Shown here piece by piece: positions 1-64,000 of a stretch of 64,000 nucleotides of DNA. Under the pieces are notes generated by a model. It ran no database searches and had not been told where the DNA came from. It saw only the letters and a list, made by a program, of their open reading frames with translations. Both the position numbers and the translations under genes were made by a program. Location: IMG/VR virus record IMGVR_UViG_3300005340_000003, positions 1 to 64,000 of that record. One strand, given 5' to 3'. Numbering within the stretch: position 1 is the stretch's first letter; each line of letters opens with the position of its first letter. This DNA comes from a virus.

Positions 1-2
1 AA

Positions 3-1004
3 GAATTTGTGAACTATAATGACAACGTGGAATCCGCGAAGGCTTTTATTTCCAGTGCTAAGGCGGTTCCCGTCAAGGATACAAAGACGGTAATCCAGGA
101 CGGAAAACAAAAAACCGTAATTACGGAAACGCCTCAGCATGTAAATAGTTTCGGACAGGTAGTCCCCGAAAAAGATTTAGCAGACGCTTACAAATACGCC
201 ACGATGACTCCGAGTATGTGGCGGCACATGGGCAAGCCTCAGTTTGCCGAATTATCGAGGATTAAGCCCGGAAAATTTGGCGGGGGAATGACCGGTCCAT
301 TGAGCGAACCTGAAGTAACTGCAAAAACAACTGCTGTGACTACACCAACTGTTGTCGAACCCGAACCTTCGGCGATTGTGACCGAGACTAAGGAAATTCC
401 CGTGGACAAATCAACCGTAAAGGCACCTACAGAAGCGCAACAACGCGCCGAATTAGCGTTGGCGAGGTTTTCTTCGTCCAACGACGTGTTCAATTATTTG
501 CAACAGCGTGGATACGATCCGACCACAGTTACGTCCTGGGTGAATAGTTTTCTTCCCGAGATTCTGAAGAGCGGTGATCGTAAAACTTATGACGCAGCCG
601 TTGATGCCTGGTCCCAAGGTTTGCTCCGGCTTGAGTCTGGTGCCGCGATTTCGAAGCAAGAGAAAACTTGGTATGACAAAGCATTTTTCCCACAAGTGAA
701 CGACCCACCTACGGTGGTTGAAAACAAATCGAGGATGCGACGGGACATCGAACGAATGGTTGGAGAAATTGCACAGGCCGGAGGAATCGATTCTCCGGAA
801 TCGAAAGCACAAGTGGCCCGCATTGCGGACGAAGCCAAAAAGGTCTATTCTGAAGCCGGTGCTGCGGCTGGCGTTCCGCCAAAAGGTGCAGCTACACGTT
901 TCCGTCCTCAAACTGGAGGTGCTAATGTCGCTCCAGTCACCACACTTTCCGGAGGGACAAATCTTACCTACGTTCCCGGAGTGGGCTTCAAATACGTAAA
1001 ATAA
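3..1004 (+). CDS. Unknown protein upstream of giant virion protein (5' partial)
   Basis: The reading frame is open to the left edge, so the true start probably lies outside the window; a GTG at 9 is the first possible start inside it. The product has a Thr/Val/Pro-rich N-terminal half, then a helical, charged segment (about residues 225-285) likely to form a coiled coil, and a Gly-rich C-terminus ending near VPGVGFKYVK. I do not recognise the family. It ends in TAATG with the giant protein at 1004, so the two are translationally coupled and it is probably another virion protein. Function is not assigned. Confidence 0.75.
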   Translation, partial: EFVNYNDNVESAKAFISSAKAVPVKDTKTVIQDGKQKTVITETPQHVNSFGQVVPEKDLADAYKYATMTPSMWRHMGKPQFAELSRIKPGKFGGGMTGPLSEPEVTAKTTAVTTPTVVEPEPSAIVTETKEIPVDKSTVKAPTEAQQRAELALARFSSSNDVFNYLQQRGYDPTTVTSWVNSFLPEILKSGDRKTYDAAVDAWSQGLLRLESGAAISKQEKTWYDKAFFPQVNDPPTVVENKSRMRRDIERMVGEIAQAGGIDSPESKAQVARIADEAKKVYSEAGAAAGVPPKGAATRFRPQTGGANVAPVTTLSGGTNLTYVPGVGFKYVK

Positions 1005-4000
1005 TGCCCCTCGATCCGCTAATCGCCGACGTGCCGTATGCGTCAGAGAATCCGCCTCCTACCGAGACTCCGAGCAATGTTTTTCACACCGAAGGTCCAG
1101 AACTCGAACAAGGCGGGCCGGCAGAAAAACCTCCGTTACAAATCGCCCCAGGCACCCCGACACTCGACGAGATTAAAGAATACCACCGTTTAAACGGCAC
1201 GGTTAATCCGATCATCGATCTGAGTGCGGAGGACATCGCGAAATTAGCGATTAACGATCCGGAAAATTTCCAACTCAGTAAGGCCATGATCGAACTCCGG
1301 CCTCAGTGGAACAAGGAGATCGTAAATAAAGCCGCCGACGCTTACAACCTACTCGAACGTCGCGGTTGGAAACCGCCGAAAGACTTGGGATTTTCTCAGC
1401 TTCCGAAAATGGTGAAGGAAACCGTTGCTGGCGCTGCGGATTGGTTGGGCGCGGTAGCTAAAGGTTCATTCGGTGTTCCGGCTTCTTTGGCGATGGAAAA
1501 AATCGACGAACTTTCGGGAATTTCCCCGGCTATCGACATTCGCCGTCGCCAGGAACTTCAGCAAGGAGTTTCTGAAGCTGCTGCGGCTACGGAGGCCAGC
1601 GTTACCGGGCTCGCGTTCCTGGGCGAGAAAGCGTGGAACAAACTTTTCGGCAAGAAACCTGAACTGAAAAATCAGCAGGAAAAATTAGAATCGCTGAAGG
1701 CTTTTCTCATTCCGCACCTCGCGCACGAAACAATTTCGAAAGGCGGAGGACTCGTCCAATACAGCCCCGAGATTCAGGCGGAGCAAGCGCAAGCTGGATT
1801 AGCCATTAGACCGGAGGAAGTGAACAAGAAAATTGCCGGTGATCCGGTGGGATTTTTGGCTTTCGGTAAAGGTCTCGAAGGTGTCGCCGGCTTGGTTGGA
1901 GTAACGAAACCAGTCGCTACTGCGGTCAGTAAAATTCCAGGATTGAAAAAAGCTGCGGCTGCGGTTGCTCCGGAGAAAATTGCCGGTGGCGCAATTGAAC
2001 TTGCGGGTGGAGCGGTTAAGGGAACGGCTAAAGTCGCTGAAGTCGTCGCTCCGGTCGCCGTTCCGGTTATCGGCGCGGTCGCGGGTGGGGACGTTCTCTC
2101 CAACCTCGGTCACGCGGCTGCGGGGGCTATTACCGGTGGATTAACGGCGATTCGTGGAGTTAAGCCGGTTCAGGCTGCGGCTCGGGCCGTCCAAAAAGGC
2201 GGAGAAGCGATTAAAACTTTCGGTCGCGAAGTCGCCGGCAAGGAGCTTCCGACAGGCGCGACTTCCCAACTTGCTCGGGATGTTTTTCAATCGTTGCCGA
2301 GTGCAGCCGGCGAAACGGCCAAAGGCGCAACGCTCGATCTCGGGCTTGCCGCGCTTACCGCAACGACTCCGGAAGATCAACAAGGGTTGCAACTCGGAAC
2401 AATTCTCGGAGCAGCCCAAGGGCTCAGACGGACCGGCGCATGGGTTGTAAGTGGTCAGAAAATCGCTCCTCGTGCTTGGGGTTCAAAGGGTGCAGTCGGA
2501 ACTTCCGGCGACTTGCCAATTTTCGACCGCATGCACAATGCCGCGTATTCGAGTGCTTCTCCGGCAGTGCGAGAGCACATGAATGCAGTCAGGCAGTTTT
2601 TGAAAGGTATCGGTGGCGATACTGAAGCTTTCATGGCAAACCCGGAGAATGTCCGGACGGCGGCTGACGGTCGCGTGGTGAACACCGACATCGAGAAAGC
2701 ACTAATCGATTCAGGATACGACGCTGCCACGGCTGAAGATTGGGCGAAACAAAACGGGATGTTCACCAAGGAATTTGCGGTCCCGGGCAAACCCGGCCAA
2801 ACGAAGCGAGTAATCATTGTCGCCGACGCTGACGCTGCCCCACATGAAGCGAAGCACGCTTTTCAAGACGTAATCGGCGAACAGGCCAATACCGTCATTG
2901 ACAAAGTTATTCGCGATACCTATTCCGATCAGTGGGAACAACTCGGTCAATCGTATGCGGAACAACTCCTCGGACGCCGTTTAAACGTTGGTGAATCCTG
3001 GAGAAATGTTGTTCTCGATGCTTCCGGCGCGGGCAACGAAGCAGCGAATCTGAAGATTTCAATGGAAGCGGCGAATAAATTCGCTGCCGACAACGGCGCA
3101 TTGCCGAAACCCGGTGACATTGCGGAACCTCCGCCACTCGATCCCGGTCAATGGAAAACCATTTTATCGGCAGACGATGCCGGAGCTGCGGCGGATCGTT
3201 ACATCTCTCGCGAAATTGCCGCCGAGACCTTCGATTCGATTTTCAAGAACCTGGGCGCGGCACTACAGGAAAAAACCGGGCTCGTTCCGTGGCTGGCGAA
3301 GGTTGTCGCAGCGACGACAGAGGCTCTCGGAGGTGACAGTTTACGCGGTCGCGGGACCACCCTCGGTTTCCCGTTACAGGAACCCGTCGTTCAAGCGATT
3401 AAAGGTCAGGTTCGAGAATTCGTTCCGGAAATTAAACCAAAAGCTCCTGGTGGAATATCGCCAACACCTCGGGCCGGCGCTCCTGCGCCATTGCCGAGTG
3501 GATCGCCGGTTCCGTTTACGCCGGAGGATCGCGCAGTTGCAGCCGAGGAAACTCGAAAAATTTCCGAGGGCGCTTCCGATACTCCGAAGGCTGGCGGCAC
3601 ACGATCCGACAAGGAACTCCTCGGAGAAATCGCTGCTGCACAAGCTGGCGGAGACGCAGTTAAAATCAACTATTTATCGGCACCCGATGAGCCGGCTGCG
3701 GCAATCAGCAGTAACCGGAACGTCCGAAGGCAGTTAATCGAAATGTTTCGCACGATGCCTGCGGCTGCGCGGAAATTGTGGGAGAAGAACTTTTTTCCAG
3801 AGCGCGTGCGACGGACCGCAAAGGGCAAAATTCAAGTCGGCGGTTGGGCACCGGAAGTTTTCGCGGCCAACGCGCACAAGACTGCGGAAATACTTTCACA
3901 ACTCGATCCGGCTCTCAGTCCGTATGAAATCGATAGAGTCAACAAAACGTTTACGGAGGCCGGCTGGAAGCAGCTTTTCGAAGACACCCAAAAATTCGTC

Positions 4001-7000
4001 CGAAACCAAATGGCAGGACAAACTGGTTCCGGCCAGTCGCTTGTCGTTCCGAGACAGATAACCGAAGCTGGTTTTTACAAACCGCCCGAGACTGCTGGTG
4101 CAGGCGTGCTCGACCAACGCAACGCTGATTTTATCAGTGCGATGTTCGGGATGAAGCTTCCGGAAACGACTCGTGTTACTGGAGGCAAGACTCCATTGAA
4201 CATTGCCGGTCAGGTGATCTCCCAGGCGACGATCCCGGGACGAGTTGAAGCACCTGTTCGGGCGCGTCCGGAGGGCGGCGTTTATCCGGAACCGTTCGAA
4301 GGGTTCGCCATTTCCGAAGTGAATCCCTGGAGGGCGGAATTTGAACTGGCTGTTCAATCAGCCGGCAAAACACTACCATCCACCATAGAAGCTTTTCAAT
4401 GGCTGAACCTGGATAACATCAAGGAAGTTCAACACACTCCGGAGCAACCGCAATTTCGCGGGAACACTCTAACGTTGCAGGCGGGATTTCAACCGAAACC
4501 GAACGATCCTCGGGCAATTCGGTCTCCTGCGGTCCGCGATGATACCGGAAAAGTTTTTGAGGGCACTTGGCATGGTGACGCAATCGGCAATGCAAGCATG
4601 ATGGGAAGTCGGACTCGATATGACGATTTCGAACACGGTTACACCACCAACACTCCGGGGGAATTCCTTAGTCGCGAGGATGCGTTGAAGAGAGCCACGG
4701 AATTGAATCAGGTATCGAAAGAATTCTCAGACACGCGGGAGGGTCTCGAAGCTTTTGAATTTGGTAAGGCTAGACAGTTTCAGCCGCAACCAGCGAAGGA
4801 AATCGAAGTTGAAGGTCCGGATGGAAACAAATACAAGGTCCGGTTCGACGGTTACTACGATCTGACGGCCCTCGGTAAAGGATTCGTGCCGGCGATTACC
4901 GCCCTCGAAGATTTGCCGGGATCGCTCACCAAGCTATCGAGCGGAATGGGTAAATCGCTCACTGACGCCGGGTATAAGCTGCCGGAGTTGCCGGCACCTG
5001 AAGGGGAAGTCACACAATTTGCGCCGAGACGCCGAACCGACGATTACGAGACCCTGAATAAACAGTTCGCCCAGGAGCATCCGAATAACGCGGGTATGCG
5101 ATTCGTAGAGGGGTTTGAAAAGGCATATAGAAAAGACCCGGAGCTTAAATCCTTGATGGAGGGAGTCTATTTTCAAAGGTTGTCGAAAGACAATTTTCCC
5201 GATGCTTTTTACGATCAAGCTAAAAACATCGCAGACTCTTTTGGAAAGCCGACCAATAATGCTGAGACGGATTTGCAAAATTATCTTGCGGACACATATC
5301 CCGACTTAGTGGATGAAATCAATCTCTCCCAGGATTATTTTCAGTCATTGCTACTCACTCCAGAGAAGGAACTTCAACAAATCCCCGCTATCGTTGAAGC
5401 TAGACAAAATTTCGCCTTCGGCAAAATAGTGCAGGAAGGTTTCGATGCACGAGAAGCGGAACGTTTCCTCAACGACTGGCGCGATGAAGGGTATTCAGAA
5501 GTAGCGTCCAAGAATCCGGCACTCGCGAAATGGATCGACGATAATCTGCGCTCCGGCAGCGCACAGCAGGCCGCGCAGTTCCAGCCGAAGGCATCGGAGG
5601 AAGAAGGAGTAAGACGAGTGGTTTCTGCCCCAGGATTAGAGCACGGTGGAATTACTGAACCGATTTTGAGTTTTGTTGAACCTGGAGAATTTCGATCAAC
5701 TTTAAATCGATACCGGGATTGGTTGATGGATGTTAAGGGTTTGACTAAAGAAGAGGCAGAAACACGTCTCAGGGGAATCCTTCAGTTCCAACCTCGAAAG
5801 GAGGGCGAAGAAGTCCGAGTCGGAATTCCGAGTTTTCGCGCTACGGGAGGAAATCGTCCAAGTGGTGCCGCTCCGATGATGATGTTTAAGGATACGGGGG
5901 ACGAGACCCGGTATTTTAAGTTTTTGCAGGAAGTAAAGGGGATGACGGAAGAGCAGGCCGCAAACGAAATCTTACGTTTAAGCCAATTTCAACCGAGACG
6001 AAAAACTCCGGAGGAAGATAACATCGCGAAAATCGGCGATGAGTCTTTCGCAATTTTCTCCCCGCGCAGCCGCAAGGAAGAGAAAGACCAAATCGGACCG
6101 GTGCCCAGGCCAGCAATCGACCGCGAAGAGCGACGAATCCGTGGACTCACCCAGGAAGAACAGCAGACCCCGGAAACGGCATTCTCTCCGCGAAAACGCG
6201 AGAAGGAGGACGATCTCCGAATATTGCCAACGAGTTTCGGAGCGGCGAGCAAAGCCTGGATACTCCCGAATGGCAAGGTCGAACAACTCGGTGCTGAGTG
6301 GCATCACCAATGGCTCGACGAGCATCCGGAAATTCAGGCGAAATACGGTCTGAAGGTTCCGGCGTTTGAGGGGACCGATACTGAAGGCGTCCGAGAGGCC
6401 GCGTTGAAAAAGGGATTCTCTCGCGTCAACCTGGAGAATGGCAACCTCATCGTGGAAGCTCGCGAAAAGGATTGGCGCTCCGTTCGTCCGATTGTAGAAG
6501 ACATGATCGAGCGGAATCTCGATGACATCGACAAGTTCCGAGTGCATCTGTTGAATGATGCCGTGGACAAAGTGACCAAAAGTCTTTCCGAGAAGCTTTT
6601 CGACGCGGACACCGACAAGGAAAAACTCGACCGGGTTTACAATACCCTCTCCGAGCGTCCACAAACTGAACTTGAGACGAAGTTCCAACCGAAGACCACG
6701 AAGGAAGAGGATTTAACCGGAACGAAAATAGTCCCGCCAACCGCAAGTCCGATGGAACAGGCGTTGGTTCGGGCACTCGATGCCTGGGCGGAGAATCAGA
6801 AAAAGCAGTCGAAGAAAGACGCTGAGGAATGGCTGCGGACACATGGCGCTTTGCCGCCAGAGGGAGAAGTCGCTTTTCAACCGTCAACGGAAGTTCGGAA
6901 TGTTGCTAAAAAATATTCAGAGGAAGAAGGAATCGATTACAAACCTCTCGGTGCCCCGCTTGCCGTAAAAGAAGGTCTCGCAAAACGGATCGCTGATTTT

Positions 7001-8869
7001 TACGATACCGCGAAGCATGATCCGAACGATCCGGAAGTTGTGAAATCTTACGATGCTCTCGGTGAAGAGACAGTTAAACAATATCACGCGATTGAGGATG
7101 CGGGATACACCATCGAGCCCTGGAAAAAAGCGGGCGAACCATACGCTTCGAGTGCGGAAATGCTGAAGGACGTTCAGGAAAATAAACATCTTTGGTATCT
7201 TCCGACAACTGGGAATTTTCAAGATGCTGGAAATAACCTCATGCTTCGGCCTTCGGGAGTTGAGGGCGTTTCGTATAACGATTTGTTCCGTGCTGTTCAT
7301 GACTTTTTCGGTCATGCCCAAGAGGGATACCAATTCGGACCGAGGGGAGAGCTTAATGCCTGGAATGCTCACTCGGAGATGTATTCTCCGGAAGCGCAAG
7401 GCGCACTCGCGGCTGAGACTCTCGCACAGAATTCCTGGGTGAACTTCGGAAAACACATGCGAGACGAGGCCGGCAACATCCCCAAACTCGGAGAGGCCGG
7501 ATATAAACCATTACCCGAACGTCCGTTTGCTGAACAGAAAAACATCGTCATTCCGAAAGACCTAATTTCGGAAGCGAAACAATCGGCACAGTTTCAACCG
7601 CGTGACGACCAGGAACAACTTTTTGGCGGCAAGGAATACATTTCCCCGGCTAATTTCACTCGGGCCGAGTTGCTGGATCGTCATCCGGAAGCAATCGTTC
7701 CGAAGAACAGCAACGAAAAAATCGCCTCAGACATTACGGGTTCCCCGCTCTATCGCAAGTCCGACGATCCGGTTCAGGCGTTCGCGGATAAACTCGCCGC
7801 GTTCGCGAAGACGTATGCCGACAACCCGGTTTATCAACTCGGTCTCAAGTGGTATTCGGATTTCGTGCCGGCACTGAAGAAACAATTTGGAAAAGACGCT
7901 CCGATGATGGCGGAACTTCTCGCGGCATCGAGCCCGAATGAAACTCCGACACAGAACTTTTTCTATGCGGCGGATGCTCTTCAAGGCTTCCGATCCGGTC
8001 GCTTCGACAAAATCATCGACAAATTCAATCAGGGATTCGATTTGATGAAGGATGACAAGTGGCTAGGCTGGTATAACAAGGAATTGAAGGCCGGAAATAT
8101 CCCGGATGCTCCAGCTACACCGACTCCTGAAGCGTTCATGGCGCACTGGATTTTCAAGCACGGCCTGAAGCCGAAGCAATCGAATGGTGCGCTATACGGT
8201 TTTCACGGGAAAGCGATTCTTGAAGTAATGGCTCGAAAATGGATAAACGAAAACAAAGGACCGAAGGTCGCTAACTTCGTGCAGAATCTTCTCGGAACGG
8301 GCCACGAAGCGACCATCGACGTATGGGCTGACCGAACAATGCGCCGGCTCGGATATGCCGACACAAAAGATCGTTGGAGAATTTTACCGAAGAATGCTGA
8401 GGGTGTAAGTGATGCCGATTTCGAATTCGCGCAGCAAGCTTTTCGTGAGGCCGCGAAGCAACTCGGTATTAAACCGGATGCACTTCAGGGCGGTCTCTGG
8501 TTTGCCGAAAAGCAGTTGTGGGCTGATAATGGTTGGGGCCGGCTTGATCTCGGAAGTTACATGAAGGAGATGGAAAATTTGCCATTGATTCAGCAGTCAA
8601 TTAAGCAACGACTCAAAACCACAGAGTTGAAGAAAAAAGCTGTGCCGATGGAGCAAACTGGATTACAATTCCAACCAATGAACAAATATAGAATAGGGCC
8701 TTACGGACGGACGGACACGGTGGTAGAAGCCGAGAACACCGAAAAAGCTTTTAGAAAATACGAACGAGAACGGGGGGTTCGTAAAGGAAGCATTCAATCT
8801 AAAGTTTTGACTGTCCGTCCCGTGACTCCGGAAACCGACATCGAAGTTAAACCGAGGAATGTCCGATGA
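1004..8869 (+). CDS. Giant multidomain virion (polyvalent-type) protein, 2621 aa
   Basis: Very long phage protein of the kind called polyvalent proteins, which are packaged and act early in infection (family knowledge; the role here is inferred). Visible parts: an Ala/Gly/Val-rich hydrophobic stretch at about residues 285-410 that could interact with membrane; a zincin-like HEAKH at 614-618; several unassigned globular segments at about 900-1250; a tandem helical repeat ending in QFQPR near 1595 and 1662; a conserved HDFFGH segment at 2099-2104 followed by NAWNAHSEMYSP; and a helical domain at about 2240-2560 containing GTGHEATIDVW. Twelve F-x-P-R/K-like motifs start at 1162, 1259, 1339, 1526, 1595, 1662, 1685, 1727, 1894, 1958, 2197 and 2556, always between domains. 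They look like linkers or processing sites. The start overlaps the upstream stop (TAATG). Confidence 0.85.
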   Translation: MPLDPLIADVPYASENPPPTETPSNVFHTEGPELEQGGPAEKPPLQIAPGTPTLDEIKEYHRLNGTVNPIIDLSAEDIAKLAINDPENFQLSKAMIELRPQWNKEIVNKAADAYNLLERRGWKPPKDLGFSQLPKMVKETVAGAADWLGAVAKGSFGVPASLAMEKIDELSGISPAIDIRRRQELQQGVSEAAAATEASVTGLAFLGEKAWNKLFGKKPELKNQQEKLESLKAFLIPHLAHETISKGGGLVQYSPEIQAEQAQAGLAIRPEEVNKKIAGDPVGFLAFGKGLEGVAGLVGVTKPVATAVSKIPGLKKAAAAVAPEKIAGGAIELAGGAVKGTAKVAEVVAPVAVPVIGAVAGGDVLSNLGHAAAGAITGGLTAIRGVKPVQAAARAVQKGGEAIKTFGREVAGKELPTGATSQLARDVFQSLPSAAGETAKGATLDLGLAALTATTPEDQQGLQLGTILGAAQGLRRTGAWVVSGQKIAPRAWGSKGAVGTSGDLPIFDRMHNAAYSSASPAVREHMNAVRQFLKGIGGDTEAFMANPENVRTAADGRVVNTDIEKALIDSGYDAATAEDWAKQNGMFTKEFAVPGKPGQTKRVIIVADADAAPHEAKHAFQDVIGEQANTVIDKVIRDTYSDQWEQLGQSYAEQLLGRRLNVGESWRNVVLDASGAGNEAANLKISMEAANKFAADNGALPKPGDIAEPPPLDPGQWKTILSADDAGAAADRYISREIAAETFDSIFKNLGAALQEKTGLVPWLAKVVAATTEALGGDSLRGRGTTLGFPLQEPVVQAIKGQVREFVPEIKPKAPGGISPTPRAGAPAPLPSGSPVPFTPEDRAVAAEETRKISEGASDTPKAGGTRSDKELLGEIAAAQAGGDAVKINYLSAPDEPAAAISSNRNVRRQLIEMFRTMPAAARKLWEKNFFPERVRRTAKGKIQVGGWAPEVFAANAHKTAEILSQLDPALSPYEIDRVNKTFTEAGWKQLFEDTQKFVRNQMAGQTGSGQSLVVPRQITEAGFYKPPETAGAGVLDQRNADFISAMFGMKLPETTRVTGGKTPLNIAGQVISQATIPGRVEAPVRARPEGGVYPEPFEGFAISEVNPWRAEFELAVQSAGKTLPSTIEAFQWLNLDNIKEVQHTPEQPQFRGNTLTLQAGFQPKPNDPRAIRSPAVRDDTGKVFEGTWHGDAIGNASMMGSRTRYDDFEHGYTTNTPGEFLSREDALKRATELNQVSKEFSDTREGLEAFEFGKARQFQPQPAKEIEVEGPDGNKYKVRFDGYYDLTALGKGFVPAITALEDLPGSLTKLSSGMGKSLTDAGYKLPELPAPEGEVTQFAPRRRTDDYETLNKQFAQEHPNNAGMRFVEGFEKAYRKDPELKSLMEGVYFQRLSKDNFPDAFYDQAKNIADSFGKPTNNAETDLQNYLADTYPDLVDEINLSQDYFQSLLLTPEKELQQIPAIVEARQNFAFGKIVQEGFDAREAERFLNDWRDEGYSEVASKNPALAKWIDDNLRSGSAQQAAQFQPKASEEEGVRRVVSAPGLEHGGITEPILSFVEPGEFRSTLNRYRDWLMDVKGLTKEEAETRLRGILQFQPRKEGEEVRVGIPSFRATGGNRPSGAAPMMMFKDTGDETRYFKFLQEVKGMTEEQAANEILRLSQFQPRRKTPEEDNIAKIGDESFAIFSPRSRKEEKDQIGPVPRPAIDREERRIRGLTQEEQQTPETAFSPRKREKEDDLRILPTSFGAASKAWILPNGKVEQLGAEWHHQWLDEHPEIQAKYGLKVPAFEGTDTEGVREAALKKGFSRVNLENGNLIVEAREKDWRSVRPIVEDMIERNLDDIDKFRVHLLNDAVDKVTKSLSEKLFDADTDKEKLDRVYNTLSERPQTELETKFQPKTTKEEDLTGTKIVPPTASPMEQALVRALDAWAENQKKQSKKDAEEWLRTHGALPPEGEVAFQPSTEVRNVAKKYSEEEGIDYKPLGAPLAVKEGLAKRIADFYDTAKHDPNDPEVVKSYDALGEETVKQYHAIEDAGYTIEPWKKAGEPYASSAEMLKDVQENKHLWYLPTTGNFQDAGNNLMLRPSGVEGVSYNDLFRAVHDFFGHAQEGYQFGPRGELNAWNAHSEMYSPEAQGALAAETLAQNSWVNFGKHMRDEAGNIPKLGEAGYKPLPERPFAEQKNIVIPKDLISEAKQSAQFQPRDDQEQLFGGKEYISPANFTRAELLDRHPEAIVPKNSNEKIASDITGSPLYRKSDDPVQAFADKLAAFAKTYADNPVYQLGLKWYSDFVPALKKQFGKDAPMMAELLAASSPNETPTQNFFYAADALQGFRSGRFDKIIDKFNQGFDLMKDDKWLGWYNKELKAGNIPDAPATPTPEAFMAHWIFKHGLKPKQSNGALYGFHGKAILEVMARKWINENKGPKVANFVQNLLGTGHEATIDVWADRTMRRLGYADTKDRWRILPKNAEGVSDADFEFAQQAFREAAKQLGIKPDALQGGLWFAEKQLWADNGWGRLDLGSYMKEMENLPLIQQSIKQRLKTTELKKKAVPMEQTGLQFQPMNKYRIGPYGRTDTVVEAENTEKAFRKYERERGVRKGSIQSKVLTVRPVTPETDIEVKPRNVR
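1188..1195. repeat. GTTTAAAC dispersed palindrome (13 copies; first copy)
   Basis: Perfect 8-bp palindrome found by eye at 1188, 2979, 9754, 11150, 12068, 15973, 21768, 33873, 38087, 46996, 50499, 57138 and 58300. Six copies (1188, 2979, 9754, 12068, 38087, 46996) are the 10-bp palindrome CGTTTAAACG. About one copy of an 8-mer is expected by chance in 64 kb. Most are inside genes on either strand, encoding Arg-Leu-Asn or Phe-Lys. Confidence 0.85.
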
Positions 8870-9030
8870 AAGAAAAGATCACAGAACAACAGAAGGCGGC
8901 AGCAGTCGCGGCACGAATTACCGGCGACGATCTGACGGATTTCATGGATCGAGTCGCTGAACGATTAACCCTTTATGATAAAGCCGCCGAGGAAAGCGTT
9001 GTAGCGCGTCCGGTAAAATCTGACCACTGA
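8866..9030 (+). CDS. Small helical protein, 54 aa
   Basis: Short gene starting inside the stop of the giant protein gene (ATGA, 8866-8869) and ending six bases before the next start. The product begins MKEKITEQQKAAAVAARITG and is charged and helical, with no membrane segment. The family is not recognised. The tight junctions on both sides support a real, coupled gene in the virion operon. Confidence 0.6.
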   Translation: MKEKITEQQKAAAVAARITGDDLTDFMDRVAERLTLYDKAAEESVVARPVKSDH

Positions 9031-9035
9031 TTACT

Positions 9036-9656
9036 ATGGCAAAGACAATGATCGACCCGAATGAAGTAGAAGCCGCACCAGCCGCGCCTGAAGAATTCGC
9101 ACCCGCGCCGATGCCGGAATCAAATCTGCCGGATGAGTTGCTGAATATCCCGGCGATTCAAGGCATCCTCGCCGGAGCACCTCCGGCATTCTCCGCCAAA
9201 ATCAAGGGTGCCGAGAAGTCCGACCAGGGCAAACTGATTATTAAGCACAAATCCGACCTGGAGGACGCTGGCATTCGTTTTTACCGGTCGTTATCAGGCG
9301 ACACGGCGGTAATTTTCAACGCGCTTCAACTGAACGGTGAAGACCTGAAGGCGGCTGACAAAGCCGGCAAACTGCTACAGATTGCGCCTCCGTTCGAACA
9401 GGTAAACTCTGAGATAGCCAAAATGGGACCAGACCAGCATCCGAGCCTCAATCCGAAGGCCGTTCCTGGCTCCCCTGCGGGGCCTACATCGCCGAATCCG
9501 CCTCAATCGGCTCAATTCCCCATGCCGGCTAACTCCGGGGCTGCTACAGCCCGCCTGAAGGCCCAACTGACTAATTTGAAGCCCCAGGCACCTACTGCCG
9601 GGGCTCGACCTGGGCAGGGAAGACTACTCAATTCGATTTTGAAGCCAGTGTTATGA
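9036..9656 (+). CDS. Conserved phage protein of unknown function, 206 aa
   Basis: Acidic, Pro/Ala-rich N-terminus (1-40), a compact central domain (about 45-130) containing IPAIQGILAGAPPAF and GIRFYRSLSGD, and a low-complexity Pro/Ala-rich tail. The central domain resembles a conserved phage domain of unknown role seen next to internal virion proteins; this is recalled from general familiarity and not checked. It is the last gene of the left + block. Its 3' end overlaps the convergent gene ending at 9628 by 29 bases, with no terminator hairpin visible. No Shine-Dalgarno; the start is preceded by an A/T-rich stretch. Confidence 0.75.
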   Translation: MAKTMIDPNEVEAAPAAPEEFAPAPMPESNLPDELLNIPAIQGILAGAPPAFSAKIKGAEKSDQGKLIIKHKSDLEDAGIRFYRSLSGDTAVIFNALQLNGEDLKAADKAGKLLQIAPPFEQVNSEIAKMGPDQHPSLNPKAVPGSPAGPTSPNPPQSAQFPMPANSGAATARLKAQLTNLKPQAPTAGARPGQGRLLNSILKPVL

Positions 9657-9969
9657 AGGGGTCTATCGGTTTCAACGCCTGGGCGTCTTCCCAATTTCTG
9701 AATCTTACCGGAACGGGATCGTCTCTCCAGACCGGAGGATGACCGGGAATTTCGTTTAAACGCGGATGAATTATTGGAAACCGTCCGGTTGGAAAATGGA
9801 ATCCAATTTCGTAGGGCGCATTTTCCCACTCCGGATTTATGATCCAGATGTCTCCTGATTTCTTCCAGACCGGATATTTCCAACACCGATCAAAAGTAAT
9901 CGCCGGAGGCAACACCACCGTCCCGGCGACGGCGGCTGATAGCGTTTTGAAAAAGCTTCTACGGTTCAT
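9628..9969 (-). CDS. Tat-signal protein, copy 1 (113 aa)
   Basis: The N-terminus MNRRSFFKTL followed by a hydrophobic Ala/Val run is a twin-arginine (Tat) signal or membrane anchor. The next segment PPAITFDRCWK is nearly identical to the protein encoded just upstream (9959-10249), so the pair is a tandem duplication. The rest is Pro/Trp-rich and not recognised. The start overlaps the upstream stop by 11 bases. A folded, exported or membrane-anchored product is inferred. Phage genes carrying Tat signals are uncommon. Confidence 0.75.
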   Translation of the reverse strand: MNRRSFFKTLSAAVAGTVVLPPAITFDRCWKYPVWKKSGDIWIINPEWENAPYEIGFHFPTGRFPIIHPRLNEIPGHPPVWRDDPVPVRFRNWEDAQALKPIDPFITLASKSN

Positions 9970-10249
9970 ACACCTGAAGTTGGAAACCGGTTACGCCCTG
10001 CCCCAAAGGAAAAATCCCACCTTCAACGTGAGTGATCCACGGACTGTATTTTTCTAAGGCCCGTGCAACTTCTCCCTGTAACCTACAGGAATCCTTCACC
10101 AGAATCCACTCATACTCGCCCATGTAGTCCTCGGGCCTCCAAATGTTGCCCATGCGTTTCCAGCACCGATCAAAAGTAATCGACGGCGGAGCGATGATGA
10201 CGCCTGCGGCTGCGGTCGCGAGGGATTTGAAAAAGCTTCGGCGGTTCAT
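9959..10249 (-). CDS. Tat-signal protein, copy 2 (96 aa)
   Basis: Starts MNRRSFFKSL with a hydrophobic stretch and PPSITFDRCWK, matching the downstream neighbour through the signal and first mature residues; after that the two diverge. The start at 10249 is chosen because it forms an ATGA overlap with the stop of the gene above (10246). A longer frame upstream would bury the Tat signal. The mature part contains GEYEWILVKDSCRL. Function unknown; periplasmic or membrane-anchored by inference. Confidence 0.75.
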   Translation of the reverse strand: MNRRSFFKSLATAAAGVIIAPPSITFDRCWKRMGNIWRPEDYMGEYEWILVKDSCRLQGEVARALEKYSPWITHVEGGIFPLGQGVTGFQLQVYEP

Positions 10250-10455
10250 TTTTGGGAGTCCCTCAGTGCTTTGATTACTTTCTTCACCTCGGATCGAAGC
10301 AACGAAATTGATTGCCATTGATTTCCATTAGTGGTCGTGCTAAGAGTTATTTGGCCCACCTCATCCGGGTATTTAGTCGGGGTTACTTCAACCGCGAAGT
10401 GTTTTTTCCGATAGGCCAACAACTGCTCTTTAAAATCTGGATTGTTGATATTCAT
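10246..10455 (-). CDS. Small protein of unknown function, 69 aa
   Basis: Begins MNINNPDFKEQLLAYRKKHF. The start at 10455 gives an ATGA overlap with the metallophosphoesterase stop at 10452; the longer open frame upstream lies inside that gene. The product has a helical N-terminus, a beta-rich middle and a Lys-rich helical C-terminus. No motif recognised. Conserved placement in the - strand operon is the main support. Confidence 0.65.
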   Translation of the reverse strand: MNINNPDFKEQLLAYRKKHFAVEVTPTKYPDEVGQITLSTTTNGNQWQSISLLRSEVKKVIKALRDSQK

Positions 10456-11465
10456 TTTTTGATGATGAGGTGTCCCTTCAACAGTTTCGCGTCGGAGCGG
10501 AGATACGGCTTGTAGTATCCACGGTCGAAAAACATATTGAACTCGATCCGGCACCTCGTCACCGATCCGTCATCCGGGTTCACCTTGAACTCTAGGATCG
10601 CCCCGCCGATTTCCATTCGTAATCGTTTCTTACGGGCAAAAATTGTCTGGTCCTGGAACCCGGGCAGGCCGATGACATGGACGTTTCGGTCCACCATGTA
10701 ATTGCTGACGTGATAGTGTCCCTGCACGAGAATCGCCGGCTTCTCTCCGCCCTGGAAAGACTCCACTTGCTTCTGACCGGTATAGCTCCGAGCATACGCG
10801 CTTCCTCCACCCGGATGTTGAACTTTGATGATCGCGCTTTTCTTAGCGCCCTTGATTTGAACCTCAACGTCGGATTCAACGTGGCCGATATATTTCAGGT
10901 CGGTTCGCTTCCCCATTTCAGCGACGTGCTGAAGATACGCGCCGAAGTTGAATCCTTCCTTCTGCCACCATCCCTCATGATCGTCCCCTGTGATAAAGTG
11001 CGTTGTAATGCAGTTTCTCGCGGGGTAATTGTCCACCACATATTGAGCCTGTCCGTCAATGCTGGTATCTTCCACCGATCCACCGTTGATATGCGGGACG
11101 TAACCATCGACGATATTCCCCGCGTGCAGCACCGTGGAAATTCCTTCGCGTTTAAACAGGTCGTATTGCGCGTGCAAGCTGTCGAGCCGGCATTCCTTGC
11201 AAGCGAGGTGCGTGTCCGAGACCAGACCGAAACGAATCCATTCCCCGCCGTCAATCGACCGAAGCGGAATATATCCGAAATCCGGAGCATCGAGTTTTAC
11301 GTCATGCTTGAGCTTCGGAGTATTGTCGGGAGAGGATAGCTTATGCTCCACCGATTTCCGGCTGCGTCCCAGGCGATTTCCGATTTCCCGGTAACTTTTT
11401 CCCTCGCCCTTTAATTTTTCGGCTTGCGCCAGTTCGTTTGCGCTCCACGGTATTGATTTTGTCAT
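10452..11465 (-). CDS. Metallophosphoesterase with N-terminal HTH, 337 aa
   Basis: Residues 1-45 read like a small Myb/SANT-type HTH (SANELAQAEKLKG, then YREIGNRLGRSRKSVEHKL). Residues 75-260 carry the calcineurin-like phosphoesterase signature: D84-x-H86, AGN at 115-117 in place of the usual GD, GDDHE at 160-164, H217 and GHYH at 249-252. It probably hydrolyses a phosphodiester or phosphoprotein in the replication module; the substrate is unknown. The HTH region is encoded in DNA that also encodes the C-terminus of the upstream gene in another frame (125-base overlap). A start far upstream is open but lies inside that gene. Confidence 0.85.
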   Translation of the reverse strand: MTKSIPWSANELAQAEKLKGEGKSYREIGNRLGRSRKSVEHKLSSPDNTPKLKHDVKLDAPDFGYIPLRSIDGGEWIRFGLVSDTHLACKECRLDSLHAQYDLFKREGISTVLHAGNIVDGYVPHINGGSVEDTSIDGQAQYVVDNYPARNCITTHFITGDDHEGWWQKEGFNFGAYLQHVAEMGKRTDLKYIGHVESDVEVQIKGAKKSAIIKVQHPGGGSAYARSYTGQKQVESFQGGEKPAILVQGHYHVSNYMVDRNVHVIGLPGFQDQTIFARKKRLRMEIGGAILEFKVNPDDGSVTRCRIEFNMFFDRGYYKPYLRSDAKLLKGHLIIKK

Positions 11466-12057
11466 TTTGTTCCTTATTCTCCCGCATGTCCCGCTCCGCC
11501 AACCAAGCCAGAAGATGTTCCGGCAATGGTTCCCCTTTAAATAAACTGTCGAAAGACTCCAGCGCGTTTGCCGGTGTGTTGCCGATGCCGACAATTGAGT
11601 GCTCGACATCCTCCAGGCTTCCGATGTAGGCAATCCACTCACCCGTTACCGGGAGCTTCAGAAGTGTCGGCTTGTAACAGAAATGCGGCGTGTTGACTTG
11701 CCTCGCCGCCTTCGTTTGCTCCAACAAAAATTCGAGGTTCTGGTCATACATCTTTTCGAGTTTGTTTTCGAGCGTCTCCTGCACGTTGAAGTTCCATCGG
11801 TCGGTGTCGCTCAAAATATCGTCGAGCTTGTCGCAGACCTTGATGAAAATCGCTTCTGCGCTCGATTTGCACCCGCCGTCAAGTTCCGTCTTTTGATGCG
11901 GTTCAACCCCCTGGTTGTAGGTGAGAGAGTGCAACGCGAAGCTTCCGATCTGCACCAGATTTTGAATCTGGTTACTCGTCATAATATCTCTCTGAGGGAA
12001 AGGCAGCTTGTCTTTCCTCGGTCGGTTGTCGGGGGATTGTTGTGAGGTGTTGCTCAT
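11341..12057 (-). CDS. Conserved phage protein of unknown function, 238 aa
   Basis: Starts in an ATGA overlap with the RuvC-like gene. The N-terminal half is helical (about 25-130). Residues 140-185 contain GEWIAYIGSLEDVEHSIVGI and then GNTPANALESFD, a small domain I associate with phage replication-side proteins of unknown role. The C-terminal 40 residues are very basic and overlap the start of the metallophosphoesterase in a different frame; that tail may be shaped by the overlap. Function not assigned. Confidence 0.75.
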   Translation of the reverse strand: MSNTSQQSPDNRPRKDKLPFPQRDIMTSNQIQNLVQIGSFALHSLTYNQGVEPHQKTELDGGCKSSAEAIFIKVCDKLDDILSDTDRWNFNVQETLENKLEKMYDQNLEFLLEQTKAARQVNTPHFCYKPTLLKLPVTGEWIAYIGSLEDVEHSIVGIGNTPANALESFDSLFKGEPLPEHLLAWLAERDMRENKEQNDKINTVERKRTGASRKIKGRGKKLPGNRKSPGTQPEIGGA

Positions 12058-12563
12058 AGTTTCATCCGTTTAAACGTCTTCATTGCCCACACCCAAATCC
12101 AGGCTGCGTCGATGGCGTCATCATTCAGGCCGCTCGGATCATCTGGAAACTCCGCCTGGGCTCTCCAGCTTCCGAGGGCGTATTTTTTCATGGCTTCTTT
12201 CGTCGCATGTCCGTTGCCGGTTGCGAAAAGCTTCAGGGTGCCGACCGGAACGCAATCGAAATGTTTCGCATGAGCGCAAAGCCACACCACCGACCGAAGG
12301 GCACTCCACAATTGAACTTGGTAGGTGCTGCTGGCGAATTCAACATCTTCAAAAACCACTACATCGAAATCGTGTCCTGCAAGCTTCGATAGTTTTTTGC
12401 ATAGCCGATCCACCCTCGGATCGTTGGTTCGTCGCTCCCTCGTTTTGCCCCAGGCGGTTATTTCTTTTTTAGTGGCGAGATTCCAGGTGCCGCAAAAGAA
12501 TTCCGAGTCGATATTATAGGCGTAGCCGGTGTCGGTGCCGAGATCGAGTGCGAGGATATTCAT
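12054..12563 (-). CDS. RuvC-like Holliday junction resolvase, 169 aa
   Basis: RNase H-fold nuclease of the RuvC type that would resolve branched DNA during phage replication and packaging. Catalytic acidic residues are visible: D7 in LALDLGTDTGYA, E72 in VVVFEDVEF, and D148/D149 with D152 in LNDDAIDAAWIW. Length fits the family. ATGA overlaps on both sides place it in the replication operon. The last codons include one GTTTAAAC copy (12068-12075). Confidence 0.9.
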   Translation of the reverse strand: MNILALDLGTDTGYAYNIDSEFFCGTWNLATKKEITAWGKTRERRTNDPRVDRLCKKLSKLAGHDFDVVVFEDVEFASSTYQVQLWSALRSVVWLCAHAKHFDCVPVGTLKLFATGNGHATKEAMKKYALGSWRAQAEFPDDPSGLNDDAIDAAWIWVWAMKTFKRMKL

Positions 12564-12862
12564 GAAGGCGGAATTTGTTCCACGAATTTCACGATCCGGG
12601 TATGATTACCCGGAAGAATGCAATCGTCATCGGAATAGACATGGCCATAATCGATTCCGGAACCTAGATATTCCTTCAAATACACAACCCGGGGCTCAGG
12701 TTTCACCCGATATCTTTCGGTCCCGAAGTTCCAACTCGGATCATTGTTCGAGACATCTTCCCAACCGTTTGAAGATGCAGACCAAAATTGAATTATCTTT
12801 CCGGCTCGATGCGCCCGAGCTAGTTCAATAATTTCGTCCGTAGGGATATTTCCGAGTCTCAT
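12560..12862 (-). CDS. YRIKPEP-type small phage protein, copy A (100 aa)
   Basis: Contains an N-terminal helix (IPTDEIIELARAHRAGK), a Trp-rich strand region and the signature TERYRVKPEPR, then a second beta region ending VKFVEQIPPS. It shares layout with 17958-18269 (YRIKPEPR) and 39541-39855 (YRIKRSPR), so it is one of three paralogues here. The start at 12862 is chosen from the ATGA overlap with the sigma factor stop. No biochemical role is known to me; recurrence suggests a binding or inhibitor module. Confidence 0.7.
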   Translation of the reverse strand: MRLGNIPTDEIIELARAHRAGKIIQFWSASSNGWEDVSNNDPSWNFGTERYRVKPEPRVVYLKEYLGSGIDYGHVYSDDDCILPGNHTRIVKFVEQIPPS

Positions 12863-13491
12863 AACAGTTGATCTTTCTTTGGTTCGAGCACCACGCGCAA
12901 TTTCTTCAACGCGCATGAGTGCAGATTTTGGATGTGTTGCCGGGAGTAGCCGATTCGTTCGCCGATTTCGCCGAAGGAAAATCCAGACTCATACCTGAGT
13001 ATAAAAATGGCTCGCTCTCGGTCATTCAATACTCGAAATATAGCAGGTCGGAGACCGGCGAGCAACTCTTTAGTTTCGAGATTTGAGGTGTCGATTTCGC
13101 AGACTGTCGGCACCAAGGCGTTTCCGTGATCCGGATCAAGCTTTCCGGATTCACCTGGGGTAATGAAATCAATCGGGCAATGTTCCGCCTGCCGCACCAC
13201 TAATCGGCTTTTGAATTCCTTGCTGATTTGTCCTCTCAAATATTGTTTGCTAAAGGCGAAAAATGTTATCCCGTTCGATTTTCGCCGGCAATAGTTCTTC
13301 GCGGCCTGCCGCAACGCAATCCAACACATACTCGTCAACTCGCCGTCGTTCAAGCCGCCTCGGGAACAATGCCGAGCGTAAATGATCGCTTCCGACATAT
13401 TCGCGAGAGCGAGTTTGTCGAGAGCGCCTTTCGTCCCCTTTCGAATCAGCTTGTGCTCTTCGTCGAGGGTTATTGTTTGTGAAATCCTCAT
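12859..13491 (-). CDS. Phage sigma-70 family RNA polymerase sigma factor, 210 aa
   Basis: Two sigma modules are visible. Region 2 at about 15-95 has the acidic helix, DGELTSMCWIALRQAA and the FFAFSKQYLRGQI segment. Region 4 at about 155-200 has LNDRERAIFILRYESGFSFG, then the recognition helix in IGERIGYSRQHIQNLHSCAL. No region 1.1 or 3. It should redirect host RNA polymerase to phage promoters, probably the late genes, since no phage RNA polymerase is visible in the window. ATGA overlaps at both ends. The AAUAAA-loop and leaderless promoters described below are candidate targets, by inference only. Confidence 0.9.
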   Translation of the reverse strand: MRISQTITLDEEHKLIRKGTKGALDKLALANMSEAIIYARHCSRGGLNDGELTSMCWIALRQAAKNYCRRKSNGITFFAFSKQYLRGQISKEFKSRLVVRQAEHCPIDFITPGESGKLDPDHGNALVPTVCEIDTSNLETKELLAGLRPAIFRVLNDRERAIFILRYESGFSFGEIGERIGYSRQHIQNLHSCALKKLRVVLEPKKDQLL

Positions 13492-15569
13492 TTTGGAAAT
13501 ATCCAGACTCTCGTTTTACTTTCCCCGGTTTCCGTGTAACATTTAATCACTCCCTCACGCTGGATTAGCTCAAGATACCGGTTTATCTGATCCGGCTTGA
13601 ATGATTTAATCAATCCGTCGTTCATCGGGTTCGCCTGTAGCAAGCGATAAAGCTGTGTGAATGTCCCGCGCCACTCAGTCGCTTCCGGCGTCATATTGAA
13701 GAAGGCACGCAACTCTTCGATCAATATTTCCTTGAGCGGTGCCGCCTTGCTCGTCTGGTGGGTTTGGTCGAGAAGATGCGGATCGTGATAAGCAGCAAAA
13801 CCATACCGCCCATCGCGAGGGATGTAGTCCGGAACTTTCCAGTTAAGCACGACACGGCCAAACACAGGAAGCTCAACAGCAAGAATTTTTTGCAGTTCAT
13901 ATCGTTCGGGAAATTCGATTTTGGCGGAGGTGCATTTGAAAACGCATGTCTTCTCTGCCGAGTTATTATCGAGGGCGCACAGAATCCGGCTAGAGGTGAA
14001 GTCTGTATTTGCTGTTACCAATATACGTCCCATCCACTCAACAGTCACGGGAACGCGGAACTTTTCGTTCACTCGGAATTCCTGGTTTGCCGCCGTTTTT
14101 TTCATCATGGCCGAGAATCGGTCATGGGCATTGATCGAGTTGCCGGGAGTTTCATCATCGATTACCCACAAAGGCACATGATAATTCTCCGAGCCAAATG
14201 AATCGCCCCGGACAATATAGTCGCTGGCGTCCACGAATCCGCCGACTAGTCGCCCAACAATGTGCCGGCCACAAAATGTCTTACCGCGATTCGGTTCTCC
14301 GAGGATAAAAACATTCTGTCCTGGGCGGGGGAGAAGTTCCACTGCGGACCGATAATAATGCTGGAGCCACGCCATGAATCTTTGAAACTGTTCCTCGGTG
14401 TCAAAAAGCTGCCGGAGAAATCGGATGATCCAAAGGTCATCGGAATTATGGTCGGCGGGCTGCACTACATTGTTTTTCCAGGTATTCAGCACTTTCCGAG
14501 TGTTGTATTCGATGAGCCCCGGCTGGCGGAAAACAAAGGGGGCCGCGCCGACTACCCGGGCATTTTCGTGAAGGTGGAAAAGTGTATCATCGATTTTCTT
14601 CTCGGGGATGCCGCAACCTTTCTTGAGGAAAATCTTCATCGCTGAGTCGTTTACGGATTGATAGATGCCGTCTATTTTTCGCCAGTAAGCTTGCCCGTCA
14701 TGGAAGATGTCGAGTGTCGCCTGGGTGATTGCTTTTTCGTTGATGTCCTTTGTGAATTCTTTGCCGAGGATTTCCGACCACGAATAGAACGGTTTTTCTG
14801 CGTGGGCCGAGAAAGTAAGCATCCCGTCTGATTTGACAATCGCAGATAGTGGACTAATGGAAGCGGGTATCCAAAATGATGGGCCTTGTGTATCGAGTTC
14901 AAAAGAAGCGGGCCAAGAAAAACCCGGATACCGCTCTCTAATTGCAGGCTCGATGGTGGATAGTGGAATTGTGTTTCCCTCCGCCACTTTGAATTTGAAT
15001 TTTTTGAGAGCTTCGACATAGAATGCCTGGAGTTTGTTTTCGTCTATTGGGGCTGAATCATGAACAGGTGTCCAAACCGCGCCGTTGCAATAAAGGCGGG
15101 TGGGCTCTTCAAAAGCATTCGAATCAAGACCCGGAAGTAGATCGAGATTAAGCCATTTCTTAGCGTGCTGCAAAATCCAAATGGCCAAGTCCGTCGTTTC
15201 GACCGGAAGCGGACGAGGGAGTAACCAGAGCAAACGGCAATTACCTCCAAGGGATCGCTCAATCCAGGATGGTTTAATTGACATGGACAGAATGGCTTCC
15301 CGAATTCGATCTTCGGGAATTGTGACATCGTAGTCGGCAACGAATCCGTGAATATATTTGGCAGGGTTGTCTTTGTTAATTCGCTGATTGTTGTTGGCGG
15401 GCTCAATGGCGGTGTAGAAATTCCAGTCGGTTGATGATGTGCGATACCAGATTTGTCTTTCGGTTTTGTCATGACAGATTTTTTCTGAGGGTTTCGGACT
15501 GTTGAATGTCCAGGGTTCGCAAGGCGTGAGCGTCTTGTCGAGGATGTTGTGGGAGTAGAAAAATTTCAC
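13488..15569 (-). CDS. PrimPol-SF3 helicase replication protein, 693 aa
   Basis: N-terminal archaeo-eukaryotic primase-like domain: ADYD at 78-81, SLGGNCRLLW at about 106-115 and an Arg-containing strand near 158. The C-terminal half is a superfamily 3 helicase: Walker A GEPNRGKT at 424-431, Walker B LWVIDDE at 467-473, motif C LVTANTD at 517-523. It would prime and unwind DNA at the fork with the family A polymerase encoded next to it. I choose GTG at 15569 because it makes a GTGA overlap with the polymerase stop, matching its neighbours; an ATG 66 bases upstream would overlap by 70 bases. Confidence 0.9.
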   Translation of the reverse strand: MKFFYSHNILDKTLTPCEPWTFNSPKPSEKICHDKTERQIWYRTSSTDWNFYTAIEPANNNQRINKDNPAKYIHGFVADYDVTIPEDRIREAILSMSIKPSWIERSLGGNCRLLWLLPRPLPVETTDLAIWILQHAKKWLNLDLLPGLDSNAFEEPTRLYCNGAVWTPVHDSAPIDENKLQAFYVEALKKFKFKVAEGNTIPLSTIEPAIRERYPGFSWPASFELDTQGPSFWIPASISPLSAIVKSDGMLTFSAHAEKPFYSWSEILGKEFTKDINEKAITQATLDIFHDGQAYWRKIDGIYQSVNDSAMKIFLKKGCGIPEKKIDDTLFHLHENARVVGAAPFVFRQPGLIEYNTRKVLNTWKNNVVQPADHNSDDLWIIRFLRQLFDTEEQFQRFMAWLQHYYRSAVELLPRPGQNVFILGEPNRGKTFCGRHIVGRLVGGFVDASDYIVRGDSFGSENYHVPLWVIDDETPGNSINAHDRFSAMMKKTAANQEFRVNEKFRVPVTVEWMGRILVTANTDFTSSRILCALDNNSAEKTCVFKCTSAKIEFPERYELQKILAVELPVFGRVVLNWKVPDYIPRDGRYGFAAYHDPHLLDQTHQTSKAAPLKEILIEELRAFFNMTPEATEWRGTFTQLYRLLQANPMNDGLIKSFKPDQINRYLELIQREGVIKCYTETGESKTRVWIFPK

Positions 15570-17533
15570 TTGAGGTAATGGGGAACTTCCTTTGCTTCGG
15601 CTTTCACCGGCAACCCGGCACACCATTCTGGACAAACCGACATGATGCTTTCAACATCGTGTTTGGTGATGTGTTGATCCGTTTCGAGGATCGCCTCGTC
15701 GTGGCTGGAAAACAGAACGTCAATTCCGGATGTGTCATGTAGGGTTAATAAGTGCTCTGAAAATACGTCCCGCGCCATTCCCTGATCGACGTTCTCAGTC
15801 AGCTTGCCGCCGTAGCTCTCAAATCGACGGTCTCCACGGTCGAACGTAAACACGACTCGAAGCTCCGGCTTGCCGTCCGCATCGGGCTTGAGTCTCCGCT
15901 CACACTTGACCTTTTCATAACGTAACACCCGGCCAGAAGGGAGGACAACTCTTAAATCTGAGCCGACACTGCGTTTAAACATGCCATCCAGGTATGCCCA
16001 CAGCCCGGTTACTTTCGGATTCTGTTCGCGATATTCAGCGACGATCTTTTTGGCCCTCTGACCATAGCCGCTGACTTTTTTGCCGTCCACCTCGATCCAC
16101 TCCGGATCGTCTGCCGTTAAATCCATCCCGGTATAGTCCTGGGCCATGACGATGAACTTCTCCCATCCGGCCCCATATCCGAGCGCGAGAACCCGGGCTT
16201 TCACTTCCGCGTAATAGGTCGAGTCCTTATCGAGAGCAGGCTCGTTGAACCCAAGGGCGGTTCGAGCGTGAGCTTCATAAGGGCTCATGCCGGTTCGAAT
16301 CAAGTTGAGGGTCTTTTCATCCTTGGCAAGCCAGAGCAAACATCGAGGTTCGATCTGTGATAAATCCGACACAATCATTTTCTTCCCAGGTCGGGGAATA
16401 ATCAGGTGTCGGAAATCGATGGAATATTTCACCCAGGCCGGAAACGATTTGGTCTCTTTACGAATTTTCAAAGCTCCATCGATTACTTTTTCGTTCGTCT
16501 CCATCAGTCCGGATTGATCGCAGAGTATCGGTTTCTTCCGCATGTTCTGCATGTTGATTTTCGCGTCTCCGGACCACCTGCCTGTATGTGCTCCGAAATA
16601 CTTCAAACCAAATGGCATCGTCCCATCCGAGCGGAGACGTGCCTTGACCGTCAAAAACGATTTGTAGAGTTTGTTGATGCTGCGCCAGGACGATAATGCG
16701 ACGATCCAGGGATTGCTCTTCCGATACATCGTTTCCCACTCCTCGTAAGCCTCCTCTCCTTCGTGTTCCTTGACGGGCGGGCTTGGAATTCCTGATCGCC
16801 GGCACTGCTCTGCTATGCACTTCGTCGATGTCGGTTTAGTGTTGAAGTCCTCCCATGAATCATCGTCGCTGCCGTCATCTTCCATCCAGGGGATTAAGCG
16901 TTCGGTCGCCAGTTTCATTTCATGACTTTGGAGGATGTAATCGTTTAAGAGCTTCGTATCGATTTGCACTCCGCGCATACCCTGCTCGATGGTCATATTC
17001 GACAAACGCTTTTCTTTCTCTGGCCATTTATCGGAATGATCCGTCCAGAGTTTCCAACACCACCAAGGGTCTTTCCTTGCATAGTCGATCATCGTGGATC
17101 GCTGTTCCGGAGTAAAATCTGCCGGCCAATGTTTGCCGTTGGCGTCCTCCCGAGGGTCTTTCGATAATTTGATTTTGTATAGGTGTTCGACCGCATGAGC
17201 GAGAGCGCGACGGTTGCAGAGATAAGCTGTGAGATTGGCGCTACAATGCCATTCGAGGTAATTTACTTTTGGTGCCCAACCTCGAAGGACCATTTCATTG
17301 TAAACAGTGTTGTCGAAATATCGATTATGGCTAACGAGGATTTTTCCTTCGAGTGACGACCAAATAAAATCTTTCGGGGAGCCCGCCCAACAGGTCGATC
17401 CATCGGAGACGCTAATAATATACGGATCGAAAAGTTCGTGCCGGCAATACTGCTCCGCTATCATCGTCTTAACGGAGTATTTTAATTTCTTGCTGAAGAA
17501 GGTTTCGAAGTCCAGGCCGATTACGTTATTCAA
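15566..17533 (-). CDS. Family A DNA polymerase with 3'-5' exonuclease, 655 aa
   Basis: The exonuclease domain starts with LDFET (D8, E10). The polymerase domain shows the TGRWSGDAKINMQN region, motif A VSDLSQIEPR with catalytic D390, an O-helix-like segment KARVLALGYGAGWEKF, and motif C SSHDEA with H611-D612. The length is typical of phage PolA enzymes lacking a 5' nuclease. The start is TTG at 17533, forming a TTGA overlap with the HNH gene stop; no ATG fits as well. One GTTTAAAC lies at 15973. It replicates phage DNA together with the PrimPol-helicase. Confidence 0.92.
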   Translation of the reverse strand: MNNVIGLDFETFFSKKLKYSVKTMIAEQYCRHELFDPYIISVSDGSTCWAGSPKDFIWSSLEGKILVSHNRYFDNTVYNEMVLRGWAPKVNYLEWHCSANLTAYLCNRRALAHAVEHLYKIKLSKDPREDANGKHWPADFTPEQRSTMIDYARKDPWWCWKLWTDHSDKWPEKEKRLSNMTIEQGMRGVQIDTKLLNDYILQSHEMKLATERLIPWMEDDGSDDDSWEDFNTKPTSTKCIAEQCRRSGIPSPPVKEHEGEEAYEEWETMYRKSNPWIVALSSWRSINKLYKSFLTVKARLRSDGTMPFGLKYFGAHTGRWSGDAKINMQNMRKKPILCDQSGLMETNEKVIDGALKIRKETKSFPAWVKYSIDFRHLIIPRPGKKMIVSDLSQIEPRCLLWLAKDEKTLNLIRTGMSPYEAHARTALGFNEPALDKDSTYYAEVKARVLALGYGAGWEKFIVMAQDYTGMDLTADDPEWIEVDGKKVSGYGQRAKKIVAEYREQNPKVTGLWAYLDGMFKRSVGSDLRVVLPSGRVLRYEKVKCERRLKPDADGKPELRVVFTFDRGDRRFESYGGKLTENVDQGMARDVFSEHLLTLHDTSGIDVLFSSHDEAILETDQHITKHDVESIMSVCPEWCAGLPVKAEAKEVPHYLK

Positions 17534-17793
17534 AATGGATGCCTCTCTTTTTCTTGATGAGATTTCGAATTATTACACTTCTCGCAAAGCAACTGAAGAT
17601 TGCCGGCCCGATGCTGCGCGTGATAAAAACTCATCCGTGCGGAGGTATCCATCCGATGATGTCGATCTCCGCACGGTGTAATACAATCGAATTCTAGTTT
17701 TTCGGTGGCGGGGCATCTAGCGCATTTATCGCCGAGGACAACCCTCAGCTTTGCACGCGCACGGCGAGCCCATTCCTTGTGACGCTTCGCCAT
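17530..17793 (-). CDS. HNH endonuclease, 87 aa
   Basis: Small zinc HNH protein: CARC at 24-27 and LLCEKCNNSK at about 68-77 are the metal-binding pairs, and DCITPCGDRHHRMD carries the HNH-type His residues. It lies directly upstream of the DNA polymerase gene with a TTGA overlap, a common place for free-standing homing-type endonucleases. It may nick competing phage DNA near the polymerase locus (inference). Confidence 0.85.
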   Translation of the reverse strand: MAKRHKEWARRARAKLRVVLGDKCARCPATEKLEFDCITPCGDRHHRMDTSARMSFYHAQHRAGNLQLLCEKCNNSKSHQEKERHPF

Positions 17794-17961
17794 TCAGCAC
17801 GCCCCGCCGTTCCAAGTGTCTTCCGACAACTCCCGTTTCAGGTTTTCGATTTCCACCTGGAGCTTCAGATTAACCTTGTCGAGTCGCTCGATTGCCTCGC
17901 ACGCGGGGCAACGGTCCGCTTCGAAAAGTATCGGGTAGTGGCCGGCGTGACAGGTTTTCAT
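17794..17961 (-). CDS. Small zinc-ribbon/coiled-coil protein, 55 aa
   Basis: Begins MKTCHAGHYPILFEADRCPA with C4, H5, H8, C18 and C21, a likely single zinc knuckle, followed by a 25-residue charged helix (LDKVNLKLQVEIENLKREL) and a final Cys. It starts in an ATGA overlap with the gene above and its TGA directly abuts the HNH start. Conserved as a type in phage replication regions; function unknown. Confidence 0.65.
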   Translation of the reverse strand: MKTCHAGHYPILFEADRCPACEAIERLDKVNLKLQVEIENLKRELSEDTWNGGAC

Positions 17962-18269
17962 TCGGCCTCCACAAATCGGATCGCACGAACGTATCTCGCC
18001 CCAAAATGAGCACGACCGATATTCTCCGCTTGAAGGTGGGTATCAGCGATAATGTTAGCTAATAAAACATCTCCGTCGATGCTCCGGAATTCAACCACCC
18101 ATTTTTCCCGGGGTTCCGGCTTGATTCGATAACGGTCGGCGTCGTAACAGAAATCGAGATTCTCTGAAACTTCCCATTTTTCGGTGCAAAGACCTTTCAT
18201 TTCCACCGGTTTGCCTTCGGCGAAGGCAGTGATGATCGGCAGCATTTGTTTGGCTTTCTCAGGACTCAT
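17958..18269 (-). CDS. YRIKPEP-type small phage protein, copy B (103 aa)
   Basis: N-terminal helix MSPEKAKQMLPIITAFAEGK, then a beta region with DADRYRIKPEPREKW and a C-terminal segment ending RAIRFVEAE. Paralogue of 12560-12862 and 39541-39855. The start at 18269 is taken from the ATGA overlap with the gene above; the longer frame upstream is inside that gene. Function unknown. Confidence 0.7.
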   Translation of the reverse strand: MSPEKAKQMLPIITAFAEGKPVEMKGLCTEKWEVSENLDFCYDADRYRIKPEPREKWVVEFRSIDGDVLLANIIADTHLQAENIGRAHFGARYVRAIRFVEAE

Positions 18270-18607
18270 AGGTTTATTAGTTGATCGGTTAATTCTCGGA
18301 CGGATTGAAAGAATTTGATGTAGTCTTTCCGCGTTACTACGTTTACCTGTAGTAAAGCACAAGCGGCGACATCGCGCAACTCACGAAATTTAGTCGCTGT
18401 TTCGTTGCCGATGTTTGACGATTTCTTCGGGCCGGAGATCGATGTCTCGTTCAGCCGTTTATTCGGGCCAAGATCGCTACATGCCTTCCGAACCGTTGCG
18501 GAGACAACCGAATCGAGGGCCGTCAAAAACTCCGGTCCGGATTGGTTGCCGAGGCCCTTCACGAGTTTCTTCACTGACGAGGTTACAATGAATTCGGGTT
18601 TGTTCAT
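18266..18607 (-). CDS. Possible histone-fold DNA-binding protein, 113 aa
   Basis: Residues 5-60 (IVTSSVKKLVKGLGNQSGPE, then FLTALDSVVSATVRKACSDL and a basic NKR) follow the helix pattern of single histone-fold proteins (DUF1931-like). A second helical unit (about 75-113) may be a degenerate partner. If correct it would bind or compact DNA. The similarity is judged by eye, so treat it as a proposal. The start at 18607 is chosen because it overlaps the stop of the tiny upstream gene (ATGA). Confidence 0.5.
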   Translation of the reverse strand: MNKPEFIVTSSVKKLVKGLGNQSGPEFLTALDSVVSATVRKACSDLGPNKRLNETSISGPKKSSNIGNETATKFRELRDVAACALLQVNVVTRKDYIKFFQSVRELTDQLINL

Positions 18608-18699
18608 GGTTTCAGCCATATCTCTTTAATTAGTTTTTTGATGAGTCGAATCGCTTTCGCGTGCTTCCTGTAAAAGCCGATGGATGGTTTTTTACTCAT
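18604..18699 (-). CDS. Tiny basic peptide, 31 aa
   Basis: MSKKPSIGFYRKHAKAIRLI then KKLIKEIWLKP: a strongly basic amphipathic helix. It starts inside the SprT-like gene stop (ATGAGTAA) and ends in an ATGA overlap with the histone-fold candidate, so it fills an otherwise unexplained gap in a fully packed operon. Real expression is inferred from these junctions. Confidence 0.5.
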   Translation of the reverse strand: MSKKPSIGFYRKHAKAIRLIKKLIKEIWLKP

Positions 18700-19297
18700 C
18701 GGTTTTTTCAGTTGAAGATTTGAATTCAGTGCCGCAGGCACAAGTCGGCAATCCGGTCTCGATCCACTTTTGCGTCGTCCGGATCACGTAGCCGCACTCC
18801 GGGCATTCGCACTTCAGCAGCCGAGTCGATTGTTTCTTCGTCGGTGCCATCCCCTTCAATTGACTGTGCGGATAAATGCCGAGCGACTTTTGCCAGCCGA
18901 GCATGTCCGACATCAACTTTTCGCCGGCATTGGTGGAAGTAAGTTTTCCCTCCAGGCCAACCGCACGAGCGCACTTGCCGAAAACTTTGTTGTGGCCTTC
19001 CTTGTGGCCGACAACGGCGTGAACGACTTCATGCACGAGTGTCGCAATGACTCCCATGTCCGTAGTCATTTCGTCGAGTGCGGGCGAGATAAAAATCTGC
19101 GCGGCTTGCTTGTCGGCTGATGCTGTTTTGCTCCAGCATTCGCCGAGCACTCGTTTCTTGTTCGCGAGACCACCACGGACGGGCCACCCACATGCTACCC
19201 GCACTTGCGGCACTTTATATCCGGCCTCCACGAACAGCGGCGTCATTTCGCCGACTGCCGCCTGGAGCCACTCTTCCCGAGTTTTGTATTGTTTCAT
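18692..19297 (-). CDS. SprT-like zinc metalloprotease, 201 aa
   Basis: The zincin core TLVHEVVHAVVGH has HEVVH at 89-93 with further His at 98 and 102, followed by a C-terminal zinc ribbon (CPECGYVIRTTQKW and CACG, about residues 164-190). This is the SprT/Spartan-like arrangement; cellular relatives act on DNA-protein crosslinks or on transcription factors. It sits in the replication operon with ATGA coupling to the next gene. The substrate in the phage is unknown. Confidence 0.88.
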   Translation of the reverse strand: MKQYKTREEWLQAAVGEMTPLFVEAGYKVPQVRVACGWPVRGGLANKKRVLGECWSKTASADKQAAQIFISPALDEMTTDMGVIATLVHEVVHAVVGHKEGHNKVFGKCARAVGLEGKLTSTNAGEKLMSDMLGWQKSLGIYPHSQLKGMAPTKKQSTRLLKCECPECGYVIRTTQKWIETGLPTCACGTEFKSSTEKTDE

Positions 19298-19563
19298 TTT
19301 TTATAGAGGTTTTCGTAAAATTTTCCCAACTTTTCAACAGTCATGTTGATGGGTTCCGAGGTTTTTTGCGGGACAAAATTTGCAAGTTCGTATTGAATCT
19401 CCGGCCATTGTTTTCGGCAGTCATCGAGGAAAGTCTCTGCTGCTTCGATAGACTGCCCGATATTACAATACCATACTTCGCCAGTTTCCTTGCGCGTGCA
19501 TCGAATCCAGTAGCATTGACTGGCTGGCGGAATTTGATCCGCCTTCATCGGTTCCTGGTTCAT
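19294..19563 (-). CDS. Small protein of unknown function, 89 aa
   Basis: Begins MNQEPMKADQIPPASQCYWI with CYWIRCTRKETGEVWYC, three Cys/Trp-flanked strands that could bind metal, then a helical half ending GKFYENLYKK. The start at 19563 follows one base after the previous stop and the gene ends in an ATGA overlap with the SprT-like gene; the longer upstream frame is inside the neighbour. Not recognised. Confidence 0.65.
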   Translation of the reverse strand: MNQEPMKADQIPPASQCYWIRCTRKETGEVWYCNIGQSIEAAETFLDDCRKQWPEIQYELANFVPQKTSEPINMTVEKLGKFYENLYKK

Positions 19564-19564
19564 G

Positions 19565-19864
19565 TTACTTGCTCCCGTGTTCAAGTCCGCGAAAATAGGC
19601 TCGCACGGTGGGATACCGACCAGCCTGCAAAAATGACTTCGCAATGTCCACCGACAATTCGGCGATAGCGCGGAGGTTGGCCTTGTAAAGTTTCGAAACC
19701 CAATAGCTTTGATCTGCGATTGCGCGAACCTGATCGTAAGCAATCACGCTTAGTTTCGCGGGGTTCTGCTGTTCAGCGATTTTCTTTTCGGCAAACTGCA
19801 ACCAGTCGATTGCCACCATCGAAGCCACCGCTTCCGCGTATTTTGAATTGTGTTTTTGTTTCAT
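19565..19864 (-). CDS. Small helical protein, 99 aa (first gene of an operon)
   Basis: Helical and charged; contains QVRAIADQSYWVSKLYKANL. No known motif. It is the first gene after a promoter at 19902-19930 and a leader hairpin at 19881-19894; the ATG is preceded by a run of A residues in the mRNA and no Shine-Dalgarno. Confidence 0.7.
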   Translation of the reverse strand: MKQKHNSKYAEAVASMVAIDWLQFAEKKIAEQQNPAKLSVIAYDQVRAIADQSYWVSKLYKANLRAIAELSVDIAKSFLQAGRYPTVRAYFRGLEHGSK

Positions 19865-19880
19865 GTTTTTTTTTTTGTGG

Positions 19881-19930
19881 GTCGTTTATTCGACTTCACT
19901 ACTTATCGCACCCTATCCAACGAATGTCAA
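19881..19930 (-). promoter_or_regulatory. Promoter with AAUAAA-loop leader hairpin (copy 1)
   Basis: On the - strand, TTGACA (19930-19925), a 17-base spacer and GATAAG (19907-19902), followed by a hairpin GUCG-AAUAAA-CGAC (19894-19881), then 16 A-rich bases and the ATG at 19864. The -35 box lies in the last codons of the UvrD-like helicase gene. Same architecture as 29030-29078, 29627-29683 and 37568-37624. Confidence 0.7.
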
Positions 19931-21757
19931 ATGTTTTTTTGCCCGTGTAACTGCCACGTAGTAAATGTTTTGCTCCTCGTCGCCTTTATTCTTTTTGAAG
20001 GTCGCCGTCAGAATAAACACCCGGTTCCATTCGAGGCCTTTCGCCTTGTGAACGGAACTGAGGACAACAGAAGGCTTTGCGTTGCTGTCGGTATCCTGGA
20101 AAAGCGAGTAAATTTTCGATTCAATCTCGGCTACATTCCGAGCCCCCTCGGACACCGCCATCAGCGTATCCACTTGGTCGTTCACCTGGGCGATTTTCGC
20201 TTCCGCGTTTTTCGTCGCGCCAAAGCGAGCCCTCTGCTTGGTTCCCCAGGCTTCGAGCTTGCGGATGAAATCCGGCACGCTCTTCGCCCTGAGTTTCCGA
20301 ACCATTCCGACTAGCTGCGCTCCAATGTCGCGTCCCTCGATCCGAGCCGGCGTTCCACGGCGGAGGAGGTTCAGGCATGCGCTCATGAGCGGAGCGTTGA
20401 GGCGGCTGAGGATCGCATCGCCGATCCGAGCATGTTCGAGAACGCTCACCACTTCATCCACCAAGCCCTCGGGAGCACTCGGGGCGGCTTTGTAATCGGT
20501 CACAATTTCAGCCGCAATTGCCACCACAGCCTTCGGGCAGCGGTAAGTGGTAGTCAGACCGAAGACCCGGGCTGAAAGACGCTCCTGCATCATCCTCATG
20601 CCATTTTGAGCCGCTCCACGAAACGCATAGATTGCCTGCCGGTCGTCGCCCACGATGCAAATCCGACCGCCCGGTTCACAGCTTCGAATCGCCATTTCGA
20701 GTTGCGGGAGATTCATATCCTGGCTCTCATCCACCACCACGAGGCCGAAACGAGGGAAAACCCAATTCTTCACCACCGGCAACCAGACCATATCGTTGAA
20801 GCTGATTCGGCCCTCGTTGTCGCGTTCCTTGGCGGCTTCCAGGGCGTCGAAGGCCACTTTCGCGAGCTTCGCCACGGTCCAGCCGCCATCCGCTTCGGCC
20901 TCTGCTGCTGAGAAAATCCCCCGGTCGTTCGCGATGTCGATAAGTTGTTCGACGGTAGGGTTGAGGAGAAGGTTTTTCGCGAAGCCGACGATCCGTTCCA
21001 CGCAACCAAGGACTTCCTCCGGGATATTCGGGCTAACCGCTTCGATCCGAGCCGCTTCCACCGAGGCGTCCGGCTTCACACCGGGCCAAACTTGCGTGAT
21101 GTAGAAAAAACCGAGGCTATGCAACGTCTTGATCTCCACGCGCTTGTCGGAGATTTTCTCTTCGGCTTCGATCTGGTTTTTCTTGTTGAAGACCGCGTAA
21201 AGGAGCTTCGTGATGTGGCTCGGAACGAAGGTGAAAGCCTGCTTAATGGTCGTCGTTTTGCCAGTGCCGGCCCGGGCTTGGACGACCGCATTGCCAGTGC
21301 CCGACGCGAACCATTGAAAAATCTCTTCCTGCTCTGCGGACCAAAAAACGGTGGGAATAGAAGGGATCGAACCTTCAACACCCGCGCTCAAACTATCAGT
21401 GCCAGTCGAGGCACCCGAGACGTTTGACGACTGCGCGGGCACGGAGCCATCCACTCCCGACAGTGACGGAACTTGGGCTTGTTCTTGAGGGTTGGTGGGA
21501 TTGGTCGTCTCGTCAGACGTAGCGCCATTACCCCACAAGCAAATTTCCCAAGTTCCGTCACGGTCGTTTTTACTGCAAGAAACACCCTCATTTTTCAAGG
21601 TGTTCTTACTCGATCTCCAGGCATTCCAAAAAGCCGGTGTCGGCGCTGCGGTTCGGAGCGTCCGGATTCCCACTCGGGTATTCACGGTTTTCGGCTCGCT
21701 CCAGTTCAGTTGAATTGTTTCAATCACGGGAGCACTATCGCAGAGGATCGCCGGCAC
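19913..21757 (-). CDS. UvrD/Rep-like superfamily 1 DNA helicase, 614 aa
   Basis: SF1A helicase motifs: AGTGKTT at 163-169, VVDESQD at 341-347, GDDRQAIYAFRG at 370-381, VHKAKGLEW and YVAVTRAKKHL near the C-terminus. An N-terminal region (1-135) contains a small Trp-rich domain (FWNAWRSSKNTLK) and a low-complexity Ser/Gly/Pro linker not found in classical UvrD. It would unwind DNA in replication or recombination. The start is GTG at 21757 with no Shine-Dalgarno and a hairpin-rich leader upstream. Confidence 0.9.
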   Translation of the reverse strand: MPAILCDSAPVIETIQLNWSEPKTVNTRVGIRTLRTAAPTPAFWNAWRSSKNTLKNEGVSCSKNDRDGTWEICLWGNGATSDETTNPTNPQEQAQVPSLSGVDGSVPAQSSNVSGASTGTDSLSAGVEGSIPSIPTVFWSAEQEEIFQWFASGTGNAVVQARAGTGKTTTIKQAFTFVPSHITKLLYAVFNKKNQIEAEEKISDKRVEIKTLHSLGFFYITQVWPGVKPDASVEAARIEAVSPNIPEEVLGCVERIVGFAKNLLLNPTVEQLIDIANDRGIFSAAEAEADGGWTVAKLAKVAFDALEAAKERDNEGRISFNDMVWLPVVKNWVFPRFGLVVVDESQDMNLPQLEMAIRSCEPGGRICIVGDDRQAIYAFRGAAQNGMRMMQERLSARVFGLTTTYRCPKAVVAIAAEIVTDYKAAPSAPEGLVDEVVSVLEHARIGDAILSRLNAPLMSACLNLLRRGTPARIEGRDIGAQLVGMVRKLRAKSVPDFIRKLEAWGTKQRARFGATKNAEAKIAQVNDQVDTLMAVSEGARNVAEIESKIYSLFQDTDSNAKPSVVLSSVHKAKGLEWNRVFILTATFKKNKGDEEQNIYYVAVTRAKKHLTFVG

Positions 21758-21944
21758 GTCAACAACTGTTTAAACATTTTAGCGGGCCTGATGGTTAGTA
21801 TCAGACCCGCTAATTACTGAATCTCGAACCCAAATTATTTCCGGTCTCTCCCGGAAGTCACGTTGCATGGTTTTCCGCAATTCCCTGACGTTAGTATTTT
21901 CCGCCTCACGGTATGGCTTTCAACGTTTAGCCGCTAGGATGTTT
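21758..21944 (-). other. Structured leader upstream of helicase gene
   Basis: 187 bases without a gene. It holds a strong hairpin at 21781-21811 (12-base arms AGCGGGCCTGAT/ATCAGACCCGCT with one mismatch, 7-base loop), a second hairpin at 21839-21856 (TTCCGG/CCGGAA) and one GTTTAAAC at 21768-21775. Neither hairpin is followed by a T run on either strand, so they are not clear terminators. A folded 5' leader or an operator is possible. No convincing promoter or tRNA seen. Confidence 0.5.
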
Positions 21945-22802
21945 TCAGATGCCGACGACCTTGTGGATGAACCCCATCAGGTCAGTGTCAGTAACGGCCT
22001 TGACTGCGAGGACCGGAACCGGTGCCTCGAATTTTCCCGTGTCTGTCTTGAAGGATTTCATCCTCGTTGAAAGACTCCAGGTGCGGGAAAAATACCCGTC
22101 CTGAAGGCACCCGAGCCGGCGCTGATAGTTGAAGGTGTTTTTCATGGCCTCCGTGTAAACAGAGCCCTTGCAGTTCCAGTATCCGACAGTCATCTTCCGA
22201 CTGCCGACCGTGAATCCGAAAACCGCGCCGTCATCCTGGACGTGTGCCGGCTTTTCAATCGCCAGCAAAAGTTCCGTCATCGGCTCGAACCGGCGCATGC
22301 CCTCCGCTTTCTTGAGTTTCCACTCGTTGTAATCGAGCGTGCCGCCGACTGCGCGGACCGCATCCTCGGTGTCCACGATCTCTCCGCCGACTTGACCGGC
22401 GAGTTTTTCCTGGAACTTCAGCCACACGATGCCGATCACGCAGATAACGACAGGCGGCAATTGCGCCCGAGTGATGACGCCCTGCTTCTGATCGATTTCA
22501 GCCGGCGAATACAGAATGGTTTCCTTGCCGAAAACGATGCTGCCCGGGGTAAAGTTCTTCCCAAGTTCTCCGACGCTGTAGGTGAGGTTCAGGCGAGGGA
22601 GGTTGATGTCCTTGAACCCTGGCAGGTAGTCACCGAGCTTGAAAGCATCCTTTGTCGCCGGCACGCCGGGAGAAGAAGACGCAACGGTTGTGGTGGTTTC
22701 GACTTTCACATCCGCTACCGGAGTGCTCACAGTCTTTGTTTCAACATCGATCACCGGAGCCGGTGACGATCCGCTATCATTTCCGAATTTGACTTCAGGC
22801 AT
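21945..22802 (-). CDS. Conserved phage protein of unknown function, 285 aa
   Basis: Low-complexity Thr/Val/Ser N-terminus (1-55), then a globular domain (60-285) with LPRLNLTYSVGELGKNFTPG, GVITRAQLPPVVICVIGIVW and a C-terminal beta-rich part (FGFTVGSRKMTVGYWNCKG). The context between helicase, coiled-coil and nuclease genes suggests a DNA-metabolism role such as single-strand binding or recombination mediator, but no motif proves it. Confidence 0.75.
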   Translation of the reverse strand: MPEVKFGNDSGSSPAPVIDVETKTVSTPVADVKVETTTTVASSSPGVPATKDAFKLGDYLPGFKDINLPRLNLTYSVGELGKNFTPGSIVFGKETILYSPAEIDQKQGVITRAQLPPVVICVIGIVWLKFQEKLAGQVGGEIVDTEDAVRAVGGTLDYNEWKLKKAEGMRRFEPMTELLLAIEKPAHVQDDGAVFGFTVGSRKMTVGYWNCKGSVYTEAMKNTFNYQRRLGCLQDGYFSRTWSLSTRMKSFKTDTGKFEAPVPVLAVKAVTDTDLMGFIHKVVGI

Positions 22803-22851
22803 TTTAGTTTTGTGTTTAGTGTTTAACCGACATTGGTGGACACTCCTAGTG

Positions 22852-23061
22852 TTAGCTAGGAAGGACTCCAGCCCTAACAGGCCCCGTCCTCACATTTGGT
22901 GATGTCCGACAGTTTACCATCCGACTCGATTTGGCGAACCATTCTCCGCCGTCCGCGTTGACTCCGTGGTGAACGAAGTAATGCGTGTCGGTTTCCCGGA
23001 GGACTTCCCCGGTGAAGACCACATCGAATTCTCCGCGATTGATTTCGACTCGTGTTTTCAT
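22852..23061 (-). CDS. Small beta-rich protein, 69 aa
   Basis: MKTRVEINRGEFDVVFTGEV then alternating strands (HYFVHHGVNADGGEW), resembling a small beta barrel, with a Pro/Arg tail. ATGA overlap with the coiled-coil gene upstream. A short hairpin (CCTAG/CTAGG, 22845-22860) covers its stop. Not recognised. Confidence 0.65.
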   Translation of the reverse strand: MKTRVEINRGEFDVVFTGEVLRETDTHYFVHHGVNADGGEWFAKSSRMVNCRTSPNVRTGPVRAGVLPS

Positions 23062-24059
23062 AGATTGTTCGCTTCATTTTGGATGTAAGCGCAAAGCCTT
23101 TCCAGGTTCGCGCCGATATTCGCGATGACCCGCCCGCCCCGATCCGTTTGCGTAATCGGCCTGGGTGTTTCCCAAAGACGTTTCGAAAACTCCAAAATCT
23201 TTTCCTTGTCCGGGGCGAGCGCGGCTTTCTCTTCCGCCAATCGCACGGCGAGTTGTTCGGCGGCGAGTTTATCCCTCGCAGCCTTCGCTTCGCGTTCCAG
23301 CTTGGCGACCGCTTCGTTCGCTTTCGCGACGAGGGCCAGCTTTTCAGCTTTGAGTCGATTCGCTTCTGCTTCTAATTTCGCCTGGGCCGATTTGCGTTCG
23401 TCCGCAAGTTGTTTCTCAAGTCGATCCCGGGCGATTTCAGCGGCTTTGCGAGCGGCTTCCCGTTCGGCGGCTTCTTTCTTCAATCGTTCGTTCTCCGCAC
23501 GCTGCGCTTCGATTCGATCTGCTTCCGCTTTACGGACGGCTTCCGCCGCTTCGCACTCCAGTCTCAATCGTTCGAGTTTCGCGGTATGGGTAGCGATTGA
23601 ATCCTTCAACAAGCCGGAATATTCAGCATCGGTCAAATCCGCTAAATCGATAATGACAGGGGCGGAGAGATACGGACCAAGTTCAGTGGTCCGCGATTGA
23701 CGGACCTCGATTCGAATTCGTTCGGTTTCCCGTTCCGCAAAAGTTTCCTGCAACAACAACCGCTCTTCGAGTGGTTCGAGTATGCGAAGCAATTCGTTTT
23801 TGCCGGCGTCGATCTTCCGGCTCTCCTCCAGAACGCTTTCCTTCAATTCCCGATGCTTGTGCGTAATTGCAACGCGAAGGTTTTTGATGGTGAGCCGAGT
23901 CGCCCGGGCGAGTTTCATTTCGGCGACTTGAGAGACATCTGTTACGGTAAGGGTTTCCGCCGTGGTTTTCAACTTCTCCGCCTGGGACTTGAAGTCGTCC
24001 CAAACGATCAATTGTTTCATCCGTTCTCCGGGTAGTGAGTTTACAATTTCAACTTCCAT
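23058..24059 (-). CDS. Coiled-coil protein, 333 aa
   Basis: N-terminal helical domain (15-110) followed by a long Ala/Glu/Lys/Arg-rich coiled coil (about 155-290) and a small C-terminal domain. The layout resembles phage DUF1351-type proteins that neighbour recombination genes; family assignment is tentative. It lies between the RecB-like nuclease and the unknown protein at 21945, so a scaffold or partner role in recombination is plausible. ATG starts one base after the upstream stop. Confidence 0.75.
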   Translation of the reverse strand: MEVEIVNSLPGERMKQLIVWDDFKSQAEKLKTTAETLTVTDVSQVAEMKLARATRLTIKNLRVAITHKHRELKESVLEESRKIDAGKNELLRILEPLEERLLLQETFAERETERIRIEVRQSRTTELGPYLSAPVIIDLADLTDAEYSGLLKDSIATHTAKLERLRLECEAAEAVRKAEADRIEAQRAENERLKKEAAEREAARKAAEIARDRLEKQLADERKSAQAKLEAEANRLKAEKLALVAKANEAVAKLEREAKAARDKLAAEQLAVRLAEEKAALAPDKEKILEFSKRLWETPRPITQTDRGGRVIANIGANLERLCAYIQNEANNL

Positions 24060-24060
24060 A

Positions 24061-25329
24061 TTATTCTTTCGTTTTCTCCGCCTGCAAAAATACTGCTGGC
24101 GAGCCTCGTTCTACTACATTCGCGGCCTCCAGACAACTCTTGAATTCTTGGATCGCATGTTTTTTACTGCCGCGAGGTGCCTTCGCTCCGATTGAGTCCT
24201 CAATCGCGCCAATGCTCACGTCGAGCGCCTGGGCGTATTCTTCCTCCGTCAAATACCGCAATGCCTCGCGCTTGAATCCGGCCATATCGGTAACTGCGCG
24301 GCTTCCGTCCCGTTGTTGCAGGCGGTATCCTTCAGGAAGCGGAGCACCACGAAGAACCCTCTCCGCCGTAACCTTCCGGAACGCTTCCGACCAGACTTTC
24401 ATTACCTGGGCGAGTTGCATCCCGAGACCGGTATTCGCCGGGTCTTGAACCATACTCGGAGTCACTGAAGCCGGGATTTTAAGTGGGGCGAATTTGTTTC
24501 CGACAGTGCAAGCGAATTTGGTAACAGCGGGACAGATGCCCGTATGTTTGCAAAAAAGACAGTTCGGAATAGTCGGATTTGCAGATGAAAAATCTGCTTT
24601 AGCCCGGGCCATTCTCGCCCGTTCAACGACAACCGAAACCCGAAGGAGTAGCGACAGAATTTCGGAACGGTGGAAAACGTGATCGTCAAGAAAACCGATT
24701 GCTGGCTGCTTGATCCAGAAGCGAACCGATTCGAGCTTCGGAAATTTTTTGAATAGACCCAAAACATAAGCGATTGCCTGGAGGTTGTTTTTGACTTTCT
24801 CGACCGACCACACACCAAATTTCCAATCGAAGGCTTCACAGTAAGTGCCAGCATGAGAGAAAAACGCCCGGTCGAAATATCCTGCGGTCGTTGATTGAAT
24901 CTTCAAAAGAATCGAGCCGAGACCAACTTTGATTTCGTCTTCGAATTCCAGGTCGTCAATCGGGAGGTAAGTCTCGGTCAATTCGAGAATCTCCGGATAC
25001 GATCTGTGATCCGGAAGTTCAGAAATCATCGCATGCGCCCGCGCATCGACCGCCAACTGTTTTCGCTCTTCGTAAAAATCCAGGCACTCAGCCGCCATCA
25101 AAGCGTCATCATCGCTGAGGGACTCATCGTCCATTCTGTCCTCAGTAACCTTGTGCATTTTGGTGCCGGCAATGGCCCGAATATGGCTCTCGTCTCTTCC
25201 TTCATAGCACGGACAGGCTTCGAGACTTTGTAAGGTGGAGGGAGAGTAAGGATGGTGAACGCGATCCTCTTGCTTCGGTCGTTGTTCATTTATCAGAGTT
25301 TGTTCTTTCAACGCTTGTTCGAGATTCAT
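24061..25329 (-). CDS. RecB/Cas4-like PD-(D/E)XK nuclease (DUF2800-like), 422 aa
   Basis: Restriction-fold nuclease: AGTKMHK at 54-60, D153 in AGYFDR, D168-W-K170 in EAFDWKFG, Q184 in NNLQAIAYVLG. Cys residues 39/41 and 257, 260, 266 (CLFCKHTGIC) fit an iron-sulfur cluster as in Cas4/AddB-type enzymes. It would act as a 5'-3' exonuclease for recombination or host DNA breakdown. Coupled by ATGA to the RNA ligase gene. Confidence 0.85.
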   Translation of the reverse strand: MNLEQALKEQTLINEQRPKQEDRVHHPYSPSTLQSLEACPCYEGRDESHIRAIAGTKMHKVTEDRMDDESLSDDDALMAAECLDFYEERKQLAVDARAHAMISELPDHRSYPEILELTETYLPIDDLEFEDEIKVGLGSILLKIQSTTAGYFDRAFFSHAGTYCEAFDWKFGVWSVEKVKNNLQAIAYVLGLFKKFPKLESVRFWIKQPAIGFLDDHVFHRSEILSLLLRVSVVVERARMARAKADFSSANPTIPNCLFCKHTGICPAVTKFACTVGNKFAPLKIPASVTPSMVQDPANTGLGMQLAQVMKVWSEAFRKVTAERVLRGAPLPEGYRLQQRDGSRAVTDMAGFKREALRYLTEEEYAQALDVSIGAIEDSIGAKAPRGSKKHAIQEFKSCLEAANVVERGSPAVFLQAEKTKE

Positions 25330-25925
25330 TGGCCTTTTCCTCCCTCGTCGCCGACGATGGTTTTCTTGAACATCACCCGGGCTGCGGTGTGCCAGATGAC
25401 GATCCCTTCGGGCTGCATGAATCCAGGAGACGCCACGCTACCTTTCTCCGCTAGTTCCTGAAGTGTCCAGGCAACATTACCGGTTGTGAAAAGTCCTCGA
25501 TACAGTGTCGGAACTACAAGGCAACACTCGGGCGGCTTTTCCTTCCCATCCGGACCCCATCGGTCCACATTGAAAAGTGAAAAGTGTTTTTCCGTCAAAC
25601 CGTAGCGACGTTGAATTCCTCCGCCCCACCATTCGCCGAAGTGCCGTCCCTGTCCGAGTTTCACCAATTCTTCCGCGTTGGACTGCACCCATTTCGCGAA
25701 TCCGTAATTATCGTTGTCCGGAGTGATCCAACGGGTGCGACTGCCTGCGGCAATCCAGGGACCGTTCGAACCGACGCGAACCAAAGGAATGTCATTTGGA
25801 TTTGCCACCTCGTCGAGAACTTCAGTGATGAAAATCTGTGCGTTAGTGCCGTCGATCTTTTCGGTGATAACACACTCGCGGCTGAGACGCGCCATTTTCG
25901 GAAACGTTTCAAAGGTGCTATTCAT
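25326..25925 (-). CDS. RNA ligase (T4 Rnl2-like nucleotidyltransferase), 199 aa
   Basis: Nucleotidyltransferase motif I EKIDGTNA with catalytic K23, a motif III-like GEWWGGGIQRRYGL at 98-110, motif IV EGIVIW at 173-178 and motif V MFKKT with K187/K188. Short, with no OB domain, which is typical of phage RNA ligases. It may repair RNAs, such as tRNAs, cut by host anti-phage nucleases; two tRNA genes are present in the window. It overlaps the HTH gene upstream by 8 bases (ATGAATAG). Confidence 0.85.
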   Translation of the reverse strand: MNSTFETFPKMARLSRECVITEKIDGTNAQIFITEVLDEVANPNDIPLVRVGSNGPWIAAGSRTRWITPDNDNYGFAKWVQSNAEELVKLGQGRHFGEWWGGGIQRRYGLTEKHFSLFNVDRWGPDGKEKPPECCLVVPTLYRGLFTTGNVAWTLQELAEKGSVASPGFMQPEGIVIWHTAARVMFKKTIVGDEGGKGQ

Positions 25926-26109
25926 GATTCATAATTTCCTTCAGGCGTTGCTGGAGTTTCCAGAGGGCAATCGTTTCGATTTGTCGAAGTCGAGTGGTGG
26001 ACACGCCGATCATCGCGGCGACTTCCACCGGGGATTTTATCGGGGTGAGTTTATCCGCAATCGCTGCGCCGATACGCATGCGTTCCCGATTCTCGGGATT
26101 CATTGTCAT
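25918..26109 (-). CDS. Sigma-region-4-like HTH protein, 63 aa
   Basis: Nearly the whole protein is one sigma-70 region 4-type HTH: SPVEVAAMIGVSTTRLRQIE then ALWKLQQRLKEI. It lacks region 2, so it is not a full sigma factor. A similar mini protein is encoded at 34313-34543. It may bind -35 elements or RNA polymerase as an anti- or co-sigma factor (inference). Its leader contains an AAUAAA-loop hairpin (26128-26150), and AAAGG precedes the ATG. Confidence 0.75.
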   Translation of the reverse strand: MTMNPENRERMRIGAAIADKLTPIKSPVEVAAMIGVSTTRLRQIETIALWKLQQRLKEIMNHE

Positions 26110-26127
26110 ACTAACCTTTCGTGTTTT

Positions 26128-26150
26128 GACCGGGCTTTATTACCCAGGTC
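26128..26150 (-). promoter_or_regulatory. AAUAAA-loop leader hairpin without a clear promoter
   Basis: In the - strand RNA: GACC-U-GGGU, loop AAUAAA, GCCC-GGUC. It overlaps the stop codon of 26140-26334 and lies 18 bases before the ATG at 26109. Loop and spacing match the hairpins of the three or four promoter leaders. No good -10/-35 pair is visible upstream, so it may act on a read-through transcript. Confidence 0.55.
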
Positions 26151-26334
26151 GTTTCATTACCGCTTTTCGAAGATTCTTTCGCTTTGCACCGGTTGGCTTC
26201 CATCCGTGTTCGACCGCGTTCAGGAGCCGCTCTTGTGCAGCCGCCTTTTCAGGGGTCGTCGATTTCGCCTTGACGCCGTTCGGGGTCGATACTCTCACTC
26301 TCGACTTGCTGATTTTGCGAATGGTTACTGGCAT
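26140..26334 (-). CDS. Small basic phage protein, 64 aa
   Basis: MPVTIRKISKSRVRVSTPNG followed by VKAKSTTPEKAAAQERLLNA and HGWKPT: a widespread type of small basic phage protein (recalled, not searched) of unknown function. The beta N-terminus plus helix suggests nucleic-acid contact. The stop is embedded in the leader hairpin of the next gene. Confidence 0.75.
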   Translation of the reverse strand: MPVTIRKISKSRVRVSTPNGVKAKSTTPEKAAAQERLLNAVEHGWKPTGAKRKNLRKAVMKRPG

Positions 26335-26357
26335 ATTGAAATAGTGTCAGAAAATTA

Positions 26358-26585
26358 TTACTTCGACAACTTGTATTCTTTCGGCCTCGGATGATGGTGA
26401 ACACACCCGAAAAGAGGACCGGTGGCAAAACAGCCGGAATTAAAAGGTTCCCCATCCACCACGGCGAAACCATGCTCCGGGGCTGGATAACCAATTGGGT
26501 CGAGCTTCGGGCATCCGCACTTCTTGAAATTGGAAATTTCTCCGCACCTCTCCCCCCAATAGATACAAGTATTACAAGTGTTCAT
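26358..26585 (-). CDS. Cys-rich zinc-binding protein, 75 aa
   Basis: MNTCNTCIYWGERCGEISNF with CxxC near the N-terminus, then KKCGCPK and a C-terminal GCFATGPLFGCVHHHP. At least eight Cys plus three His indicate one or two zinc sites. The start at 26585 is fixed by the ATGA overlap. A recurrent small phage protein type; function unknown. Confidence 0.7.
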   Translation of the reverse strand: MNTCNTCIYWGERCGEISNFKKCGCPKLDPIGYPAPEHGFAVVDGEPFNSGCFATGPLFGCVHHHPRPKEYKLSK

Positions 26586-26938
26586 TTGAGGATTCGGTAA
26601 TGAGTGAACCGGATTCCGCAATGCCAGCAATATTTTACCGGATAGTCTCCAGGGAATATTCCCGCTTCAAATTGAACGATCATCGTTAGCGGAGTGTAAG
26701 CGACTGGAAGAGTTTTGCCACATACCCCGCAATCGAATCTATAAATCCCGTCGCTGAGGTGTTGCCCCTGGATCAGCACTGCCGGATAAATTGTCCGAAA
26801 TTCCGTCTGGTTGTGATGCCACGCGAGGACGTTTTTCGCCGCGCATGCAACCCCGCCCTCTCCGGATTCAATCAGGAGAGCCAGCATTTCTTGAAATTTT
26901 TCCGAGGTAATGTCGATGTCTGAGGCGTCGATTTTCAT
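26582..26938 (-). CDS. Small zinc-ribbon-like protein, 118 aa
   Basis: Helical N-terminus (1-45), then a zinc ribbon formed by DCGVCG and YCWHCG about 30 residues apart. It begins in an ATGA overlap with the SF2 helicase and ends in one with the Cys-rich protein. Function unknown; proximity suggests a helicase accessory role, which is weak inference. Confidence 0.65.
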   Translation of the reverse strand: MKIDASDIDITSEKFQEMLALLIESGEGGVACAAKNVLAWHHNQTEFRTIYPAVLIQGQHLSDGIYRFDCGVCGKTLPVAYTPLTMIVQFEAGIFPGDYPVKYCWHCGIRFTHYRILK

Positions 26939-28401
26939 TTTAGTTTGAGGTTTCCCGGCATCAAGTCCGAGTCCATGATCGCTGAGTGGTTGTCGAGCTT
27001 CCGGCGCAACGCCCTAAACATATCGATCTCCACCGTGCCGGCAGCGAACGGAACCCGGTAGTGCGATTTGCTTTTACCGCCATCCCGAGGGAAACGCCCG
27101 AGGACTTGTGTGAAGGTTGCCGCCGACCACGGAGGACAGACTAAACCCCATCGCGGATGTTTTCCCTCAATGTCCTGTAGGCCGATATTGACTCCCCCGA
27201 CTTCGGAGTTGAGGACCAGGGCACGACATTCGTTTCTCTGAAACGACGCAATGATCTCATCGCGTTTTTTACCTGTAATGGTGCCATCAATAAAAGGGCA
27301 GTGAAGTGCCCCGGATAGTTCCTCAATAGATTGTCGAAAGTTACAAAAAATTCCGACGTTGAAATTTTGCTCCATTCGGTCTCTAGCAAGTTCAACGAGT
27401 GTTGGAACTTTGAGGATTTCGATTGCCTGTCTCGCGTGGAGGATTTGCGTGATGTTGATTTCATGTTCGATTGATCTGTATATCTCAGCGATTTCTTCGG
27501 TTGTCGTAAAGTCGATTAACTGCGCCTGAACGTCCACTTCGGGGAAATTCGGGATTTGGTCTGTGGTAACTCGAATGCCTCGTGCCGGAAAAATTTGCGA
27601 ACCGATCTCCAACATCGTCTGCTTTTGCTTTTCGTCGGACACCCACCATTTCCAGGCGTGAAAAGTCTTGTCGAACGTCGCGCCGTGTTCAGCGAGCCAT
27701 CCGGAAAAGACCTTACGCTTTGCTCCTTTTGTGTTCGATTCAACCAGTCCGCGAATGTCGAGGCAGTGCAGGTCGAGCGAGTAGCCGAGAGCCCGAAGTT
27801 GAAGTATCGTCTGCGCTGGAGTAGCGGATAGCATGAGGTGTTTTATACCCTGTCGTTTGGCGGCAACGAGCAACTCGGAGTTGAGGGAGTCGAGTCCTCC
27901 GCACTTGTGAACTTCGTCGAAAATAATAAAGCGCACGGCTGAGTGGAATTTGAAATCGCCGTAGGGAACATCTTTGGTCCGAGTGCTAACACAGTGTATC
28001 CCCGAGGCGTTAACAGGGCAAAGCTGCTGTTGCAAATCCTCCGGGCTCGAATACTTTCGCTGACAGAATTCACAAACGTAAATAGTGGGTCTCCCGGCGT
28101 CGAGCGCAGCTTGATTAGACCAAGAACCGAATGGAGTGTGTCCAAGTCGAAGTCGTTCATAATTGATTATTGAGAGGGTTTCGCCGAAGTGTTCGCAAAC
28201 AACTTTCCATCCTGATATAGCAATCTTCGGCACAACGGCGACAGTCGGCAATTGTAAAGCTTGAGCGATTGCAACAGCAAGGTAAGTCTTGCCTGTGCCT
28301 GTGTCCGAGCCATCGATTGCTGAGTCATGCGCTTGTAATATCCTGGCGAGTTGATTCGCCTTCGGCACCTGCCAAGGTTTCAGTTTGTTGGTGGTAATCA
28401 T
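26935..28401 (-). CDS. Superfamily 2 (SNF2-like) helicase/ATPase, 488 aa
   Basis: Motif I GSDTGTGKT at 31-39, motif II FDEVH at 161-165, motif III SAT at 192-194, and a second RecA domain at about 300-460 with FCNFRQSIEEL, SEVGGVNIGLQ and motif VI-like QVLGRFPRDGG. A zinc-finger insertion (CEFC at 110-113, later C128 and C137) splits domain 1. It probably remodels or unwinds nucleoprotein during replication or transcription switching. ATGA-coupled downstream. Confidence 0.88.
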   Translation of the reverse strand: MITTNKLKPWQVPKANQLARILQAHDSAIDGSDTGTGKTYLAVAIAQALQLPTVAVVPKIAISGWKVVCEHFGETLSIINYERLRLGHTPFGSWSNQAALDAGRPTIYVCEFCQRKYSSPEDLQQQLCPVNASGIHCVSTRTKDVPYGDFKFHSAVRFIIFDEVHKCGGLDSLNSELLVAAKRQGIKHLMLSATPAQTILQLRALGYSLDLHCLDIRGLVESNTKGAKRKVFSGWLAEHGATFDKTFHAWKWWVSDEKQKQTMLEIGSQIFPARGIRVTTDQIPNFPEVDVQAQLIDFTTTEEIAEIYRSIEHEINITQILHARQAIEILKVPTLVELARDRMEQNFNVGIFCNFRQSIEELSGALHCPFIDGTITGKKRDEIIASFQRNECRALVLNSEVGGVNIGLQDIEGKHPRWGLVCPPWSAATFTQVLGRFPRDGGKSKSHYRVPFAAGTVEIDMFRALRRKLDNHSAIMDSDLMPGNLKLK

Positions 28402-28404
28402 TCA

Positions 28405-28821
28405 TCATCCAACATGCACTCTTATCGCGAACCCGCCGTAATAGCCGTTGTGTTCGTTGTGGCTCGCCATTTGAAAAACGCCTTTGTCGGTGGTGATGTC
28501 GAGGAACTGAACTTCATGTTCGTCCCCACGGCATTCAATATTCGGAGCGTCTTTGATTTCCGCGCCGAGGAGTTTCGCGCCGATGAATGCCGACAAGTCG
28601 TCGTCGGTCCGCATGTATCGATGCTCACAGCACGACTGGCCGTCATCGGAGAAATAAATCTTCGATCCGTCGCTGAATTCGAAATGAAGGTAATTGGTCT
28701 CCGTATCCAGGCGTAAGCCAGTTATGGTTTTGCCGAGGGCACCAGTAAACGCGGCAACTGAGTCCGCGTTGCCGCCGAGTTGGGCTATCATTACGCCGAG
28801 TCCAGGATTGCTATTGCTCAT
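28405..28821 (-). CDS. DUF7448-like phage protein, 138 aa
   Basis: Recognisable by CCEHRYMRTDDDLSAFIGAK, LLGAEIKDAP, VQFLDITTDKGVFQMASHNE and HNGYYGGFAI, a conserved domain family found mainly in phages (recalled as DUF7448). Biochemical function unknown. Starts in an ATGA overlap with the 66-residue protein upstream. Confidence 0.75.
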   Translation of the reverse strand: MSNSNPGLGVMIAQLGGNADSVAAFTGALGKTITGLRLDTETNYLHFEFSDGSKIYFSDDGQSCCEHRYMRTDDDLSAFIGAKLLGAEIKDAPNIECRGDEHEVQFLDITTDKGVFQMASHNEHNGYYGGFAIRVHVG

Positions 28822-29018
28822 GATTTGGTTTGTGGCTTAAAGACGTAATCACCTTCATTCGCGCCGAAAGACATTTCAATTCCGACACGGATTAACATTT
28901 CGGCGCGGGTGATAATTAAAACCTTCGTCGAGGGCATCGGCATCCAGCCAAAAACAGAACCACACCACACGTCTCCATTGCTGTTATAGAGATACCCTTG
29001 TTGTATTGCGTTTCTCAT
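28818..29018 (-). CDS. Small protein of unknown function, 66 aa (first gene after promoter)
   Basis: MRNAIQQGYLYNSNGDVWCG; Trp-rich middle (VFGWMPMP) and basic end. No family recognised. It heads the transcript from the promoter/hairpin at 29030-29078, with only 11 bases between hairpin and ATG. Confidence 0.65.
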   Translation of the reverse strand: MRNAIQQGYLYNSNGDVWCGSVFGWMPMPSTKVLIITRAEMLIRVGIEMSFGANEGDYVFKPQTKS

Positions 29019-29029
29019 ATTTTATTCAG

Positions 29030-29078
29030 AGTCTTTATTGACCGTGACGAACCCTACCAAATTGCCGACATTTTGCAA
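29030..29078 (-). promoter_or_regulatory. Promoter with AAUAAA-loop leader hairpin (copy 2)
   Basis: On the - strand: TTGTTGCAA with -35 TTGCAA at 29078-29073, a 16-base spacer, TAGGGT at 29056-29051, then CACGG and the hairpin GGUC-AAUAAA-GACU (29043-29030). It lies inside the 3' edge of 29082-29273 and upstream of the ATG at 29018. Confidence 0.65.
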
Positions 29079-29081
29079 CAA

Positions 29082-29273
29082 CTAGGGCCGGGTGTATTCC
29101 TTAGTGGTCTCAGGAGTCCCGGCCAGAAAAGTGATGTGAGGTGCCCACGGAAAACCGGGCCGAAGGTTCACCGGGCAAAAAGCTATGTCGCGCTTGCCCC
29201 ACAATTGACGCGCACGAGCTTTTGATACCCGGGTAAAGGTGGTTGCACCGGACTTGATAACAAAGTGCCTCAT
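29082..29273 (-). CDS. Small phage protein, 63 aa
   Basis: The segment SKARARQLWGKRDIAFCPVN followed by LRPGFPWAPHI matches a small recurrent phage protein type (basic helix, then CP-x-LRPG-PW). Function unknown. It starts seven bases after the upstream stop. Confidence 0.65.
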   Translation of the reverse strand: MRHFVIKSGATTFTRVSKARARQLWGKRDIAFCPVNLRPGFPWAPHITFLAGTPETTKEYTRP

Positions 29274-29280
29274 AAACGAT

Positions 29281-29610
29281 TTAGCTGAGTTTGGTCTGGT
29301 TGCGGAAGTAGTAAATCGCGAGGGCGAGCTTCGCGTTTTCGAGCTTCGACTCCAATTCGTTCACCACTGCGCGGAGTGCGGACCCATCAGCTTCGATGGT
29401 GGAATCAAGCGGGACGTATCTCCCGTTTAAGTCAAACGATTTGGTCGGGGTTTCATAGCCCGACCAAATTCCTATAGTGCTGCCCCGGCTGCGTCGATCA
29501 GGAGCACCAGACTTTGTGATTTCCGAGTGGGTGAAAAACTTCTTTCCATCGACTACGGCAGGCGTGATAATTTCCCCGGTGTAGATGTTTACGATTTGCG
29601 TGATGTTCAT
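29281..29610 (-). CDS. Protein of unknown function, 109 aa (first gene after promoter)
   Basis: N-terminal beta segment (MNITQIVNIYTGEIITPAVV), a central GSTIGIWSGYETPTKSF and a C-terminal helix (LRAVVNELESKLENAKLAL). Not recognised. Directly controlled by the promoter/hairpin at 29627-29683. Confidence 0.7.
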   Translation of the reverse strand: MNITQIVNIYTGEIITPAVVDGKKFFTHSEITKSGAPDRRSRGSTIGIWSGYETPTKSFDLNGRYVPLDSTIEADGSALRAVVNELESKLENAKLALAIYYFRNQTKLS

Positions 29611-29626
29611 TTTTCGGTTTTTTCTG

Positions 29627-29683
29627 GTCTGCCTTTATTGGCTGACCGTGCATATAACATATCAGAAAGGACGCACTCTGCAA
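29627..29683 (-). promoter_or_regulatory. Promoter with AAUAAA-loop leader hairpin (copy 3)
   Basis: On the - strand: GTTGAAAATACTTGTTGCAG, with -35 TTGCAG at 29683-29678, a 16-base spacer ending TTTCTGA, and TATGTT at 29661-29656; then CACG and a hairpin GUC-A-GCC, loop AAUAAA, GGC-A-GAC (29646-29627). Then 16 A-rich bases lead to the ATG at 29610. Long sequence identity with the copy at 37568-37624, while the stem bases differ yet still pair. Confidence 0.75.
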
Positions 29684-29702
29684 CAAGTATTTTCAACTTT
29701 CA

Positions 29703-29921
29703 CTAACTCTTTGGTATTTCGGGAGTTGCGTCCGGATTGTCGAGAAAAGCGACGATCATCAACAGCACGTTTGAGTTCATTGCCAGGGCGAGAAGGAGTA
29801 TCTGAAACCAGTCGAGTGTCGCCCAGGTTGCGGCAGTGAAGCCGACTGTTTTCACCAGAAATATGTTGGTCGCTGCCCACAGGCCATACAAAACCATCCG
29901 TGCGATTTTTCGAGGTGTCAT
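29703..29921 (-). CDS. Small two-helix membrane protein (holin-like), 72 aa
   Basis: Basic N-terminus MTPRKIARMV then two hydrophobic segments (LYGLWAATNIFLVKTVGF and FQILLLALAMNSNVLLMIVA) and a polar tail. Size and topology fit a class II holin, but no lysis partner is adjacent and many phage membrane proteins look alike. The start at 29921 overlaps the secreted Fn3 protein stop (ATGA). Confidence 0.65.
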   Translation of the reverse strand: MTPRKIARMVLYGLWAATNIFLVKTVGFTAATWATLDWFQILLLALAMNSNVLLMIVAFLDNPDATPEIPKS

Positions 29922-30817
29922 CGCTTGAGGGTTCGCGCAGAGATTACCGGCGAGTATGCGCTGAGTGTGCCGGCAGCATTTTGAGATTGCACGCGGAAAA
30001 AATACGTTCGGTCCCGGCGCAGTCCGGTGTTCGAGTAATAGGAATTGGAAGTGGTCGCAACATATTTGTTGTCTCGCTCCACACGGACCGTCACGGCCTC
30101 GGGCGGGGCGTCCCACCTGATGTCTATCCTGCTCGCGCTGATAACCGTTGCTCGGAGGTTCGTCGGCGCAGCCGGCACTGTAGGCACCGCTACAGTAAAC
30201 GCGGTATCCGGTCCATCCGTCCAGAGGCCGGAAGCGTTCTGAACGGCGAGGTGGCACCTCCACTGCCCGGCAGGAGCGTCAGCCGGAACAATCCAGGTTC
30301 CGGTGAAGTTCACGGTCTGTCCAGGCTGCACGCTGACATTGATTACCTCCGGAGAAAAGTCGTCGAACGGTCCTCCGGTATTTGTCGCTCCAGGACGCCG
30401 AGCGGTGATAACGGATTTCGCCGCGATGAAAACCGTGGTGGTGTCGTTCTTGAGGGTCGCGTTTGCGGTGATAGTCTGCCCTCGATTAAAAATGGTCGAA
30501 TTCAGGACAGGAACACTCAAGACGATATTCCCGGACGCGGGCGGTGGCGGAGAATACGCGAGGACGTTGCTCTGCGGGGATTCGCCGGCTGAATTGAAGG
30601 CCGTCACGTAATACTGATATTGATTCGGATTCGAGACGGAGACCGTCACGGGTGGCGACGTTGGCGAAACTACCACGGCAAACGGAGCGGAATTGACGGC
30701 CTGATAAAGCCGGTAGCCGTCCGCGTTCGACACGGTGTCCCAAGTGAGCGTGAGGCTATCCGACTGTGCGACGAAGCTGCACAGGCCGGCCAGTAGTGCG
30801 ATTAGTTGCTTTTTCAT
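29918..30817 (-). CDS. Secreted fibronectin type III protein, 299 aa
   Basis: Signal peptide MKKQLIALLAGLCSFVAQSD, then an Fn3 domain (about 22-100, LTLTWDTVSNADGYRLYQAV), a middle beta domain (about 105-205) and a second Fn3 domain (about 207-299, APTNLRATVISASRIDIRWD). The start is set by TAATG coupling at 30817; a longer frame would place the signal peptide internally. Export to the periplasm or surface is inferred. An export signal on an early-side phage gene is unusual; it may bind envelope glycans or modify the host surface. Confidence 0.8.
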   Translation of the reverse strand: MKKQLIALLAGLCSFVAQSDSLTLTWDTVSNADGYRLYQAVNSAPFAVVVSPTSPPVTVSVSNPNQYQYYVTAFNSAGESPQSNVLAYSPPPPASGNIVLSVPVLNSTIFNRGQTITANATLKNDTTTVFIAAKSVITARRPGATNTGGPFDDFSPEVINVSVQPGQTVNFTGTWIVPADAPAGQWRCHLAVQNASGLWTDGPDTAFTVAVPTVPAAPTNLRATVISASRIDIRWDAPPEAVTVRVERDNKYVATTSNSYYSNTGLRRDRTYFFRVQSQNAAGTLSAYSPVISARTLKR

Positions 30818-31362
30818 TATGCGTTGGTTAGTTGATGGTAACGTGAGAGAAAAGTGTGTTCGACAGAATCGAAATCGAATCGTCGGTAATCCGACATGAG
30901 TTTGAAATCCCAATGCCATTTTACCGGAGGAATAACACGCGGAACGTCACCGGGATGGTCTGGAAAAAAATACTCGTGCTCCAGGAAAAGTGCCGCTGCG
31001 TCCGCTTGCTTGACTTGCTCGTGAAACGGAAATTCAAAGTTGAGGGCGTCAGCGATTGTTTTCATTAGCCGGTGTTCGATGATTTGATATTCCGGCATGT
31101 CGTTTTTTACCGGTTTCGCGATGTCGGAGAGTCCGAGTCCTTCACTCGCATCGTGCAGTAGTGCAGCCCGCGCATGCTCGGGTTCCACCATAAAAGAAAC
31201 GTGGATCGAGTGAAGACCGACTGAATAAAATCCTGGGAGGTGCCCATTCCATCGGCAGAGTCGAGAAAGTGTGTGGGCTATGTCTTCGATCCGAATGTCC
31301 GAGGGTTCTGCATCGAGGGGGTAAAATGGATCACCTGAAAATGTTCTAATGTATTCGCTCAT
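30817..31362 (-). CDS. HD-domain phosphohydrolase (YfbR-like), 181 aa
   Basis: HD-type metal-binding residues: H51 in SVGLHSIHV, HD at 70-71 in AALLHDASEGLGLSDIAKPV, and an acidic helix near 121-130. Resembles YfbR-like 5'-deoxynucleotidases found in phages, which adjust dNTP pools; dCTP deaminase and dNMP kinase are nearby in the same operon. The exact substrate is not proven. Confidence 0.8.
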   Translation of the reverse strand: MSEYIRTFSGDPFYPLDAEPSDIRIEDIAHTLSRLCRWNGHLPGFYSVGLHSIHVSFMVEPEHARAALLHDASEGLGLSDIAKPVKNDMPEYQIIEHRLMKTIADALNFEFPFHEQVKQADAAALFLEHEYFFPDHPGDVPRVIPPVKWHWDFKLMSDYRRFDFDSVEHTFLSRYHQLTNA

Positions 31363-31376
31363 GGTTTATTTTTAGC

Positions 31377-31574
31377 CTACACGTCCTCCGGTGTGCTCAC
31401 AACTTCTATTCGGAGGATTTGAAAAGTCGTTTTTCGATACTGTCTCTCACGAGGTTTCAACACCTTGTCCCGATACCAAAGAGCGCCATCGAGGGTTTGA
31501 TGGTCCGACCCCACAATAAAAGGTTTTTCATCTTTGTTTGTGGCCTCAACTTGCCAGTATGTTCGAACGATCAT
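31377..31574 (-). CDS. Small protein of unknown function, 65 aa
   Basis: MIVRTYWQVEATNKDEKPFI; beta-rich N-terminus and a basic helix (WYRDKVLKPRERQYRKTTF). No family recognised. A terminator-like hairpin with a T run lies immediately ahead of its ATG, so it may be read from its own or a read-through transcript. Confidence 0.6.
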   Translation of the reverse strand: MIVRTYWQVEATNKDEKPFIVGSDHQTLDGALWYRDKVLKPRERQYRKTTFQILRIEVVSTPEDV

Positions 31575-31788
31575 AAAAAGTTGCCGGTTACGTCTCCGGC
31601 TCCCGCCGTTGATAGACGGGACGATTTAATATTTGCCGCGTATCGTTAGCGTGCCCACGGCTATGTTTTTCTGTTGAATCGGCGACATCTTTTACCCGAT
31701 GCCGATAGCCCGATCCCTTCACCGGCTGATTTGTCCCGGTTATCGACCGGAGCCGGTTCGAAATTGCGTGCCGTCCCTCTCTTAGAAA
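31575..31788 (-). other. Non-coding interval with hairpins, possible small RNA or terminator
   Basis: 214 bases between genes in an operon that otherwise has almost none. On the - strand there is a hairpin at 31706-31678 (ATCGGC/GCCGAT with inner pairs) and a second GC-rich hairpin, GCCGG/CCGGC at 31600-31583, followed by TTTTT at 31579-31575, which looks like an intrinsic terminator. A 20-codon ORF starts inside the first hairpin but is not convincing. A small RNA ending at the terminator is possible. Confidence 0.45.
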
Positions 31789-32022
31789 TCACTTCCGTTG
31801 TCTCCGTTCCAGGAGTGCCGTAATTGCGAGAGCTACTCCGGCGAACGCCAGGATGCCTCCAAGGAAAACCACCACCAGCCCGAGGCTAATCCAAAGCGGA
31901 GACAGCACCCACCACCAGGACCAGTCGATTACGTGACAAAGTTTCAGGGTGATAAAAACGATGGTGAGAAGTCCTCCGAAACTGATTCCTCCGCTTGACG
32001 CTTGTGTTTTTGTGTCGCTCAT
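31789..32022 (-). CDS. Fragile-X-F-type small membrane protein, 77 aa
   Basis: [20 protein letters not shown] then [10 protein letters not shown] is the signature of the small transmembrane Fragile-X-F family, common in phages; a second hydrophobic helix ([20 protein letters not shown]) follows, with a basic tail. Two membrane spans. Function unknown. ATGA-coupled to dCTP deaminase. Confidence 0.8.
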
Positions 32023-32591
32023 AGTTTTGCTGTTACGATTCCGGTTTGTGATTGATACTTTCCTTTTTTGTCCGCGTAACTGACATCGCAGCCGCCAGCG
32101 TCACCTCGGAAGAAAAGCACCTGGGCGATGCCTTCGTTAGCGTAGATTTTCGCCGGCAATGGAGTTGTGTTTGAAATCTCCAGGGTGACGAAGCCTTCCC
32201 ACTCGGGCTCGAAGGGTGTCACGTTGACGATGATCCCGCACCGGGCGTATGTCGATTTGCCGAGGCATACCGTAATCAGGTCGCGAGGAATTCGAAAATA
32301 CTCCACACTCACGCCGAGGGCGAAACTGTTCGGCGGGATGATTACGTATTCTTCCGTCTGCACGGTAACGAATGCCTCGTCCTTGAAAGCCTTCGGATCG
32401 ACAAGGGTGCCGTGGACGTTGGTGAAAATCTTAAACTCATTCCCGATGCGGATGTCATATCCGTAGCTGCTCAAACCGTAGGATATTTTCCCGTCGCGCA
32501 CTTGATGATCCACGAAGGGGTCAATCATCGGCTTAAAGTTGCCGGAGGTAAAACATCGGGCGGTTATTTGATGGTCGGCGAGGACGCTCAT
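32019..32591 (-). CDS. dcd: dCTP deaminase, 190 aa
   Basis: Converts dCTP to dUTP for thymidylate supply. Diagnostic segments: [12 protein letters not shown] at about 42-53, [10 protein letters not shown] at 111-120, and [10 protein letters not shown] with catalytic E138, then IAQVLFF. Full family length starting from MSVLADHQI at 32591; the longer open frame upstream overlaps another gene. It works with the HD phosphohydrolase and dNMP kinase genes nearby. Confidence 0.92.
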
Positions 32592-32595
32592 ACGC

Positions 32596-32778
32596 TCATG
32601 TCTTCGTGTTTTTCTTGTGTGCGATTGAATCGACGACCGGGATGGTGACTCGTTCGCCCTTTTCGTTGATGAATTCTCCGGCCTCCTGGTTGCCTTCACC
32701 GGGCCAGAACGGATTCTGGCCGAGTGAATCTTCCGGGCGACCTTCGATTTTGTTTCCTGGTTTTTTCTTTCTGCTCAT
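32596..32778 (-). CDS. Small hydrophilic protein, 60 aa
   Basis: [20 protein letters not shown], then [14 protein letters not shown]. Low complexity and charged, with no motif recognised. An alternative ATG at 32799 would overlap the upstream gene by 17 bases; the internal ATG at 32778 is preferred. Lies between dcd and an 80-residue gene. Confidence 0.55.
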
Positions 32779-32782
32779 ATTT

Positions 32783-33025
32783 TTAGAACGGGTTGTCATC
32801 GGGTTTCTTTCGAAAATAAATGAAAAGGTCTCCGGTATCGTCGGTGGTTAAAACTGTGTCCCAACCAAGTAAGCCGGCTGTTGCAACGCGCTCCCGCAAG
32901 GACTTCAATTCCCACCCGTTGCTGAGTTTGTCCTTCGGGTATCTCCACAAGAGTCTGGTGCGCGGAAACTCCACGGAGTATGCCCACGCCTGGGCTCGGG
33001 CGAGAAGTTTTGTGTATGGGTTCAT
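32783..33025 (-). CDS. Small protein of unknown function, 80 aa
   Basis: MNPYTKLLARAQAWAYSVEF, then two strand-rich blocks (WELKSLRERVATAGLLGWD, TGDLFIYFRKKP). Start fixed by ATGA overlap with the dNMP kinase stop. Longer frames upstream are shadows of the kinase gene. Not recognised. Confidence 0.65.
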   Translation of the reverse strand: MNPYTKLLARAQAWAYSVEFPRTRLLWRYPKDKLSNGWELKSLRERVATAGLLGWDTVLTTDDTGDLFIYFRKKPDDNPF

Positions 33026-34038
33026 TGTGCGATCCTGGTAAATTCTTCGAGTGTGTAAATCCGGTTGCTCGGAGACGGGACACTCGGGTCCGACCAGATG
33101 ACTCGAAGTTTGTTGCCGGCGCGTTGTGCCGATAGTTTTTTCGTGAGGTCCGCGTCGAGGGAGTGGGCGAGTTTCTCCGACATATCGCGAAGCTCCGGCG
33201 ACTCTGGCGTGAGCTTGCGCTGCGCGAGTCGGGCGGTCCACGATACAGGCGAACAGAGAATATGCCAGTGTTCGAAACCGCCAGCAGTGAGAGATTTGTA
33301 TTCGTTCGCGAATCGGCAGTTGGTGACGGCGACACGCGCCGGCCCGAGGCCGAGGGACCGGTGGAATACCGACTTCACCCAAATGTCCTGATCGAGTCCG
33401 AAAAGTCCGAAGTCGGTTCCGGTGTTAACCAGGATTTTCTGGTTCGCCAGGGATCGAACCATCAGGCAAAACATTGCCCGCTCGGGAGTAAGTGGATACT
33501 GCTCGTTGATTTCGTTGCGTCCCCACTGGCCGATTGTCTGGAGGGTTTTTCGAATGCCGGGGAGCGCCTTGTTGTCGGCGTCGATCCGAGTATTAAAAAG
33601 GTATTCCGCTAACACATACATCGGGTCCGCGAATCCGAGGACTGTCGCGCCGATACTTTTGGCGACGAAATCCTTGCCGGCGCAAAGCTTGCCGGTGAAG
33701 AAAATTTTCCGTGCAACTGAGGCGTGTGTTGAACTGGTCGCTGGAGGATTAGCGGTGGGAGTAGTTGCCTCAGCTTGCACGGTGGAAGTTAGTTGTGTGA
33801 TCCTACCGACAACCGGCGCGGAGGCCGGCATCGGATCGGCGAAAATCGTTGCGCCGTGACGATCCGTTTGTTGTTTAAACGTGTCAGCGATTTCTTGTTT
33901 GCCCTCGGGCGGCACAACTGCACCGGTAACTTCGGGGTTATTCACGAAGTCAACCAGTCCGCGCAACGTGGCGGCGTCGGTGCCCATGTTGGATTTGTCT
34001 AGGGGCTTCTTCAAGGTCGTATCGGTAAGTTCATTCAT
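33022..34038 (-). CDS. Deoxynucleoside monophosphate kinase-like, 338 aa
   Basis: P-loop GKLCAGKD at 116-123 within KIFFTGKLCAGKDFVAKSIG, then NTRIDADNKALPGIRKTLQT, and the VTNCRFANEYKSLTAGGF segment typical of T4 gene 1-type dNMP kinases. The N-terminal 105 residues are a low-complexity extension of unknown role, Thr/Pro/Ala-rich at its end. Phosphorylates dNMPs to dNDPs by family knowledge. One GTTTAAAC (33873-33880) is in the extension. Confidence 0.82.
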   Translation of the reverse strand: MNELTDTTLKKPLDKSNMGTDAATLRGLVDFVNNPEVTGAVVPPEGKQEIADTFKQQTDRHGATIFADPMPASAPVVGRITQLTSTVQAEATTPTANPPATSSTHASVARKIFFTGKLCAGKDFVAKSIGATVLGFADPMYVLAEYLFNTRIDADNKALPGIRKTLQTIGQWGRNEINEQYPLTPERAMFCLMVRSLANQKILVNTGTDFGLFGLDQDIWVKSVFHRSLGLGPARVAVTNCRFANEYKSLTAGGFEHWHILCSPVSWTARLAQRKLTPESPELRDMSEKLAHSLDADLTKKLSAQRAGNKLRVIWSDPSVPSPSNRIYTLEEFTRIAQ

Positions 34039-34271
34039 AAAAATTCCATGCTGATCGTATCACCACAAAACACCCAATTTTTTCCACGGCAGTATTCACG
34101 AAAAAGTCCCTGCTCGCGCCAGGAACGATACTCAAAACCGGTTCGGCGCACAACTTCTGTTGCGAATCTTTTATCTCTCTCGCACAGAAAGGATAGGTTC
34201 GTTACGGGAGAAAAGCCGGAGGCGGCTGGTTCGCTCTGCAACTCTCGGGCGGATTTCGGTTGGTTGTTCAC
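34035..34271 (-). CDS. Small protein of unknown function, 78 aa
   Basis: Starts at GTG 34271 (a TAG stop lies two codons upstream in frame) and ends in an ATGA overlap with the kinase. C-terminal half CERDKRFATEVVRRTGFEYR is basic and helical with two Cys. Not recognised. Confidence 0.55.
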   Translation of the reverse strand: MNNQPKSARELQSEPAASGFSPVTNLSFLCERDKRFATEVVRRTGFEYRSWREQGLFREYCRGKNWVFCGDTISMEFL

Positions 34272-34312
34272 GAGCTATGTATCGCCAGTATGCCGCCTGG
34301 AAGGAATGCCAT

Positions 34313-34543
34313 TCAGACACATGAGCGGTTGTCGGTAGTTTGTTCTTCATAAAGTTTCCTCAATCCGCGACGGAGCTTCGCGAGGGCCTCTTGCTCGATC
34401 TGCACGACACGTTGGCGGCTGAGCCCGAGGATGTCGGCGACTTGCTGGTGTGTTCGAAGTTCATAAGGTAGCATCGGATTTTTCACTGATCTAGCGGCTT
34501 TATCCGGTCGGTGCCGGATTCGGTATATTTCATTATCGTCCAT
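34313..34543 (-). CDS. Sigma-region-4-like HTH protein, 76 aa
   Basis: Core HTH THQQVADILGLSRQRVVQIE followed by QEALAKLRRGLRKL, the pattern of sigma-70 region 4.2 without region 2. Similar in design to 25918-26109. May be a transcriptional switch protein that binds promoter -35 boxes or RNA polymerase (inference). Confidence 0.75.
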   Translation of the reverse strand: MDDNEIYRIRHRPDKAARSVKNPMLPYELRTHQQVADILGLSRQRVVQIEQEALAKLRRGLRKLYEEQTTDNRSCV

Positions 34544-34616
34544 TGTCGTTCTTGTTGAAAAGTCCGATGATGAAAGCCACGAGACCGATAAGCAAAATGA
34601 AAAATATGGCTGTCAC
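34533..34616 (-). CDS. Tiny single-span membrane peptide, 27 aa
   Basis: Starts at GTG 34616, one base after the upstream stop, and ends overlapping the HTH gene start. The peptide is one hydrophobic helix (TAIFFILLIGLVAFIIGLF) with a polar tail NKNDNGR. It fills the only gap between two tightly packed genes. Expression is inferred from position and composition. Confidence 0.45.
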   Translation of the reverse strand: MTAIFFILLIGLVAFIIGLFNKNDNGR

Positions 34617-34617
34617 A

Positions 34618-34974
34618 TTAGCATCCCCTGCATCCGTCGTCGATGTCCTCGGGCGCTTCCGGCTCAGGCCGAGCCATATCCGGATGATCCCACTCGTGCC
34701 GAAGATTCGTCACGGTGCCTGGATAAAGGACCATCCAAAATCGTTTGCCTGGAGTGACGCCGTGATCGAGAAAAGGATCGACCACTCCGATAGGCTGGAT
34801 CATTTCCGGACACGCGATGACTCTCTCAATGCAGCCGGGAGCGAGAATAACTTTCTGCCCCGGTAAAAGTTTCTCGTCTGAGAAAACTGGCGCGATTGCG
34901 ACGTGAACGGCATCGCGTTGGATGTCATCGTAAGACCGCAGCAATTCTCCGAGCTTAGGTGAGTGTTTCGACAT
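34618..34974 (-). CDS. Conserved phage protein of unknown function, 118 aa
   Basis: Segments QRDAVHVAIAPVFSDEKLLP, GVVDPFLDHGVTPGKRFWMV and LYPGTVTNLRHEWDHP form a pattern I recognise from other phage genomes, without known function. The C-terminus is acidic and ends CRGC. It overlaps the upstream gene by 20 bases. Confidence 0.75.
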   Translation of the reverse strand: MSKHSPKLGELLRSYDDIQRDAVHVAIAPVFSDEKLLPGQKVILAPGCIERVIACPEMIQPIGVVDPFLDHGVTPGKRFWMVLYPGTVTNLRHEWDHPDMARPEPEAPEDIDDGCRGC

Positions 34975-35227
34975 AAGGTGCTCCGAAAATCTGGTGTTCC
35001 GGGGAGGCGAGGTGGGCCTGATAGTTTTTGATGTTCTCTTCGCGACGGCGGATTTCCCGAGTTGCCGCCGTTTGAATGGTGATGAGCGGGTAAATCACTT
35101 CCTTCGTGAAGTTCTCGCGGATGAAATCCACCTGAATTTTCCTGAGTTGCGTCGATGCCATCCGGAAACGGCGAACGGATCGCCTGAGTGCCCGGTGAAC
35201 CCGGTCGATGGGGGTGTGAGTGAACAT
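34955..35227 (-). CDS. Small basic helical protein, 90 aa
   Basis: From MFTHTPIDRVHRALRRSVRR, a long basic helix (about 5-60) and a polar C-terminus. The start at 35227 lies four bases after the stop of the gene above; a longer frame to 35395 would overlap that gene fully and is disfavoured. Not recognised. Confidence 0.55.
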   Translation of the reverse strand: MFTHTPIDRVHRALRRSVRRFRMASTQLRKIQVDFIRENFTKEVIYPLITIQTAATREIRRREENIKNYQAHLASPEHQIFGAPYVETLT

Positions 35228-35231
35228 CGTT

Positions 35232-35570
35232 TCAATCCGTTGGCCGAGCGACTTCGGCTGCTGTTCGCTGATCCAGTGTGTTTCCCGGCTCCGCATCAGG
35301 TTCCGGCGAAAAGTCCCGGTCATCCGAAGCTTCGGATTCGTTAGCTGCTCCGTCGCTGTTGACGCCGGTATCGTGTCCCTGTCTAGTTTTTGCATAACAT
35401 TTATTCCTTCGTTTTAGTTCGTCTGTCAGTGGCAGAATCATTCCGCACCGGCAGACAAAATTCTTCGGATCGGCTGCTCGTGTCAGCCATATTGGTTCGA
35501 TCTGTTCCACTTCGTTGTCTCCCATATCTAGTGACGCAATTTCGAGTCGCGTGCTGCTCTCCGCAACCAC
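35232..35570 (-). CDS. Zinc-ribbon-like protein, possibly the 3' part of a frameshifted gene
   Basis: Contains a globular half with LTRAADPKNFVCRCGMILPL (second half of a zinc ribbon, CRCG) and an acidic low-complexity tail. Possible starts are GTG 35570 or ATG 35525. The first CxxC expected for a ribbon (PCRGCG) lies in the overlapping frame at 35401-35622, so the two may be one gene split by a +1 frameshift near 35560. Confidence in the exact limits is low. Confidence 0.5.
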   Translation of the reverse strand: MVAESSTRLEIASLDMGDNEVEQIEPIWLTRAADPKNFVCRCGMILPLTDELKRRNKCYAKTRQGHDTGVNSDGAANESEASDDRDFSPEPDAEPGNTLDQRTAAEVARPTD

Positions 35571-35622
35571 GGCAAGGTTGCTGATTGCGGAGGGCTTTCC
35601 AGTTGATTTTCCTCAGTTGCAT
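35401..35622 (-). CDS. Overlapping ORF carrying the N-terminal CxxC of a zinc ribbon
   Basis: Starts with TAATG coupling to the gene above (35622): MQLRKINWKALRNQQPCRGC looks coding, but the last 40 residues (Thr/Arg/Ser-rich) look like out-of-frame translation. Moving one base forward after CRGCG joins it to the better-looking frame of 35232-35570. Either a frameshift, a sequence error or two overlapping genes. Confidence 0.4.
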   Translation of the reverse strand: MQLRKINWKALRNQQPCRGCGEQHATRNCVTRYGRQRSGTDRTNMADTSSRSEEFCLPVRNDSATDRRTKTKE

Positions 35623-35846
35623 TATTGGTGAGAGTCGGAGACTTCATCATACATCGAGGGGATAAAAACCTCGGGCGTTTCATTGAAACGCCAATTAGGT
35701 ATGATGTTCGCCCAGGACCAATTCTCCGCACCGTCAACATGGAGGAAAAATCCAGGTTTTTCTTTCGGCATTTCCGGATGATTGAGCGACAGCAAAAGCT
35801 TCTCGATCTCCGCCGCGATGTGTTGTTTTTCTGAGGTGCTGAACAT
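35622..35846 (-). CDS. Small conserved phage protein, 74 aa
   Basis: EKQHIAAEIEKLLLSLNHPE followed by MPKEKPGFFLHVDGAENWSW: a helix plus beta hairpin of a type found in other phages (recalled). Function unknown. TAATG coupling to the next gene. Confidence 0.7.
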   Translation of the reverse strand: MFSTSEKQHIAAEIEKLLLSLNHPEMPKEKPGFFLHVDGAENWSWANIIPNWRFNETPEVFIPSMYDEVSDSHQ

Positions 35847-35847
35847 A

Positions 35848-36072
35848 TTATTTTGAGGGTGCGCGGCAGATTGCTACGCCGTGCCCGGTTGAAACGATGA
35901 TGTAGGTGCTGCCGTCAATTTCGACTTTGCTTACTGTCAGGGACGAGGAAAATGTTTGCGACTGAGCCACGACCCGAATTTGCGCGTATTCCTCCGGCAG
36001 CTTCACGTCCGATTGAGGCGTGCAGCCGGCAGCGAGTGCCGCGATTAGTGCGAGGATTTTGATTTTCGTCAT
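35848..36072 (-). CDS. Small lipoprotein, 74 aa
   Basis: MTKIKILALIAALAAGCTPQ: basic start, hydrophobic core and lipobox LAAGC at 13-17, so Cys17 would be lipidated. The short mature part (to SKVEIDGSTYIIVSTGHGVA) is beta-rich. Start from the ATGA overlap at 36072. Envelope location is inferred; role unknown. Confidence 0.75.
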   Translation of the reverse strand: MTKIKILALIAALAAGCTPQSDVKLPEEYAQIRVVAQSQTFSSSLTVSKVEIDGSTYIIVSTGHGVAICRAPSK

Positions 36073-36404
36073 ACGAATTGAGTGGATACTACAGTGATGG
36101 TGACGGCGACACAACTTTGATTGAGACCGTCGCGGATAAATTTCGCGAGGCCGAGGATTTCGTGGGTTTTGTTGTCGGTGGTGAGAATCGACAAAATCCT
36201 CCCATCCTCACGGATGATGATCTTGTTCGGATCGACCCATCCGCCTCGGGTGTCGATCCAAGTGTAACCTCCGAAAAGCTCGCAGGCGAGTTTTTCGATT
36301 TGCTCTCGGAGCGACCACATTTCGTGCGTGGTCGTGTCGAGCAGATCGTTGTTCCTGTCGCGCTCGATGCCGAAGGTGATTTCAGCTTTGATGGATTGGC
36401 TCAT
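36069..36404 (-). CDS. Protein of unknown function, 111 aa
   Basis: MSQSIKAEITFGIERDRNND, a helix (HEMWSLREQIEKLACELFGG) and a beta C-terminus (SCVAVTITVVSTQFV). The start at 36404 is one base after the upstream stop; the longer frame is a shadow. Not recognised. Confidence 0.65.
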   Translation of the reverse strand: MSQSIKAEITFGIERDRNNDLLDTTTHEMWSLREQIEKLACELFGGYTWIDTRGGWVDPNKIIIREDGRILSILTTDNKTHEILGLAKFIRDGLNQSCVAVTITVVSTQFV

Positions 36405-36405
36405 A

Positions 36406-36774
36406 TTAAAAGGTCCAGTCGTCGCCGGCGATTGTCGGCATTCGATTCGCTTCTCGCACGTTGGCGGAAAAGTTCCACCAGTCTTCGATGGCGCGTTTGG
36501 CGACGGCAAGATGAGTGAGATACTTCCGGCTATCGATGACGGTAGCATCATAATACGGGTTCAGGAAGAATTCCCGAAATTGTTTGATGGCGGCGATTTT
36601 TTTGTCGGGCCGGATGTTTCCCAGGTGAGTAACGAACGGTGCCATTGCCTCGAAAAATCGGGCGACATCCGGATCGAGTGCCGAGGGGCTGATGATGTCC
36701 AGTTCGAAATTATCGATGCCGAGCTTCGTTGCGATGATGGCGTGGACTTCTGCGAGTGTGAGCGTGATTTTCAT
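36406..36774 (-). CDS. Protein of unknown function, 122 aa
   Basis: MKITLTLAEVHAIIATKLGI, then a mostly helical body containing KKIAAIKQFREFFLNPYYDA and an ending AIEDWWNFSANVREANRMPT. Start from the ATGA overlap with 36771. No motif recognised. Confidence 0.65.
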   Translation of the reverse strand: MKITLTLAEVHAIIATKLGIDNFELDIISPSALDPDVARFFEAMAPFVTHLGNIRPDKKIAAIKQFREFFLNPYYDATVIDSRKYLTHLAVAKRAIEDWWNFSANVREANRMPTIAGDDWTF

Positions 36775-37046
36775 TGGCGAGTCTTTCGAACGCTGACGAG
36801 GTTTTCCGCCGTGGCGACTCCGGGCGTTCCGAAACGACCGCCCATATTCAAGGCGACGTATCCGGGAGAAATGATGACTGCGCGTCCGGTGGCATTCTTC
36901 CATTCCTGGCCGTGCATGCCACGACCAGCCGGAACGAGGATTGTCACGCGGTCGCCTGGGCGGATGCTGGCGAGGTAGCGTTTCACGCTGGCGGCGTATT
37001 CACTGCCCATGCTCGCCGCGTCGGTCATTCGTTTTTCCAGTGTCAC
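36771..37046 (-). CDS. Small beta-barrel-like protein, 91 aa
   Basis: IRPGDRVTILVPAGRGMHGQ followed by ATGRAVIISPGYVALNMGGR resembles a small SH3/KOW-type barrel. I choose GTG 37046, which gives a GTGA overlap with the upstream stop, over the ATG at 37061. Nucleic-acid or protein binding is possible; unproven. Confidence 0.6.
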   Translation of the reverse strand: MTLEKRMTDAASMGSEYAASVKRYLASIRPGDRVTILVPAGRGMHGQEWKNATGRAVIISPGYVALNMGGRFGTPGVATAENLVSVRKTRQ

Positions 37047-37261
37047 GGATTCACCACGCATTCAATCTCAAAGTCTATGCTGTCTTTAAGAGCGCGGAGG
37101 CTTGGGCTGCCAACAATTTTCCTCCCACTGGGAAGCGTTGCACCCCATCGGTAGCAACGCACATACCCATTGGCGGCAATACCTGAACTAACAGTCCATC
37201 GGCTATCCGCCTTCACGCGGAGGCAAGGTTTTTTGAAAATTTCGCAGCCTTTGTATTTCAT
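37043..37261 (-). CDS. Small protein of unknown function, 72 aa
   Basis: MKYKGCEIFKKPCLRVKADS, then a beta-rich stretch (RCYRWGATLPSGRKIVG) and a helix. The ATG follows one base after the stop of a tiny ORF (37263-37316). Not recognised. Confidence 0.6.
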   Translation of the reverse strand: MKYKGCEIFKKPCLRVKADSRWTVSSGIAANGYVRCYRWGATLPSGRKIVGSPSLRALKDSIDFEIECVVNP

Positions 37262-37262
37262 G

Positions 37263-37316
37263 TTAGCCTTTCAGGTTGCGCCCGATGCTGGCGAGGAGTT
37301 GTTCGGCGGGGATCAT
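37263..37316 (-). CDS. Possible tiny peptide, 17 aa
   Basis: MIPAEQLLASIGRNLKG. It starts in an ATGA overlap with the gene above and is preceded by GGAGGTGCCCG, one of the few strong Shine-Dalgarno matches in the operon. It may be a real mini-protein or a re-initiation leader for 37043-37261. Confidence 0.35.
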   Translation of the reverse strand: MIPAEQLLASIGRNLKG

Positions 37317-37549
37317 CGGGCACCTCCGGTCACGCCGCAGGCGGCGAGAAAAATGTTGCGGTTGAATCGGGGATTGGCGTCGGAGAAAACGTCTGCGAGG
37401 CGGTTTGCCATCCGTTCGATGGTGAAAACCCGGGTGTTGCCCTCAGCAATAGACTGCCCGTCCTGGCCGGGGAGATTGCGAAGTTGAATCGCAGCGTCAT
37501 ATTGGTTCTTGATCGCTGCCGCCACTGCTACGAAGTCTTTTCTGCTCAT
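37313..37549 (-). CDS. Small conserved phage protein, 78 aa (first gene after promoter)
   Basis: MSRKDFVAVAAAIKNQYDAA and the C-terminal ANRLADVFSDANPRFNRNIF then LAACG are typical of a recurrent small phage protein (recalled), function unknown. The start at 37549 sits 18 bases after the leader hairpin of the promoter at 37568-37624. Confidence 0.75.
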   Translation of the reverse strand: MSRKDFVAVAAAIKNQYDAAIQLRNLPGQDGQSIAEGNTRVFTIERMANRLADVFSDANPRFNRNIFLAACGVTGGAR

Positions 37550-37567
37550 GATTTTTGTTTTTGTTTG

Positions 37568-37624
37568 GCCGGCGTTTATTCGCTGACCGTGGTTACAACA
37601 TATCAAAACCGCTGGAGTCTGCAA
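37568..37624 (-). promoter_or_regulatory. Promoter with AAUAAA-loop leader hairpin (copy 4)
   Basis: On the - strand: GTTGAAAATAGTTGTTGCAG with -35 TTGCAG at 37624-37619, 16-base spacer, TATGTT at 37602-37597, then CACG and the hairpin GUC-A-GCG, loop AAUAAA, CGC-C-GGC (37587-37568). It is followed by an A-rich leader to the ATG at 37549. The stem differs from the copy at 29627 at several positions with pairing kept (covariation). Confidence 0.75.
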
Positions 37625-37633
37625 CAACTATTT

Positions 37634-38254
37634 TCAACTTTCTTTGGCTGGTTGTAGAAGTCGTTGCTCAATAGACACTTGCATAACGTTGTCTGCGTTC
37701 GGAATAACTTTCCTCACCTCCGCGATGTCGCCGCAGCCGTAAACCAGGCTCGGATGTGACTTGTCGGCCTCAAACCAAGTGCTTACGACCGTTTTGGTTG
37801 AGTCGAGACTGAGAGGCTCGAAAATGATCGCCTGGGAAGTTCCCAAGCTACTCAGTTTCACAATGCCCTGAAATGCGTTCCGGACGAGGCTACGGGCGGT
37901 GTTGTTGACGATGGACATCAGTTGCGCCGGATTCTCCTTGGCGTTGCGTATAACCGATTCTGGAATGAATGCGGATACTTGCCATCCGATGCGGCCTCTA
38001 CCCGATGGGTCGCTGTTCTCAACACGGATTTGCATAACCTGGGAGCGCAGGTGTTGATAATCCTTTCCCCACTGTTTGATCTCTGCGTTTAAACGAACCT
38101 TTTGGGCGGAGCACCCGTGAAAACGAAAAGTCATCGCGTCGAGTTCCACCTGGAGGCGGATAACATTCGATTTGAGATTCTCGCACTCCGAGAAAAGGTC
38201 GCCGGTCCAGAAATTCCACAGCCAGCGGTGGAGTTTATGAAGAATGTTTTTCAC
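37634..38254 (-). CDS. Protein of unknown function with N-terminal coiled coil, 206 aa
   Basis: Trp-rich amphipathic start (KNILHKLHRWLWNFW), a helical region (about 20-75, with RLNAEIKQWGKDYQHLRSQV) and a C-terminal alpha/beta domain (90-206). GTG at 38254 is the first plausible start after the neighbouring gene and overlaps it by 20 bases. One GTTTAAAC at 38087-38094. Not recognised. Confidence 0.65.
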   Translation of the reverse strand: MKNILHKLHRWLWNFWTGDLFSECENLKSNVIRLQVELDAMTFRFHGCSAQKVRLNAEIKQWGKDYQHLRSQVMQIRVENSDPSGRGRIGWQVSAFIPESVIRNAKENPAQLMSIVNNTARSLVRNAFQGIVKLSSLGTSQAIIFEPLSLDSTKTVVSTWFEADKSHPSLVYGCGDIAEVRKVIPNADNVMQVSIEQRLLQPAKES

Positions 38255-38465
38255 TGAGGGTTTCTTTCGCGATGTTGTATGCGTTGGTGATGTTGGACGG
38301 GTAATCGGGTGTGGGGACTCCGATTTCTTTTTGGATTCTCTGGAGCGCGTCACGGAGTTTCAAATCCCGCCATCTCCACATCTCGCAACATTGGGAGGCG
38401 TGCGTCTCGGATACCCGTCGAATAATGTCCCGGATTTCTTCCAGTTCTTCAATGAAAGGTTTCAC
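38235..38465 (-). CDS. Small helical protein, 76 aa
   Basis: MKPFIEELEEIRDIIRRVSE, helical with a Cys pair (SQCCEMWRWRDLKL). Starts at GTG 38465 in a GTGA overlap. Function unknown. Confidence 0.6.
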   Translation of the reverse strand: MKPFIEELEEIRDIIRRVSETHASQCCEMWRWRDLKLRDALQRIQKEIGVPTPDYPSNITNAYNIAKETLSEKHSS

Positions 38466-38656
38466 GATTCGAATACGAGCGTCGTTTCCAATAATCGCTT
38501 AGTCCAGTCCTCGTCAACCCGGCGATAGACCTTGTGAAAATTGCGGGTGTCCTTCGACGGCCAATTGATGTCATCGTAATTGGCCCGCCATTTGGTTGAT
38601 CGTTCCTTGCATCCTTTGCCGGCACCTTGTAGGCCGATGTCGCGTGGGTTGCTCAT
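38462..38656 (-). CDS. Small protein of unknown function, 64 aa
   Basis: MSNPRDIGLQGAGKGCKERS, then a Trp/Arg-rich body (STKWRANYDDINWPSKDTRN). ATGA overlap upstream, GTGA overlap downstream. No motif recognised. Confidence 0.6.
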   Translation of the reverse strand: MSNPRDIGLQGAGKGCKERSTKWRANYDDINWPSKDTRNFHKVYRRVDEDWTKRLLETTLVFES

Positions 38657-38958
38657 ATTGCGTTGATTCGTTTAATGGTGAGTAATCGCCAGGAGGGATT
38701 CACGAAGGCCCGAGCGTCCGCTTTGTCTGAATAATACCCCGAGCGAAAAGTGCCAATCTCTGTATCGGCATATACGTTAGTCCAGGCATGAGAGAGTTTC
38801 GCGGGTGGAGCGATGCGGTATTTGAAGACGCTGAAGTTGATCGCCACGAGGGAACGTGGTGTGCGTATCCAGTGCTTTCCTCCGTCGATCCGTTTTCGCT
38901 GAACGTGGACCTGTTTGGAGAATGCCGCGATGATTTCCGAGACGTTGGTGAGTTGCAT
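38653..38958 (-). CDS. Protein of unknown function, 101 aa
   Basis: MQLTNVSEIIAAFSKQVHVQ; beta-rich middle (LVAINFSVFKYRIAPPAKLS) and a basic end. TGATG junction with the gene above. Not recognised. Confidence 0.6.
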   Translation of the reverse strand: MQLTNVSEIIAAFSKQVHVQRKRIDGGKHWIRTPRSLVAINFSVFKYRIAPPAKLSHAWTNVYADTEIGTFRSGYYSDKADARAFVNPSWRLLTIKRINAI

Positions 38959-39275
38959 CAGATTAGGCTTCCGCGTGATTCGGTGGCGACATGCTTCACT
39001 TGTTCCGGCGCGGGTTTGTTGTGCGCTTCAGCACGGCGAAAAATCGCCGACAGTCCGGTGACGAGCGGCTGGTATTCGTCGGTGGCGGCAAGCCATGTCG
39101 CGATGAATTCGTTGCCGTGCTGGAGGAAAAGTGTCGTCAGGTAATTTTGGAGCACTTCGATCTCTGCGGCTTTACCGGATCGCTCGATTGGGCTGGTGTT
39201 CGTTTCCTCAATCTTCGCGAGTGTGCGATACATTTCAACGACTGTCTGTCTGGTTAGGGGTGGTGCTGTTATCAT
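38958..39275 (-). CDS. Helical protein of unknown function, 105 aa
   Basis: TVVEMYRTLAKIEETNTSPI, then KAAEIEVLQNYLTTLFLQHG; all helical, with a basic C-terminus. ATGA-coupled upstream. No known motif. Confidence 0.6.
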   Translation of the reverse strand: MITAPPLTRQTVVEMYRTLAKIEETNTSPIERSGKAAEIEVLQNYLTTLFLQHGNEFIATWLAATDEYQPLVTGLSAIFRRAEAHNKPAPEQVKHVATESRGSLI

Positions 39276-39544
39276 GGTAGTGTGATGGTGAACCGAATGG
39301 GTTTGGTTGGTTGGCGGAGGTCGGTGCGTTCGATGAATTTTTGTGCTGTGCGCGGAAGCGGGACGAAGACATGTTCATTACCGATTTCAAATCGAAGTTT
39401 AGTCGTGAGAACCGATCCGAAAATTTTCCTCAGTTGTTCGTGGCATTTGATTGCCCGAGCTACCGGGCAACAAGAAGGGCTTTTAGGTGCTCCGAGACGA
39501 ATGCACGATTCCGTTACGTTGATGATGAATTTCTTCTTTTTCAT
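39272..39544 (-). CDS. Small conserved phage protein, 90 aa
   Basis: MKKKKFIINVTESCIRLGAP followed by KSPSCCPVARAIK matches the layout of a recurrent small phage protein (basic start, S-x-S/C-CPVA-AI motif, then a beta C-terminus), recalled rather than searched. Start from ATGA overlap at 39544. Function unknown. Confidence 0.7.
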   Translation of the reverse strand: MKKKKFIINVTESCIRLGAPKSPSCCPVARAIKCHEQLRKIFGSVLTTKLRFEIGNEHVFVPLPRTAQKFIERTDLRQPTKPIRFTITLP

Positions 39545-39855
39545 CGCACCTCCAAAAGTTCGATGCACTCAACTCGGTTAGGCGCGGCGTTGTCGTTCGC
39601 GTCCGCGAGGGAAGAGTGGATTTGAGGATCGGCGTCATCGGGATACACGTTCAGCCAGAATCTCCGGGGAGACCGCTTGATGCGATACCTGAATTCCTCG
39701 AACCAGAATTTGTCGCCTTTATCGAGGTCGCAGTATCCCTCGCCGGCTTTGTTTTCTGTGGCGGTGTATTCGACGGCTTCGCCGTTAAGAAAAGCCTTCA
39801 CCACTGCGGCGGCTTCGTCGGGTGTATTCGGCTGGTTGCGTTTTACGGTTTCCAT
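39541..39855 (-). CDS. YRIKPEP-type small phage protein, copy C (104 aa)
   Basis: N-terminal helix with DEAAAVVKAFLNGEAVEYTA, then FEEFRYRIKRSPRRFWLNVY and a C-terminal beta strand ending ECIELLEVR. Third member of the paralogous set with 12560-12862 and 17958-18269. It overlaps the upstream gene by 13 bases. Function unknown. Confidence 0.7.
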   Translation of the reverse strand: METVKRNQPNTPDEAAAVVKAFLNGEAVEYTATENKAGEGYCDLDKGDKFWFEEFRYRIKRSPRRFWLNVYPDDADPQIHSSLADANDNAAPNRVECIELLEVR

Positions 39856-40469
39856 ATTGTCACGGGTGCTGGTGTTGGTTTTTCGATGTTGTCGTAAATC
39901 GGCGTGGTGATCTCGGTCAGTGCTTCCAGGTTTGCGAGTCGCGTTTCGAGGTTTGCAAGTGAGTTGGTCAGCCGATCCTGGAGATATTTTATCGCTTCGT
40001 TGTCGAGGTTTGTGATCCGGAGTTCGAGTGCGTCGAGTCTTTCATCGAGGGAAAGTTTAGCGGGAGACGAGGGAGCGCACAACTTCTGTTTTGGTTGTGT
40101 GTCGTTAAGAAAATCGCCGAACGCGACGGCGAGTCGGGCGAGGAGAAAATTGGCGAGGGCTCCGCCGTTCTCTTCCTCATTCTGAGTATCGTAAGTCGCC
40201 TGGGCTTCGCTGTAGTTGTATTTGGGCGGGCCTTTGCGATACCGTTGAAAACGAAGGGACGCCATATCAGCGAAGCGCAAAGCCGATTGGTAGTCGTCAA
40301 TGTAGGCTAGGACGACCTGTGATCCGGCAATCGACATCTGAACGACGTAGCTGTTGCCAGCAGTGCGATACACGAAAAGGTTCCGCTTGAGCGGTATCGG
40401 TGCGTCCGAGAATTTAAGGTGGCGGGCTGATTTAATCAGGGATGCGGTTTGCGGATCGAGTTTTTTCAT
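39843..40469 (-). CDS. AP2-like DNA-binding protein with C-terminal coiled coil, 208 aa
   Basis: Residues 28-90 (SYVVQMSIAGSQVVLAYIDD, YQSALRFADMASLRFQRYRK, then YNYSEAQATYD) resemble the AP2-like fold common in phage HNH proteins. The HNH found in the neighbouring paralogue (40432-41055) is missing; instead there is a C-terminal coiled coil (about 140-190, DERLDALELRITNLDNEAIK). It may bind DNA without cutting. Overlaps the upstream gene by 38 bases. Confidence 0.65.
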   Translation of the reverse strand: MKKLDPQTASLIKSARHLKFSDAPIPLKRNLFVYRTAGNSYVVQMSIAGSQVVLAYIDDYQSALRFADMASLRFQRYRKGPPKYNYSEAQATYDTQNEEENGGALANFLLARLAVAFGDFLNDTQPKQKLCAPSSPAKLSLDERLDALELRITNLDNEAIKYLQDRLTNSLANLETRLANLEALTEITTPIYDNIEKPTPAPVTIWKP

Positions 40470-41055
40470 TGAGGTAATTGATTGCGGAGGATAGTTGATC
40501 GGTGGAATTGTTGAACGCTTTTATCCCCATGTGGCATGCGCGGCACAAAATACCGTTGTTGTCCGGATCGAATTTTGGTCGGAGGAATTCGGTAAAATCA
40601 TTCCGGCAGATGGCACACTTGCCGGTTTGTTTGCGGAATAACAGGGCGAAGTCTTCTTGCGTGATACCATACCTGGATTTCCGAATGCGGCCCGCATTTG
40701 ACGATATGCTGACCCTACGAATGTCAACGCCTGATTCGATTTTATCCAGGTGAGCCCGAATCTCTGGAATCTCTGCATCGATGGCGGCTTGCTCCTCGGA
40801 GAAGCACCAGAGAGGGAATTGTATCCGGTCGAGGAAACGAAAAGTGGCGGCATCCGCTAGACGGAATGCGGTCTCCAGGTGTTTGACGAATCCTATCGTG
40901 AGGGATTTCTTGGGATTGAATGTGATGGTCACGGACCAGATGTCGGGATAGGGAGATCGAAAAACGTTGTTTGCGGTTTGCCGTTTGCGGTCGGTGTTTG
41001 GCAGTTCAAGCTCTCTAACCTCAAACGCTGCTGGAGGACGAAGGATTTCTCGCAT
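40432..41055 (-). CDS. AP2-like/HNH (endonuclease VII-like) protein, 207 aa; first leftward gene
   Basis: N-terminal AP2-like region (35-90: WSVTITFNPKKSLTIGFVKH, HLETAFRLADAATFRFLDRI) followed by a zinc HNH module at about 130-200: YGITQEDFALLFRKQTGKCA, CAIC and LCRACHMG with a final AINYL helix. The canonical DH of endonuclease VII (VDHCH) is replaced by KFDPDNNG, so activity is uncertain. First gene leftward from the divergent hub. Confidence 0.78.
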   Translation of the reverse strand: MREILRPPAAFEVRELELPNTDRKRQTANNVFRSPYPDIWSVTITFNPKKSLTIGFVKHLETAFRLADAATFRFLDRIQFPLWCFSEEQAAIDAEIPEIRAHLDKIESGVDIRRVSISSNAGRIRKSRYGITQEDFALLFRKQTGKCAICRNDFTEFLRPKFDPDNNGILCRACHMGIKAFNNSTDQLSSAINYLNEKTRSANRIPD

Positions 41056-41123
41056 ATCCGAACAGTGCCACAGCTACAGGGAAAATGACAACTCTTTTTG
41101 TGTCGGACGTGGGAGGTTGGGTA

Positions 41124-41314
41124 TTACGATAGAAACAAGCCCCCCCAAAAAGGTAAGGATTAAGCTCGGTAGGTAGGTAAGCAGGAGTATTCCCTTAGAT
41201 ACACTTTAATATTATTTGTAAAAATTGATATATAAAGATAAAGGGTGGGAGACCCCCAGTTACCTACCTACCGAGTATCTCTAAGGGTTTTGGACCCCGA
41301 AGTTTCTATCGTAA
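41124..41314. repeat. Concentric inverted repeats around AT-rich centre (divergent hub)
   Basis: Outer arms TTACGATAGAAAC (41124-41136) and GTTTCTATCGTAA (41302-41314), 13/13 paired; inner arms CTCGGTAGGTAGGTAA (41165-41180) and TTACCTACCTACCGAG (41260-41275), 16/16 paired. Both pairs share one centre near 41219-41220, in an AT-rich core (about 41195-41245). A further off-centre pair is CCCTTAGATAC (41192-41202) and GTATCTCTAAGGG (41275-41287). It lies between the leftward and rightward gene blocks, so it is a candidate replication origin, partition or divergent control site. Confidence 0.85.
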
Positions 41315-41370
41315 GGTCGCAACACCGTTTTTTCAGTGGCGCTTTTCAGCGCCGGGGATCACATCTTTTC

Positions 41371-41526
41371 GTGAGAGAGAACGAGACTGACCTTTTCTCG
41401 GGCCTACCGTCCGAGGACGTAAAACGCCTCAACCGCCAAGCCCGACAGGAGCGCCGGCAGAAAGCCAGGGAAGAATGGAAACGAAAGAACCTCCAACGTT
41501 TGCCGGATTCGAGAGATATGAAGTAA
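41371..41526 (+). CDS. Possible small basic protein, 51 aa
   Basis: From GTG 41371: RENETDLFSGLPSEDVKRLN then a strongly basic helix RQARQERRQKAREEWKRKN. The frame is open further left into the palindrome, but that part does not look coding. Overlaps 41475-41747 by 52 bases in another frame. Weakly supported. Confidence 0.4.
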   Translation: MRENETDLFSGLPSEDVKRLNRQARQERRQKAREEWKRKNLQRLPDSRDMK

Positions 41527-41747
41527 AGGGCGATTCGGCGAGCCCACCACCCGATTCTGAATTCGCCCGAGTTGTCGCCGAGGTGTGGGCGTTGAACCTC
41601 GCGTGGCCCACCACTTTTCGCGGCGGCATGCGCGAATCGATTCAGCACGGTCGCCGATGCGCCGGTTTGCGACGGGTGAGGCATGGCGAAGTGAACGGCT
41701 TTTCTGGATTCGTGCAGATACCGCGACAGACCACTCATTATGAGTAA
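41475..41747 (+). CDS. Possible protein of unknown function, 90 aa
   Basis: METKEPPTFAGFERYEVKGD, then FARVVAEVWALNLAWPTTFR and GGMRESIQHG. It ends overlapping the start of 41740-42429 by 8 bases, typical of coupled genes. Other frames are also open in this GC-rich piece, so support is moderate. Confidence 0.5.
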   Translation: METKEPPTFAGFERYEVKGDSASPPPDSEFARVVAEVWALNLAWPTTFRGGMRESIQHGRRCAGLRRVRHGEVNGFSGFVQIPRQTTHYE

Positions 41748-42429
41748 TCAAATTTCAATCCCCGTGAAGCATACAGAACTGGAAGCAGCGTTTGATCGAG
41801 AGCAGGCTTTTCTGTTATACACAATGTTTGGTGGCGATTCAGTAAAGACCGCGCATGCGTTGGGAATGCGAGCCGTCGATGTGTTGCGTATGTCGGAAGA
41901 GGAATCATGGAACGAGAAGATCAAACCAATTCTTGAGCTTCGTAAATCAAATAAGCCTGGAGATTTTGAACGTTCCGTCAACCGAGCGATGAACTTTTGT
42001 CAGGCTCGCCGTCTTTGGTTATTTCTTGAACGAGTCATTAACAGAATCACAGGCATGTCTGAAGAGGAGTTGAACGACTATTTGTTTACGGGTGAGCAGA
42101 AGTTCAATGCGGATGGATCGTTGAAAGGTGAAGTGAAGAAACTAACGACACGGGCGCTCGCGGATTTAGCTAGTGCGTGCGAGAAAGCGCATGCGTTGAC
42201 TTACTTGGCTCTTCATGATGTGGCCTCAGACCGAGCGAGACGAAAAGAGGAAGTGAGTGGGAACGAAGACGCAGGAGAACTTCATATCCGAATCGCACGG
42301 GCAATGAGCGAGGTAAAGCGAAGCAATACACCACGCGCCGAGTTGTTCGACCTGAAGCTTGAGCAAGCCTCACAGCAAATCAATGCTCAGGAGAAACCCG
42401 CAAACCCCCTGGACAATGACGACCATTGA
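41740..42429 (+). CDS. terS: Putative terminase small subunit, 229 aa
   Basis: N-terminal HTH-like region (about 20-60: EQAFLLYTMFGGDSVKTAHA, LGMRAVDVLRMSEEESWNEK) and a long helical body containing ADLASACEKAHALTYLALHD, with an acidic tail. This is the layout of phage small terminase or DNA-recognition subunits, and it opens the rightward late block that includes the large terminase at 48516. No direct motif proof, so the call rests on shape and context. Confidence 0.6.
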   Translation: MSNQISIPVKHTELEAAFDREQAFLLYTMFGGDSVKTAHALGMRAVDVLRMSEEESWNEKIKPILELRKSNKPGDFERSVNRAMNFCQARRLWLFLERVINRITGMSEEELNDYLFTGEQKFNADGSLKGEVKKLTTRALADLASACEKAHALTYLALHDVASDRARRKEEVSGNEDAGELHIRIARAMSEVKRSNTPRAELFDLKLEQASQQINAQEKPANPLDNDDH

Positions 42430-42905
42430 CAGTTGTAAAGGCGGCTCTACAAATGTAGAGAGTCTAATCTAACAATGTTAGTCATGCCTAACATTATCCT
42501 CATTTATCATGCCAACAATTGAAAGCGAGTTCGGGTCGAGACCGCCGCAAACCACGTCCGAGGTGTAGAATTTTGACCACCCTGAGCAAAAGTCGCCAAA
42601 ACGAGGGTCGTCGCGTTCCCGTTGATCTGGAAACCAGCGCGAACCGCCGACCGCAGCCCGCGATCCCCAGGCCGGCGTGGACGGACGGTGGAGGACGGTC
42701 CGGAGCCTGGGAGGGCTTTATCGGTAACGTTAACGTTAAAGTTGGGTGGGGGCCTCGGGGGGTTTGCGCCGGCCCGGACTCGCTTACTGACGGACCCGAA
42801 ATTTGAAAAATTGACATCGAGGAAGTCTTTCAGTAGCGTCTGACGCTCTGATATGAAAACCACGATCAAAGGAGATTTCCACCTGGAGTTTCTCAGTGAG
42901 GACCG
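42430..42905 (+). other. Region without a confident gene; hairpins and GC-rich segment
   Basis: Starts with a possible promoter (TTGACA 42426-42431, 16-base spacer, TACAAA 42448-42453) and two short hairpins, CTCTAC/GTAGAG (42445-42460) and CTAAC/GTTAG (42469-42481). 42520-42800 is markedly GC-rich with all frames nearly open and no convincing protein; it contains GTAACGTTAACGTTAAAGTT. A 49-codon ORF starts at 42853 with AAAGGAGAT inside it, but its sequence looks like shadow translation. Confidence 0.5.
42811..42839 (+). promoter_or_regulatory. Candidate promoter before 42957 gene
   Basis: TTGACA (42811-42816), 17-base spacer, TAGCGT (42834-42839). The only good -35 match in this stretch; it faces the adhesin genes. 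Confidence 0.45.
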
Positions 42906-42956
42906 TTGCGAGAGAAAACAGTTGTCACTTCGACGCCCACGGATCACTTCTCGTAT

Positions 42957-43172
42957 ATGGCAACACTTTCAACGGCGGAGAAGGCAGACATCGCATATTT
43001 GATCGAGTATCAGCGCGGCAACTACGACACGCCACTCGACAGTTTTGTGGCGGAGAGACTGAGCGTCCTTCACGCGAAGTTCGGATACGACAGCCAGATT
43101 GTGTATCTCGAAGCCCTTCGCGATGCGCCCCACCGCACACTTTTGCAATCTCTCCTGGCAGTGTCGGCTTAA
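42957..43172 (+). CDS. Small protein of unknown function, 71 aa
   Basis: MATLSTAEKADIAYLIEYQR then DTPLDSFVAERLSVLHAKFG and a helical C-terminus. A TTG at 42906 would add 17 residues. Lies just before the leucine-rich-repeat protein, so possibly its partner or chaperone. Not recognised. Confidence 0.6.
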   Translation: MATLSTAEKADIAYLIEYQRGNYDTPLDSFVAERLSVLHAKFGYDSQIVYLEALRDAPHRTLLQSLLAVSA

Positions 43173-43184
43173 CCTCTTTTCGAC

Positions 43185-44507
43185 ATGGGCTGGCCACTAA
43201 CCGGTAATAACCTCAGCCGTTTCAATCGGCTGCTCGACGACCTCCGGCAATACGGGGATTTTCCCTTCGTTGGTTCGCCCGATGACATCACTTGGCTCTG
43301 GCAGATAATCCGGGAAGCGAGCGACAACCAACTCAATCCCGCACTCGATGACGTAGCGAATCGCTCTCACTATTGGATGCTTCGGCTGGTCGCTTTCCTC
43401 GGCGATCAAGTAACTCCACCAGCACCCGCACCCCCCACCGGTTTATTGTGGGGTCCGAACCCATCTATTATAGACATGAGTGTGGATGGCAGGAATTTGG
43501 ACTTTTCTTTTCTGGATAACCCCTCAATCACGAGTTTAGATTTTCGAGGACTTACTTTGATAACAGACGGGGGATCGGGTAATGGTCTGAACCTCTACAC
43601 TCCCAATTCTGTGGGGATGAACTTTTCTTTTCCCGATCTGGAAAACGTAGATGCTCCATTTGGTTTTGGTGGAGAAGGAACCATCGGTTCGATCAGTGCC
43701 CCCAAGCTGAAGAACGTTCAATTCGGAATGTTTTTGTATGGCAACCCCATCACTTCTCTGGATTTTCCAGGTCTGGAAACAGTTGTAGAAGGCGGCTTGG
43801 ATGTCGTGGACGACGTTCCATTAACCAGCATGAGTTGGCCGGCACTTCGAACCGTTGGTGTCGGGTCTGTAGGAGGTGTTACTTATTACGCAGCCTATTC
43901 CTGTCCGAACCTCACCACACTTTTGCATCCGGCACTCGAACAAGTGGACTCCGATTTGGTTGTTTTTGGTTGCCCGCTTTTGACCGCCCTGGATTTTCCG
44001 TCCCTTGTTTCGGCAAGAATTTCTGTTGCTGACTGCGTTTCGTTAGTCAGTCTTTCTGTTCCCCTTTGGGGAACGCTTTCAGCTTCTAACGCAGGATTCA
44101 CTTTAGTTAACACCGGATTGATTTCATTGGTTCTTCCGTCGCTTGTTGAAGCAACGCAGGGCTCTGTCGATGTTCACAACAATTTATTTTTGGATTCAAT
44201 CAGCCTCCCGCTATATGTGGGTAACGACGCCCCTTCCGCCAATTTAGCGTTTTACAATAACCCGGTATTAACCACTCTGAGTTTGCCATCGTGGTCTCCT
44301 GCCGATGGTTCCGGTCTTCTTTTTTCTGGAAACTCATTATCCGCTTCGAGCGTAAATCATGTCCTGGCTCGTGCTGTGGCAAATCTGGCTTATGTTTCAG
44401 GTTCTATTGATCTCAGCGGGCAGACTCCCGCGCAGCCCCCGACTGGTCAAGGTGCCACAGACAAAACAACGCTTCAAGGTCGCGGCGTAACGGTCATCAC
44501 AGACTAA
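43185..44507 (+). CDS. Leucine-rich-repeat-like adhesin / tail fibre candidate, 440 aa
   Basis: N-terminal helical region (1-75), a Pro-rich linker, then about 10 irregular 20-25 residue repeats of the form L-x-SLDFPGLETV (for example ITSLDFPGLETVVEGGLDVV and LLTALDFPSLVSARISVADC), giving a beta-solenoid like BspA-type LRRs. The end (LDLSGQTPAQPPTGQGATDK style) recurs in phage adhesion proteins. Probably receptor binding. Followed by two small genes and a beta-helix protein. Confidence 0.75.
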   Translation: MGWPLTGNNLSRFNRLLDDLRQYGDFPFVGSPDDITWLWQIIREASDNQLNPALDDVANRSHYWMLRLVAFLGDQVTPPAPAPPTGLLWGPNPSIIDMSVDGRNLDFSFLDNPSITSLDFRGLTLITDGGSGNGLNLYTPNSVGMNFSFPDLENVDAPFGFGGEGTIGSISAPKLKNVQFGMFLYGNPITSLDFPGLETVVEGGLDVVDDVPLTSMSWPALRTVGVGSVGGVTYYAAYSCPNLTTLLHPALEQVDSDLVVFGCPLLTALDFPSLVSARISVADCVSLVSLSVPLWGTLSASNAGFTLVNTGLISLVLPSLVEATQGSVDVHNNLFLDSISLPLYVGNDAPSANLAFYNNPVLTTLSLPSWSPADGSGLLFSGNSLSASSVNHVLARAVANLAYVSGSIDLSGQTPAQPPTGQGATDKTTLQGRGVTVITD

Positions 44508-44515
44508 CTATCATC

Positions 44516-44641
44516 ATGACACGGGAAGAAATAATCCGCAAGCACGACGAGCTTCATCGCCAGCATAAAGAGAAGCAACTCAAGCAACGACTAAAAGGGA
44601 TAAAAGGGAAAACCGCCGAACCCAAGACCAATGATTCTTAA
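44516..44641 (+). CDS. Small basic helical protein, 41 aa
   Basis: MTREEIIRKHDELHRQHKEK and a Lys-rich tail. Starts 8 bases after the adhesin stop and its own stop lies 11 bases inside the next gene (start 44631). A single charged helix; function unknown. Confidence 0.55.
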   Translation: MTREEIIRKHDELHRQHKEKQLKQRLKGIKGKTAEPKTNDS

Positions 44642-46286
44642 GACCTTATTTTCCATCCTGGCTTTTCTTTCCGCCGCATCCGCTCAATCACCTCTCCCTC
44701 AGTCAGTCTATCAGCAATTCGCTGATCCGAGTGTCAGTGTGATTAACCTTCCATCGGGAACATACACGCTACCCGGCAACGCACCGCTCATTCTCCATCG
44801 GTCCGGGGTGACAGTAAATTTTTCCGGATGCGTCCTCGAAGTTAATCCCGCCGACAAAGCGAACGACGGGAATTATCCGATTCAAGTGGCAAGCACCAGC
44901 ATCACCTCCCCCACGTATCCCGGGGGAAATAACAGCCGATACATTTCCCATCTGACCGGCAGCATCTCGGAATGCACGACGCAACTCACGATGGACCCCG
45001 CCGAAGCAGTGAGTCTCTCCCCAGGCGAACGTGTGCTTATTTGGGCCGGCGTAGCGAATTCCGATCCGGTGGAACCAGCGGCTTTTATTCCGGCGACAGT
45101 ATCATCCGTGGATAGTCGCGGCACCATCACTTTTACCGCACCCCTCGGGAAAAACATTTACAATTACGGATCAGTAACCGGGATCATCAACGCGACGATT
45201 CCGTCCCTCCAATGGAAAGCAGGCGCATGGGGAAGCTGGCCGAGTGGAGCGAACTTTTCGAAAGGGTTCGGCATCGACCACGGGCTCGAAAGATTTGTTG
45301 GCGGAATGGTTCACGATGTCGTCCTCAACGACATCACTCTTAATCTTCAGACGGTTGACGCGGCACATTCGCCGAACGCGATGTGGGACGTGTCGGCAAT
45401 CGCAGTGGACGGGTTCACCATCAGGAACGCCTCAATCAATAATCCCCACGGCAACACGGTTCATTTTTGGCGCAGCTTCAATACGCTTGTTGACGGAGCG
45501 ACATTCACCGGTCACGGTCAGAACAAGATTTGGAATACGACCATGAGCGAGGCATTCGCTCTGACGGCCTGGGGCGGGGATCACCTCGCTTACAATAATG
45601 TCACCATCACCGGCACGGACATAACGGCATTCAACACCGAGGTTGGATCGAGCGACATTTCTGTAAACGGCCTGAGTTTCGATGTCGAATTCACGAGTGC
45701 TCGAAACTACGCATCATCGCCGACGATTTTCGGATTCCACTCTCCAGCAACCACACCGAAAATTACCAACGCGAGCGTCCATGCTGTAACTACAGGCGGA
45801 TCGAATCACGCATACACCACCTACGACTATATCGAATTCCTCGGGAGCCTCACTTTTCCAGGATCGTCCCTCACGGCATTTTTCGATTGGGGTTATCAAC
45901 GACACGCTGATTTGAATGGAACGGTGTCCCTCAACGGAATCACATACGGGCCGAAGGCTTCAGTCGCGGCAACGATCACCTTGTTGCATGGAGCCGGTTC
46001 TCGGACTTACACACCGCCCGAGGGAGTTTATGCTTCCGGAAAGTTCCGCGTCACCACACTCGGATCGTTGCGTGGCGTGACTGATACGCAAGGCGGCACC
46101 TACGATTGGAACGCGGTGTCCACCGGACAGTGGGTGACTTTTCTTTCTAACCGGTGGTTTTCAATCGGTCCCGGTGACTCGAATCTCGCAATGTATCTTT
46201 CGAAGGGGATTCAGTTTTGGTTCACGTCTCCCTGGCCGAATGATTCCGTGGTGGAATTCGAATTCACATATCTCCCGAAACAATGA
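44631..46286 (+). CDS. Signal-peptide-bearing beta-helix protein (tailspike/pectate-lyase-like), 551 aa
   Basis: N-terminal signal peptide MILKTLFSILAFLSAASAQS, then a right-handed parallel beta-helix pattern (about 30-430; repeated short strands such as DVVLNDITLNL, GFTIRNASINN, YNNVTITGTDI) and a C-terminal beta domain. Polysaccharide binding or cleavage is likely by fold. A Sec signal is odd for a virion tailspike and may mean secretion by the host cell instead. The start overlaps the previous gene. Confidence 0.75.
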   Translation: MILKTLFSILAFLSAASAQSPLPQSVYQQFADPSVSVINLPSGTYTLPGNAPLILHRSGVTVNFSGCVLEVNPADKANDGNYPIQVASTSITSPTYPGGNNSRYISHLTGSISECTTQLTMDPAEAVSLSPGERVLIWAGVANSDPVEPAAFIPATVSSVDSRGTITFTAPLGKNIYNYGSVTGIINATIPSLQWKAGAWGSWPSGANFSKGFGIDHGLERFVGGMVHDVVLNDITLNLQTVDAAHSPNAMWDVSAIAVDGFTIRNASINNPHGNTVHFWRSFNTLVDGATFTGHGQNKIWNTTMSEAFALTAWGGDHLAYNNVTITGTDITAFNTEVGSSDISVNGLSFDVEFTSARNYASSPTIFGFHSPATTPKITNASVHAVTTGGSNHAYTTYDYIEFLGSLTFPGSSLTAFFDWGYQRHADLNGTVSLNGITYGPKASVAATITLLHGAGSRTYTPPEGVYASGKFRVTTLGSLRGVTDTQGGTYDWNAVSTGQWVTFLSNRWFSIGPGDSNLAMYLSKGIQFWFTSPWPNDSVVEFEFTYLPKQ

Positions 46287-46324
46287 AAAAGAAAAAAGGC
46301 AAAAAGAAAAGCAAGGGCTATTGA
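46283..46324 (+). CDS. Possible 13-aa lysine-rich peptide
   Basis: MKKKKGKKKSKGY: starts in an ATGA overlap with the beta-helix stop (46283-46286) and ends at the -35 box of the next promoter. Eight of 13 residues are Lys. May be a real mini-peptide or chance. Confidence 0.25.
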   Translation: MKKKKGKKKSKGY

Positions 46325-46348
46325 CGCCGGCAGTTCTTCTGATATAGT
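46321..46348 (+). promoter_or_regulatory. Promoter for ImmA/IrrE-like gene, predicted leaderless
   Basis: TTGACG (46321-46326), 16-base spacer ending TTCTTCTGA, TATAGT (46343-46348). The ATG at 46355 is 12 bases after the first base of the -10, where transcription should start, and there is no Shine-Dalgarno. Geometry identical to the promoter at 59638-59666. Confidence 0.7.
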
Positions 46349-46354
46349 TCCGAC

Positions 46355-46681
46355 ATGAACGAATTTTTCGATCATGTCCTGAAACTGTGCGAACAGCACA
46401 ACATCGCGGTTTATATCCATCCCGAATGCAGGCCGTGTTCTTTTCCCCCGATCCGTCAAATCAACATCCACCCGGTTAAATCCGTCGAGGACTACTGTGT
46501 GGCCCTCCATGAAATCGGCCACGTAATTCTCGGACACCTGCCGGAGCAAGATCGCATGGAGAAAGAAACCTCGGCTTGGTGGTGGGCGATAAACAATGCG
46601 CTTGAGTGGGATATAGAGCATACAGAATTTCTTGCGAAATGTCTTGCGCTTTGGGAGGAAGAGTGTAAGTTGACGCCATGA
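46355..46681 (+). CDS. ImmA/IrrE-like zinc metalloprotease, 108 aa
   Basis: Zincin motif ALHEIGHVILGH (HExxH at about 52-56) followed by a helix with E-K-E-TSAWWWAINNALEWD as the third ligand region. This is the core of the ImmA/IrrE family, which cleaves phage or stress repressors. No repressor with a recognisable HTH is adjacent. Transcribed from its own promoter as a probable leaderless mRNA. Suggests a switch function in lysogeny or defence (inference). Confidence 0.78.
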   Translation: MNEFFDHVLKLCEQHNIAVYIHPECRPCSFPPIRQINIHPVKSVEDYCVALHEIGHVILGHLPEQDRMEKETSAWWWAINNALEWDIEHTEFLAKCLALWEEECKLTP

Positions 46682-46791
46682 AAAGATTCATAACCAATCC
46701 GAGAACGGACACAGATGCCTTGATTGGAGGCTTCATTATTTCCGTGGCTGTCGCTACCGTGATAATCCTCATTGTGTGCGCTCTTACATGA
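46678..46791 (+). CDS. Small single-span membrane protein, 37 aa
   Basis: MKRFITNPRTDTDALIGGFI, then a hydrophobic helix (ISVAVATVIILIVCALT). ATGA overlaps with the protease before it and the recombinase after it, so this is a compact coupled trio. Function unknown. Confidence 0.6.
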   Translation: MKRFITNPRTDTDALIGGFIISVAVATVIILIVCALT

Positions 46792-47597
46792 AAGTTTACA
46801 GCTACATTCGGGTCTCGGGTCGCGGACAAGTCGGCGGGGAAGGCCCCGACCGCCAGCGTGAGAGCATCAACGCCTTCTGTGCGGCCCGAGGACTTTTCTC
46901 CAACGGCGAGTTTTTCGAGGCCGGCGTCTCCGGCACGGTCGATGGAATGGACCGCCCTGAATTCTCCGACATGATCGAGCGGATCGAATGTCTGCGTTTA
47001 AACGGCGCTGAATGCGACGGGTTCGTTATCGAGCGGCTCGACCGGTTGGCGCGTGATTTAATGGTTCAGGAGGTTCTACTCAGTGAATGCCGGAAGCGTG
47101 ACATTAAGGTTTTCGCTGCCGACCAGGGGGAACTTCTCGACCTCGCTTCGGATGCCGGCGATCCGACACGCAAGCTCATCAGGCAGGTTATGGGAGCCCT
47201 CGCGGAGTGGGAGAAATCTCAGACGGTTTTGAAGTTGCGTAAAGCGCGTCAGGCGGTTAAGGTTCGAACTGGACGTTGTGAAGGTGCCAAGCCGTATGGC
47301 GTCACTCCTGAAGAGCGGGGGATTTTGACGGCCTTGAAACTTTTCGTCCGTCCGGATAGCACTTTGAAGGACATCGCGTCACTACTTAACCGGGAAGGTT
47401 TTCATACCCGGCACGGCGGCACCTGGGACGAGAAGTCCGCATTCAGGGTGATGAAGATTGCCGGCGTGTGGCAGCGAAAGCCGACCGAGAATAATTTGAA
47501 GAATTTGGGTAAACACGCAAAAAATAAGCGGGAAGTCGGGGAGCATAGCCCCGCATTGCCTCTGGCATGTGGTGTAACAGTAGCACAACCGCACTAA
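46788..47597 (+). CDS. Serine recombinase (resolvase/invertase type), 269 aa
   Basis: Catalytic domain (1-150): YIRVSGRGQ with nucleophile S10, DRQRESI, ERLDRLARDL and an E-helix KSQTVLKLRKA. C-terminal recombinase DNA-binding part (about 155-235: GAKPYGVTPEERGI, LLNREGFHTRHGGTWDEKS). Shorter than large serine integrases. Could integrate the phage, resolve multimers or invert a segment. The start at 46788 gives an ATGA overlap. tRNAs lie 300 bases downstream but no att repeat pair is evident. One GTTTAAAC at 46996. Confidence 0.88.
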   Translation: MKVYSYIRVSGRGQVGGEGPDRQRESINAFCAARGLFSNGEFFEAGVSGTVDGMDRPEFSDMIERIECLRLNGAECDGFVIERLDRLARDLMVQEVLLSECRKRDIKVFAADQGELLDLASDAGDPTRKLIRQVMGALAEWEKSQTVLKLRKARQAVKVRTGRCEGAKPYGVTPEERGILTALKLFVRPDSTLKDIASLLNREGFHTRHGGTWDEKSAFRVMKIAGVWQRKPTENNLKNLGKHAKNKREVGEHSPALPLACGVTVAQPH

Positions 47598-47611
47598 TCG
47601 AAAGGAAACAA

Positions 47612-47791
47612 ATGGATGGAGCATACAAAGCATTCGTAAAGAGTTACGGGACAGACGTGGTGGAAGATTTCGCGAGGAAACATCGCGAGGACTGCCTCCT
47701 CCGTCTCGCTCGAATCACCAACGGCGCGGTGAAGGAATACCAGAACGGAACTACCGTCACCAAGCTTCGTAATTTGAGGAATAGCCGGTAA
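47612..47791 (+). CDS. Small helical protein, 59 aa
   Basis: MDGAYKAFVKSYGTDVVEDF, then a basic helix ending LRNLRNSR. Preceded by AAAGGAAACAA, a usable ribosome binding site, so the ATG at 47612 is chosen over upstream starts. Ends before a strong terminator. Function unknown. Confidence 0.65.
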   Translation: MDGAYKAFVKSYGTDVVEDFARKHREDCLLRLARITNGAVKEYQNGTTVTKLRNLRNSR

Positions 47792-47824
47792 GAGACTTTC
47801 CGACTTTTCACTCAGAACGACACG

Positions 47825-47860
47825 ACCACTGGAGGGCAAAAATCCAGTGGCCGTTTTTTT
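47825..47860 (+). terminator. Intrinsic terminator after recombinase operon
   Basis: Stem CCACTGGA (47826-47833) / TCCAGTGG (47843-47850), 9-base loop, then CCG and seven T (47854-47860). A clear Rho-independent terminator separating the recombinase group from the tRNAs. Confidence 0.9.
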
Positions 47861-47877
47861 GCGCTCGGAGCACTTCT

Positions 47878-47901
47878 TATTGCGGGCGGTATTGCGGGCG
47901 G
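47878..47901 (+). repeat. 12-bp tandem repeat at the tRNA 5' end
   Basis: TATTGCGGGCGG occurs twice head-to-tail (47878-47889, 47890-47901). The second copy supplies the 5' acceptor strand of the Met-type tRNA starting at 47893. Confidence 0.85.
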
Positions 47902-47971
47902 CAGGTCGTAATCTGAGCGTGCCTCATAAGCAACGCATTGAAGCGAGTTTAACTCTCGCGCTTCGCATCCA
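47893..47971 (+). tRNA. tRNA-Met-like (anticodon CAT), atypical
   Basis: Acceptor TGCGGGC pairs with CTTCGCA (six pairs, two of them wobble) followed by T and an encoded CCA. D arm CAGG-TCGTAA-TCTG; anticodon loop CTCATAA (CAT at 47925-47927) on a stem GCGTGC/GCAACGC with one bulged A; T arm GCGAG-TTTAACT-CTCGC. 79 bases. The CTCATAA loop is typical of Met and Ile2 tRNAs. The bulge and odd T loop lower confidence in function. Confidence 0.6.
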
Positions 47972-47972
47972 T

Positions 47973-48048
47973 CGGAATGTAATGTCAGTAGCAGACGGCC
48001 CGGCTCGGAACCGGGAGGCCGCTGGTGCAACTCCAGCCATTCCGACCA
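47973..48048 (+). tRNA. tRNA-Pro (anticodon CGG)
   Basis: 76 bases: acceptor CGGAATG/CATTCCG (7/7), discriminator A, encoded CCA. D arm TGTC-loop-GACG; anticodon arm CCCGG-CTCGGAA-CCGGG with CGG at 48006-48008; T arm GCTGG-TGCAACT-CCAGC. The T loop has G at position 55 instead of U, and the D loop lacks the GG pair. The antisense strand carries the spurious-protein pattern often seen opposite tRNAs. One base separates it from the Met-type tRNA. Confidence 0.85.
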
Positions 48049-48283
48049 ATTTTATCGGGGGATAGTGTAAGTATGCCTGGATAGACATAAACGGGTTGGA
48101 CGAAACTCCTGCTTCGGCGGGCATCAACCTCTGGCCCGGGAACGACGTGAAATCCCAGGAAAAGAAAGCACACCGGATGTGATTCCGGAAGTAGCGCATC
48201 ATTGCGTCTTCGCCCGACCAAATGTTAGCGGAGTGCGGCACCAACCAGGATAGGCCCTGGCCGTTGCAACGGGTTCCGGCCCG
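48049..48283 (+). other. Non-coding or small-ORF interval between tRNAs and terminase block
   Basis: Holds a very stable CCTGC-TTCG-GCGGG hairpin enclosed by GGTTG/CAACC (about 48091-48133), a CCGGA/TCCGG hairpin near 48172-48187 and a perfect 12-base palindrome CCGTTGCAACGG. A short TTG-started ORF (about 28 codons) runs through the first hairpin but is weak. No third tRNA could be folded. Confidence 0.4.
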
Positions 48284-48535
48284 GTGGTCAAACGCCATCG
48301 GGAAAATAGGGATGTGGCTCGGTTCCACGACCTCACTTCGCGACCAATTTTGAAACGAATCGTTTACACAAGAATTGATACTCGACCGACCGCACCCCCC
48401 GGTCAGGGTCAGGCGATCCGCGAATGGGACGACGCCTGGAGAGCGAAAGGTTTTCGGACAAAGATTCTGATTTCTCCGGACTCCGCGAAGCTCCTCGGGA
48501 TTAAACCTAAGAACCATGCTGACCGACCCCGCTGA
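48284..48535 (+). CDS. Protein of unknown function upstream of terminase, 83 aa
   Basis: From GTG 48284; the C-terminal part RIDTRPTAPPGQGQAIREWD, DAWRAKGFRTKILISPDSAK looks well coding. The frame is open further left and the true start is uncertain. Ends 20 bases inside the large terminase gene. Not recognised. Confidence 0.55.
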   Translation: MVKRHRENRDVARFHDLTSRPILKRIVYTRIDTRPTAPPGQGQAIREWDDAWRAKGFRTKILISPDSAKLLGIKPKNHADRPR

Positions 48536-50465
48536 AAAATTTCTCGCGCAGCAAGTCGCTCAGAAAGTTCACTCGGATAAAAAATTCGAGGCGGCTCAAC
48601 AGATTGACGATTACCTGAAGCTCAACCTCCACCTGGAGGACGACCCGAAGCAGTTCCTTCCGGTCCTGATGCACTACGTTCACTATCTCCTGAACGCAAA
48701 CGCACCGGAAGCCGCCGCGCAGGTTCTCTGGACACCAAACCAATTCACGCCGGAGCCACAATTTACAAAAGACCTCTGGCAACTTTTCGACCGGTCCGCG
48801 CAGGGGCTGATTATGGGCGCGGCATCCTGCTCGAAGTCCTACGGAATGGGTGTAAGACTTTTTCTCGAATGGATTCGCGATCCGGAGTGGACGACCATTC
48901 GAGTGCTCGGTCCGAGCGAGGCTCACCTGGAGCAGAATCTTTTTTCTCATCTTGTCGGATTGCACAAGTCAGCATCGCTGCCGATGCCCGGGGAAATCGG
49001 GGAACTTTTCATCGGCACCGACCGGAGAAATCAGTTGTCGAGCATCATGGGCGTAATTATTCCCGTTGGCCAAAAGAAGAAGGCCGGCAGGATTCAGGGT
49101 GTGAAGCGGAAGGGACGGATCACCCGTCATGAAGTCTTCGGAACTCAAAGCAGGCTTTTTATTTTTGTGGATGAAATTGAAAACGTCCCGGGCGGTCTCT
49201 GGTCCGACATCGACAACATTCTGTCGAACATCCAAGAGGAAGGCGAGACATCCGGATTCAAAATTTTCGGCGCGTTCAACCCAACGAATCAAACAGACGA
49301 AGTGGGGAAACGAGTCGAGCCTCCTTTCGGTTGGGAAGGATTCGATGTCGAAAGCCATTACCAATGGAAATCGAAACGTGGGTGGGATGTTCTGCGTCTT
49401 GACGGGGAACGATCCGAGAATGTAGTTCAGAAAAAAGTAATCTACCCAGGACTGCAAACTTATTCCGGATTGGAGATTATCGCGAGGAATGCCGGTGGGA
49501 AATCCGCCGCAGGATATTTTTCTATGGGACGCGGTGCCTATCCGCCACAAGGCATCGAGCTTACCGTGATACCTCCGGGAATGTTAATGAAGTGGCGGGG
49601 AAAGTTCATTTGGTATGACGAACCTAAACCTGTTGGATCAGAAGATTTGGCTCTGGAGGGAGGAAACGCAGCAATATACACTCTCGGAAAATGGGGGAGA
49701 GCAACTGGTATTCTTTTTCCTCCAACCATTGAATACCCATCCGGTCGCAAGTTCATGTTTAAAGACCGCAATGGACACTCAGTCACTCGATACGGACTTC
49801 AGGCCGACCAGCAGTTCATCATTCCTAAAGGAGATACACGGGCAATGACTGACCGGACGATTGAAGTGAATCGTCGCGCGGGAGTGCGGGGGGAATTTTT
49901 CGCGTGTGATCGAACGGGCGCGGGTGCTGGAACAGCAGACCTTCTCCGGCATGAATGGAGTCCATCGCTTCATGATGTGAATTATTCTGAGGCGTGCAGC
50001 AAAGATAAAATCATGATGGAGGATTCGAAACCCTGCAACGAACAATTCGAACGAATGAATTCGGAACTCTGGTTTGCCCTCAAGTCCTGGGGCGAGTTTC
50101 AATATTTCCTCATCAACCCCGAACTGGATTTGACGAAGCTCACCGGACAACTCACTCAACGAAAATTTCGAATCGTTGGCGGGAAGACGCGAGTCGAGCC
50201 GAAGAAGGATTATGTATCGAGAGGCTTCGAATCTCCGGACGAAGCGGACAGCCTAACTCTTCTCGTTCACGCGGCACGTAAAGGTTCCGGTGTGACTCTC
50301 AGCATGTCCCTCGATAATGTCGGCGAACTGAATCCGAATTACGACGATTCGGATGGATGGCTCGACGAGATAACACTTTTGGGTGGGGCTCGGATCGATG
50401 AGAGCAACCGCACGCAATTTCTCGATGACGGAATGAAGCCGGTTCACGAGGACGCAATTTTATGA
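48516..50465 (+). CDS. terL: Terminase large subunit, 649 aa
   Basis: Packaging motor. ATPase: a deviant Walker A GAASCSKSYG at 101-110 and Walker B LFIFVDE at 214-220, then a coupling-type segment GAFNPTN. Nuclease domain: acidic strands at LALEGGNAAIYTLG, FFACDRTGAG with D465, and SRGFESPDEADSLTLLVHAA near 590. Size and order fit podovirus/siphovirus large terminases with an RNase H-like nuclease. Next genes are portal and scaffold, as expected. Confidence 0.92.
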   Translation: MLTDPAEKFLAQQVAQKVHSDKKFEAAQQIDDYLKLNLHLEDDPKQFLPVLMHYVHYLLNANAPEAAAQVLWTPNQFTPEPQFTKDLWQLFDRSAQGLIMGAASCSKSYGMGVRLFLEWIRDPEWTTIRVLGPSEAHLEQNLFSHLVGLHKSASLPMPGEIGELFIGTDRRNQLSSIMGVIIPVGQKKKAGRIQGVKRKGRITRHEVFGTQSRLFIFVDEIENVPGGLWSDIDNILSNIQEEGETSGFKIFGAFNPTNQTDEVGKRVEPPFGWEGFDVESHYQWKSKRGWDVLRLDGERSENVVQKKVIYPGLQTYSGLEIIARNAGGKSAAGYFSMGRGAYPPQGIELTVIPPGMLMKWRGKFIWYDEPKPVGSEDLALEGGNAAIYTLGKWGRATGILFPPTIEYPSGRKFMFKDRNGHSVTRYGLQADQQFIIPKGDTRAMTDRTIEVNRRAGVRGEFFACDRTGAGAGTADLLRHEWSPSLHDVNYSEACSKDKIMMEDSKPCNEQFERMNSELWFALKSWGEFQYFLINPELDLTKLTGQLTQRKFRIVGGKTRVEPKKDYVSRGFESPDEADSLTLLVHAARKGSGVTLSMSLDNVGELNPNYDDSDGWLDEITLLGGARIDESNRTQFLDDGMKPVHEDAIL

Positions 50466-50602
50466 AAAATCCAGAAGACATCGATATTCGACCGATGGGT
50501 TTAAACACTCCCCAAATTCGAACGCTCGTCATTAAGATAATTGAAAGACAGTGGGAGGAATTTTTTAAGCAGGCGATGAACGCGATCCCGAGGAAAAAAT
50601 GA
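50462..50602 (+). CDS. Small protein between terminase and portal genes, 46 aa
   Basis: MKNPEDIDIRPMGLNTPQIR then a helical, basic C-terminus. ATGA overlaps at both ends. Contains one GTTTAAAC (50499-50506) encoding Gly-Leu-Asn. Function unknown. Confidence 0.6.
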   Translation: MKNPEDIDIRPMGLNTPQIRTLVIKIIERQWEEFFKQAMNAIPRKK

Positions 50603-51177
50603 ATCGGATCAACGTCAACCTTTTCCCGAAGTCCGGATTCATCTATAAGGAATCTGACGGCACGACCATTGCCGGCAGCACTTGGGATGGCGTTGTAAAT
50701 CGAGTCCGCGCATACCGCAAACGCGCCGGATTACCTCCAGGCGATCCGGAGAATGAAGTGCGTGCCCAGGCATGCCAGCGCGATCCCGTGCTTTGCACAA
50801 ACGATGATGGGAGCCATGCGCGAGCCGTGAAAGTCGCCACGTTAAAAGGGCGTGTTCTTCAGTGGTTCTCCCGGATCAAGGCCGGAAATGCCCGGGAACC
50901 CATCCAGCTTGCCTTTACAGAGGTGATGTATGCCCGGGCGAACGTTTGTGCCTCCTGCCCGATGAATCAGCCCCTACCCGAAGGCTGCTCCAGTTGTAAG
51001 TCAGCCCTGGAAGAGCTTCGAGTCGATATAATCGGCGCGAGGCCGACAGACGGGCGACTCGTTCACCACGGATGTAACGTTTTGGGTGCTGACCTCGCAA
51101 CGCAGGCGTGGATTGAGTCGCCAACAGTCGAAAATGCGGAATTGCCGGCGCATTGCTGGAGGAAACGGACCCTTTGA
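50599..51177 (+). CDS. Cys-rich protein in packaging block, 192 aa
   Basis: Arg/Pro-rich first half (VVNRVRAYRKRAGLPPGDPE), then a zinc-like domain: CASCPMNQPLPEGCSSC at about 114-130, CN at 156 and a final CW. Conserved placement in the head-gene block; the function is not known to me. Confidence 0.7.
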   Translation: MNRINVNLFPKSGFIYKESDGTTIAGSTWDGVVNRVRAYRKRAGLPPGDPENEVRAQACQRDPVLCTNDDGSHARAVKVATLKGRVLQWFSRIKAGNAREPIQLAFTEVMYARANVCASCPMNQPLPEGCSSCKSALEELRVDIIGARPTDGRLVHHGCNVLGADLATQAWIESPTVENAELPAHCWRKRTL

Positions 51178-51431
51178 GGCTCTTATCACCGTTCAGAGCG
51201 GCCCTAGCTGCGCTCAGGTTGGCGTATGCGAGGCTTTTCGGCTATCGGACGGTTACGACAGTGCCCGAACGAATGATGCGTCAGGATTGTTGTGAAAACT
51301 GCGAGTTTTTCGATTATCGGGAACGGCAATGTAAGGTTTGTGGATGTTACACCGATTTGAAGATAGTTCTGGCTACCGAAAGCTGCCCGAAAAGAAAATG
51401 GCGGTCTATTTGGATCAAACGCACTACTTAG
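51174..51431 (+). CDS. Small zinc-finger-like protein (DUF6171-like), 85 aa
   Basis: CCENCEFFDYRERQCKVCGC followed by YTDLKIVLATESCPKRKW is a compact Cys cluster resembling DUF6171. I choose TTG 51174, in a TTGA overlap with the previous stop and with GGAGG upstream. Helical N-terminus. Function unknown. Confidence 0.7.
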   Translation: MRLLSPFRAALAALRLAYARLFGYRTVTTVPERMMRQDCCENCEFFDYRERQCKVCGCYTDLKIVLATESCPKRKWRSIWIKRTT

Positions 51432-51440
51432 AAGCAAGAT

Positions 51441-53543
51441 ATGCCTAGCGACTCTGCTGTTTTCAGCACTCAATATCCATCGGGAGACTACCCGGGCACA
51501 ATCGTTCAATCTCCGAAGATTAACGAAGCCGGCAAGCCGACTCAGCGATCCATCAAGGACGCCAACATGGGCCGGGACATTGTGAAGTTGATTATCCAGG
51601 CAGGCCGGAACCGTTCGATAGTCGGTTCGCGTATCCTGGCGAAGTATAATGCAGAGCGGCCATTCGACAGCTACAAACTGGAAGCGGAGGGACTCGCATG
51701 GAAGCAGAATTTCACGACCAAGCCGATGCCGTCCATGATCGACAAGGTTGCTCCGAGATTTACTCAAGCGGTGGATGGACTGAAATACCTCACAAGCTCC
51801 AGCCTCAGCAACAAGTGGGAAAACGCAGCCGCCAAAACGGAAACTTTTCGAGAGGTAATCACGCGAACGATTCGCGGACGAAAAGGATGGACGACTCTTC
51901 TTGAAGACATCGCATTCAACAACGCTCTTTTCGGTTATTCAACCGTCGCGTGGCTCGATGAATTTACGTGGTTCCCGCTTCATTTCAAATTCGATGAATC
52001 CTTCGCCCCGGACGGCACAAAACAGGACTCGACTTTTTGTCAGGTGATGATCCTGAAGGAAACGCTTTTGCCACACGAACTTTTCGCAAAGATCGAGGAC
52101 AGAGAAGTTGCTTCCTCAGCCGGCTACAATATCGAGGAAACAATTACCGGGATCAACAACGCGAGCCCGGTTCAAATTCGTGATCGGCTTAACGTTGGCG
52201 GCACCCTAGAATTTTGGTATCAGAACGCACTTCGCGAGCTTACCATCGGCGCAAGTTATATGGCAGGCGCGTCTGTCATTGTGGTTTATCATCTCCTCGC
52301 ACGCGAAGTAACCGGGAAGGTCAGTCATTACCAATTCGCCGGCCCGAGCATGACGGCTATTTTTTCGAAGGACGACCGTTTCCCGAGTATGCAGGAATGC
52401 CTCACGTTCTACACGTATCAGAAAGGCAACGGAACACTTCACGGCAGCAAAGGCGTCGGTCGCGACATTTACGAATTGGCCGGAATGATCGACCGTAACC
52501 GGAATGAAATCGTGGACCGATCCATCATGTCCGGGAAAATCCCCATCCAGGGAGACATAAAGCGGCTGCACACTTTCAAGATGTCGGTTGTTGGCATGAC
52601 GTGTATTTTCCCGAACGGTTGGACGATCCTGGAGCAACGCCTCGACGGAAACGTTGAGCCGAACCTGAAGCTCGACGCATATTTTAGCGCACTCATAGAC
52701 CAACTCATCGGCAACACGAGCCCGCCGCAGATGCAGAGCGGGGAGGCTTTTCGTTCTCCCGCCGCATGGAATCTTTTGGCGGCTCGCGAAGAGGAAGGAA
52801 AAGATAATCGCATTAGCCGATTCATGACTCAGTTTGTGAACATGATCCAGGCGATGCAGAAACGAATCTGTGACTCCGACACCGCCGAGGACGACGCGAA
52901 AGCGGCTCAAGATGAGTTGCTAAAATCAATGACTCGGGAAGAAATCACTGAGCTTGCAAACTATCCAGTGGCCGGCACGATCCGGGACTTAACTCCACTC
53001 GAAAGGCAAATGATTGCGATGGTAGCCACGGAGAAAAAAGGAAATCCGCTTTACAATCAACGCGCCCTCGAACTTGAAGACCTCACGGCCCGAGTCGGAA
53101 CCGAATTTGCGGAGAGAGTGCTTTTGCCGGATAACGATCCGAGCGTGGAAGCGGAGCAACACCGACAACAGCAACTCGAATCAAACCTGCTCGTCCAAGG
53201 ACAGGCCGTGCCAGTGTCTCCGCGTGACAATCACATGATCCACCTCCAAACCCTGATGCCGCTCGCTCAACAAATCGGCGGGGCAGTCATGCAGGGTCAA
53301 GGAAACACCGCCATGCTGGAGGCCGTTGTCGCGCACATCTCGGAGCATTTTTCTCGTGCTGTCGAACAAGGCGTAAAGAAAGAACTGTTGAAACCCGTCC
53401 AAGAATTCCTGGACAAAGCCGGTCCCGCCATAGCACAACTTAAGCAGATCGACGCAGAGCACGAACAAATCGGTCAAACACTCGGACACCCCGATCAACC
53501 GCAACCCCCACCAAACAATGTCGTCCCCCTCGGAACTCCTTGA
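51441..53543 (+). CDS. Portal protein, 700 aa
   Basis: Long alpha/beta protein with a basic, helical N-terminal region (ERPFDSYKLEAEGLAWKQNF), a core with GVGRDIYELAGMIDRNRNEI and MIRDLTP-type segments, and a long C-terminal helical and Gln/Pro-rich tail (about 600-700). Position after TerL, size and the helical crown pattern fit the dodecameric portal of podoviruses. It docks the motor and the tail. Confidence 0.85.
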   Translation: MPSDSAVFSTQYPSGDYPGTIVQSPKINEAGKPTQRSIKDANMGRDIVKLIIQAGRNRSIVGSRILAKYNAERPFDSYKLEAEGLAWKQNFTTKPMPSMIDKVAPRFTQAVDGLKYLTSSSLSNKWENAAAKTETFREVITRTIRGRKGWTTLLEDIAFNNALFGYSTVAWLDEFTWFPLHFKFDESFAPDGTKQDSTFCQVMILKETLLPHELFAKIEDREVASSAGYNIEETITGINNASPVQIRDRLNVGGTLEFWYQNALRELTIGASYMAGASVIVVYHLLAREVTGKVSHYQFAGPSMTAIFSKDDRFPSMQECLTFYTYQKGNGTLHGSKGVGRDIYELAGMIDRNRNEIVDRSIMSGKIPIQGDIKRLHTFKMSVVGMTCIFPNGWTILEQRLDGNVEPNLKLDAYFSALIDQLIGNTSPPQMQSGEAFRSPAAWNLLAAREEEGKDNRISRFMTQFVNMIQAMQKRICDSDTAEDDAKAAQDELLKSMTREEITELANYPVAGTIRDLTPLERQMIAMVATEKKGNPLYNQRALELEDLTARVGTEFAERVLLPDNDPSVEAEQHRQQQLESNLLVQGQAVPVSPRDNHMIHLQTLMPLAQQIGGAVMQGQGNTAMLEAVVAHISEHFSRAVEQGVKKELLKPVQEFLDKAGPAIAQLKQIDAEHEQIGQTLGHPDQPQPPPNNVVPLGTP

Positions 53544-53829
53544 ATGGAATAGCGAAGACGAGTCAATTTTCAGACAATTTATCGAAACCCGAACAGGGGC
53601 GAAACTTTGTCCGAGATTGGCTGAACTAGCCCCGACACTCCTCGACGGCGCACACGCGAATAAAACCCTGGTTCGCAACGGCGAACTTCGCGGGTATCAA
53701 TTTGCCCTACAAAACATTCTTTTCCTGGCGTATCCCCCGCCTCCGCCAGTGAAAGAAACCGCCGCGTATCCCCCGCTCGAAGATGACGATGCGTGGGACG
53801 GAGAGAAACTCAATGAACCCAAGAAATAA
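53518..53829 (+). CDS. Head-block protein of unknown function, 103 aa
   Basis: SEDESIFRQFIETRTGAKLC, LAELAPTLLDGAHANKTLVR, then a Pro-rich acidic tail. Starts 26 bases before the portal stop in another frame. Family recalled from other phage head blocks, unnamed. Possibly a portal or scaffold accessory. Confidence 0.65.
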   Translation: MSSPSELLEWNSEDESIFRQFIETRTGAKLCPRLAELAPTLLDGAHANKTLVRNGELRGYQFALQNILFLAYPPPPPVKETAAYPPLEDDDAWDGEKLNEPKK

Positions 53830-53832
53830 TTT

Positions 53833-55179
53833 ATGGCAGAACCCACACTAACCCCCGAACAAGTAGCCGCCAAAAACGAAGAGACGGCACGCACCCTTGC
53901 GAATCAAGGTAACGATTTTCTGAGGCCCGCATCCCCGGACGATTTCAAGTCGGCTTCCGAGGGTCTCGATAAACTCGCCGAATCAATCAGCAAAAAGAAC
54001 GATCCGGAAGTAATCGCCGCTGAAGAAGCTGCCAAGAAAAAAGCTGAAGCGGACGCTGCCTCTCCCGAACAAAAAGCCGCCGCAGAAAAAGCTGCTGCTG
54101 AAACTGCTGCCAAGGAAGCGGAACAAAAGGCCCTGAAGGAAAAGGCCGATGTCTATTTCAAGGACTCCCCAACGCTGCCGCCGAACGCCAGCCCAAGATC
54201 GGGCGAAGCTTTTGAGGGTATCAAGCTTCGGGCCGCTCAGGAAATCGGCGCGAGAGAAGCTGAGATTGAGAAGTTGAAGAAAGACATCGCGGAGAGAGAC
54301 GAGAAACTCAAGAACCCGGTTCCGCCCGAAATCGAAAAAGAACTGAAGGAGCATCGGGAATGGCGTGCGAAGATCGATGTTGAATACGATCCGAAATTTA
54401 CAGAATTCGATAAGAACGCGGACAACATCCGGGAATTCGTTTACGACCAACTCCGGAAGTCCCCGAACGTCTCCGCCGACAAACTGATTGAGAAAATCAA
54501 GGCCCTTGGCGGTCCGGAAATGGTGGACTGGACGAAGATTTTCGAATCTTTGAAGGACCCAACGCTCGAAAACATCATCAAGTCGAAGGTCTCCGACATT
54601 GAACTGATAAAGTTCAACAAAGCGGAATCGATCAAGACCGCGAAGAAAAACATCGAGCAATACATCACGGACAAAAATGCACAGTCTGAAAAAACTCTTA
54701 CGGCACGTCGCGACGAAACTAAGTCCCATCTCGATAGCTTTGTTCAGAAGCTCGGGTTTCTTAAGCCCGTGCCCGATGACCCGAAAGCGGATAGCGCGAA
54801 GAAATCGCAGATTGAAGAACACAACAAATGGGTCGCCCAGGTGAATGAGAACATTCAAACCGCCTTGAATGACGACACGCCCGAGACTCGGGCTTTGATG
54901 ATTGCCGGTGTCGCGAACCTCATGTATCTGAATCGAATTCACGACGGCACGGTTGCGGAAAACGAGTCGCTCAAGAAAGAAAACGCAACCCTGAAGGAAT
55001 CCATCGCGAAATTCAAAGGCGCGAGCGTCAACCGAATCCGAGAAGGCGGAGCGCCGGCATCCGGTGACTTGCCTAAACCGAAGACGGACGAGGAGAAGCT
55101 TTTCAAGACTCCGGCGACTCAGGCCCTCGATGATTTGGCGAAGGACATCATGGCGAAACGCGCTGCTGCCGGCCAATGA
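53833..55179 (+). CDS. Scaffold-like protein, 448 aa
   Basis: Highly charged Ala/Glu/Lys-rich helices (about 20-110), a Pro-rich hinge near 112-122, a coiled coil (135-180), helical middle and a second coiled coil (378-398, ENESLKKENATLKESIAKFK), with a basic C-terminus. This is the typical composition and position of a capsid scaffold, two gene blocks before the capsid gene. The start is preceded by an AATAATTT stretch and no Shine-Dalgarno. Confidence 0.75.
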   Translation: MAEPTLTPEQVAAKNEETARTLANQGNDFLRPASPDDFKSASEGLDKLAESISKKNDPEVIAAEEAAKKKAEADAASPEQKAAAEKAAAETAAKEAEQKALKEKADVYFKDSPTLPPNASPRSGEAFEGIKLRAAQEIGAREAEIEKLKKDIAERDEKLKNPVPPEIEKELKEHREWRAKIDVEYDPKFTEFDKNADNIREFVYDQLRKSPNVSADKLIEKIKALGGPEMVDWTKIFESLKDPTLENIIKSKVSDIELIKFNKAESIKTAKKNIEQYITDKNAQSEKTLTARRDETKSHLDSFVQKLGFLKPVPDDPKADSAKKSQIEEHNKWVAQVNENIQTALNDDTPETRALMIAGVANLMYLNRIHDGTVAENESLKKENATLKESIAKFKGASVNRIREGGAPASGDLPKPKTDEEKLFKTPATQALDDLAKDIMAKRAAAGQ

Positions 55180-55400
55180 AAACCACACGTCATTGGGCAC
55201 CCTTTGGTAGAGACAACGAATTCAACATTTGGGGTGATTTTAATCTCCTTGTCGCTGAGAGGGAATCTGACGAGATTTCTTATCGTATGACAAAATATTA
55301 TTTGGAGGGGCCGAATAATCGGCGCAGGGATTTAACCGAGGAAGAATACAAGAAGTGTTGCATGTCTTTCGTTGTCCAAAACTCAACTTTTTCAGAATGA
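55176..55400 (+). CDS. Protein of unknown function, 74 aa
   Basis: MKTTRHWAPFGRDNEFNIWG, then charged helices ending CCMSFVVQNSTFSE. ATGA overlaps with scaffold and next gene. Not recognised. Confidence 0.65.
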   Translation: MKTTRHWAPFGRDNEFNIWGDFNLLVAERESDEISYRMTKYYLEGPNNRRRDLTEEEYKKCCMSFVVQNSTFSE

Positions 55401-55717
55401 AACAACTTAGGCCGACCGCTAGATACCTCGTCATACGAATTCGGGTTCCCTCGATTTTCGCTCCGCACGGATTGTGGGCAAGATTCGTAACCAACGTTTT
55501 GAAATGTCCCCGGCTTTACAAATGTCGAGACACTTTCAAGATGATTAAATATCGGACCTCGCCGTTTCCTCGGATCAATCTCACTACGGCGATCACCGAA
55601 CATTTCGAAGATACTGAAAAAGCTCTCGATAAACTCGCGAAAGAAATTCATGATCGAAATAGCGGATCACACCTCGGGACTCCCGGCCCTTCCGGTCGAT
55701 CCCCCCAGGACAATTAA
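55397..55717 (+). CDS. Basic protein of unknown function, 106 aa
   Basis: MKQLRPTARYLVIRIRVPSI: beta-rich basic first half with two Cys (LKCPRLYKCRDTFK), then a helix and a Pro/Gly tail. Starts in ATGA overlap; its tail overlaps the first glycosyltransferase gene by 68 bases. Not recognised. Confidence 0.6.
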   Translation: MKQLRPTARYLVIRIRVPSIFAPHGLWARFVTNVLKCPRLYKCRDTFKMIKYRTSPFPRINLTTAITEHFEDTEKALDKLAKEIHDRNSGSHLGTPGPSGRSPQDN

Positions 55718-56570
55718 CGTATTCGACAAGAAAGTTATGGTCGCGCTGCCGTGGCACAAAGCATCGCATCCGATCACCGCTTTCTGTGTAGCGCAATTAC
55801 TCGACAAACGGCGCACATCGAGCGTGCTGAATTTTGGTGATGCGTTCGTGGCGCACTCGCGAAACAGCATCGTGGATGCTTTTCTGAAGACCGACCTAGA
55901 CTATATCCTCAGTATCGACGACGATATGGTTCTGCCGATAGGGAACGCGGAGTGGTTCAAGCTGTATTCGGGGTGGAAATGGATGGGAGACAGTTTTGCC
56001 GGCTTGAATACCATCGACAGATTGACGTCACACAAAAAGTCCGTGGTCGGGGCGTTGTATTTTGGCCGATATATCCACGGTCCACCGGTTTTTGCCGAGG
56101 GAGTGAACGAAGAAGTGGCAAAAATGGTTCGATCAGGCCCGCACGACCGGCTGATGGCGACGAATTGGGTGGGCACAGGCTGCATTTTGATTCATCGGCA
56201 GGTTTTTCTCGACATTGAAAAGCGTTTTCCGCGCCTTGCGCGTGACAACTCAGGGAAATATGGCCAGTGGTTCACCAGTTCCGAACACGGAATCATGGAA
56301 GGTATCGACAGAATGCGCGACATGCTCTCAAAAGGGCCGATGGACGGTCAAAAAGCGATGAAGGCATACGAAATGGCCGAGGGACTTGCCGCAAAAGCGA
56401 GACAATCGAGCGGCCTGGGCGTCGGTGAAGACGTTATTTTCTGCCGGCGAGCCCGGGAATGCGGTCACGAGGTTTATGTGGACCTCGGACTCGTCGCGGG
56501 GCATGTCGGACACTGCTGTTACGGACCGAAAAACACTTTTCAACGACCAACCGATGCGAAATCCACCTAA
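55650..56570 (+). CDS. GT-A glycosyltransferase, 306 aa
   Basis: Nucleotide-sugar motif LDYILSIDDDMVLP with a DDD/DxD around residue 91-93, upstream N-terminal fold FDKKVMVALPWHKASHPITA, and the late motif GEDVIFCRRARECGHEVYVD, typical of GT2-like enzymes. First gene of a glycan cassette between scaffold and capsid genes. Target (capsid, DNA or envelope glycan) unknown. Confidence 0.8.
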   Translation: MIEIADHTSGLPALPVDPPRTINVFDKKVMVALPWHKASHPITAFCVAQLLDKRRTSSVLNFGDAFVAHSRNSIVDAFLKTDLDYILSIDDDMVLPIGNAEWFKLYSGWKWMGDSFAGLNTIDRLTSHKKSVVGALYFGRYIHGPPVFAEGVNEEVAKMVRSGPHDRLMATNWVGTGCILIHRQVFLDIEKRFPRLARDNSGKYGQWFTSSEHGIMEGIDRMRDMLSKGPMDGQKAMKAYEMAEGLAAKARQSSGLGVGEDVIFCRRARECGHEVYVDLGLVAGHVGHCCYGPKNTFQRPTDAKST

Positions 56571-57306
56571 AACCGATAAAATCCTGATCGCTCTCCAGTT
56601 TTGGAACGGAGATAAGCCCTATGCCATGCACCTTGCGAGGCTTCTTGCCGACATCGAGCCGGCCATGTGTCAAAAAGCGGATTTTCTGTTCGTTAGCCGG
56701 TTCGATTGCGATCACGATCAGGCTACGATCAATTATGTGGCACGAAAATTCAACACTTTCTCGTATGTGTCGAAGCGACGAGGCACCGGCTGGCCCTCCG
56801 GGTGCAACGCGACGTTTTTCGGAACCCTGGAGTGGTTCTATCACAAGAAAAACATGGGACAGATACTTCCTTACAAGTCGATTTTTCTTTTTGAGGCGGA
56901 TGGAGTGCCGATGTCCCTCGGATGGATCGACGGCCTAAGTAAAGCCTGGGACAATGCAAATTCCGTGAAGCCCGTTTGCATGGCCGGCGCGTGGTTGGAG
57001 AACGGACCGATCCCGGACTGTGGACACATCAACGGAAACGCGATGATGACAGGTGATTTGAAATTCTTGCGCTGGCTCGTAACTCGCGTCACTGATGTTT
57101 CGGTAAATGTCGGTTGGGATTACATTCTCGCGCCTCAGTTTAAACAACACGGATGGGCAAATCTCCCGCAAGTGAAAAGTGTGTGGAGACAACCGCTGAC
57201 TGAAGAAATTTTTCTTCGACAAATCGAAGAGGGGACGCTCTGGTGGCACGGGTGCAAGGGCGATGCGGGAATCAAACTGGCGAGAAAATTCTTACTCGGA
57301 CAATGA
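56554..57306 (+). CDS. Putative glycosyltransferase, 250 aa
   Basis: KTDKILIALQFWNGDKPYAM start, FLFEADGVPM as a DxD-like site near 110-119, HINGNAMMTGDLKFLRWLVT and an ending LWWHGCKGDAGIKLA. Matches a glycosyltransferase-like fold, distinct from its neighbours. ATG 56554 overlaps the upstream stop by 17 bases; longer frames are shadows. Substrate unknown. Confidence 0.7.
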   Translation: MRNPPKTDKILIALQFWNGDKPYAMHLARLLADIEPAMCQKADFLFVSRFDCDHDQATINYVARKFNTFSYVSKRRGTGWPSGCNATFFGTLEWFYHKKNMGQILPYKSIFLFEADGVPMSLGWIDGLSKAWDNANSVKPVCMAGAWLENGPIPDCGHINGNAMMTGDLKFLRWLVTRVTDVSVNVGWDYILAPQFKQHGWANLPQVKSVWRQPLTEEIFLRQIEEGTLWWHGCKGDAGIKLARKFLLGQ

Positions 57307-58025
57307 GCAAATTACTTGTCGCAATTTCCGGATATGACGGAGATCGTCATCAAATCGAAAGCAACTGGCAATGCTATGAGCATCACAACAGCCCGGTCCT
57401 GGTGCTGTCCCCGAAGGACGGAGCAATCGACCGCATGAATTCCGCAAAGTGTATTTCAATCGGAGCGAAGGGCTGGATCGGGGCGCATACGCTTTATCGC
57501 CAGCGTCGGTTCCTTCAGATGATCCTGAATGAACCTGGGGAATTTGTTTTGTTCAACGACGCGGATTCGGTGTGCCTTTCTCCGCAAATTCCAAAATACC
57601 TTTACGATTCTCCGGGAGTTTTCTGGTCGAACGAAGTCAGAGACACGAATCCAGCCGCCTCCAAACTACCGAAACTTGCGTTTCAACCGCCGTATTTTTT
57701 CTCTAAGAGCGTTCTCCATTCGCTCGTCAGATCGTCTGCAACTCCGGCACACTCCTTCACTCAACCGAGCCCCGAAGGTTGGCCGATGCCACTTCCAACC
57801 GAGTGTATCGACCATTGGATGCTTCAGGTGGTTTACGCGGCGAATTTACCTCACAGAAGTTTTCCGGATGGAGCGAGCTTTGAGACGACCAGCCAGCACG
57901 GACTCGATACGATGTCCGAGCATGTGCGGGCACACGGGAAGATTTTCATTCATCAAGTGAAAACTCGTCCGGTGCTCGACCGTCTTCTCGCTGATAGACA
58001 AATTTTCCTCGATACTCACCGATGA
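57303..58025 (+). CDS. Glycosyltransferase-like protein, tandem copy 1 (240 aa)
   Basis: MSKLLVAISGYDGDRHQIES, then GEFVLFNDADSVCLSPQIPK with the DADS nucleotide-sugar site, PKLAFQPPYFFSKSVL and IDHWMLQVVYAANLPH. It is homologous to the next gene over the same landmarks, so this is a tandem duplication. ATGA overlap upstream. Confidence 0.72.
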   Translation: MSKLLVAISGYDGDRHQIESNWQCYEHHNSPVLVLSPKDGAIDRMNSAKCISIGAKGWIGAHTLYRQRRFLQMILNEPGEFVLFNDADSVCLSPQIPKYLYDSPGVFWSNEVRDTNPAASKLPKLAFQPPYFFSKSVLHSLVRSSATPAHSFTQPSPEGWPMPLPTECIDHWMLQVVYAANLPHRSFPDGASFETTSQHGLDTMSEHVRAHGKIFIHQVKTRPVLDRLLADRQIFLDTHR

Positions 58026-58681
58026 ACGAAAGCACACTCATCGCAGTTTTCGGATACGGACCGAGCAAACACGGTTCGAACACCTGGGATTACAAAAATG
58101 CCGGGGATGTCGAACGTATTCGAATGCTCCTCCCATATTACGAGCATCACAAATGCCCGGTGGTAATCATGTCTCCCTCAGACGCGCCGATCCTCAAACT
58201 CGGTCCGCACATCTGCCGGCAGGCCGGCAAACGCGCATATACAGGGCAGGCGTCCCTCGACCGTCAACGGGATCATTTGAGAATCTTGCTTGAGTATCCG
58301 TTTAAACACTTCCTTTTATGTGATTCGGATTCGTGTTGTGTCACCCCGGAAATTCCACAGAATTTTTATGATGTGGACGCCTTCTGGTCGAACGAAATTA
58401 CGGAGCCGAGACCACATGAGTCGCCGTATCCTAAGATTGCGCTTCATCCTCCGTATTTTTGTTCTCGGGAAGTGCTTGGTAGGATGTTGACGGTTGCTGA
58501 TAGGATCGTGGCGCACCCGATTACTCCGTTCATTGACCATTATATGCTTCAACTCGTGTGTGAGTCCGGAGCGGAGCACCGGAATTTTCTCGACTACATT
58601 TTGGATCGTCGGATTATGATTCATCCGGTAAAGACGAAGGAAGACATTATCAAATGTCAGTGCATAGGAGAAACTAAATGA
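58022..58681 (+). CDS. Glycosyltransferase-like protein, tandem copy 2 (219 aa)
   Basis: FKHFLLCDSDSCCVTPEIPQ carries the DSDS site; PKIALHPPYFCSREVL and IDHYMLQLVCESGAEH align with copy 1. N-terminus MNESTLIAVFGYGPSKHGSN. One GTTTAAAC at 58300-58307. ATGA overlaps at both ends. Divergence between the copies suggests different acceptor or donor use. Confidence 0.72.
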   Translation: MNESTLIAVFGYGPSKHGSNTWDYKNAGDVERIRMLLPYYEHHKCPVVIMSPSDAPILKLGPHICRQAGKRAYTGQASLDRQRDHLRILLEYPFKHFLLCDSDSCCVTPEIPQNFYDVDAFWSNEITEPRPHESPYPKIALHPPYFCSREVLGRMLTVADRIVAHPITPFIDHYMLQLVCESGAEHRNFLDYILDRRIMIHPVKTKEDIIKCQCIGETK

Positions 58682-59646
58682 GAGATTTGCATGTTGTATG
58701 CGGTGGTCGCGGATTTGTCGGACAGGCTCTCATCGCAGACCTGAAACAAAAGGGCCATGAAGTGAAATGCGTATCTCGCGGCCTGGGACAGAATAATTGT
58801 GGGTGGTCGAGTGAACCGTGGGAAATTCGCGATGGGGTTGAATACGTAAACGCTGACTTGATGAAGCCAGATCACGCAGTCGGAGTGGTTCGAGACGCTC
58901 GATACGTTTACAACCTCGCGGCGTCCGTGGGCGGGATCGATTTCATTCAGAACAATCGAGCAGCCTGCATGTCGTCAGCGTTGATTAACCTGAATCTCCT
59001 CCGCGCATGCCACCAATTCGGAACGCAGCGATATTTTTTCGCCTCCAGCGCGTGCGTGTATTCGAGCCGGGATTTTCCGATTACGGAAAGTTGCGCGGAG
59101 CCCGCAACCCCGGAAAGAGGATACGGGTGGGAAAAACTTTTTGGCGAGCAAGTTTGCCGAGAATATCGCGAGGCCGGATTTGTCGATACGCGAGCGGCTC
59201 GATATTTCACACTGTATGGCCCGGGCGACGACAAGAAGCACAACCATTTTCCCGCCGAGTTGTGCAAGAAAATCGCTACGGCAAAAATCCTCGCTCACAA
59301 ATCGATTGAGCTTTGGGGCGATGGTTCTCAAGTTCGGTCCCTTTTGTATATTGACGACTGCGTAGAGGGCACTCAAAGGATCATGGACTCTGGCGTGACG
59401 ATCCCTCTGAATCTCAGTGGCGCGGAATACGCTTCCACAAATCAAATGGCCGATCTCGTTCAATCGATTGCCGGCACGGACCTCCAGGTGAACTACGTTC
59501 CGGGAGTTACCGGGGTCCAATCTCGATTCGCGAGCAATGAACGGATTCACCGAGAACTGGATTGGGAACCCTCGACGGGATTGAAGGAAGGGTTCGAGTG
59601 GACTTACCGGTGGTGGTTCGATAAACTTTTGAAGGAGTTGCGTTGA
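58678..59646 (+). CDS. NAD-dependent nucleotide-sugar epimerase (GDP-mannose 3,5-epimerase-like), 322 aa
   Basis: Extended SDR fold: CGGRGFVGQ at 8-16 (NAD binding), SSACVYS near 123-129, catalytic Y149-x3-K153 in GYGWEKL, and a C-terminal substrate domain with GDGSQVRSLLYIDDCVEG. The SSACVY plus YGWEK combination resembles GDP-mannose 3,5-epimerase. It would supply an unusual activated sugar to the glycosyltransferases encoded just before it. Confidence 0.85.
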   Translation: MRDLHVVCGGRGFVGQALIADLKQKGHEVKCVSRGLGQNNCGWSSEPWEIRDGVEYVNADLMKPDHAVGVVRDARYVYNLAASVGGIDFIQNNRAACMSSALINLNLLRACHQFGTQRYFFASSACVYSSRDFPITESCAEPATPERGYGWEKLFGEQVCREYREAGFVDTRAARYFTLYGPGDDKKHNHFPAELCKKIATAKILAHKSIELWGDGSQVRSLLYIDDCVEGTQRIMDSGVTIPLNLSGAEYASTNQMADLVQSIAGTDLQVNYVPGVTGVQSRFASNERIHRELDWEPSTGLKEGFEWTYRWWFDKLLKELR

Positions 59647-59666
59647 GGGAGATTTTCTGATAGAGT
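59638..59666 (+). promoter_or_regulatory. Promoter for HNH endonuclease gene, predicted leaderless
   Basis: TTGCGT (59638-59643), 17-base spacer ending ATTTTCTGA, TAGAGT (59661-59666). The ATG at 59673 is 12 bases after the first -10 base, the same spacing as at 46343/46355. No ribosome binding site. Confidence 0.6.
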
Positions 59667-59672
59667 TTTGGA

Positions 59673-60080
59673 ATGACGAAGGTTTGCAAAAAGTGCGGTG
59701 TGGAAAGAACTCTCGACCGATTTCGAAAGCGGGACGGCAAAAGAACTGAATTCTGTTACGAGAGTGTTTGTAAGGATTGTGTCGCTAAGTCCAAACGTGA
59801 AAAATATGATCGAGACCCCACCGCACTTAAAATGGCCCAACTCAAATGGAATTACGGAATAACTGAATTTGAATTCAATGGTCTAAGAAAATCTCAGGAC
59901 GACAAGTGTGCTATTTGCAGAAGGGAATTTATACCCGGTAGCCTTTGTGTCGATCACTGTCATTTTTCCGGAAAAGTTAGGGGCCTTCTTTGCAAGCCCT
60001 GTAATATGTTCATCGCTTTGATTGGGGAAGACACCTCCGCCCTTGTTAGAGCGATTGAATACCTTCAAAAAAATTCTTAG
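59673..60080 (+). CDS. Endonuclease VII-like HNH nuclease, 135 aa
   Basis: N-terminal zinc knuckle (VCKKCG, CKDC) with a basic helix, then the canonical endonuclease VII core: YGITEFEFNGLRKSQDDKCA, CAICRREF, VDHCHFSGKVRGLLCKPCN and a final AIEYLQK helix. Complete catalytic DH. Placed between the sugar cassette and the capsid gene with its own promoter, like a mobile free-standing homing endonuclease. Confidence 0.9.
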   Translation: MTKVCKKCGVERTLDRFRKRDGKRTEFCYESVCKDCVAKSKREKYDRDPTALKMAQLKWNYGITEFEFNGLRKSQDDKCAICRREFIPGSLCVDHCHFSGKVRGLLCKPCNMFIALIGEDTSALVRAIEYLQKNS

Positions 60081-60253
60081 TTGACAGTCTTCTAAACTCG
60101 CGTCACTTCTTTTTGAAGCCTAAAAAGGCTCGCGCTCGCTTCAGCGCGAGAAGACCTACTCTTCTGTTTGGTCGCAGAAACTAAACTCCGCTTACGCGGA
60201 CCGAAAACTGAGTCTCGGAACAGACTCTATTCAGTTTAGAAAGACCAAATTTT
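60081..60253 (+). other. Highly structured 5' leader of the major capsid gene
   Basis: 173 bases between the HNH stop and the capsid ATG. Hairpins in order: AGCC/GGCT (60117-60130), CTCGCGCT/AGCGCGAG (60129-60150, sharing two bases with the first, so mutually exclusive), TCCGC/GCGGA (60187-60200), and a two-part AAACTG-GAGTCT/AGACTC-CAGTTT (60205-60237). A TTGACA at 60081 has no convincing -10. It may be a stability or translation-control leader. Confidence 0.7.
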
Positions 60254-61552
60254 ATGGCTTTTTTCTGCGATAATCCATCCGATATCTCTGATATTGCCTC
60301 CAAGGACGTGAACCGCATCGTCGGAACCATTGCAAAGGCTCTTGCGGCAAACTCCCCATACATGGGGGTAATCACTGGAGGCACCTTTCCATCGGGCACT
60401 TCTGACGCGATACGCTCTGTTGTGCAAATGCAAGCTGCCCCAGGGGACTCACTTGCAATTCCTACGTTCCTCTGCGATACCGAAATCTGCGGCAACACCG
60501 GCATCCAAGACCTCACCGACACAGTGGAGTTTACGCTCCGCCTGGAGTCGTTTCGCGGTCGCGGCCCGAACATCTGCGTCAAGAAAGGCTACAGCGCCTT
60601 CAAGGGCAGCTATGTTATGGCCGAGGACAGCTTGAAAAAGCTCGTCACTCAGTATGTCAACGCTGACATCCGCGCACAGTTGTATCTCCGATCCGCCTCC
60701 AAGTTCACGGCGAACGCCGGATACGACTTCAACAGTCTGTTCACTGGCGGTCTGGAAACCGACCTGGGCGTGAAATTCGCTCCGTTGCTTCCGACAGGCC
60801 CGATGACCTTCAAGGCTCTCCATTACATTGCGCGGTATCTCCGCGAGGTGCTTTTCGGCGAGTGGTATTCTCAGTCCGAGGGCATGCCTCACTTCCGATT
60901 CATCGGAGGTTCCGATCAGGTGGAATATTTCCGCTCTGAAGTCGGAGTCCAAAATGTGATGATCGCTCTTACGACCGGTCAATACAAACTCGGTGAGACC
61001 AGCCTTACGGCTTATTCCTTCGAGCAGTCGCCGGCCTACCGGGGAATTGCTTTCGGCGTGGATCAACGTCCGCTTCGTGCGACGGGATTCAATCCGGACG
61101 GCACACTCGCCCTGGTCGATCCCGTGACCGTGGTTTCGAACCCGGCACGTAACACCGCTTTTGCCAAGCCGAACCCGGCGTGGTTGAACGCGGACTACGA
61201 AGTCGGTGTTCTGATTGCCGATGGCAGCTTCGAAAGGCTCGTGCCCGAGAAGTATGTCGGCGAAGGTTCCTTCAAATTCGCTCCGCAGTTGCACATGGGC
61301 GAGCTTGAGTGGCACTACCAGATCGACAACCAATGTAACCAATGGGGGGACTTTGGATGGCACAAGTATCAAATCACCCGGGCATATCGCCCATTGCGTC
61401 CTCAGCACATCATCCCGATCCTCTACAAACGCTGCAAAGCGGACCTGGGTTTGGTGAGTTGCGCGGACACGGCCTCGTCCAGCTTCACGGGCGCTGACTC
61501 CTTCGTGGAAATCGGCGTGTGCGGCGATGACGAAACGCCAGTGATCCACTAA
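60254..61552 (+). CDS. Major capsid protein, 432 aa
   Basis: N-terminal helices (about 5-35), then a HK97-like alternation of strands and helices: GRGPNICVKKGYSAFKGSYV, DIRAQLYLRSASKFTANAGY, AYSFEQSPAYRGIAFGVDQR, and a C-terminal domain with DFGWHKYQITRAYRPLRPQH. Position after scaffold, size, its own structured leader and the strong terminator after it fit the major capsid protein. The ATG is preceded by AAATTTT with no Shine-Dalgarno. Confidence 0.85.
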   Translation: MAFFCDNPSDISDIASKDVNRIVGTIAKALAANSPYMGVITGGTFPSGTSDAIRSVVQMQAAPGDSLAIPTFLCDTEICGNTGIQDLTDTVEFTLRLESFRGRGPNICVKKGYSAFKGSYVMAEDSLKKLVTQYVNADIRAQLYLRSASKFTANAGYDFNSLFTGGLETDLGVKFAPLLPTGPMTFKALHYIARYLREVLFGEWYSQSEGMPHFRFIGGSDQVEYFRSEVGVQNVMIALTTGQYKLGETSLTAYSFEQSPAYRGIAFGVDQRPLRATGFNPDGTLALVDPVTVVSNPARNTAFAKPNPAWLNADYEVGVLIADGSFERLVPEKYVGEGSFKFAPQLHMGELEWHYQIDNQCNQWGDFGWHKYQITRAYRPLRPQHIIPILYKRCKADLGLVSCADTASSSFTGADSFVEIGVCGDDETPVIH

Positions 61553-61570
61553 GTCTTGAATGACTCGCGA

Positions 61571-61602
61571 GGCGGTCGGGAATAAAACCTCGACCGCCTT
61601 TT
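61571..61602 (+). terminator. Intrinsic terminator after major capsid gene
   Basis: GGCGGTCG(GG)/(CC)TCGACCGCC stem (61571-61598) with an AATAAAA loop, followed by TTTT (61599-61602). A clear Rho-independent terminator 19 bases after the capsid stop. Confidence 0.9.
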
Positions 61603-61608
61603 CACTAT

Positions 61609-61726
61609 AGACAAAAAACTTTGTCTCAAATCCACTTAACACAAAATGATTTGTCACAATATCTCACGACGACATTGTGACATTGGGGGTGGGTAAACCG
61701 GAGCGGGTGCTCAACACATCCGCTCC
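61609..61726 (+). promoter_or_regulatory. Three hairpins and TTGTCnCAA repeats upstream of 61745
   Basis: AGACAAA/TTTGTCT (61609-61626); TGTCACAAT (61652-61660) and ATTGTGACA (61674-61682), a 9/9 dyad with a 13-base spacer; GGAGCGG/CCGCTCC (61700-61726). TTGTCTCAA (61621), TTGTCACAA (61651) and the inverted TTGTGACA form three related half-sites, as in an operator. No firm promoter assigned. Confidence 0.6.
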
Positions 61727-61744
61727 GCAACTTTAGAAAAAATT

Positions 61745-62719
61745 ATGGCTGCTGACGAACTAACATTTAAACCCGGAGACACAGACAATAACCTGCTTCG
61801 AAAAATTCTCGGGACACTCGAAAACGGCCTGGATATTTCGGGCGGAACAATCAACATTCCAGGAGCGATTACCGCTTCAATTGCCGATGGCGCGGACACC
61901 GCCGAAGGCTCTCGTGCCGATCCAGCCGAAACCAATCCAGCCGCCGTCGCTTCGATTGTTTCTCTGTTGAAGGGAATCCTTACAATCGACACTCAATCGA
62001 ACAGCGGAGTAGCCCAACTCAATACCGCTACCGGGCTCATCAATTCAGCGGCAGTTACAAATCCGGCTTCGAATGCTTCTGTAATCGCAGCCCTCAAGGG
62101 AATTTTGACCGGAGTAAACAGCATAAACACCAATACAGGTGCTCCGGCAGACGCGGCAGTCACCAATCCAGCATCCAGTGCCTCAATTATCGCGGCGATT
62201 AAAGGTCTTCTAACGTTAATTACGACTGGTAACGCCCAACTCGTAACGAATAACAATGTCGGCGGATACACTACGGCAATCAAGGACACTACGGCAGTAA
62301 GTGCTACTCCTGATTATTCGATTGGGGACGCAGTTGGCGGAAAAAGAACACTCACTAACGCGGTTCGAGTTAGCGGTGGAACCGGGGTTTTGGAATCGGT
62401 TATCCTACTTGATCGAGCAAATCAAAAAGCGGGAATGGAACTTTTCATTTTCGACTCCGATCCAACCGCAGCGACGATCACGGATAATGCAGCTTTCGTT
62501 TTCAGCACTGACGACTTGAAAGTTATCGCCAGGGTGTCCATTTCATCCGGCGATTATGTTACAATCAACAGCAAAGCGGTCGCTGTTGTGAAGGGACTAG
62601 GCATCGCATTAAAAGCCTCGGGAAGCACCAGCTTATATGCGGCTCTCGTTACTACGGGTGCCCCCAACCTTGCTGCTACGGACGACATTCAATTGATTTA
62701 TGGCATTTTACAGGACTAA
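61745..62719 (+). CDS. Virion accessory protein with triplicated helical repeat, 324 aa
   Basis: Residues 55-150 contain three copies of a 30-40 residue unit (TNPAAVASIVSLLKGIL, TNPASNASVIAALKGIL, TNPASSASIIAAIKGLL), probably a trimerising helical stalk. Residues 170-324 are a beta-rich domain (SIGDAVGGKRTLTNAVRVSG, GMELFIFDSDPTAATITDNA) seen after capsid genes in other phages (recalled). Likely a capsid decoration or head-fibre protein. Confidence 0.7.
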   Translation: MAADELTFKPGDTDNNLLRKILGTLENGLDISGGTINIPGAITASIADGADTAEGSRADPAETNPAAVASIVSLLKGILTIDTQSNSGVAQLNTATGLINSAAVTNPASNASVIAALKGILTGVNSINTNTGAPADAAVTNPASSASIIAAIKGLLTLITTGNAQLVTNNNVGGYTTAIKDTTAVSATPDYSIGDAVGGKRTLTNAVRVSGGTGVLESVILLDRANQKAGMELFIFDSDPTAATITDNAAFVFSTDDLKVIARVSISSGDYVTINSKAVAVVKGLGIALKASGSTSLYAALVTTGAPNLAATDDIQLIYGILQD

Positions 62720-62721
62720 AA

Positions 62722-63474
62722 ATGCCTAATCCAGTTCTCATAAAAAGACTGTCACCGTCTTCTGTTTCATCGGGTGTTTTACCAACAGTGGGTTTGACCC
62801 ATCAATATAAAGCCGATAGTTATGTCGGAGTCGCAGACAACACCGCCCTCGGTGGAACTGGATTAGAGTGGGTGGATTCAGTTGGAGGTGTGTCTTATCA
62901 AGCTGCCCAAGCCGTAGCAGCACTTCGACCAGTTTTTAAAACCTCTGTAACTAATGGGCTTCCTGGGGTTTTGTTTACTAATCTCACTACGTTCGCAACA
63001 CAAAATTATTTGGACATCGCCACAGGAATCGCTCATGTGAACACCTACAGTGTTTTCGCAGTCATTAAAGCGAGCACTACCGCAGGACAGTTTCAAGGCG
63101 GATGCGTCATCGGTGCTTTTTCTGTGGGTGGAGGTGTGGCAGATGAAGATACCTTGATGATTATCAGAAACTCCGTTTCCGCTCAATCCGTTTCAGGATT
63201 GGCCAGTGATAAGGGAACTGTTTTGGCAGTAGGATTTATTCAGGACAATTTCAACGTCGCCTTTTTTCGAAACAACGTAACGCAATCCACCAACACCTTG
63301 ACTTTGGGAACACTCAATCTTAACGAAATTGGGGCTGCAGGTGATATGGGTTTCGGGCCGACTTCCTCGGTTAGATACAGCGGACACATTTTTGAAATTT
63401 TGGTTTATGATCGTGCAGTCTCTAGTGATACTCGGGCGGCGATTCAGAAATATTTTGGACGTTGGGGGATTTAA
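62722..63474 (+). CDS. LamG/concanavalin-like lectin-fold protein, 250 aa
   Basis: GLTHQYKADSYVGVADNTAL, NYLDIATGIAHVNTYSVFAV, and a final FEILVYDRAVSSDTRAAIQK: the start and end signature of LamG/Laminin_G_3 domains (first strand W/L-A-D, last strand E-I-L-V-YDRAL). Carbohydrate binding is likely, so a receptor-binding or capsid-surface lectin. Two bases after the previous stop. Confidence 0.8.
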   Translation: MPNPVLIKRLSPSSVSSGVLPTVGLTHQYKADSYVGVADNTALGGTGLEWVDSVGGVSYQAAQAVAALRPVFKTSVTNGLPGVLFTNLTTFATQNYLDIATGIAHVNTYSVFAVIKASTTAGQFQGGCVIGAFSVGGGVADEDTLMIIRNSVSAQSVSGLASDKGTVLAVGFIQDNFNVAFFRNNVTQSTNTLTLGTLNLNEIGAAGDMGFGPTSSVRYSGHIFEILVYDRAVSSDTRAAIQKYFGRWGI

Positions 63475-63476
63475 TT

Positions 63477-63731
63477 ATGCCCGAGCTAGAAAAAATTACT
63501 TTCCCTCTTGTTACTGGAGGTATGTCGAACGAACAACGAATCGAGTTGCTGGAGAAACAAATTCTCATCGTGTATCATCAACAGCAAAACATCGCTATTG
63601 AAATCGATACCACACTCAAAGGAATCGAAAAACTCGAAAAACGTTTTCGACTCCTCGAACGGGCTAATTGGGTAGGCATTGGAATTATTTTGGTCGTGGA
63701 GTTTCTGTTCAGATCGAAACTTCTACCATGA
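63477..63731 (+). CDS. Coiled-coil protein with C-terminal membrane helix, 84 aa
   Basis: MPELEKITFPLVTGGMSNEQ, a heptad-like helix (ELLEKQILIVYHQQQNIAIE) and a terminal hydrophobic helix (WVGIGIILVVEFLF). The ATG at 63477 is two bases after the previous stop. Coupled by ATGA to a lipoprotein gene, which hints at an envelope or lysis pair (inference; the topology differs from a standard i-spanin). Confidence 0.65.
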   Translation: MPELEKITFPLVTGGMSNEQRIELLEKQILIVYHQQQNIAIEIDTTLKGIEKLEKRFRLLERANWVGIGIILVVEFLFRSKLLP

Positions 63732-64000
63732 AGAAAATTCTCCAGGCGATACTCGTAGTTTTTCTGGCAACCGGATGCAGCAGTCTATTCCCCAAAACCG
63801 TAGAATTCGGACAGGACAAAGTTGAAAAATTCCCAAGTCACCCAAAACAACAACTCGAAGCGGAGAGACAAGCTACTGCCCTCGCCGCAGAGAAGGCTCG
63901 CGAGGCTGAAACAATTGCAACCATCGATAACAGCACAGCATCCCAACCAGCCGGCGAAGCTGCCGACCTATCGGAATCTGTTGCGCGTTCATTGGGTCCA
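63728..64000 (+). CDS. Lipoprotein, 3' partial
   Basis: MKKILQAILVVFLATGCSSL: signal with lipobox LATGC, so Cys17 would be lipidated. The mature part is polar and Ala/Glu-rich with a helix around 45-65; it runs off the right edge. Starts in ATGA overlap with the membrane-helix protein. Could be an o-spanin-like lysis protein or another envelope lipoprotein. Confidence 0.7.
   Translation, partial: MKKILQAILVVFLATGCSSLFPKTVEFGQDKVEKFPSHPKQQLEAERQATALAAEKAREAETIATIDNSTASQPAGEAADLSESVARSLGP

Follow-up and report, generated by a model that had tools for sequence, protein, structure and literature searches.

The 64,000-nucleotide window analyzed here is part of an IMG/VR phage record of 74,598 bp, and in it a leftward block of replication genes and a rightward block of genes depart from a noncoding interval that is occupied by a palindrome. 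The palindrome and the genes that bear on its interpretation are as follows.

15566-17533, minus strand: DNA polymerase, in the leftward block
40432-41055, minus strand: first leftward gene (207 aa) with a C-terminal endonuclease VII (HNH-like) domain, opening the leftward replication block
41124-41136, plus strand: left outer arm of pair A, TTACGATAGAAAC, 13 bp, matching 41302-41314 at 13/13 positions
41165-41180, plus strand: left inner arm of pair B, CTCGGTAGGTAGGTAA, 16 bp, with GGTA iterations, matching 41260-41275 at 16/16 positions
41192-41202, plus strand: left arm of the off-center pair C, CCCTTAGATAC
41203-41244, no strand: AT-rich core, containing TATATAA
41260-41275, minus strand: right inner arm of pair B, TTACCTACCTACCGAG; the center of the pair is at 41220
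41275-41287, minus strand: right arm of pair C, GTATCTCTAAGGG, with 2 nt inserted compared with the left copy
41302-41314, minus strand: right outer arm of pair A, GTTTCTATCGTAA; the center of the pair is at 41219
41371-41526 (about), plus strand: first rightward gene (~51 aa), of a small basic protein family, with a GTG start inferred
41740-42429, plus strand: predicted helix-turn-helix (HTH) protein (229 aa), conserved, and the query for finding relatives
46776-47597, plus strand: small serine recombinase, conserved downstream
48516-50465, plus strand: likely large terminase, assigned from its motifs (Walker-A-like MGAASCSKSYG, and FIFVDEIE), at which the late module starts

The leftward block also encodes helicases, an exonuclease, an RNA ligase, and a DUF5906 protein, and the likely large terminase is conserved in 11 of the 12 records searched. 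The DNA polymerase is intact in the window, and its homologue in three related records (G005, G006, and G012, which carry loci L039, L040, and L043) is divided between two open frames of ~360 and ~280 aa, possibly reflecting an intron, an intein, or a frameshift. Elsewhere in the window, positions 1004-8869 encode a protein of 2,621 aa that matches DUF7178 toward its C-terminal end, and a 93-bp direct repeat with 80% identity is present at 29609-29701 and ~37551-37642.

The palindrome has most of the layout that the initial annotation had read from the letters: two perfect inverted repeats of 13 and 16 bp with a common center at 41219-41220, an AT-rich core enclosed by the arms, and a position at which leftward and rightward genes diverge, the leftward open reading frame starting at 41055 and the rightward gene at ~41371. 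The third, off-center pair that it listed (CCCTTAGATAC/GTATCTCTAAGGG) is present but imperfect, with a 2-nt indel, and the GGTA iterations that it noted in the inner arms are real in this genome but absent as a family feature. The gapped hairpin score of the palindrome is 23, against a mean of 11.3 (standard deviation 1.4, maximum 16) for 100 dinucleotide shuffles; it tops all 700-bp tiles of the window for inverted repeats and is the strongest inverted repeat in the whole 74.6-kb record. Folded as single-stranded DNA it reaches -40.2 kcal/mol (z of -7.1), a value equaled by none of 200 shuffles. Next in strength in the record is an inverted repeat within the leftward block at 21458-21566 (score 21). 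The palindrome arms have no further copies in the window, and a search of 1.25 Mb of phage sequence for the arms as multicopy repeats or as copies of other sites found only the partner arm; the 16-mer CTCGGTAGGTAGGTAA has one match each in five other viral contigs, approximately the chance expectation. A protelomerase telomere site of the telRL type was considered and rejected, as no near-perfect palindrome runs through the center, and the core of 43 to 136 nt is nonpalindromic.

Relatives were located using HTH protein profiles, giving 24 viral loci and one contig, L050 (JABFSS010000096.1), that belongs to the family and comes from the bin of a Candidatus Peribacteraceae MAG, which may hint at Candidatus Peribacteraceae as the host. 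Isolates are distant: window positions 40900-41600 have no nucleotide match in the phage collection, the HTH protein has no match among isolate phages, and the window DNA polymerase is only ~24% identical to those of isolates. We compared 16 independent versions of the locus, consisting of the window and 15 related loci, and in 15 of these a strong inverted repeat occupies the same intergenic slot upstream of the HTH gene, which lies 200 to 860 bp to its right; the small basic protein gene is directly to the right in all 16. Arm lengths in the relatives range from 24 to 60 nt, as illustrated by L038 (arms 43/43 perfect, core of 75 nt), L042 (35/35 perfect, core of 52 nt), L046 (arms of 56 nt), and L031 (arms of 60 nt). 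The sixteenth version, L030, is weak, with an 11-bp pair (ATTTTCCGGGG/CCCCGGAAAAT) and a nested 6-bp pair. In full-length scans of the eight larger contigs, the palindrome ranks first among inverted repeats in six and second in one. The cores of the versions compared are 54 to 76% AT, compared with 38 to 51% for the flanks, and are pyrimidine-rich to the left of center and purine-rich to the right. TATATA is present in 12 of the 16 versions; such AT-rich words are the one motif plainly in common, and the arms of the different versions have no motif in common. The contigs are metagenomic assemblies, in which inverted repeats are prone to assembly error, but identical palindromes are recovered from independent metagenomes, which argues against an assembly artifact.

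The arm sequences evolve fast, both arms being replaced in concert, with pairing retained. Among relatives whose flanking DNA is 90 to 98% identical, the arms are unrelated or partly so, yet they pair within each genome. For example, the left arms of L041 and L085 are 43% identical (the shuffled mean is 44%), whereas over 200 nt of the adjoining gene region the two loci are 90% identical, and they have the left part of the core in common; within each of these genomes, the arms are 97 to 100% matched. In the L041 and L042 comparison, 200 nt at the next gene are 98% identical and the outer arm block is common, but the inner arm and core are replaced. L026 and L027, with HTH proteins that are 96% identical, have the inner arm CCCTGACAAAA/TTTTGTCAGGG in common, and the adjoining 12-nt block has been swapped on both sides together (CCGGGCCCTATG versus GACCTAGGTTCT), with the core reverse-complemented. 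Of 175 arm mismatches, 34 are G-T, 26 are A-C, and 115 are other, with ~29 each expected by chance for G-T and A-C, and this absence of a G-U bias, with no sign of selection on RNA pairing, indicates that pairing acts at the DNA level. The same mismatches count against a structured RNA, either a long hairpin transcript or a common 5' leader, and we consider this highly improbable; the strong folding would suit it, but there is no convincing Rfam match and the promoter that could be detected points away from the palindrome.

The inverted core of L026 relative to L027 could also be produced by an invertible DNA switch, in which a small serine recombinase inverts the core, which the arms enclose, and, for example, redirects a promoter. 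Such a recombinase is encoded downstream of the palindrome in 16 of the 19 loci examined, the others being mostly truncated, and a link to core inversion is possible. However, the arms have no recombination-site motif in common, the leftward promoter is outside the part that would invert, and each set of assembled contigs from one phage (4, 4, and 2 contigs, plus further sets) shows a single orientation, so that a switch of this kind appears decidedly improbable. We note that the recombinase persists throughout the family even though no integration module is evident.

Endonuclease VII/HNH-type genes also adjoin the palindrome, both in the window (40432-41055) and in L026 (4801-5310), L027 (5469-6014), and L042 (2276-2761), and they vary in side and orientation among the relatives. 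In this they resemble homing endonucleases of the free-standing kind at a recombination boundary. Relatedness between the first leftward gene of the window and those of L008 and L015-L017 could not be demonstrated.

A leftward sigma70-like promoter (TTGAC[AG]-N18-TATNTT) is present in seven relatives, 20 to 65 bp to the left of the left arm and reading away from it, and TTGAC motifs recur to the right of the palindrome without a clear -10. These promoters are consensus matches, and the window has no good sigma70 promoter match outside the palindrome arms. Because the promoters read away from it, the palindrome is upstream DNA between divergent transcription units. This position between divergent promoters would be appropriate for a transcription-control region, with a dimeric regulator binding the arms and determining whether early leftward or late rightward genes are expressed; the conserved protein with a predicted HTH has its gene close by on the right, and GTCAC shows a modest excess in the elements (9 of 16 versions, versus 3.0 expected). 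However, the HTH protein is well conserved and no family-wide arm motif accompanies it, the outer arms of L026 and L027 differ in spite of their near-identical HTH proteins, and perfect arms of 35 to 43 bp are longer than a normal operator. The divergent operator bound by a dimeric protein, which the initial annotation had offered beside an origin, is thus weakened by the lack of a common arm motif, the unrelated arms beside near-identical flanks, and a leftward promoter that lies outside the palindrome, and we regard regulation of this type as rather doubtful.

The HTH protein is suspected to be either a small terminase or a regulator, and in the former case the palindrome, lying upstream of its gene, could serve in packaging as a pac or cos site. 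Its predicted layout of an HTH, a long helix, and a beta-hairpin recalls small terminases; downstream, the same strand encodes the likely large terminase. But the predicted model, which is of low confidence (pLDDT of 64), has no PDB fold match at E < 0.001, neither family searches nor fold searches with this model match known small terminases, and pac or cos recognition normally requires a conserved sequence. The larger contigs cross the palindrome at differing positions, and it is therefore not a fixed physical end. The distance from the palindrome to the contig end also varies, and the leftward block in relatives runs on across the contig end (in G005, the polymerase is at 62 kb and the palindrome is at 10.6 kb), from which we conclude that the maps are circularly permuted. 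Overall, packaging is an unlikely role.

On comparative sequence evidence, we favor the interpretation that the palindrome serves this phage family as its replication origin, and assign it a probability of about one-half. In all of the loci it is a noncoding site at the exact divergence point of the modules, and the origin proposed in the initial annotation is still the best explanation, with comparative support from the place and architecture kept in 15 of 16 versions, the AT-rich core, and the precedent of phage c2. We also count in its favor the leftward promoters of seven relatives, the replacement of arms in concert, and the DNA-level pairing. The initial annotation had expected the arms of an origin to be conserved in relatives; their sequence is not, but their pairing is, an outcome that it did not foresee. 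It had also proposed GC skew as a check, and across the larger contigs the skew is inconsistent at the palindrome and shows no regular switch of the kind expected, which may count against an origin. The AT skew does reverse its sign at the palindrome in each of the eight larger contigs, but it follows gene orientation and is thus not independent evidence. Also weighing against an origin are the L030 version, with only 11 plus 6 bp, the c2 ori, a functionally tested analogue without a comparable long repeat, and the lack of a good sigma70 promoter outside the palindrome in the window. Nor did the analysis find an initiator protein.

Supercoiling of the twin-domain type should peak between divergent transcription units. 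At an origin in this position, transcription departing on both sides would leave the region strongly negatively supercoiled, the AT-rich core would melt, and the arms would extrude as a hairpin or cruciform, at which the phage helicase-primase and polymerase could load and replicate along both blocks. An initiator at such a site would respond chiefly to shape and to the opened core, and the arm sequence would therefore be free to change. When one arm is altered by mutation or recombination, template switching by the polymerase may copy the change to the other, sometimes flipping the core; template switching would account for arm homogenization and spacer inversion alike. The retention of place and pairing with freedom of sequence fits a cis element for which shape and melting matter. 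It is tentative, and a good deal less secure than the origin itself, that DNA shape is what is recognized, with arms pairing with almost any sequence, alleles being replaced as matched pairs, and turnover proceeding by template switching and possibly through adjacent origin-targeting nucleases.

Since phage origins have little sequence in common, they are difficult to recognize, and a rule of pairing plus position could help to locate them in uncultured phages. An inverted repeat that is kept while its sequence is freely replaced is also a natural test of whether shape alone specifies a cis-acting site, and the concerted replacement of arms between close relatives bears on how palindromes evolve.

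Template switching at quasipalindromes is documented, and it homogenizes arms and inverts spacers, as seen in this phage family; it is, however, a mutational mechanism and leaves the family-wide retention at the same place unexplained. In herpes simplex virus oriL and oriS, inverted elements flank an AT-rich spacer and form a hairpin on unwinding, and oriL is a palindrome between divergent genes. The arrangement of inverted elements around an AT-rich spacer is the same here, but the herpesvirus boxes are conserved sites for the origin-binding protein, whereas the phage arms are not conserved and no homologous initiator is known. The Vibrio PLE provides another parallel, as its noncoding origin also diverges among relatives and is exchanged between them, with the origin-directed nuclease ICP1 Odn as a driver. 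The PLE origin differs in having iterons bound by RepA, neither such an initiator nor iterons being found in this family; the endonuclease VII/HNH genes beside the palindrome may recall origin-targeting nucleases such as ICP1 Odn, although this is only a lead.

The closest comparison is with the Ceduovirus phages (lactococcal c2, bIL67, and 923), in which the ori occupies the noncoding DNA that separates the divergent early and late modules and is of three types without mutual similarity, all three of which support plasmid replication. The siting between early and late blocks and the diversity of sequences at one locus are thus shared with the family described here. Moreover, the first late genes of c2 are a short open reading frame and one annotated as a Holliday junction resolvase, with a counterpart in L026, L027, and L029, where a small gene and an endonuclease VII gene are to the right of the palindrome. 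The phages are nonetheless unrelated, with no sequence relation and genomes of 22 kb versus about 70 to 75 kb, and a long inverted repeat is missing from the c2 ori (score 15, the 89th percentile of the c2 genome); the divergent gap of crAss001, used as a palindrome control, has no long repeat either. Given that c2 is without the long repeat, this phage family would have not a member but a variant of the Ceduovirus-type origin.
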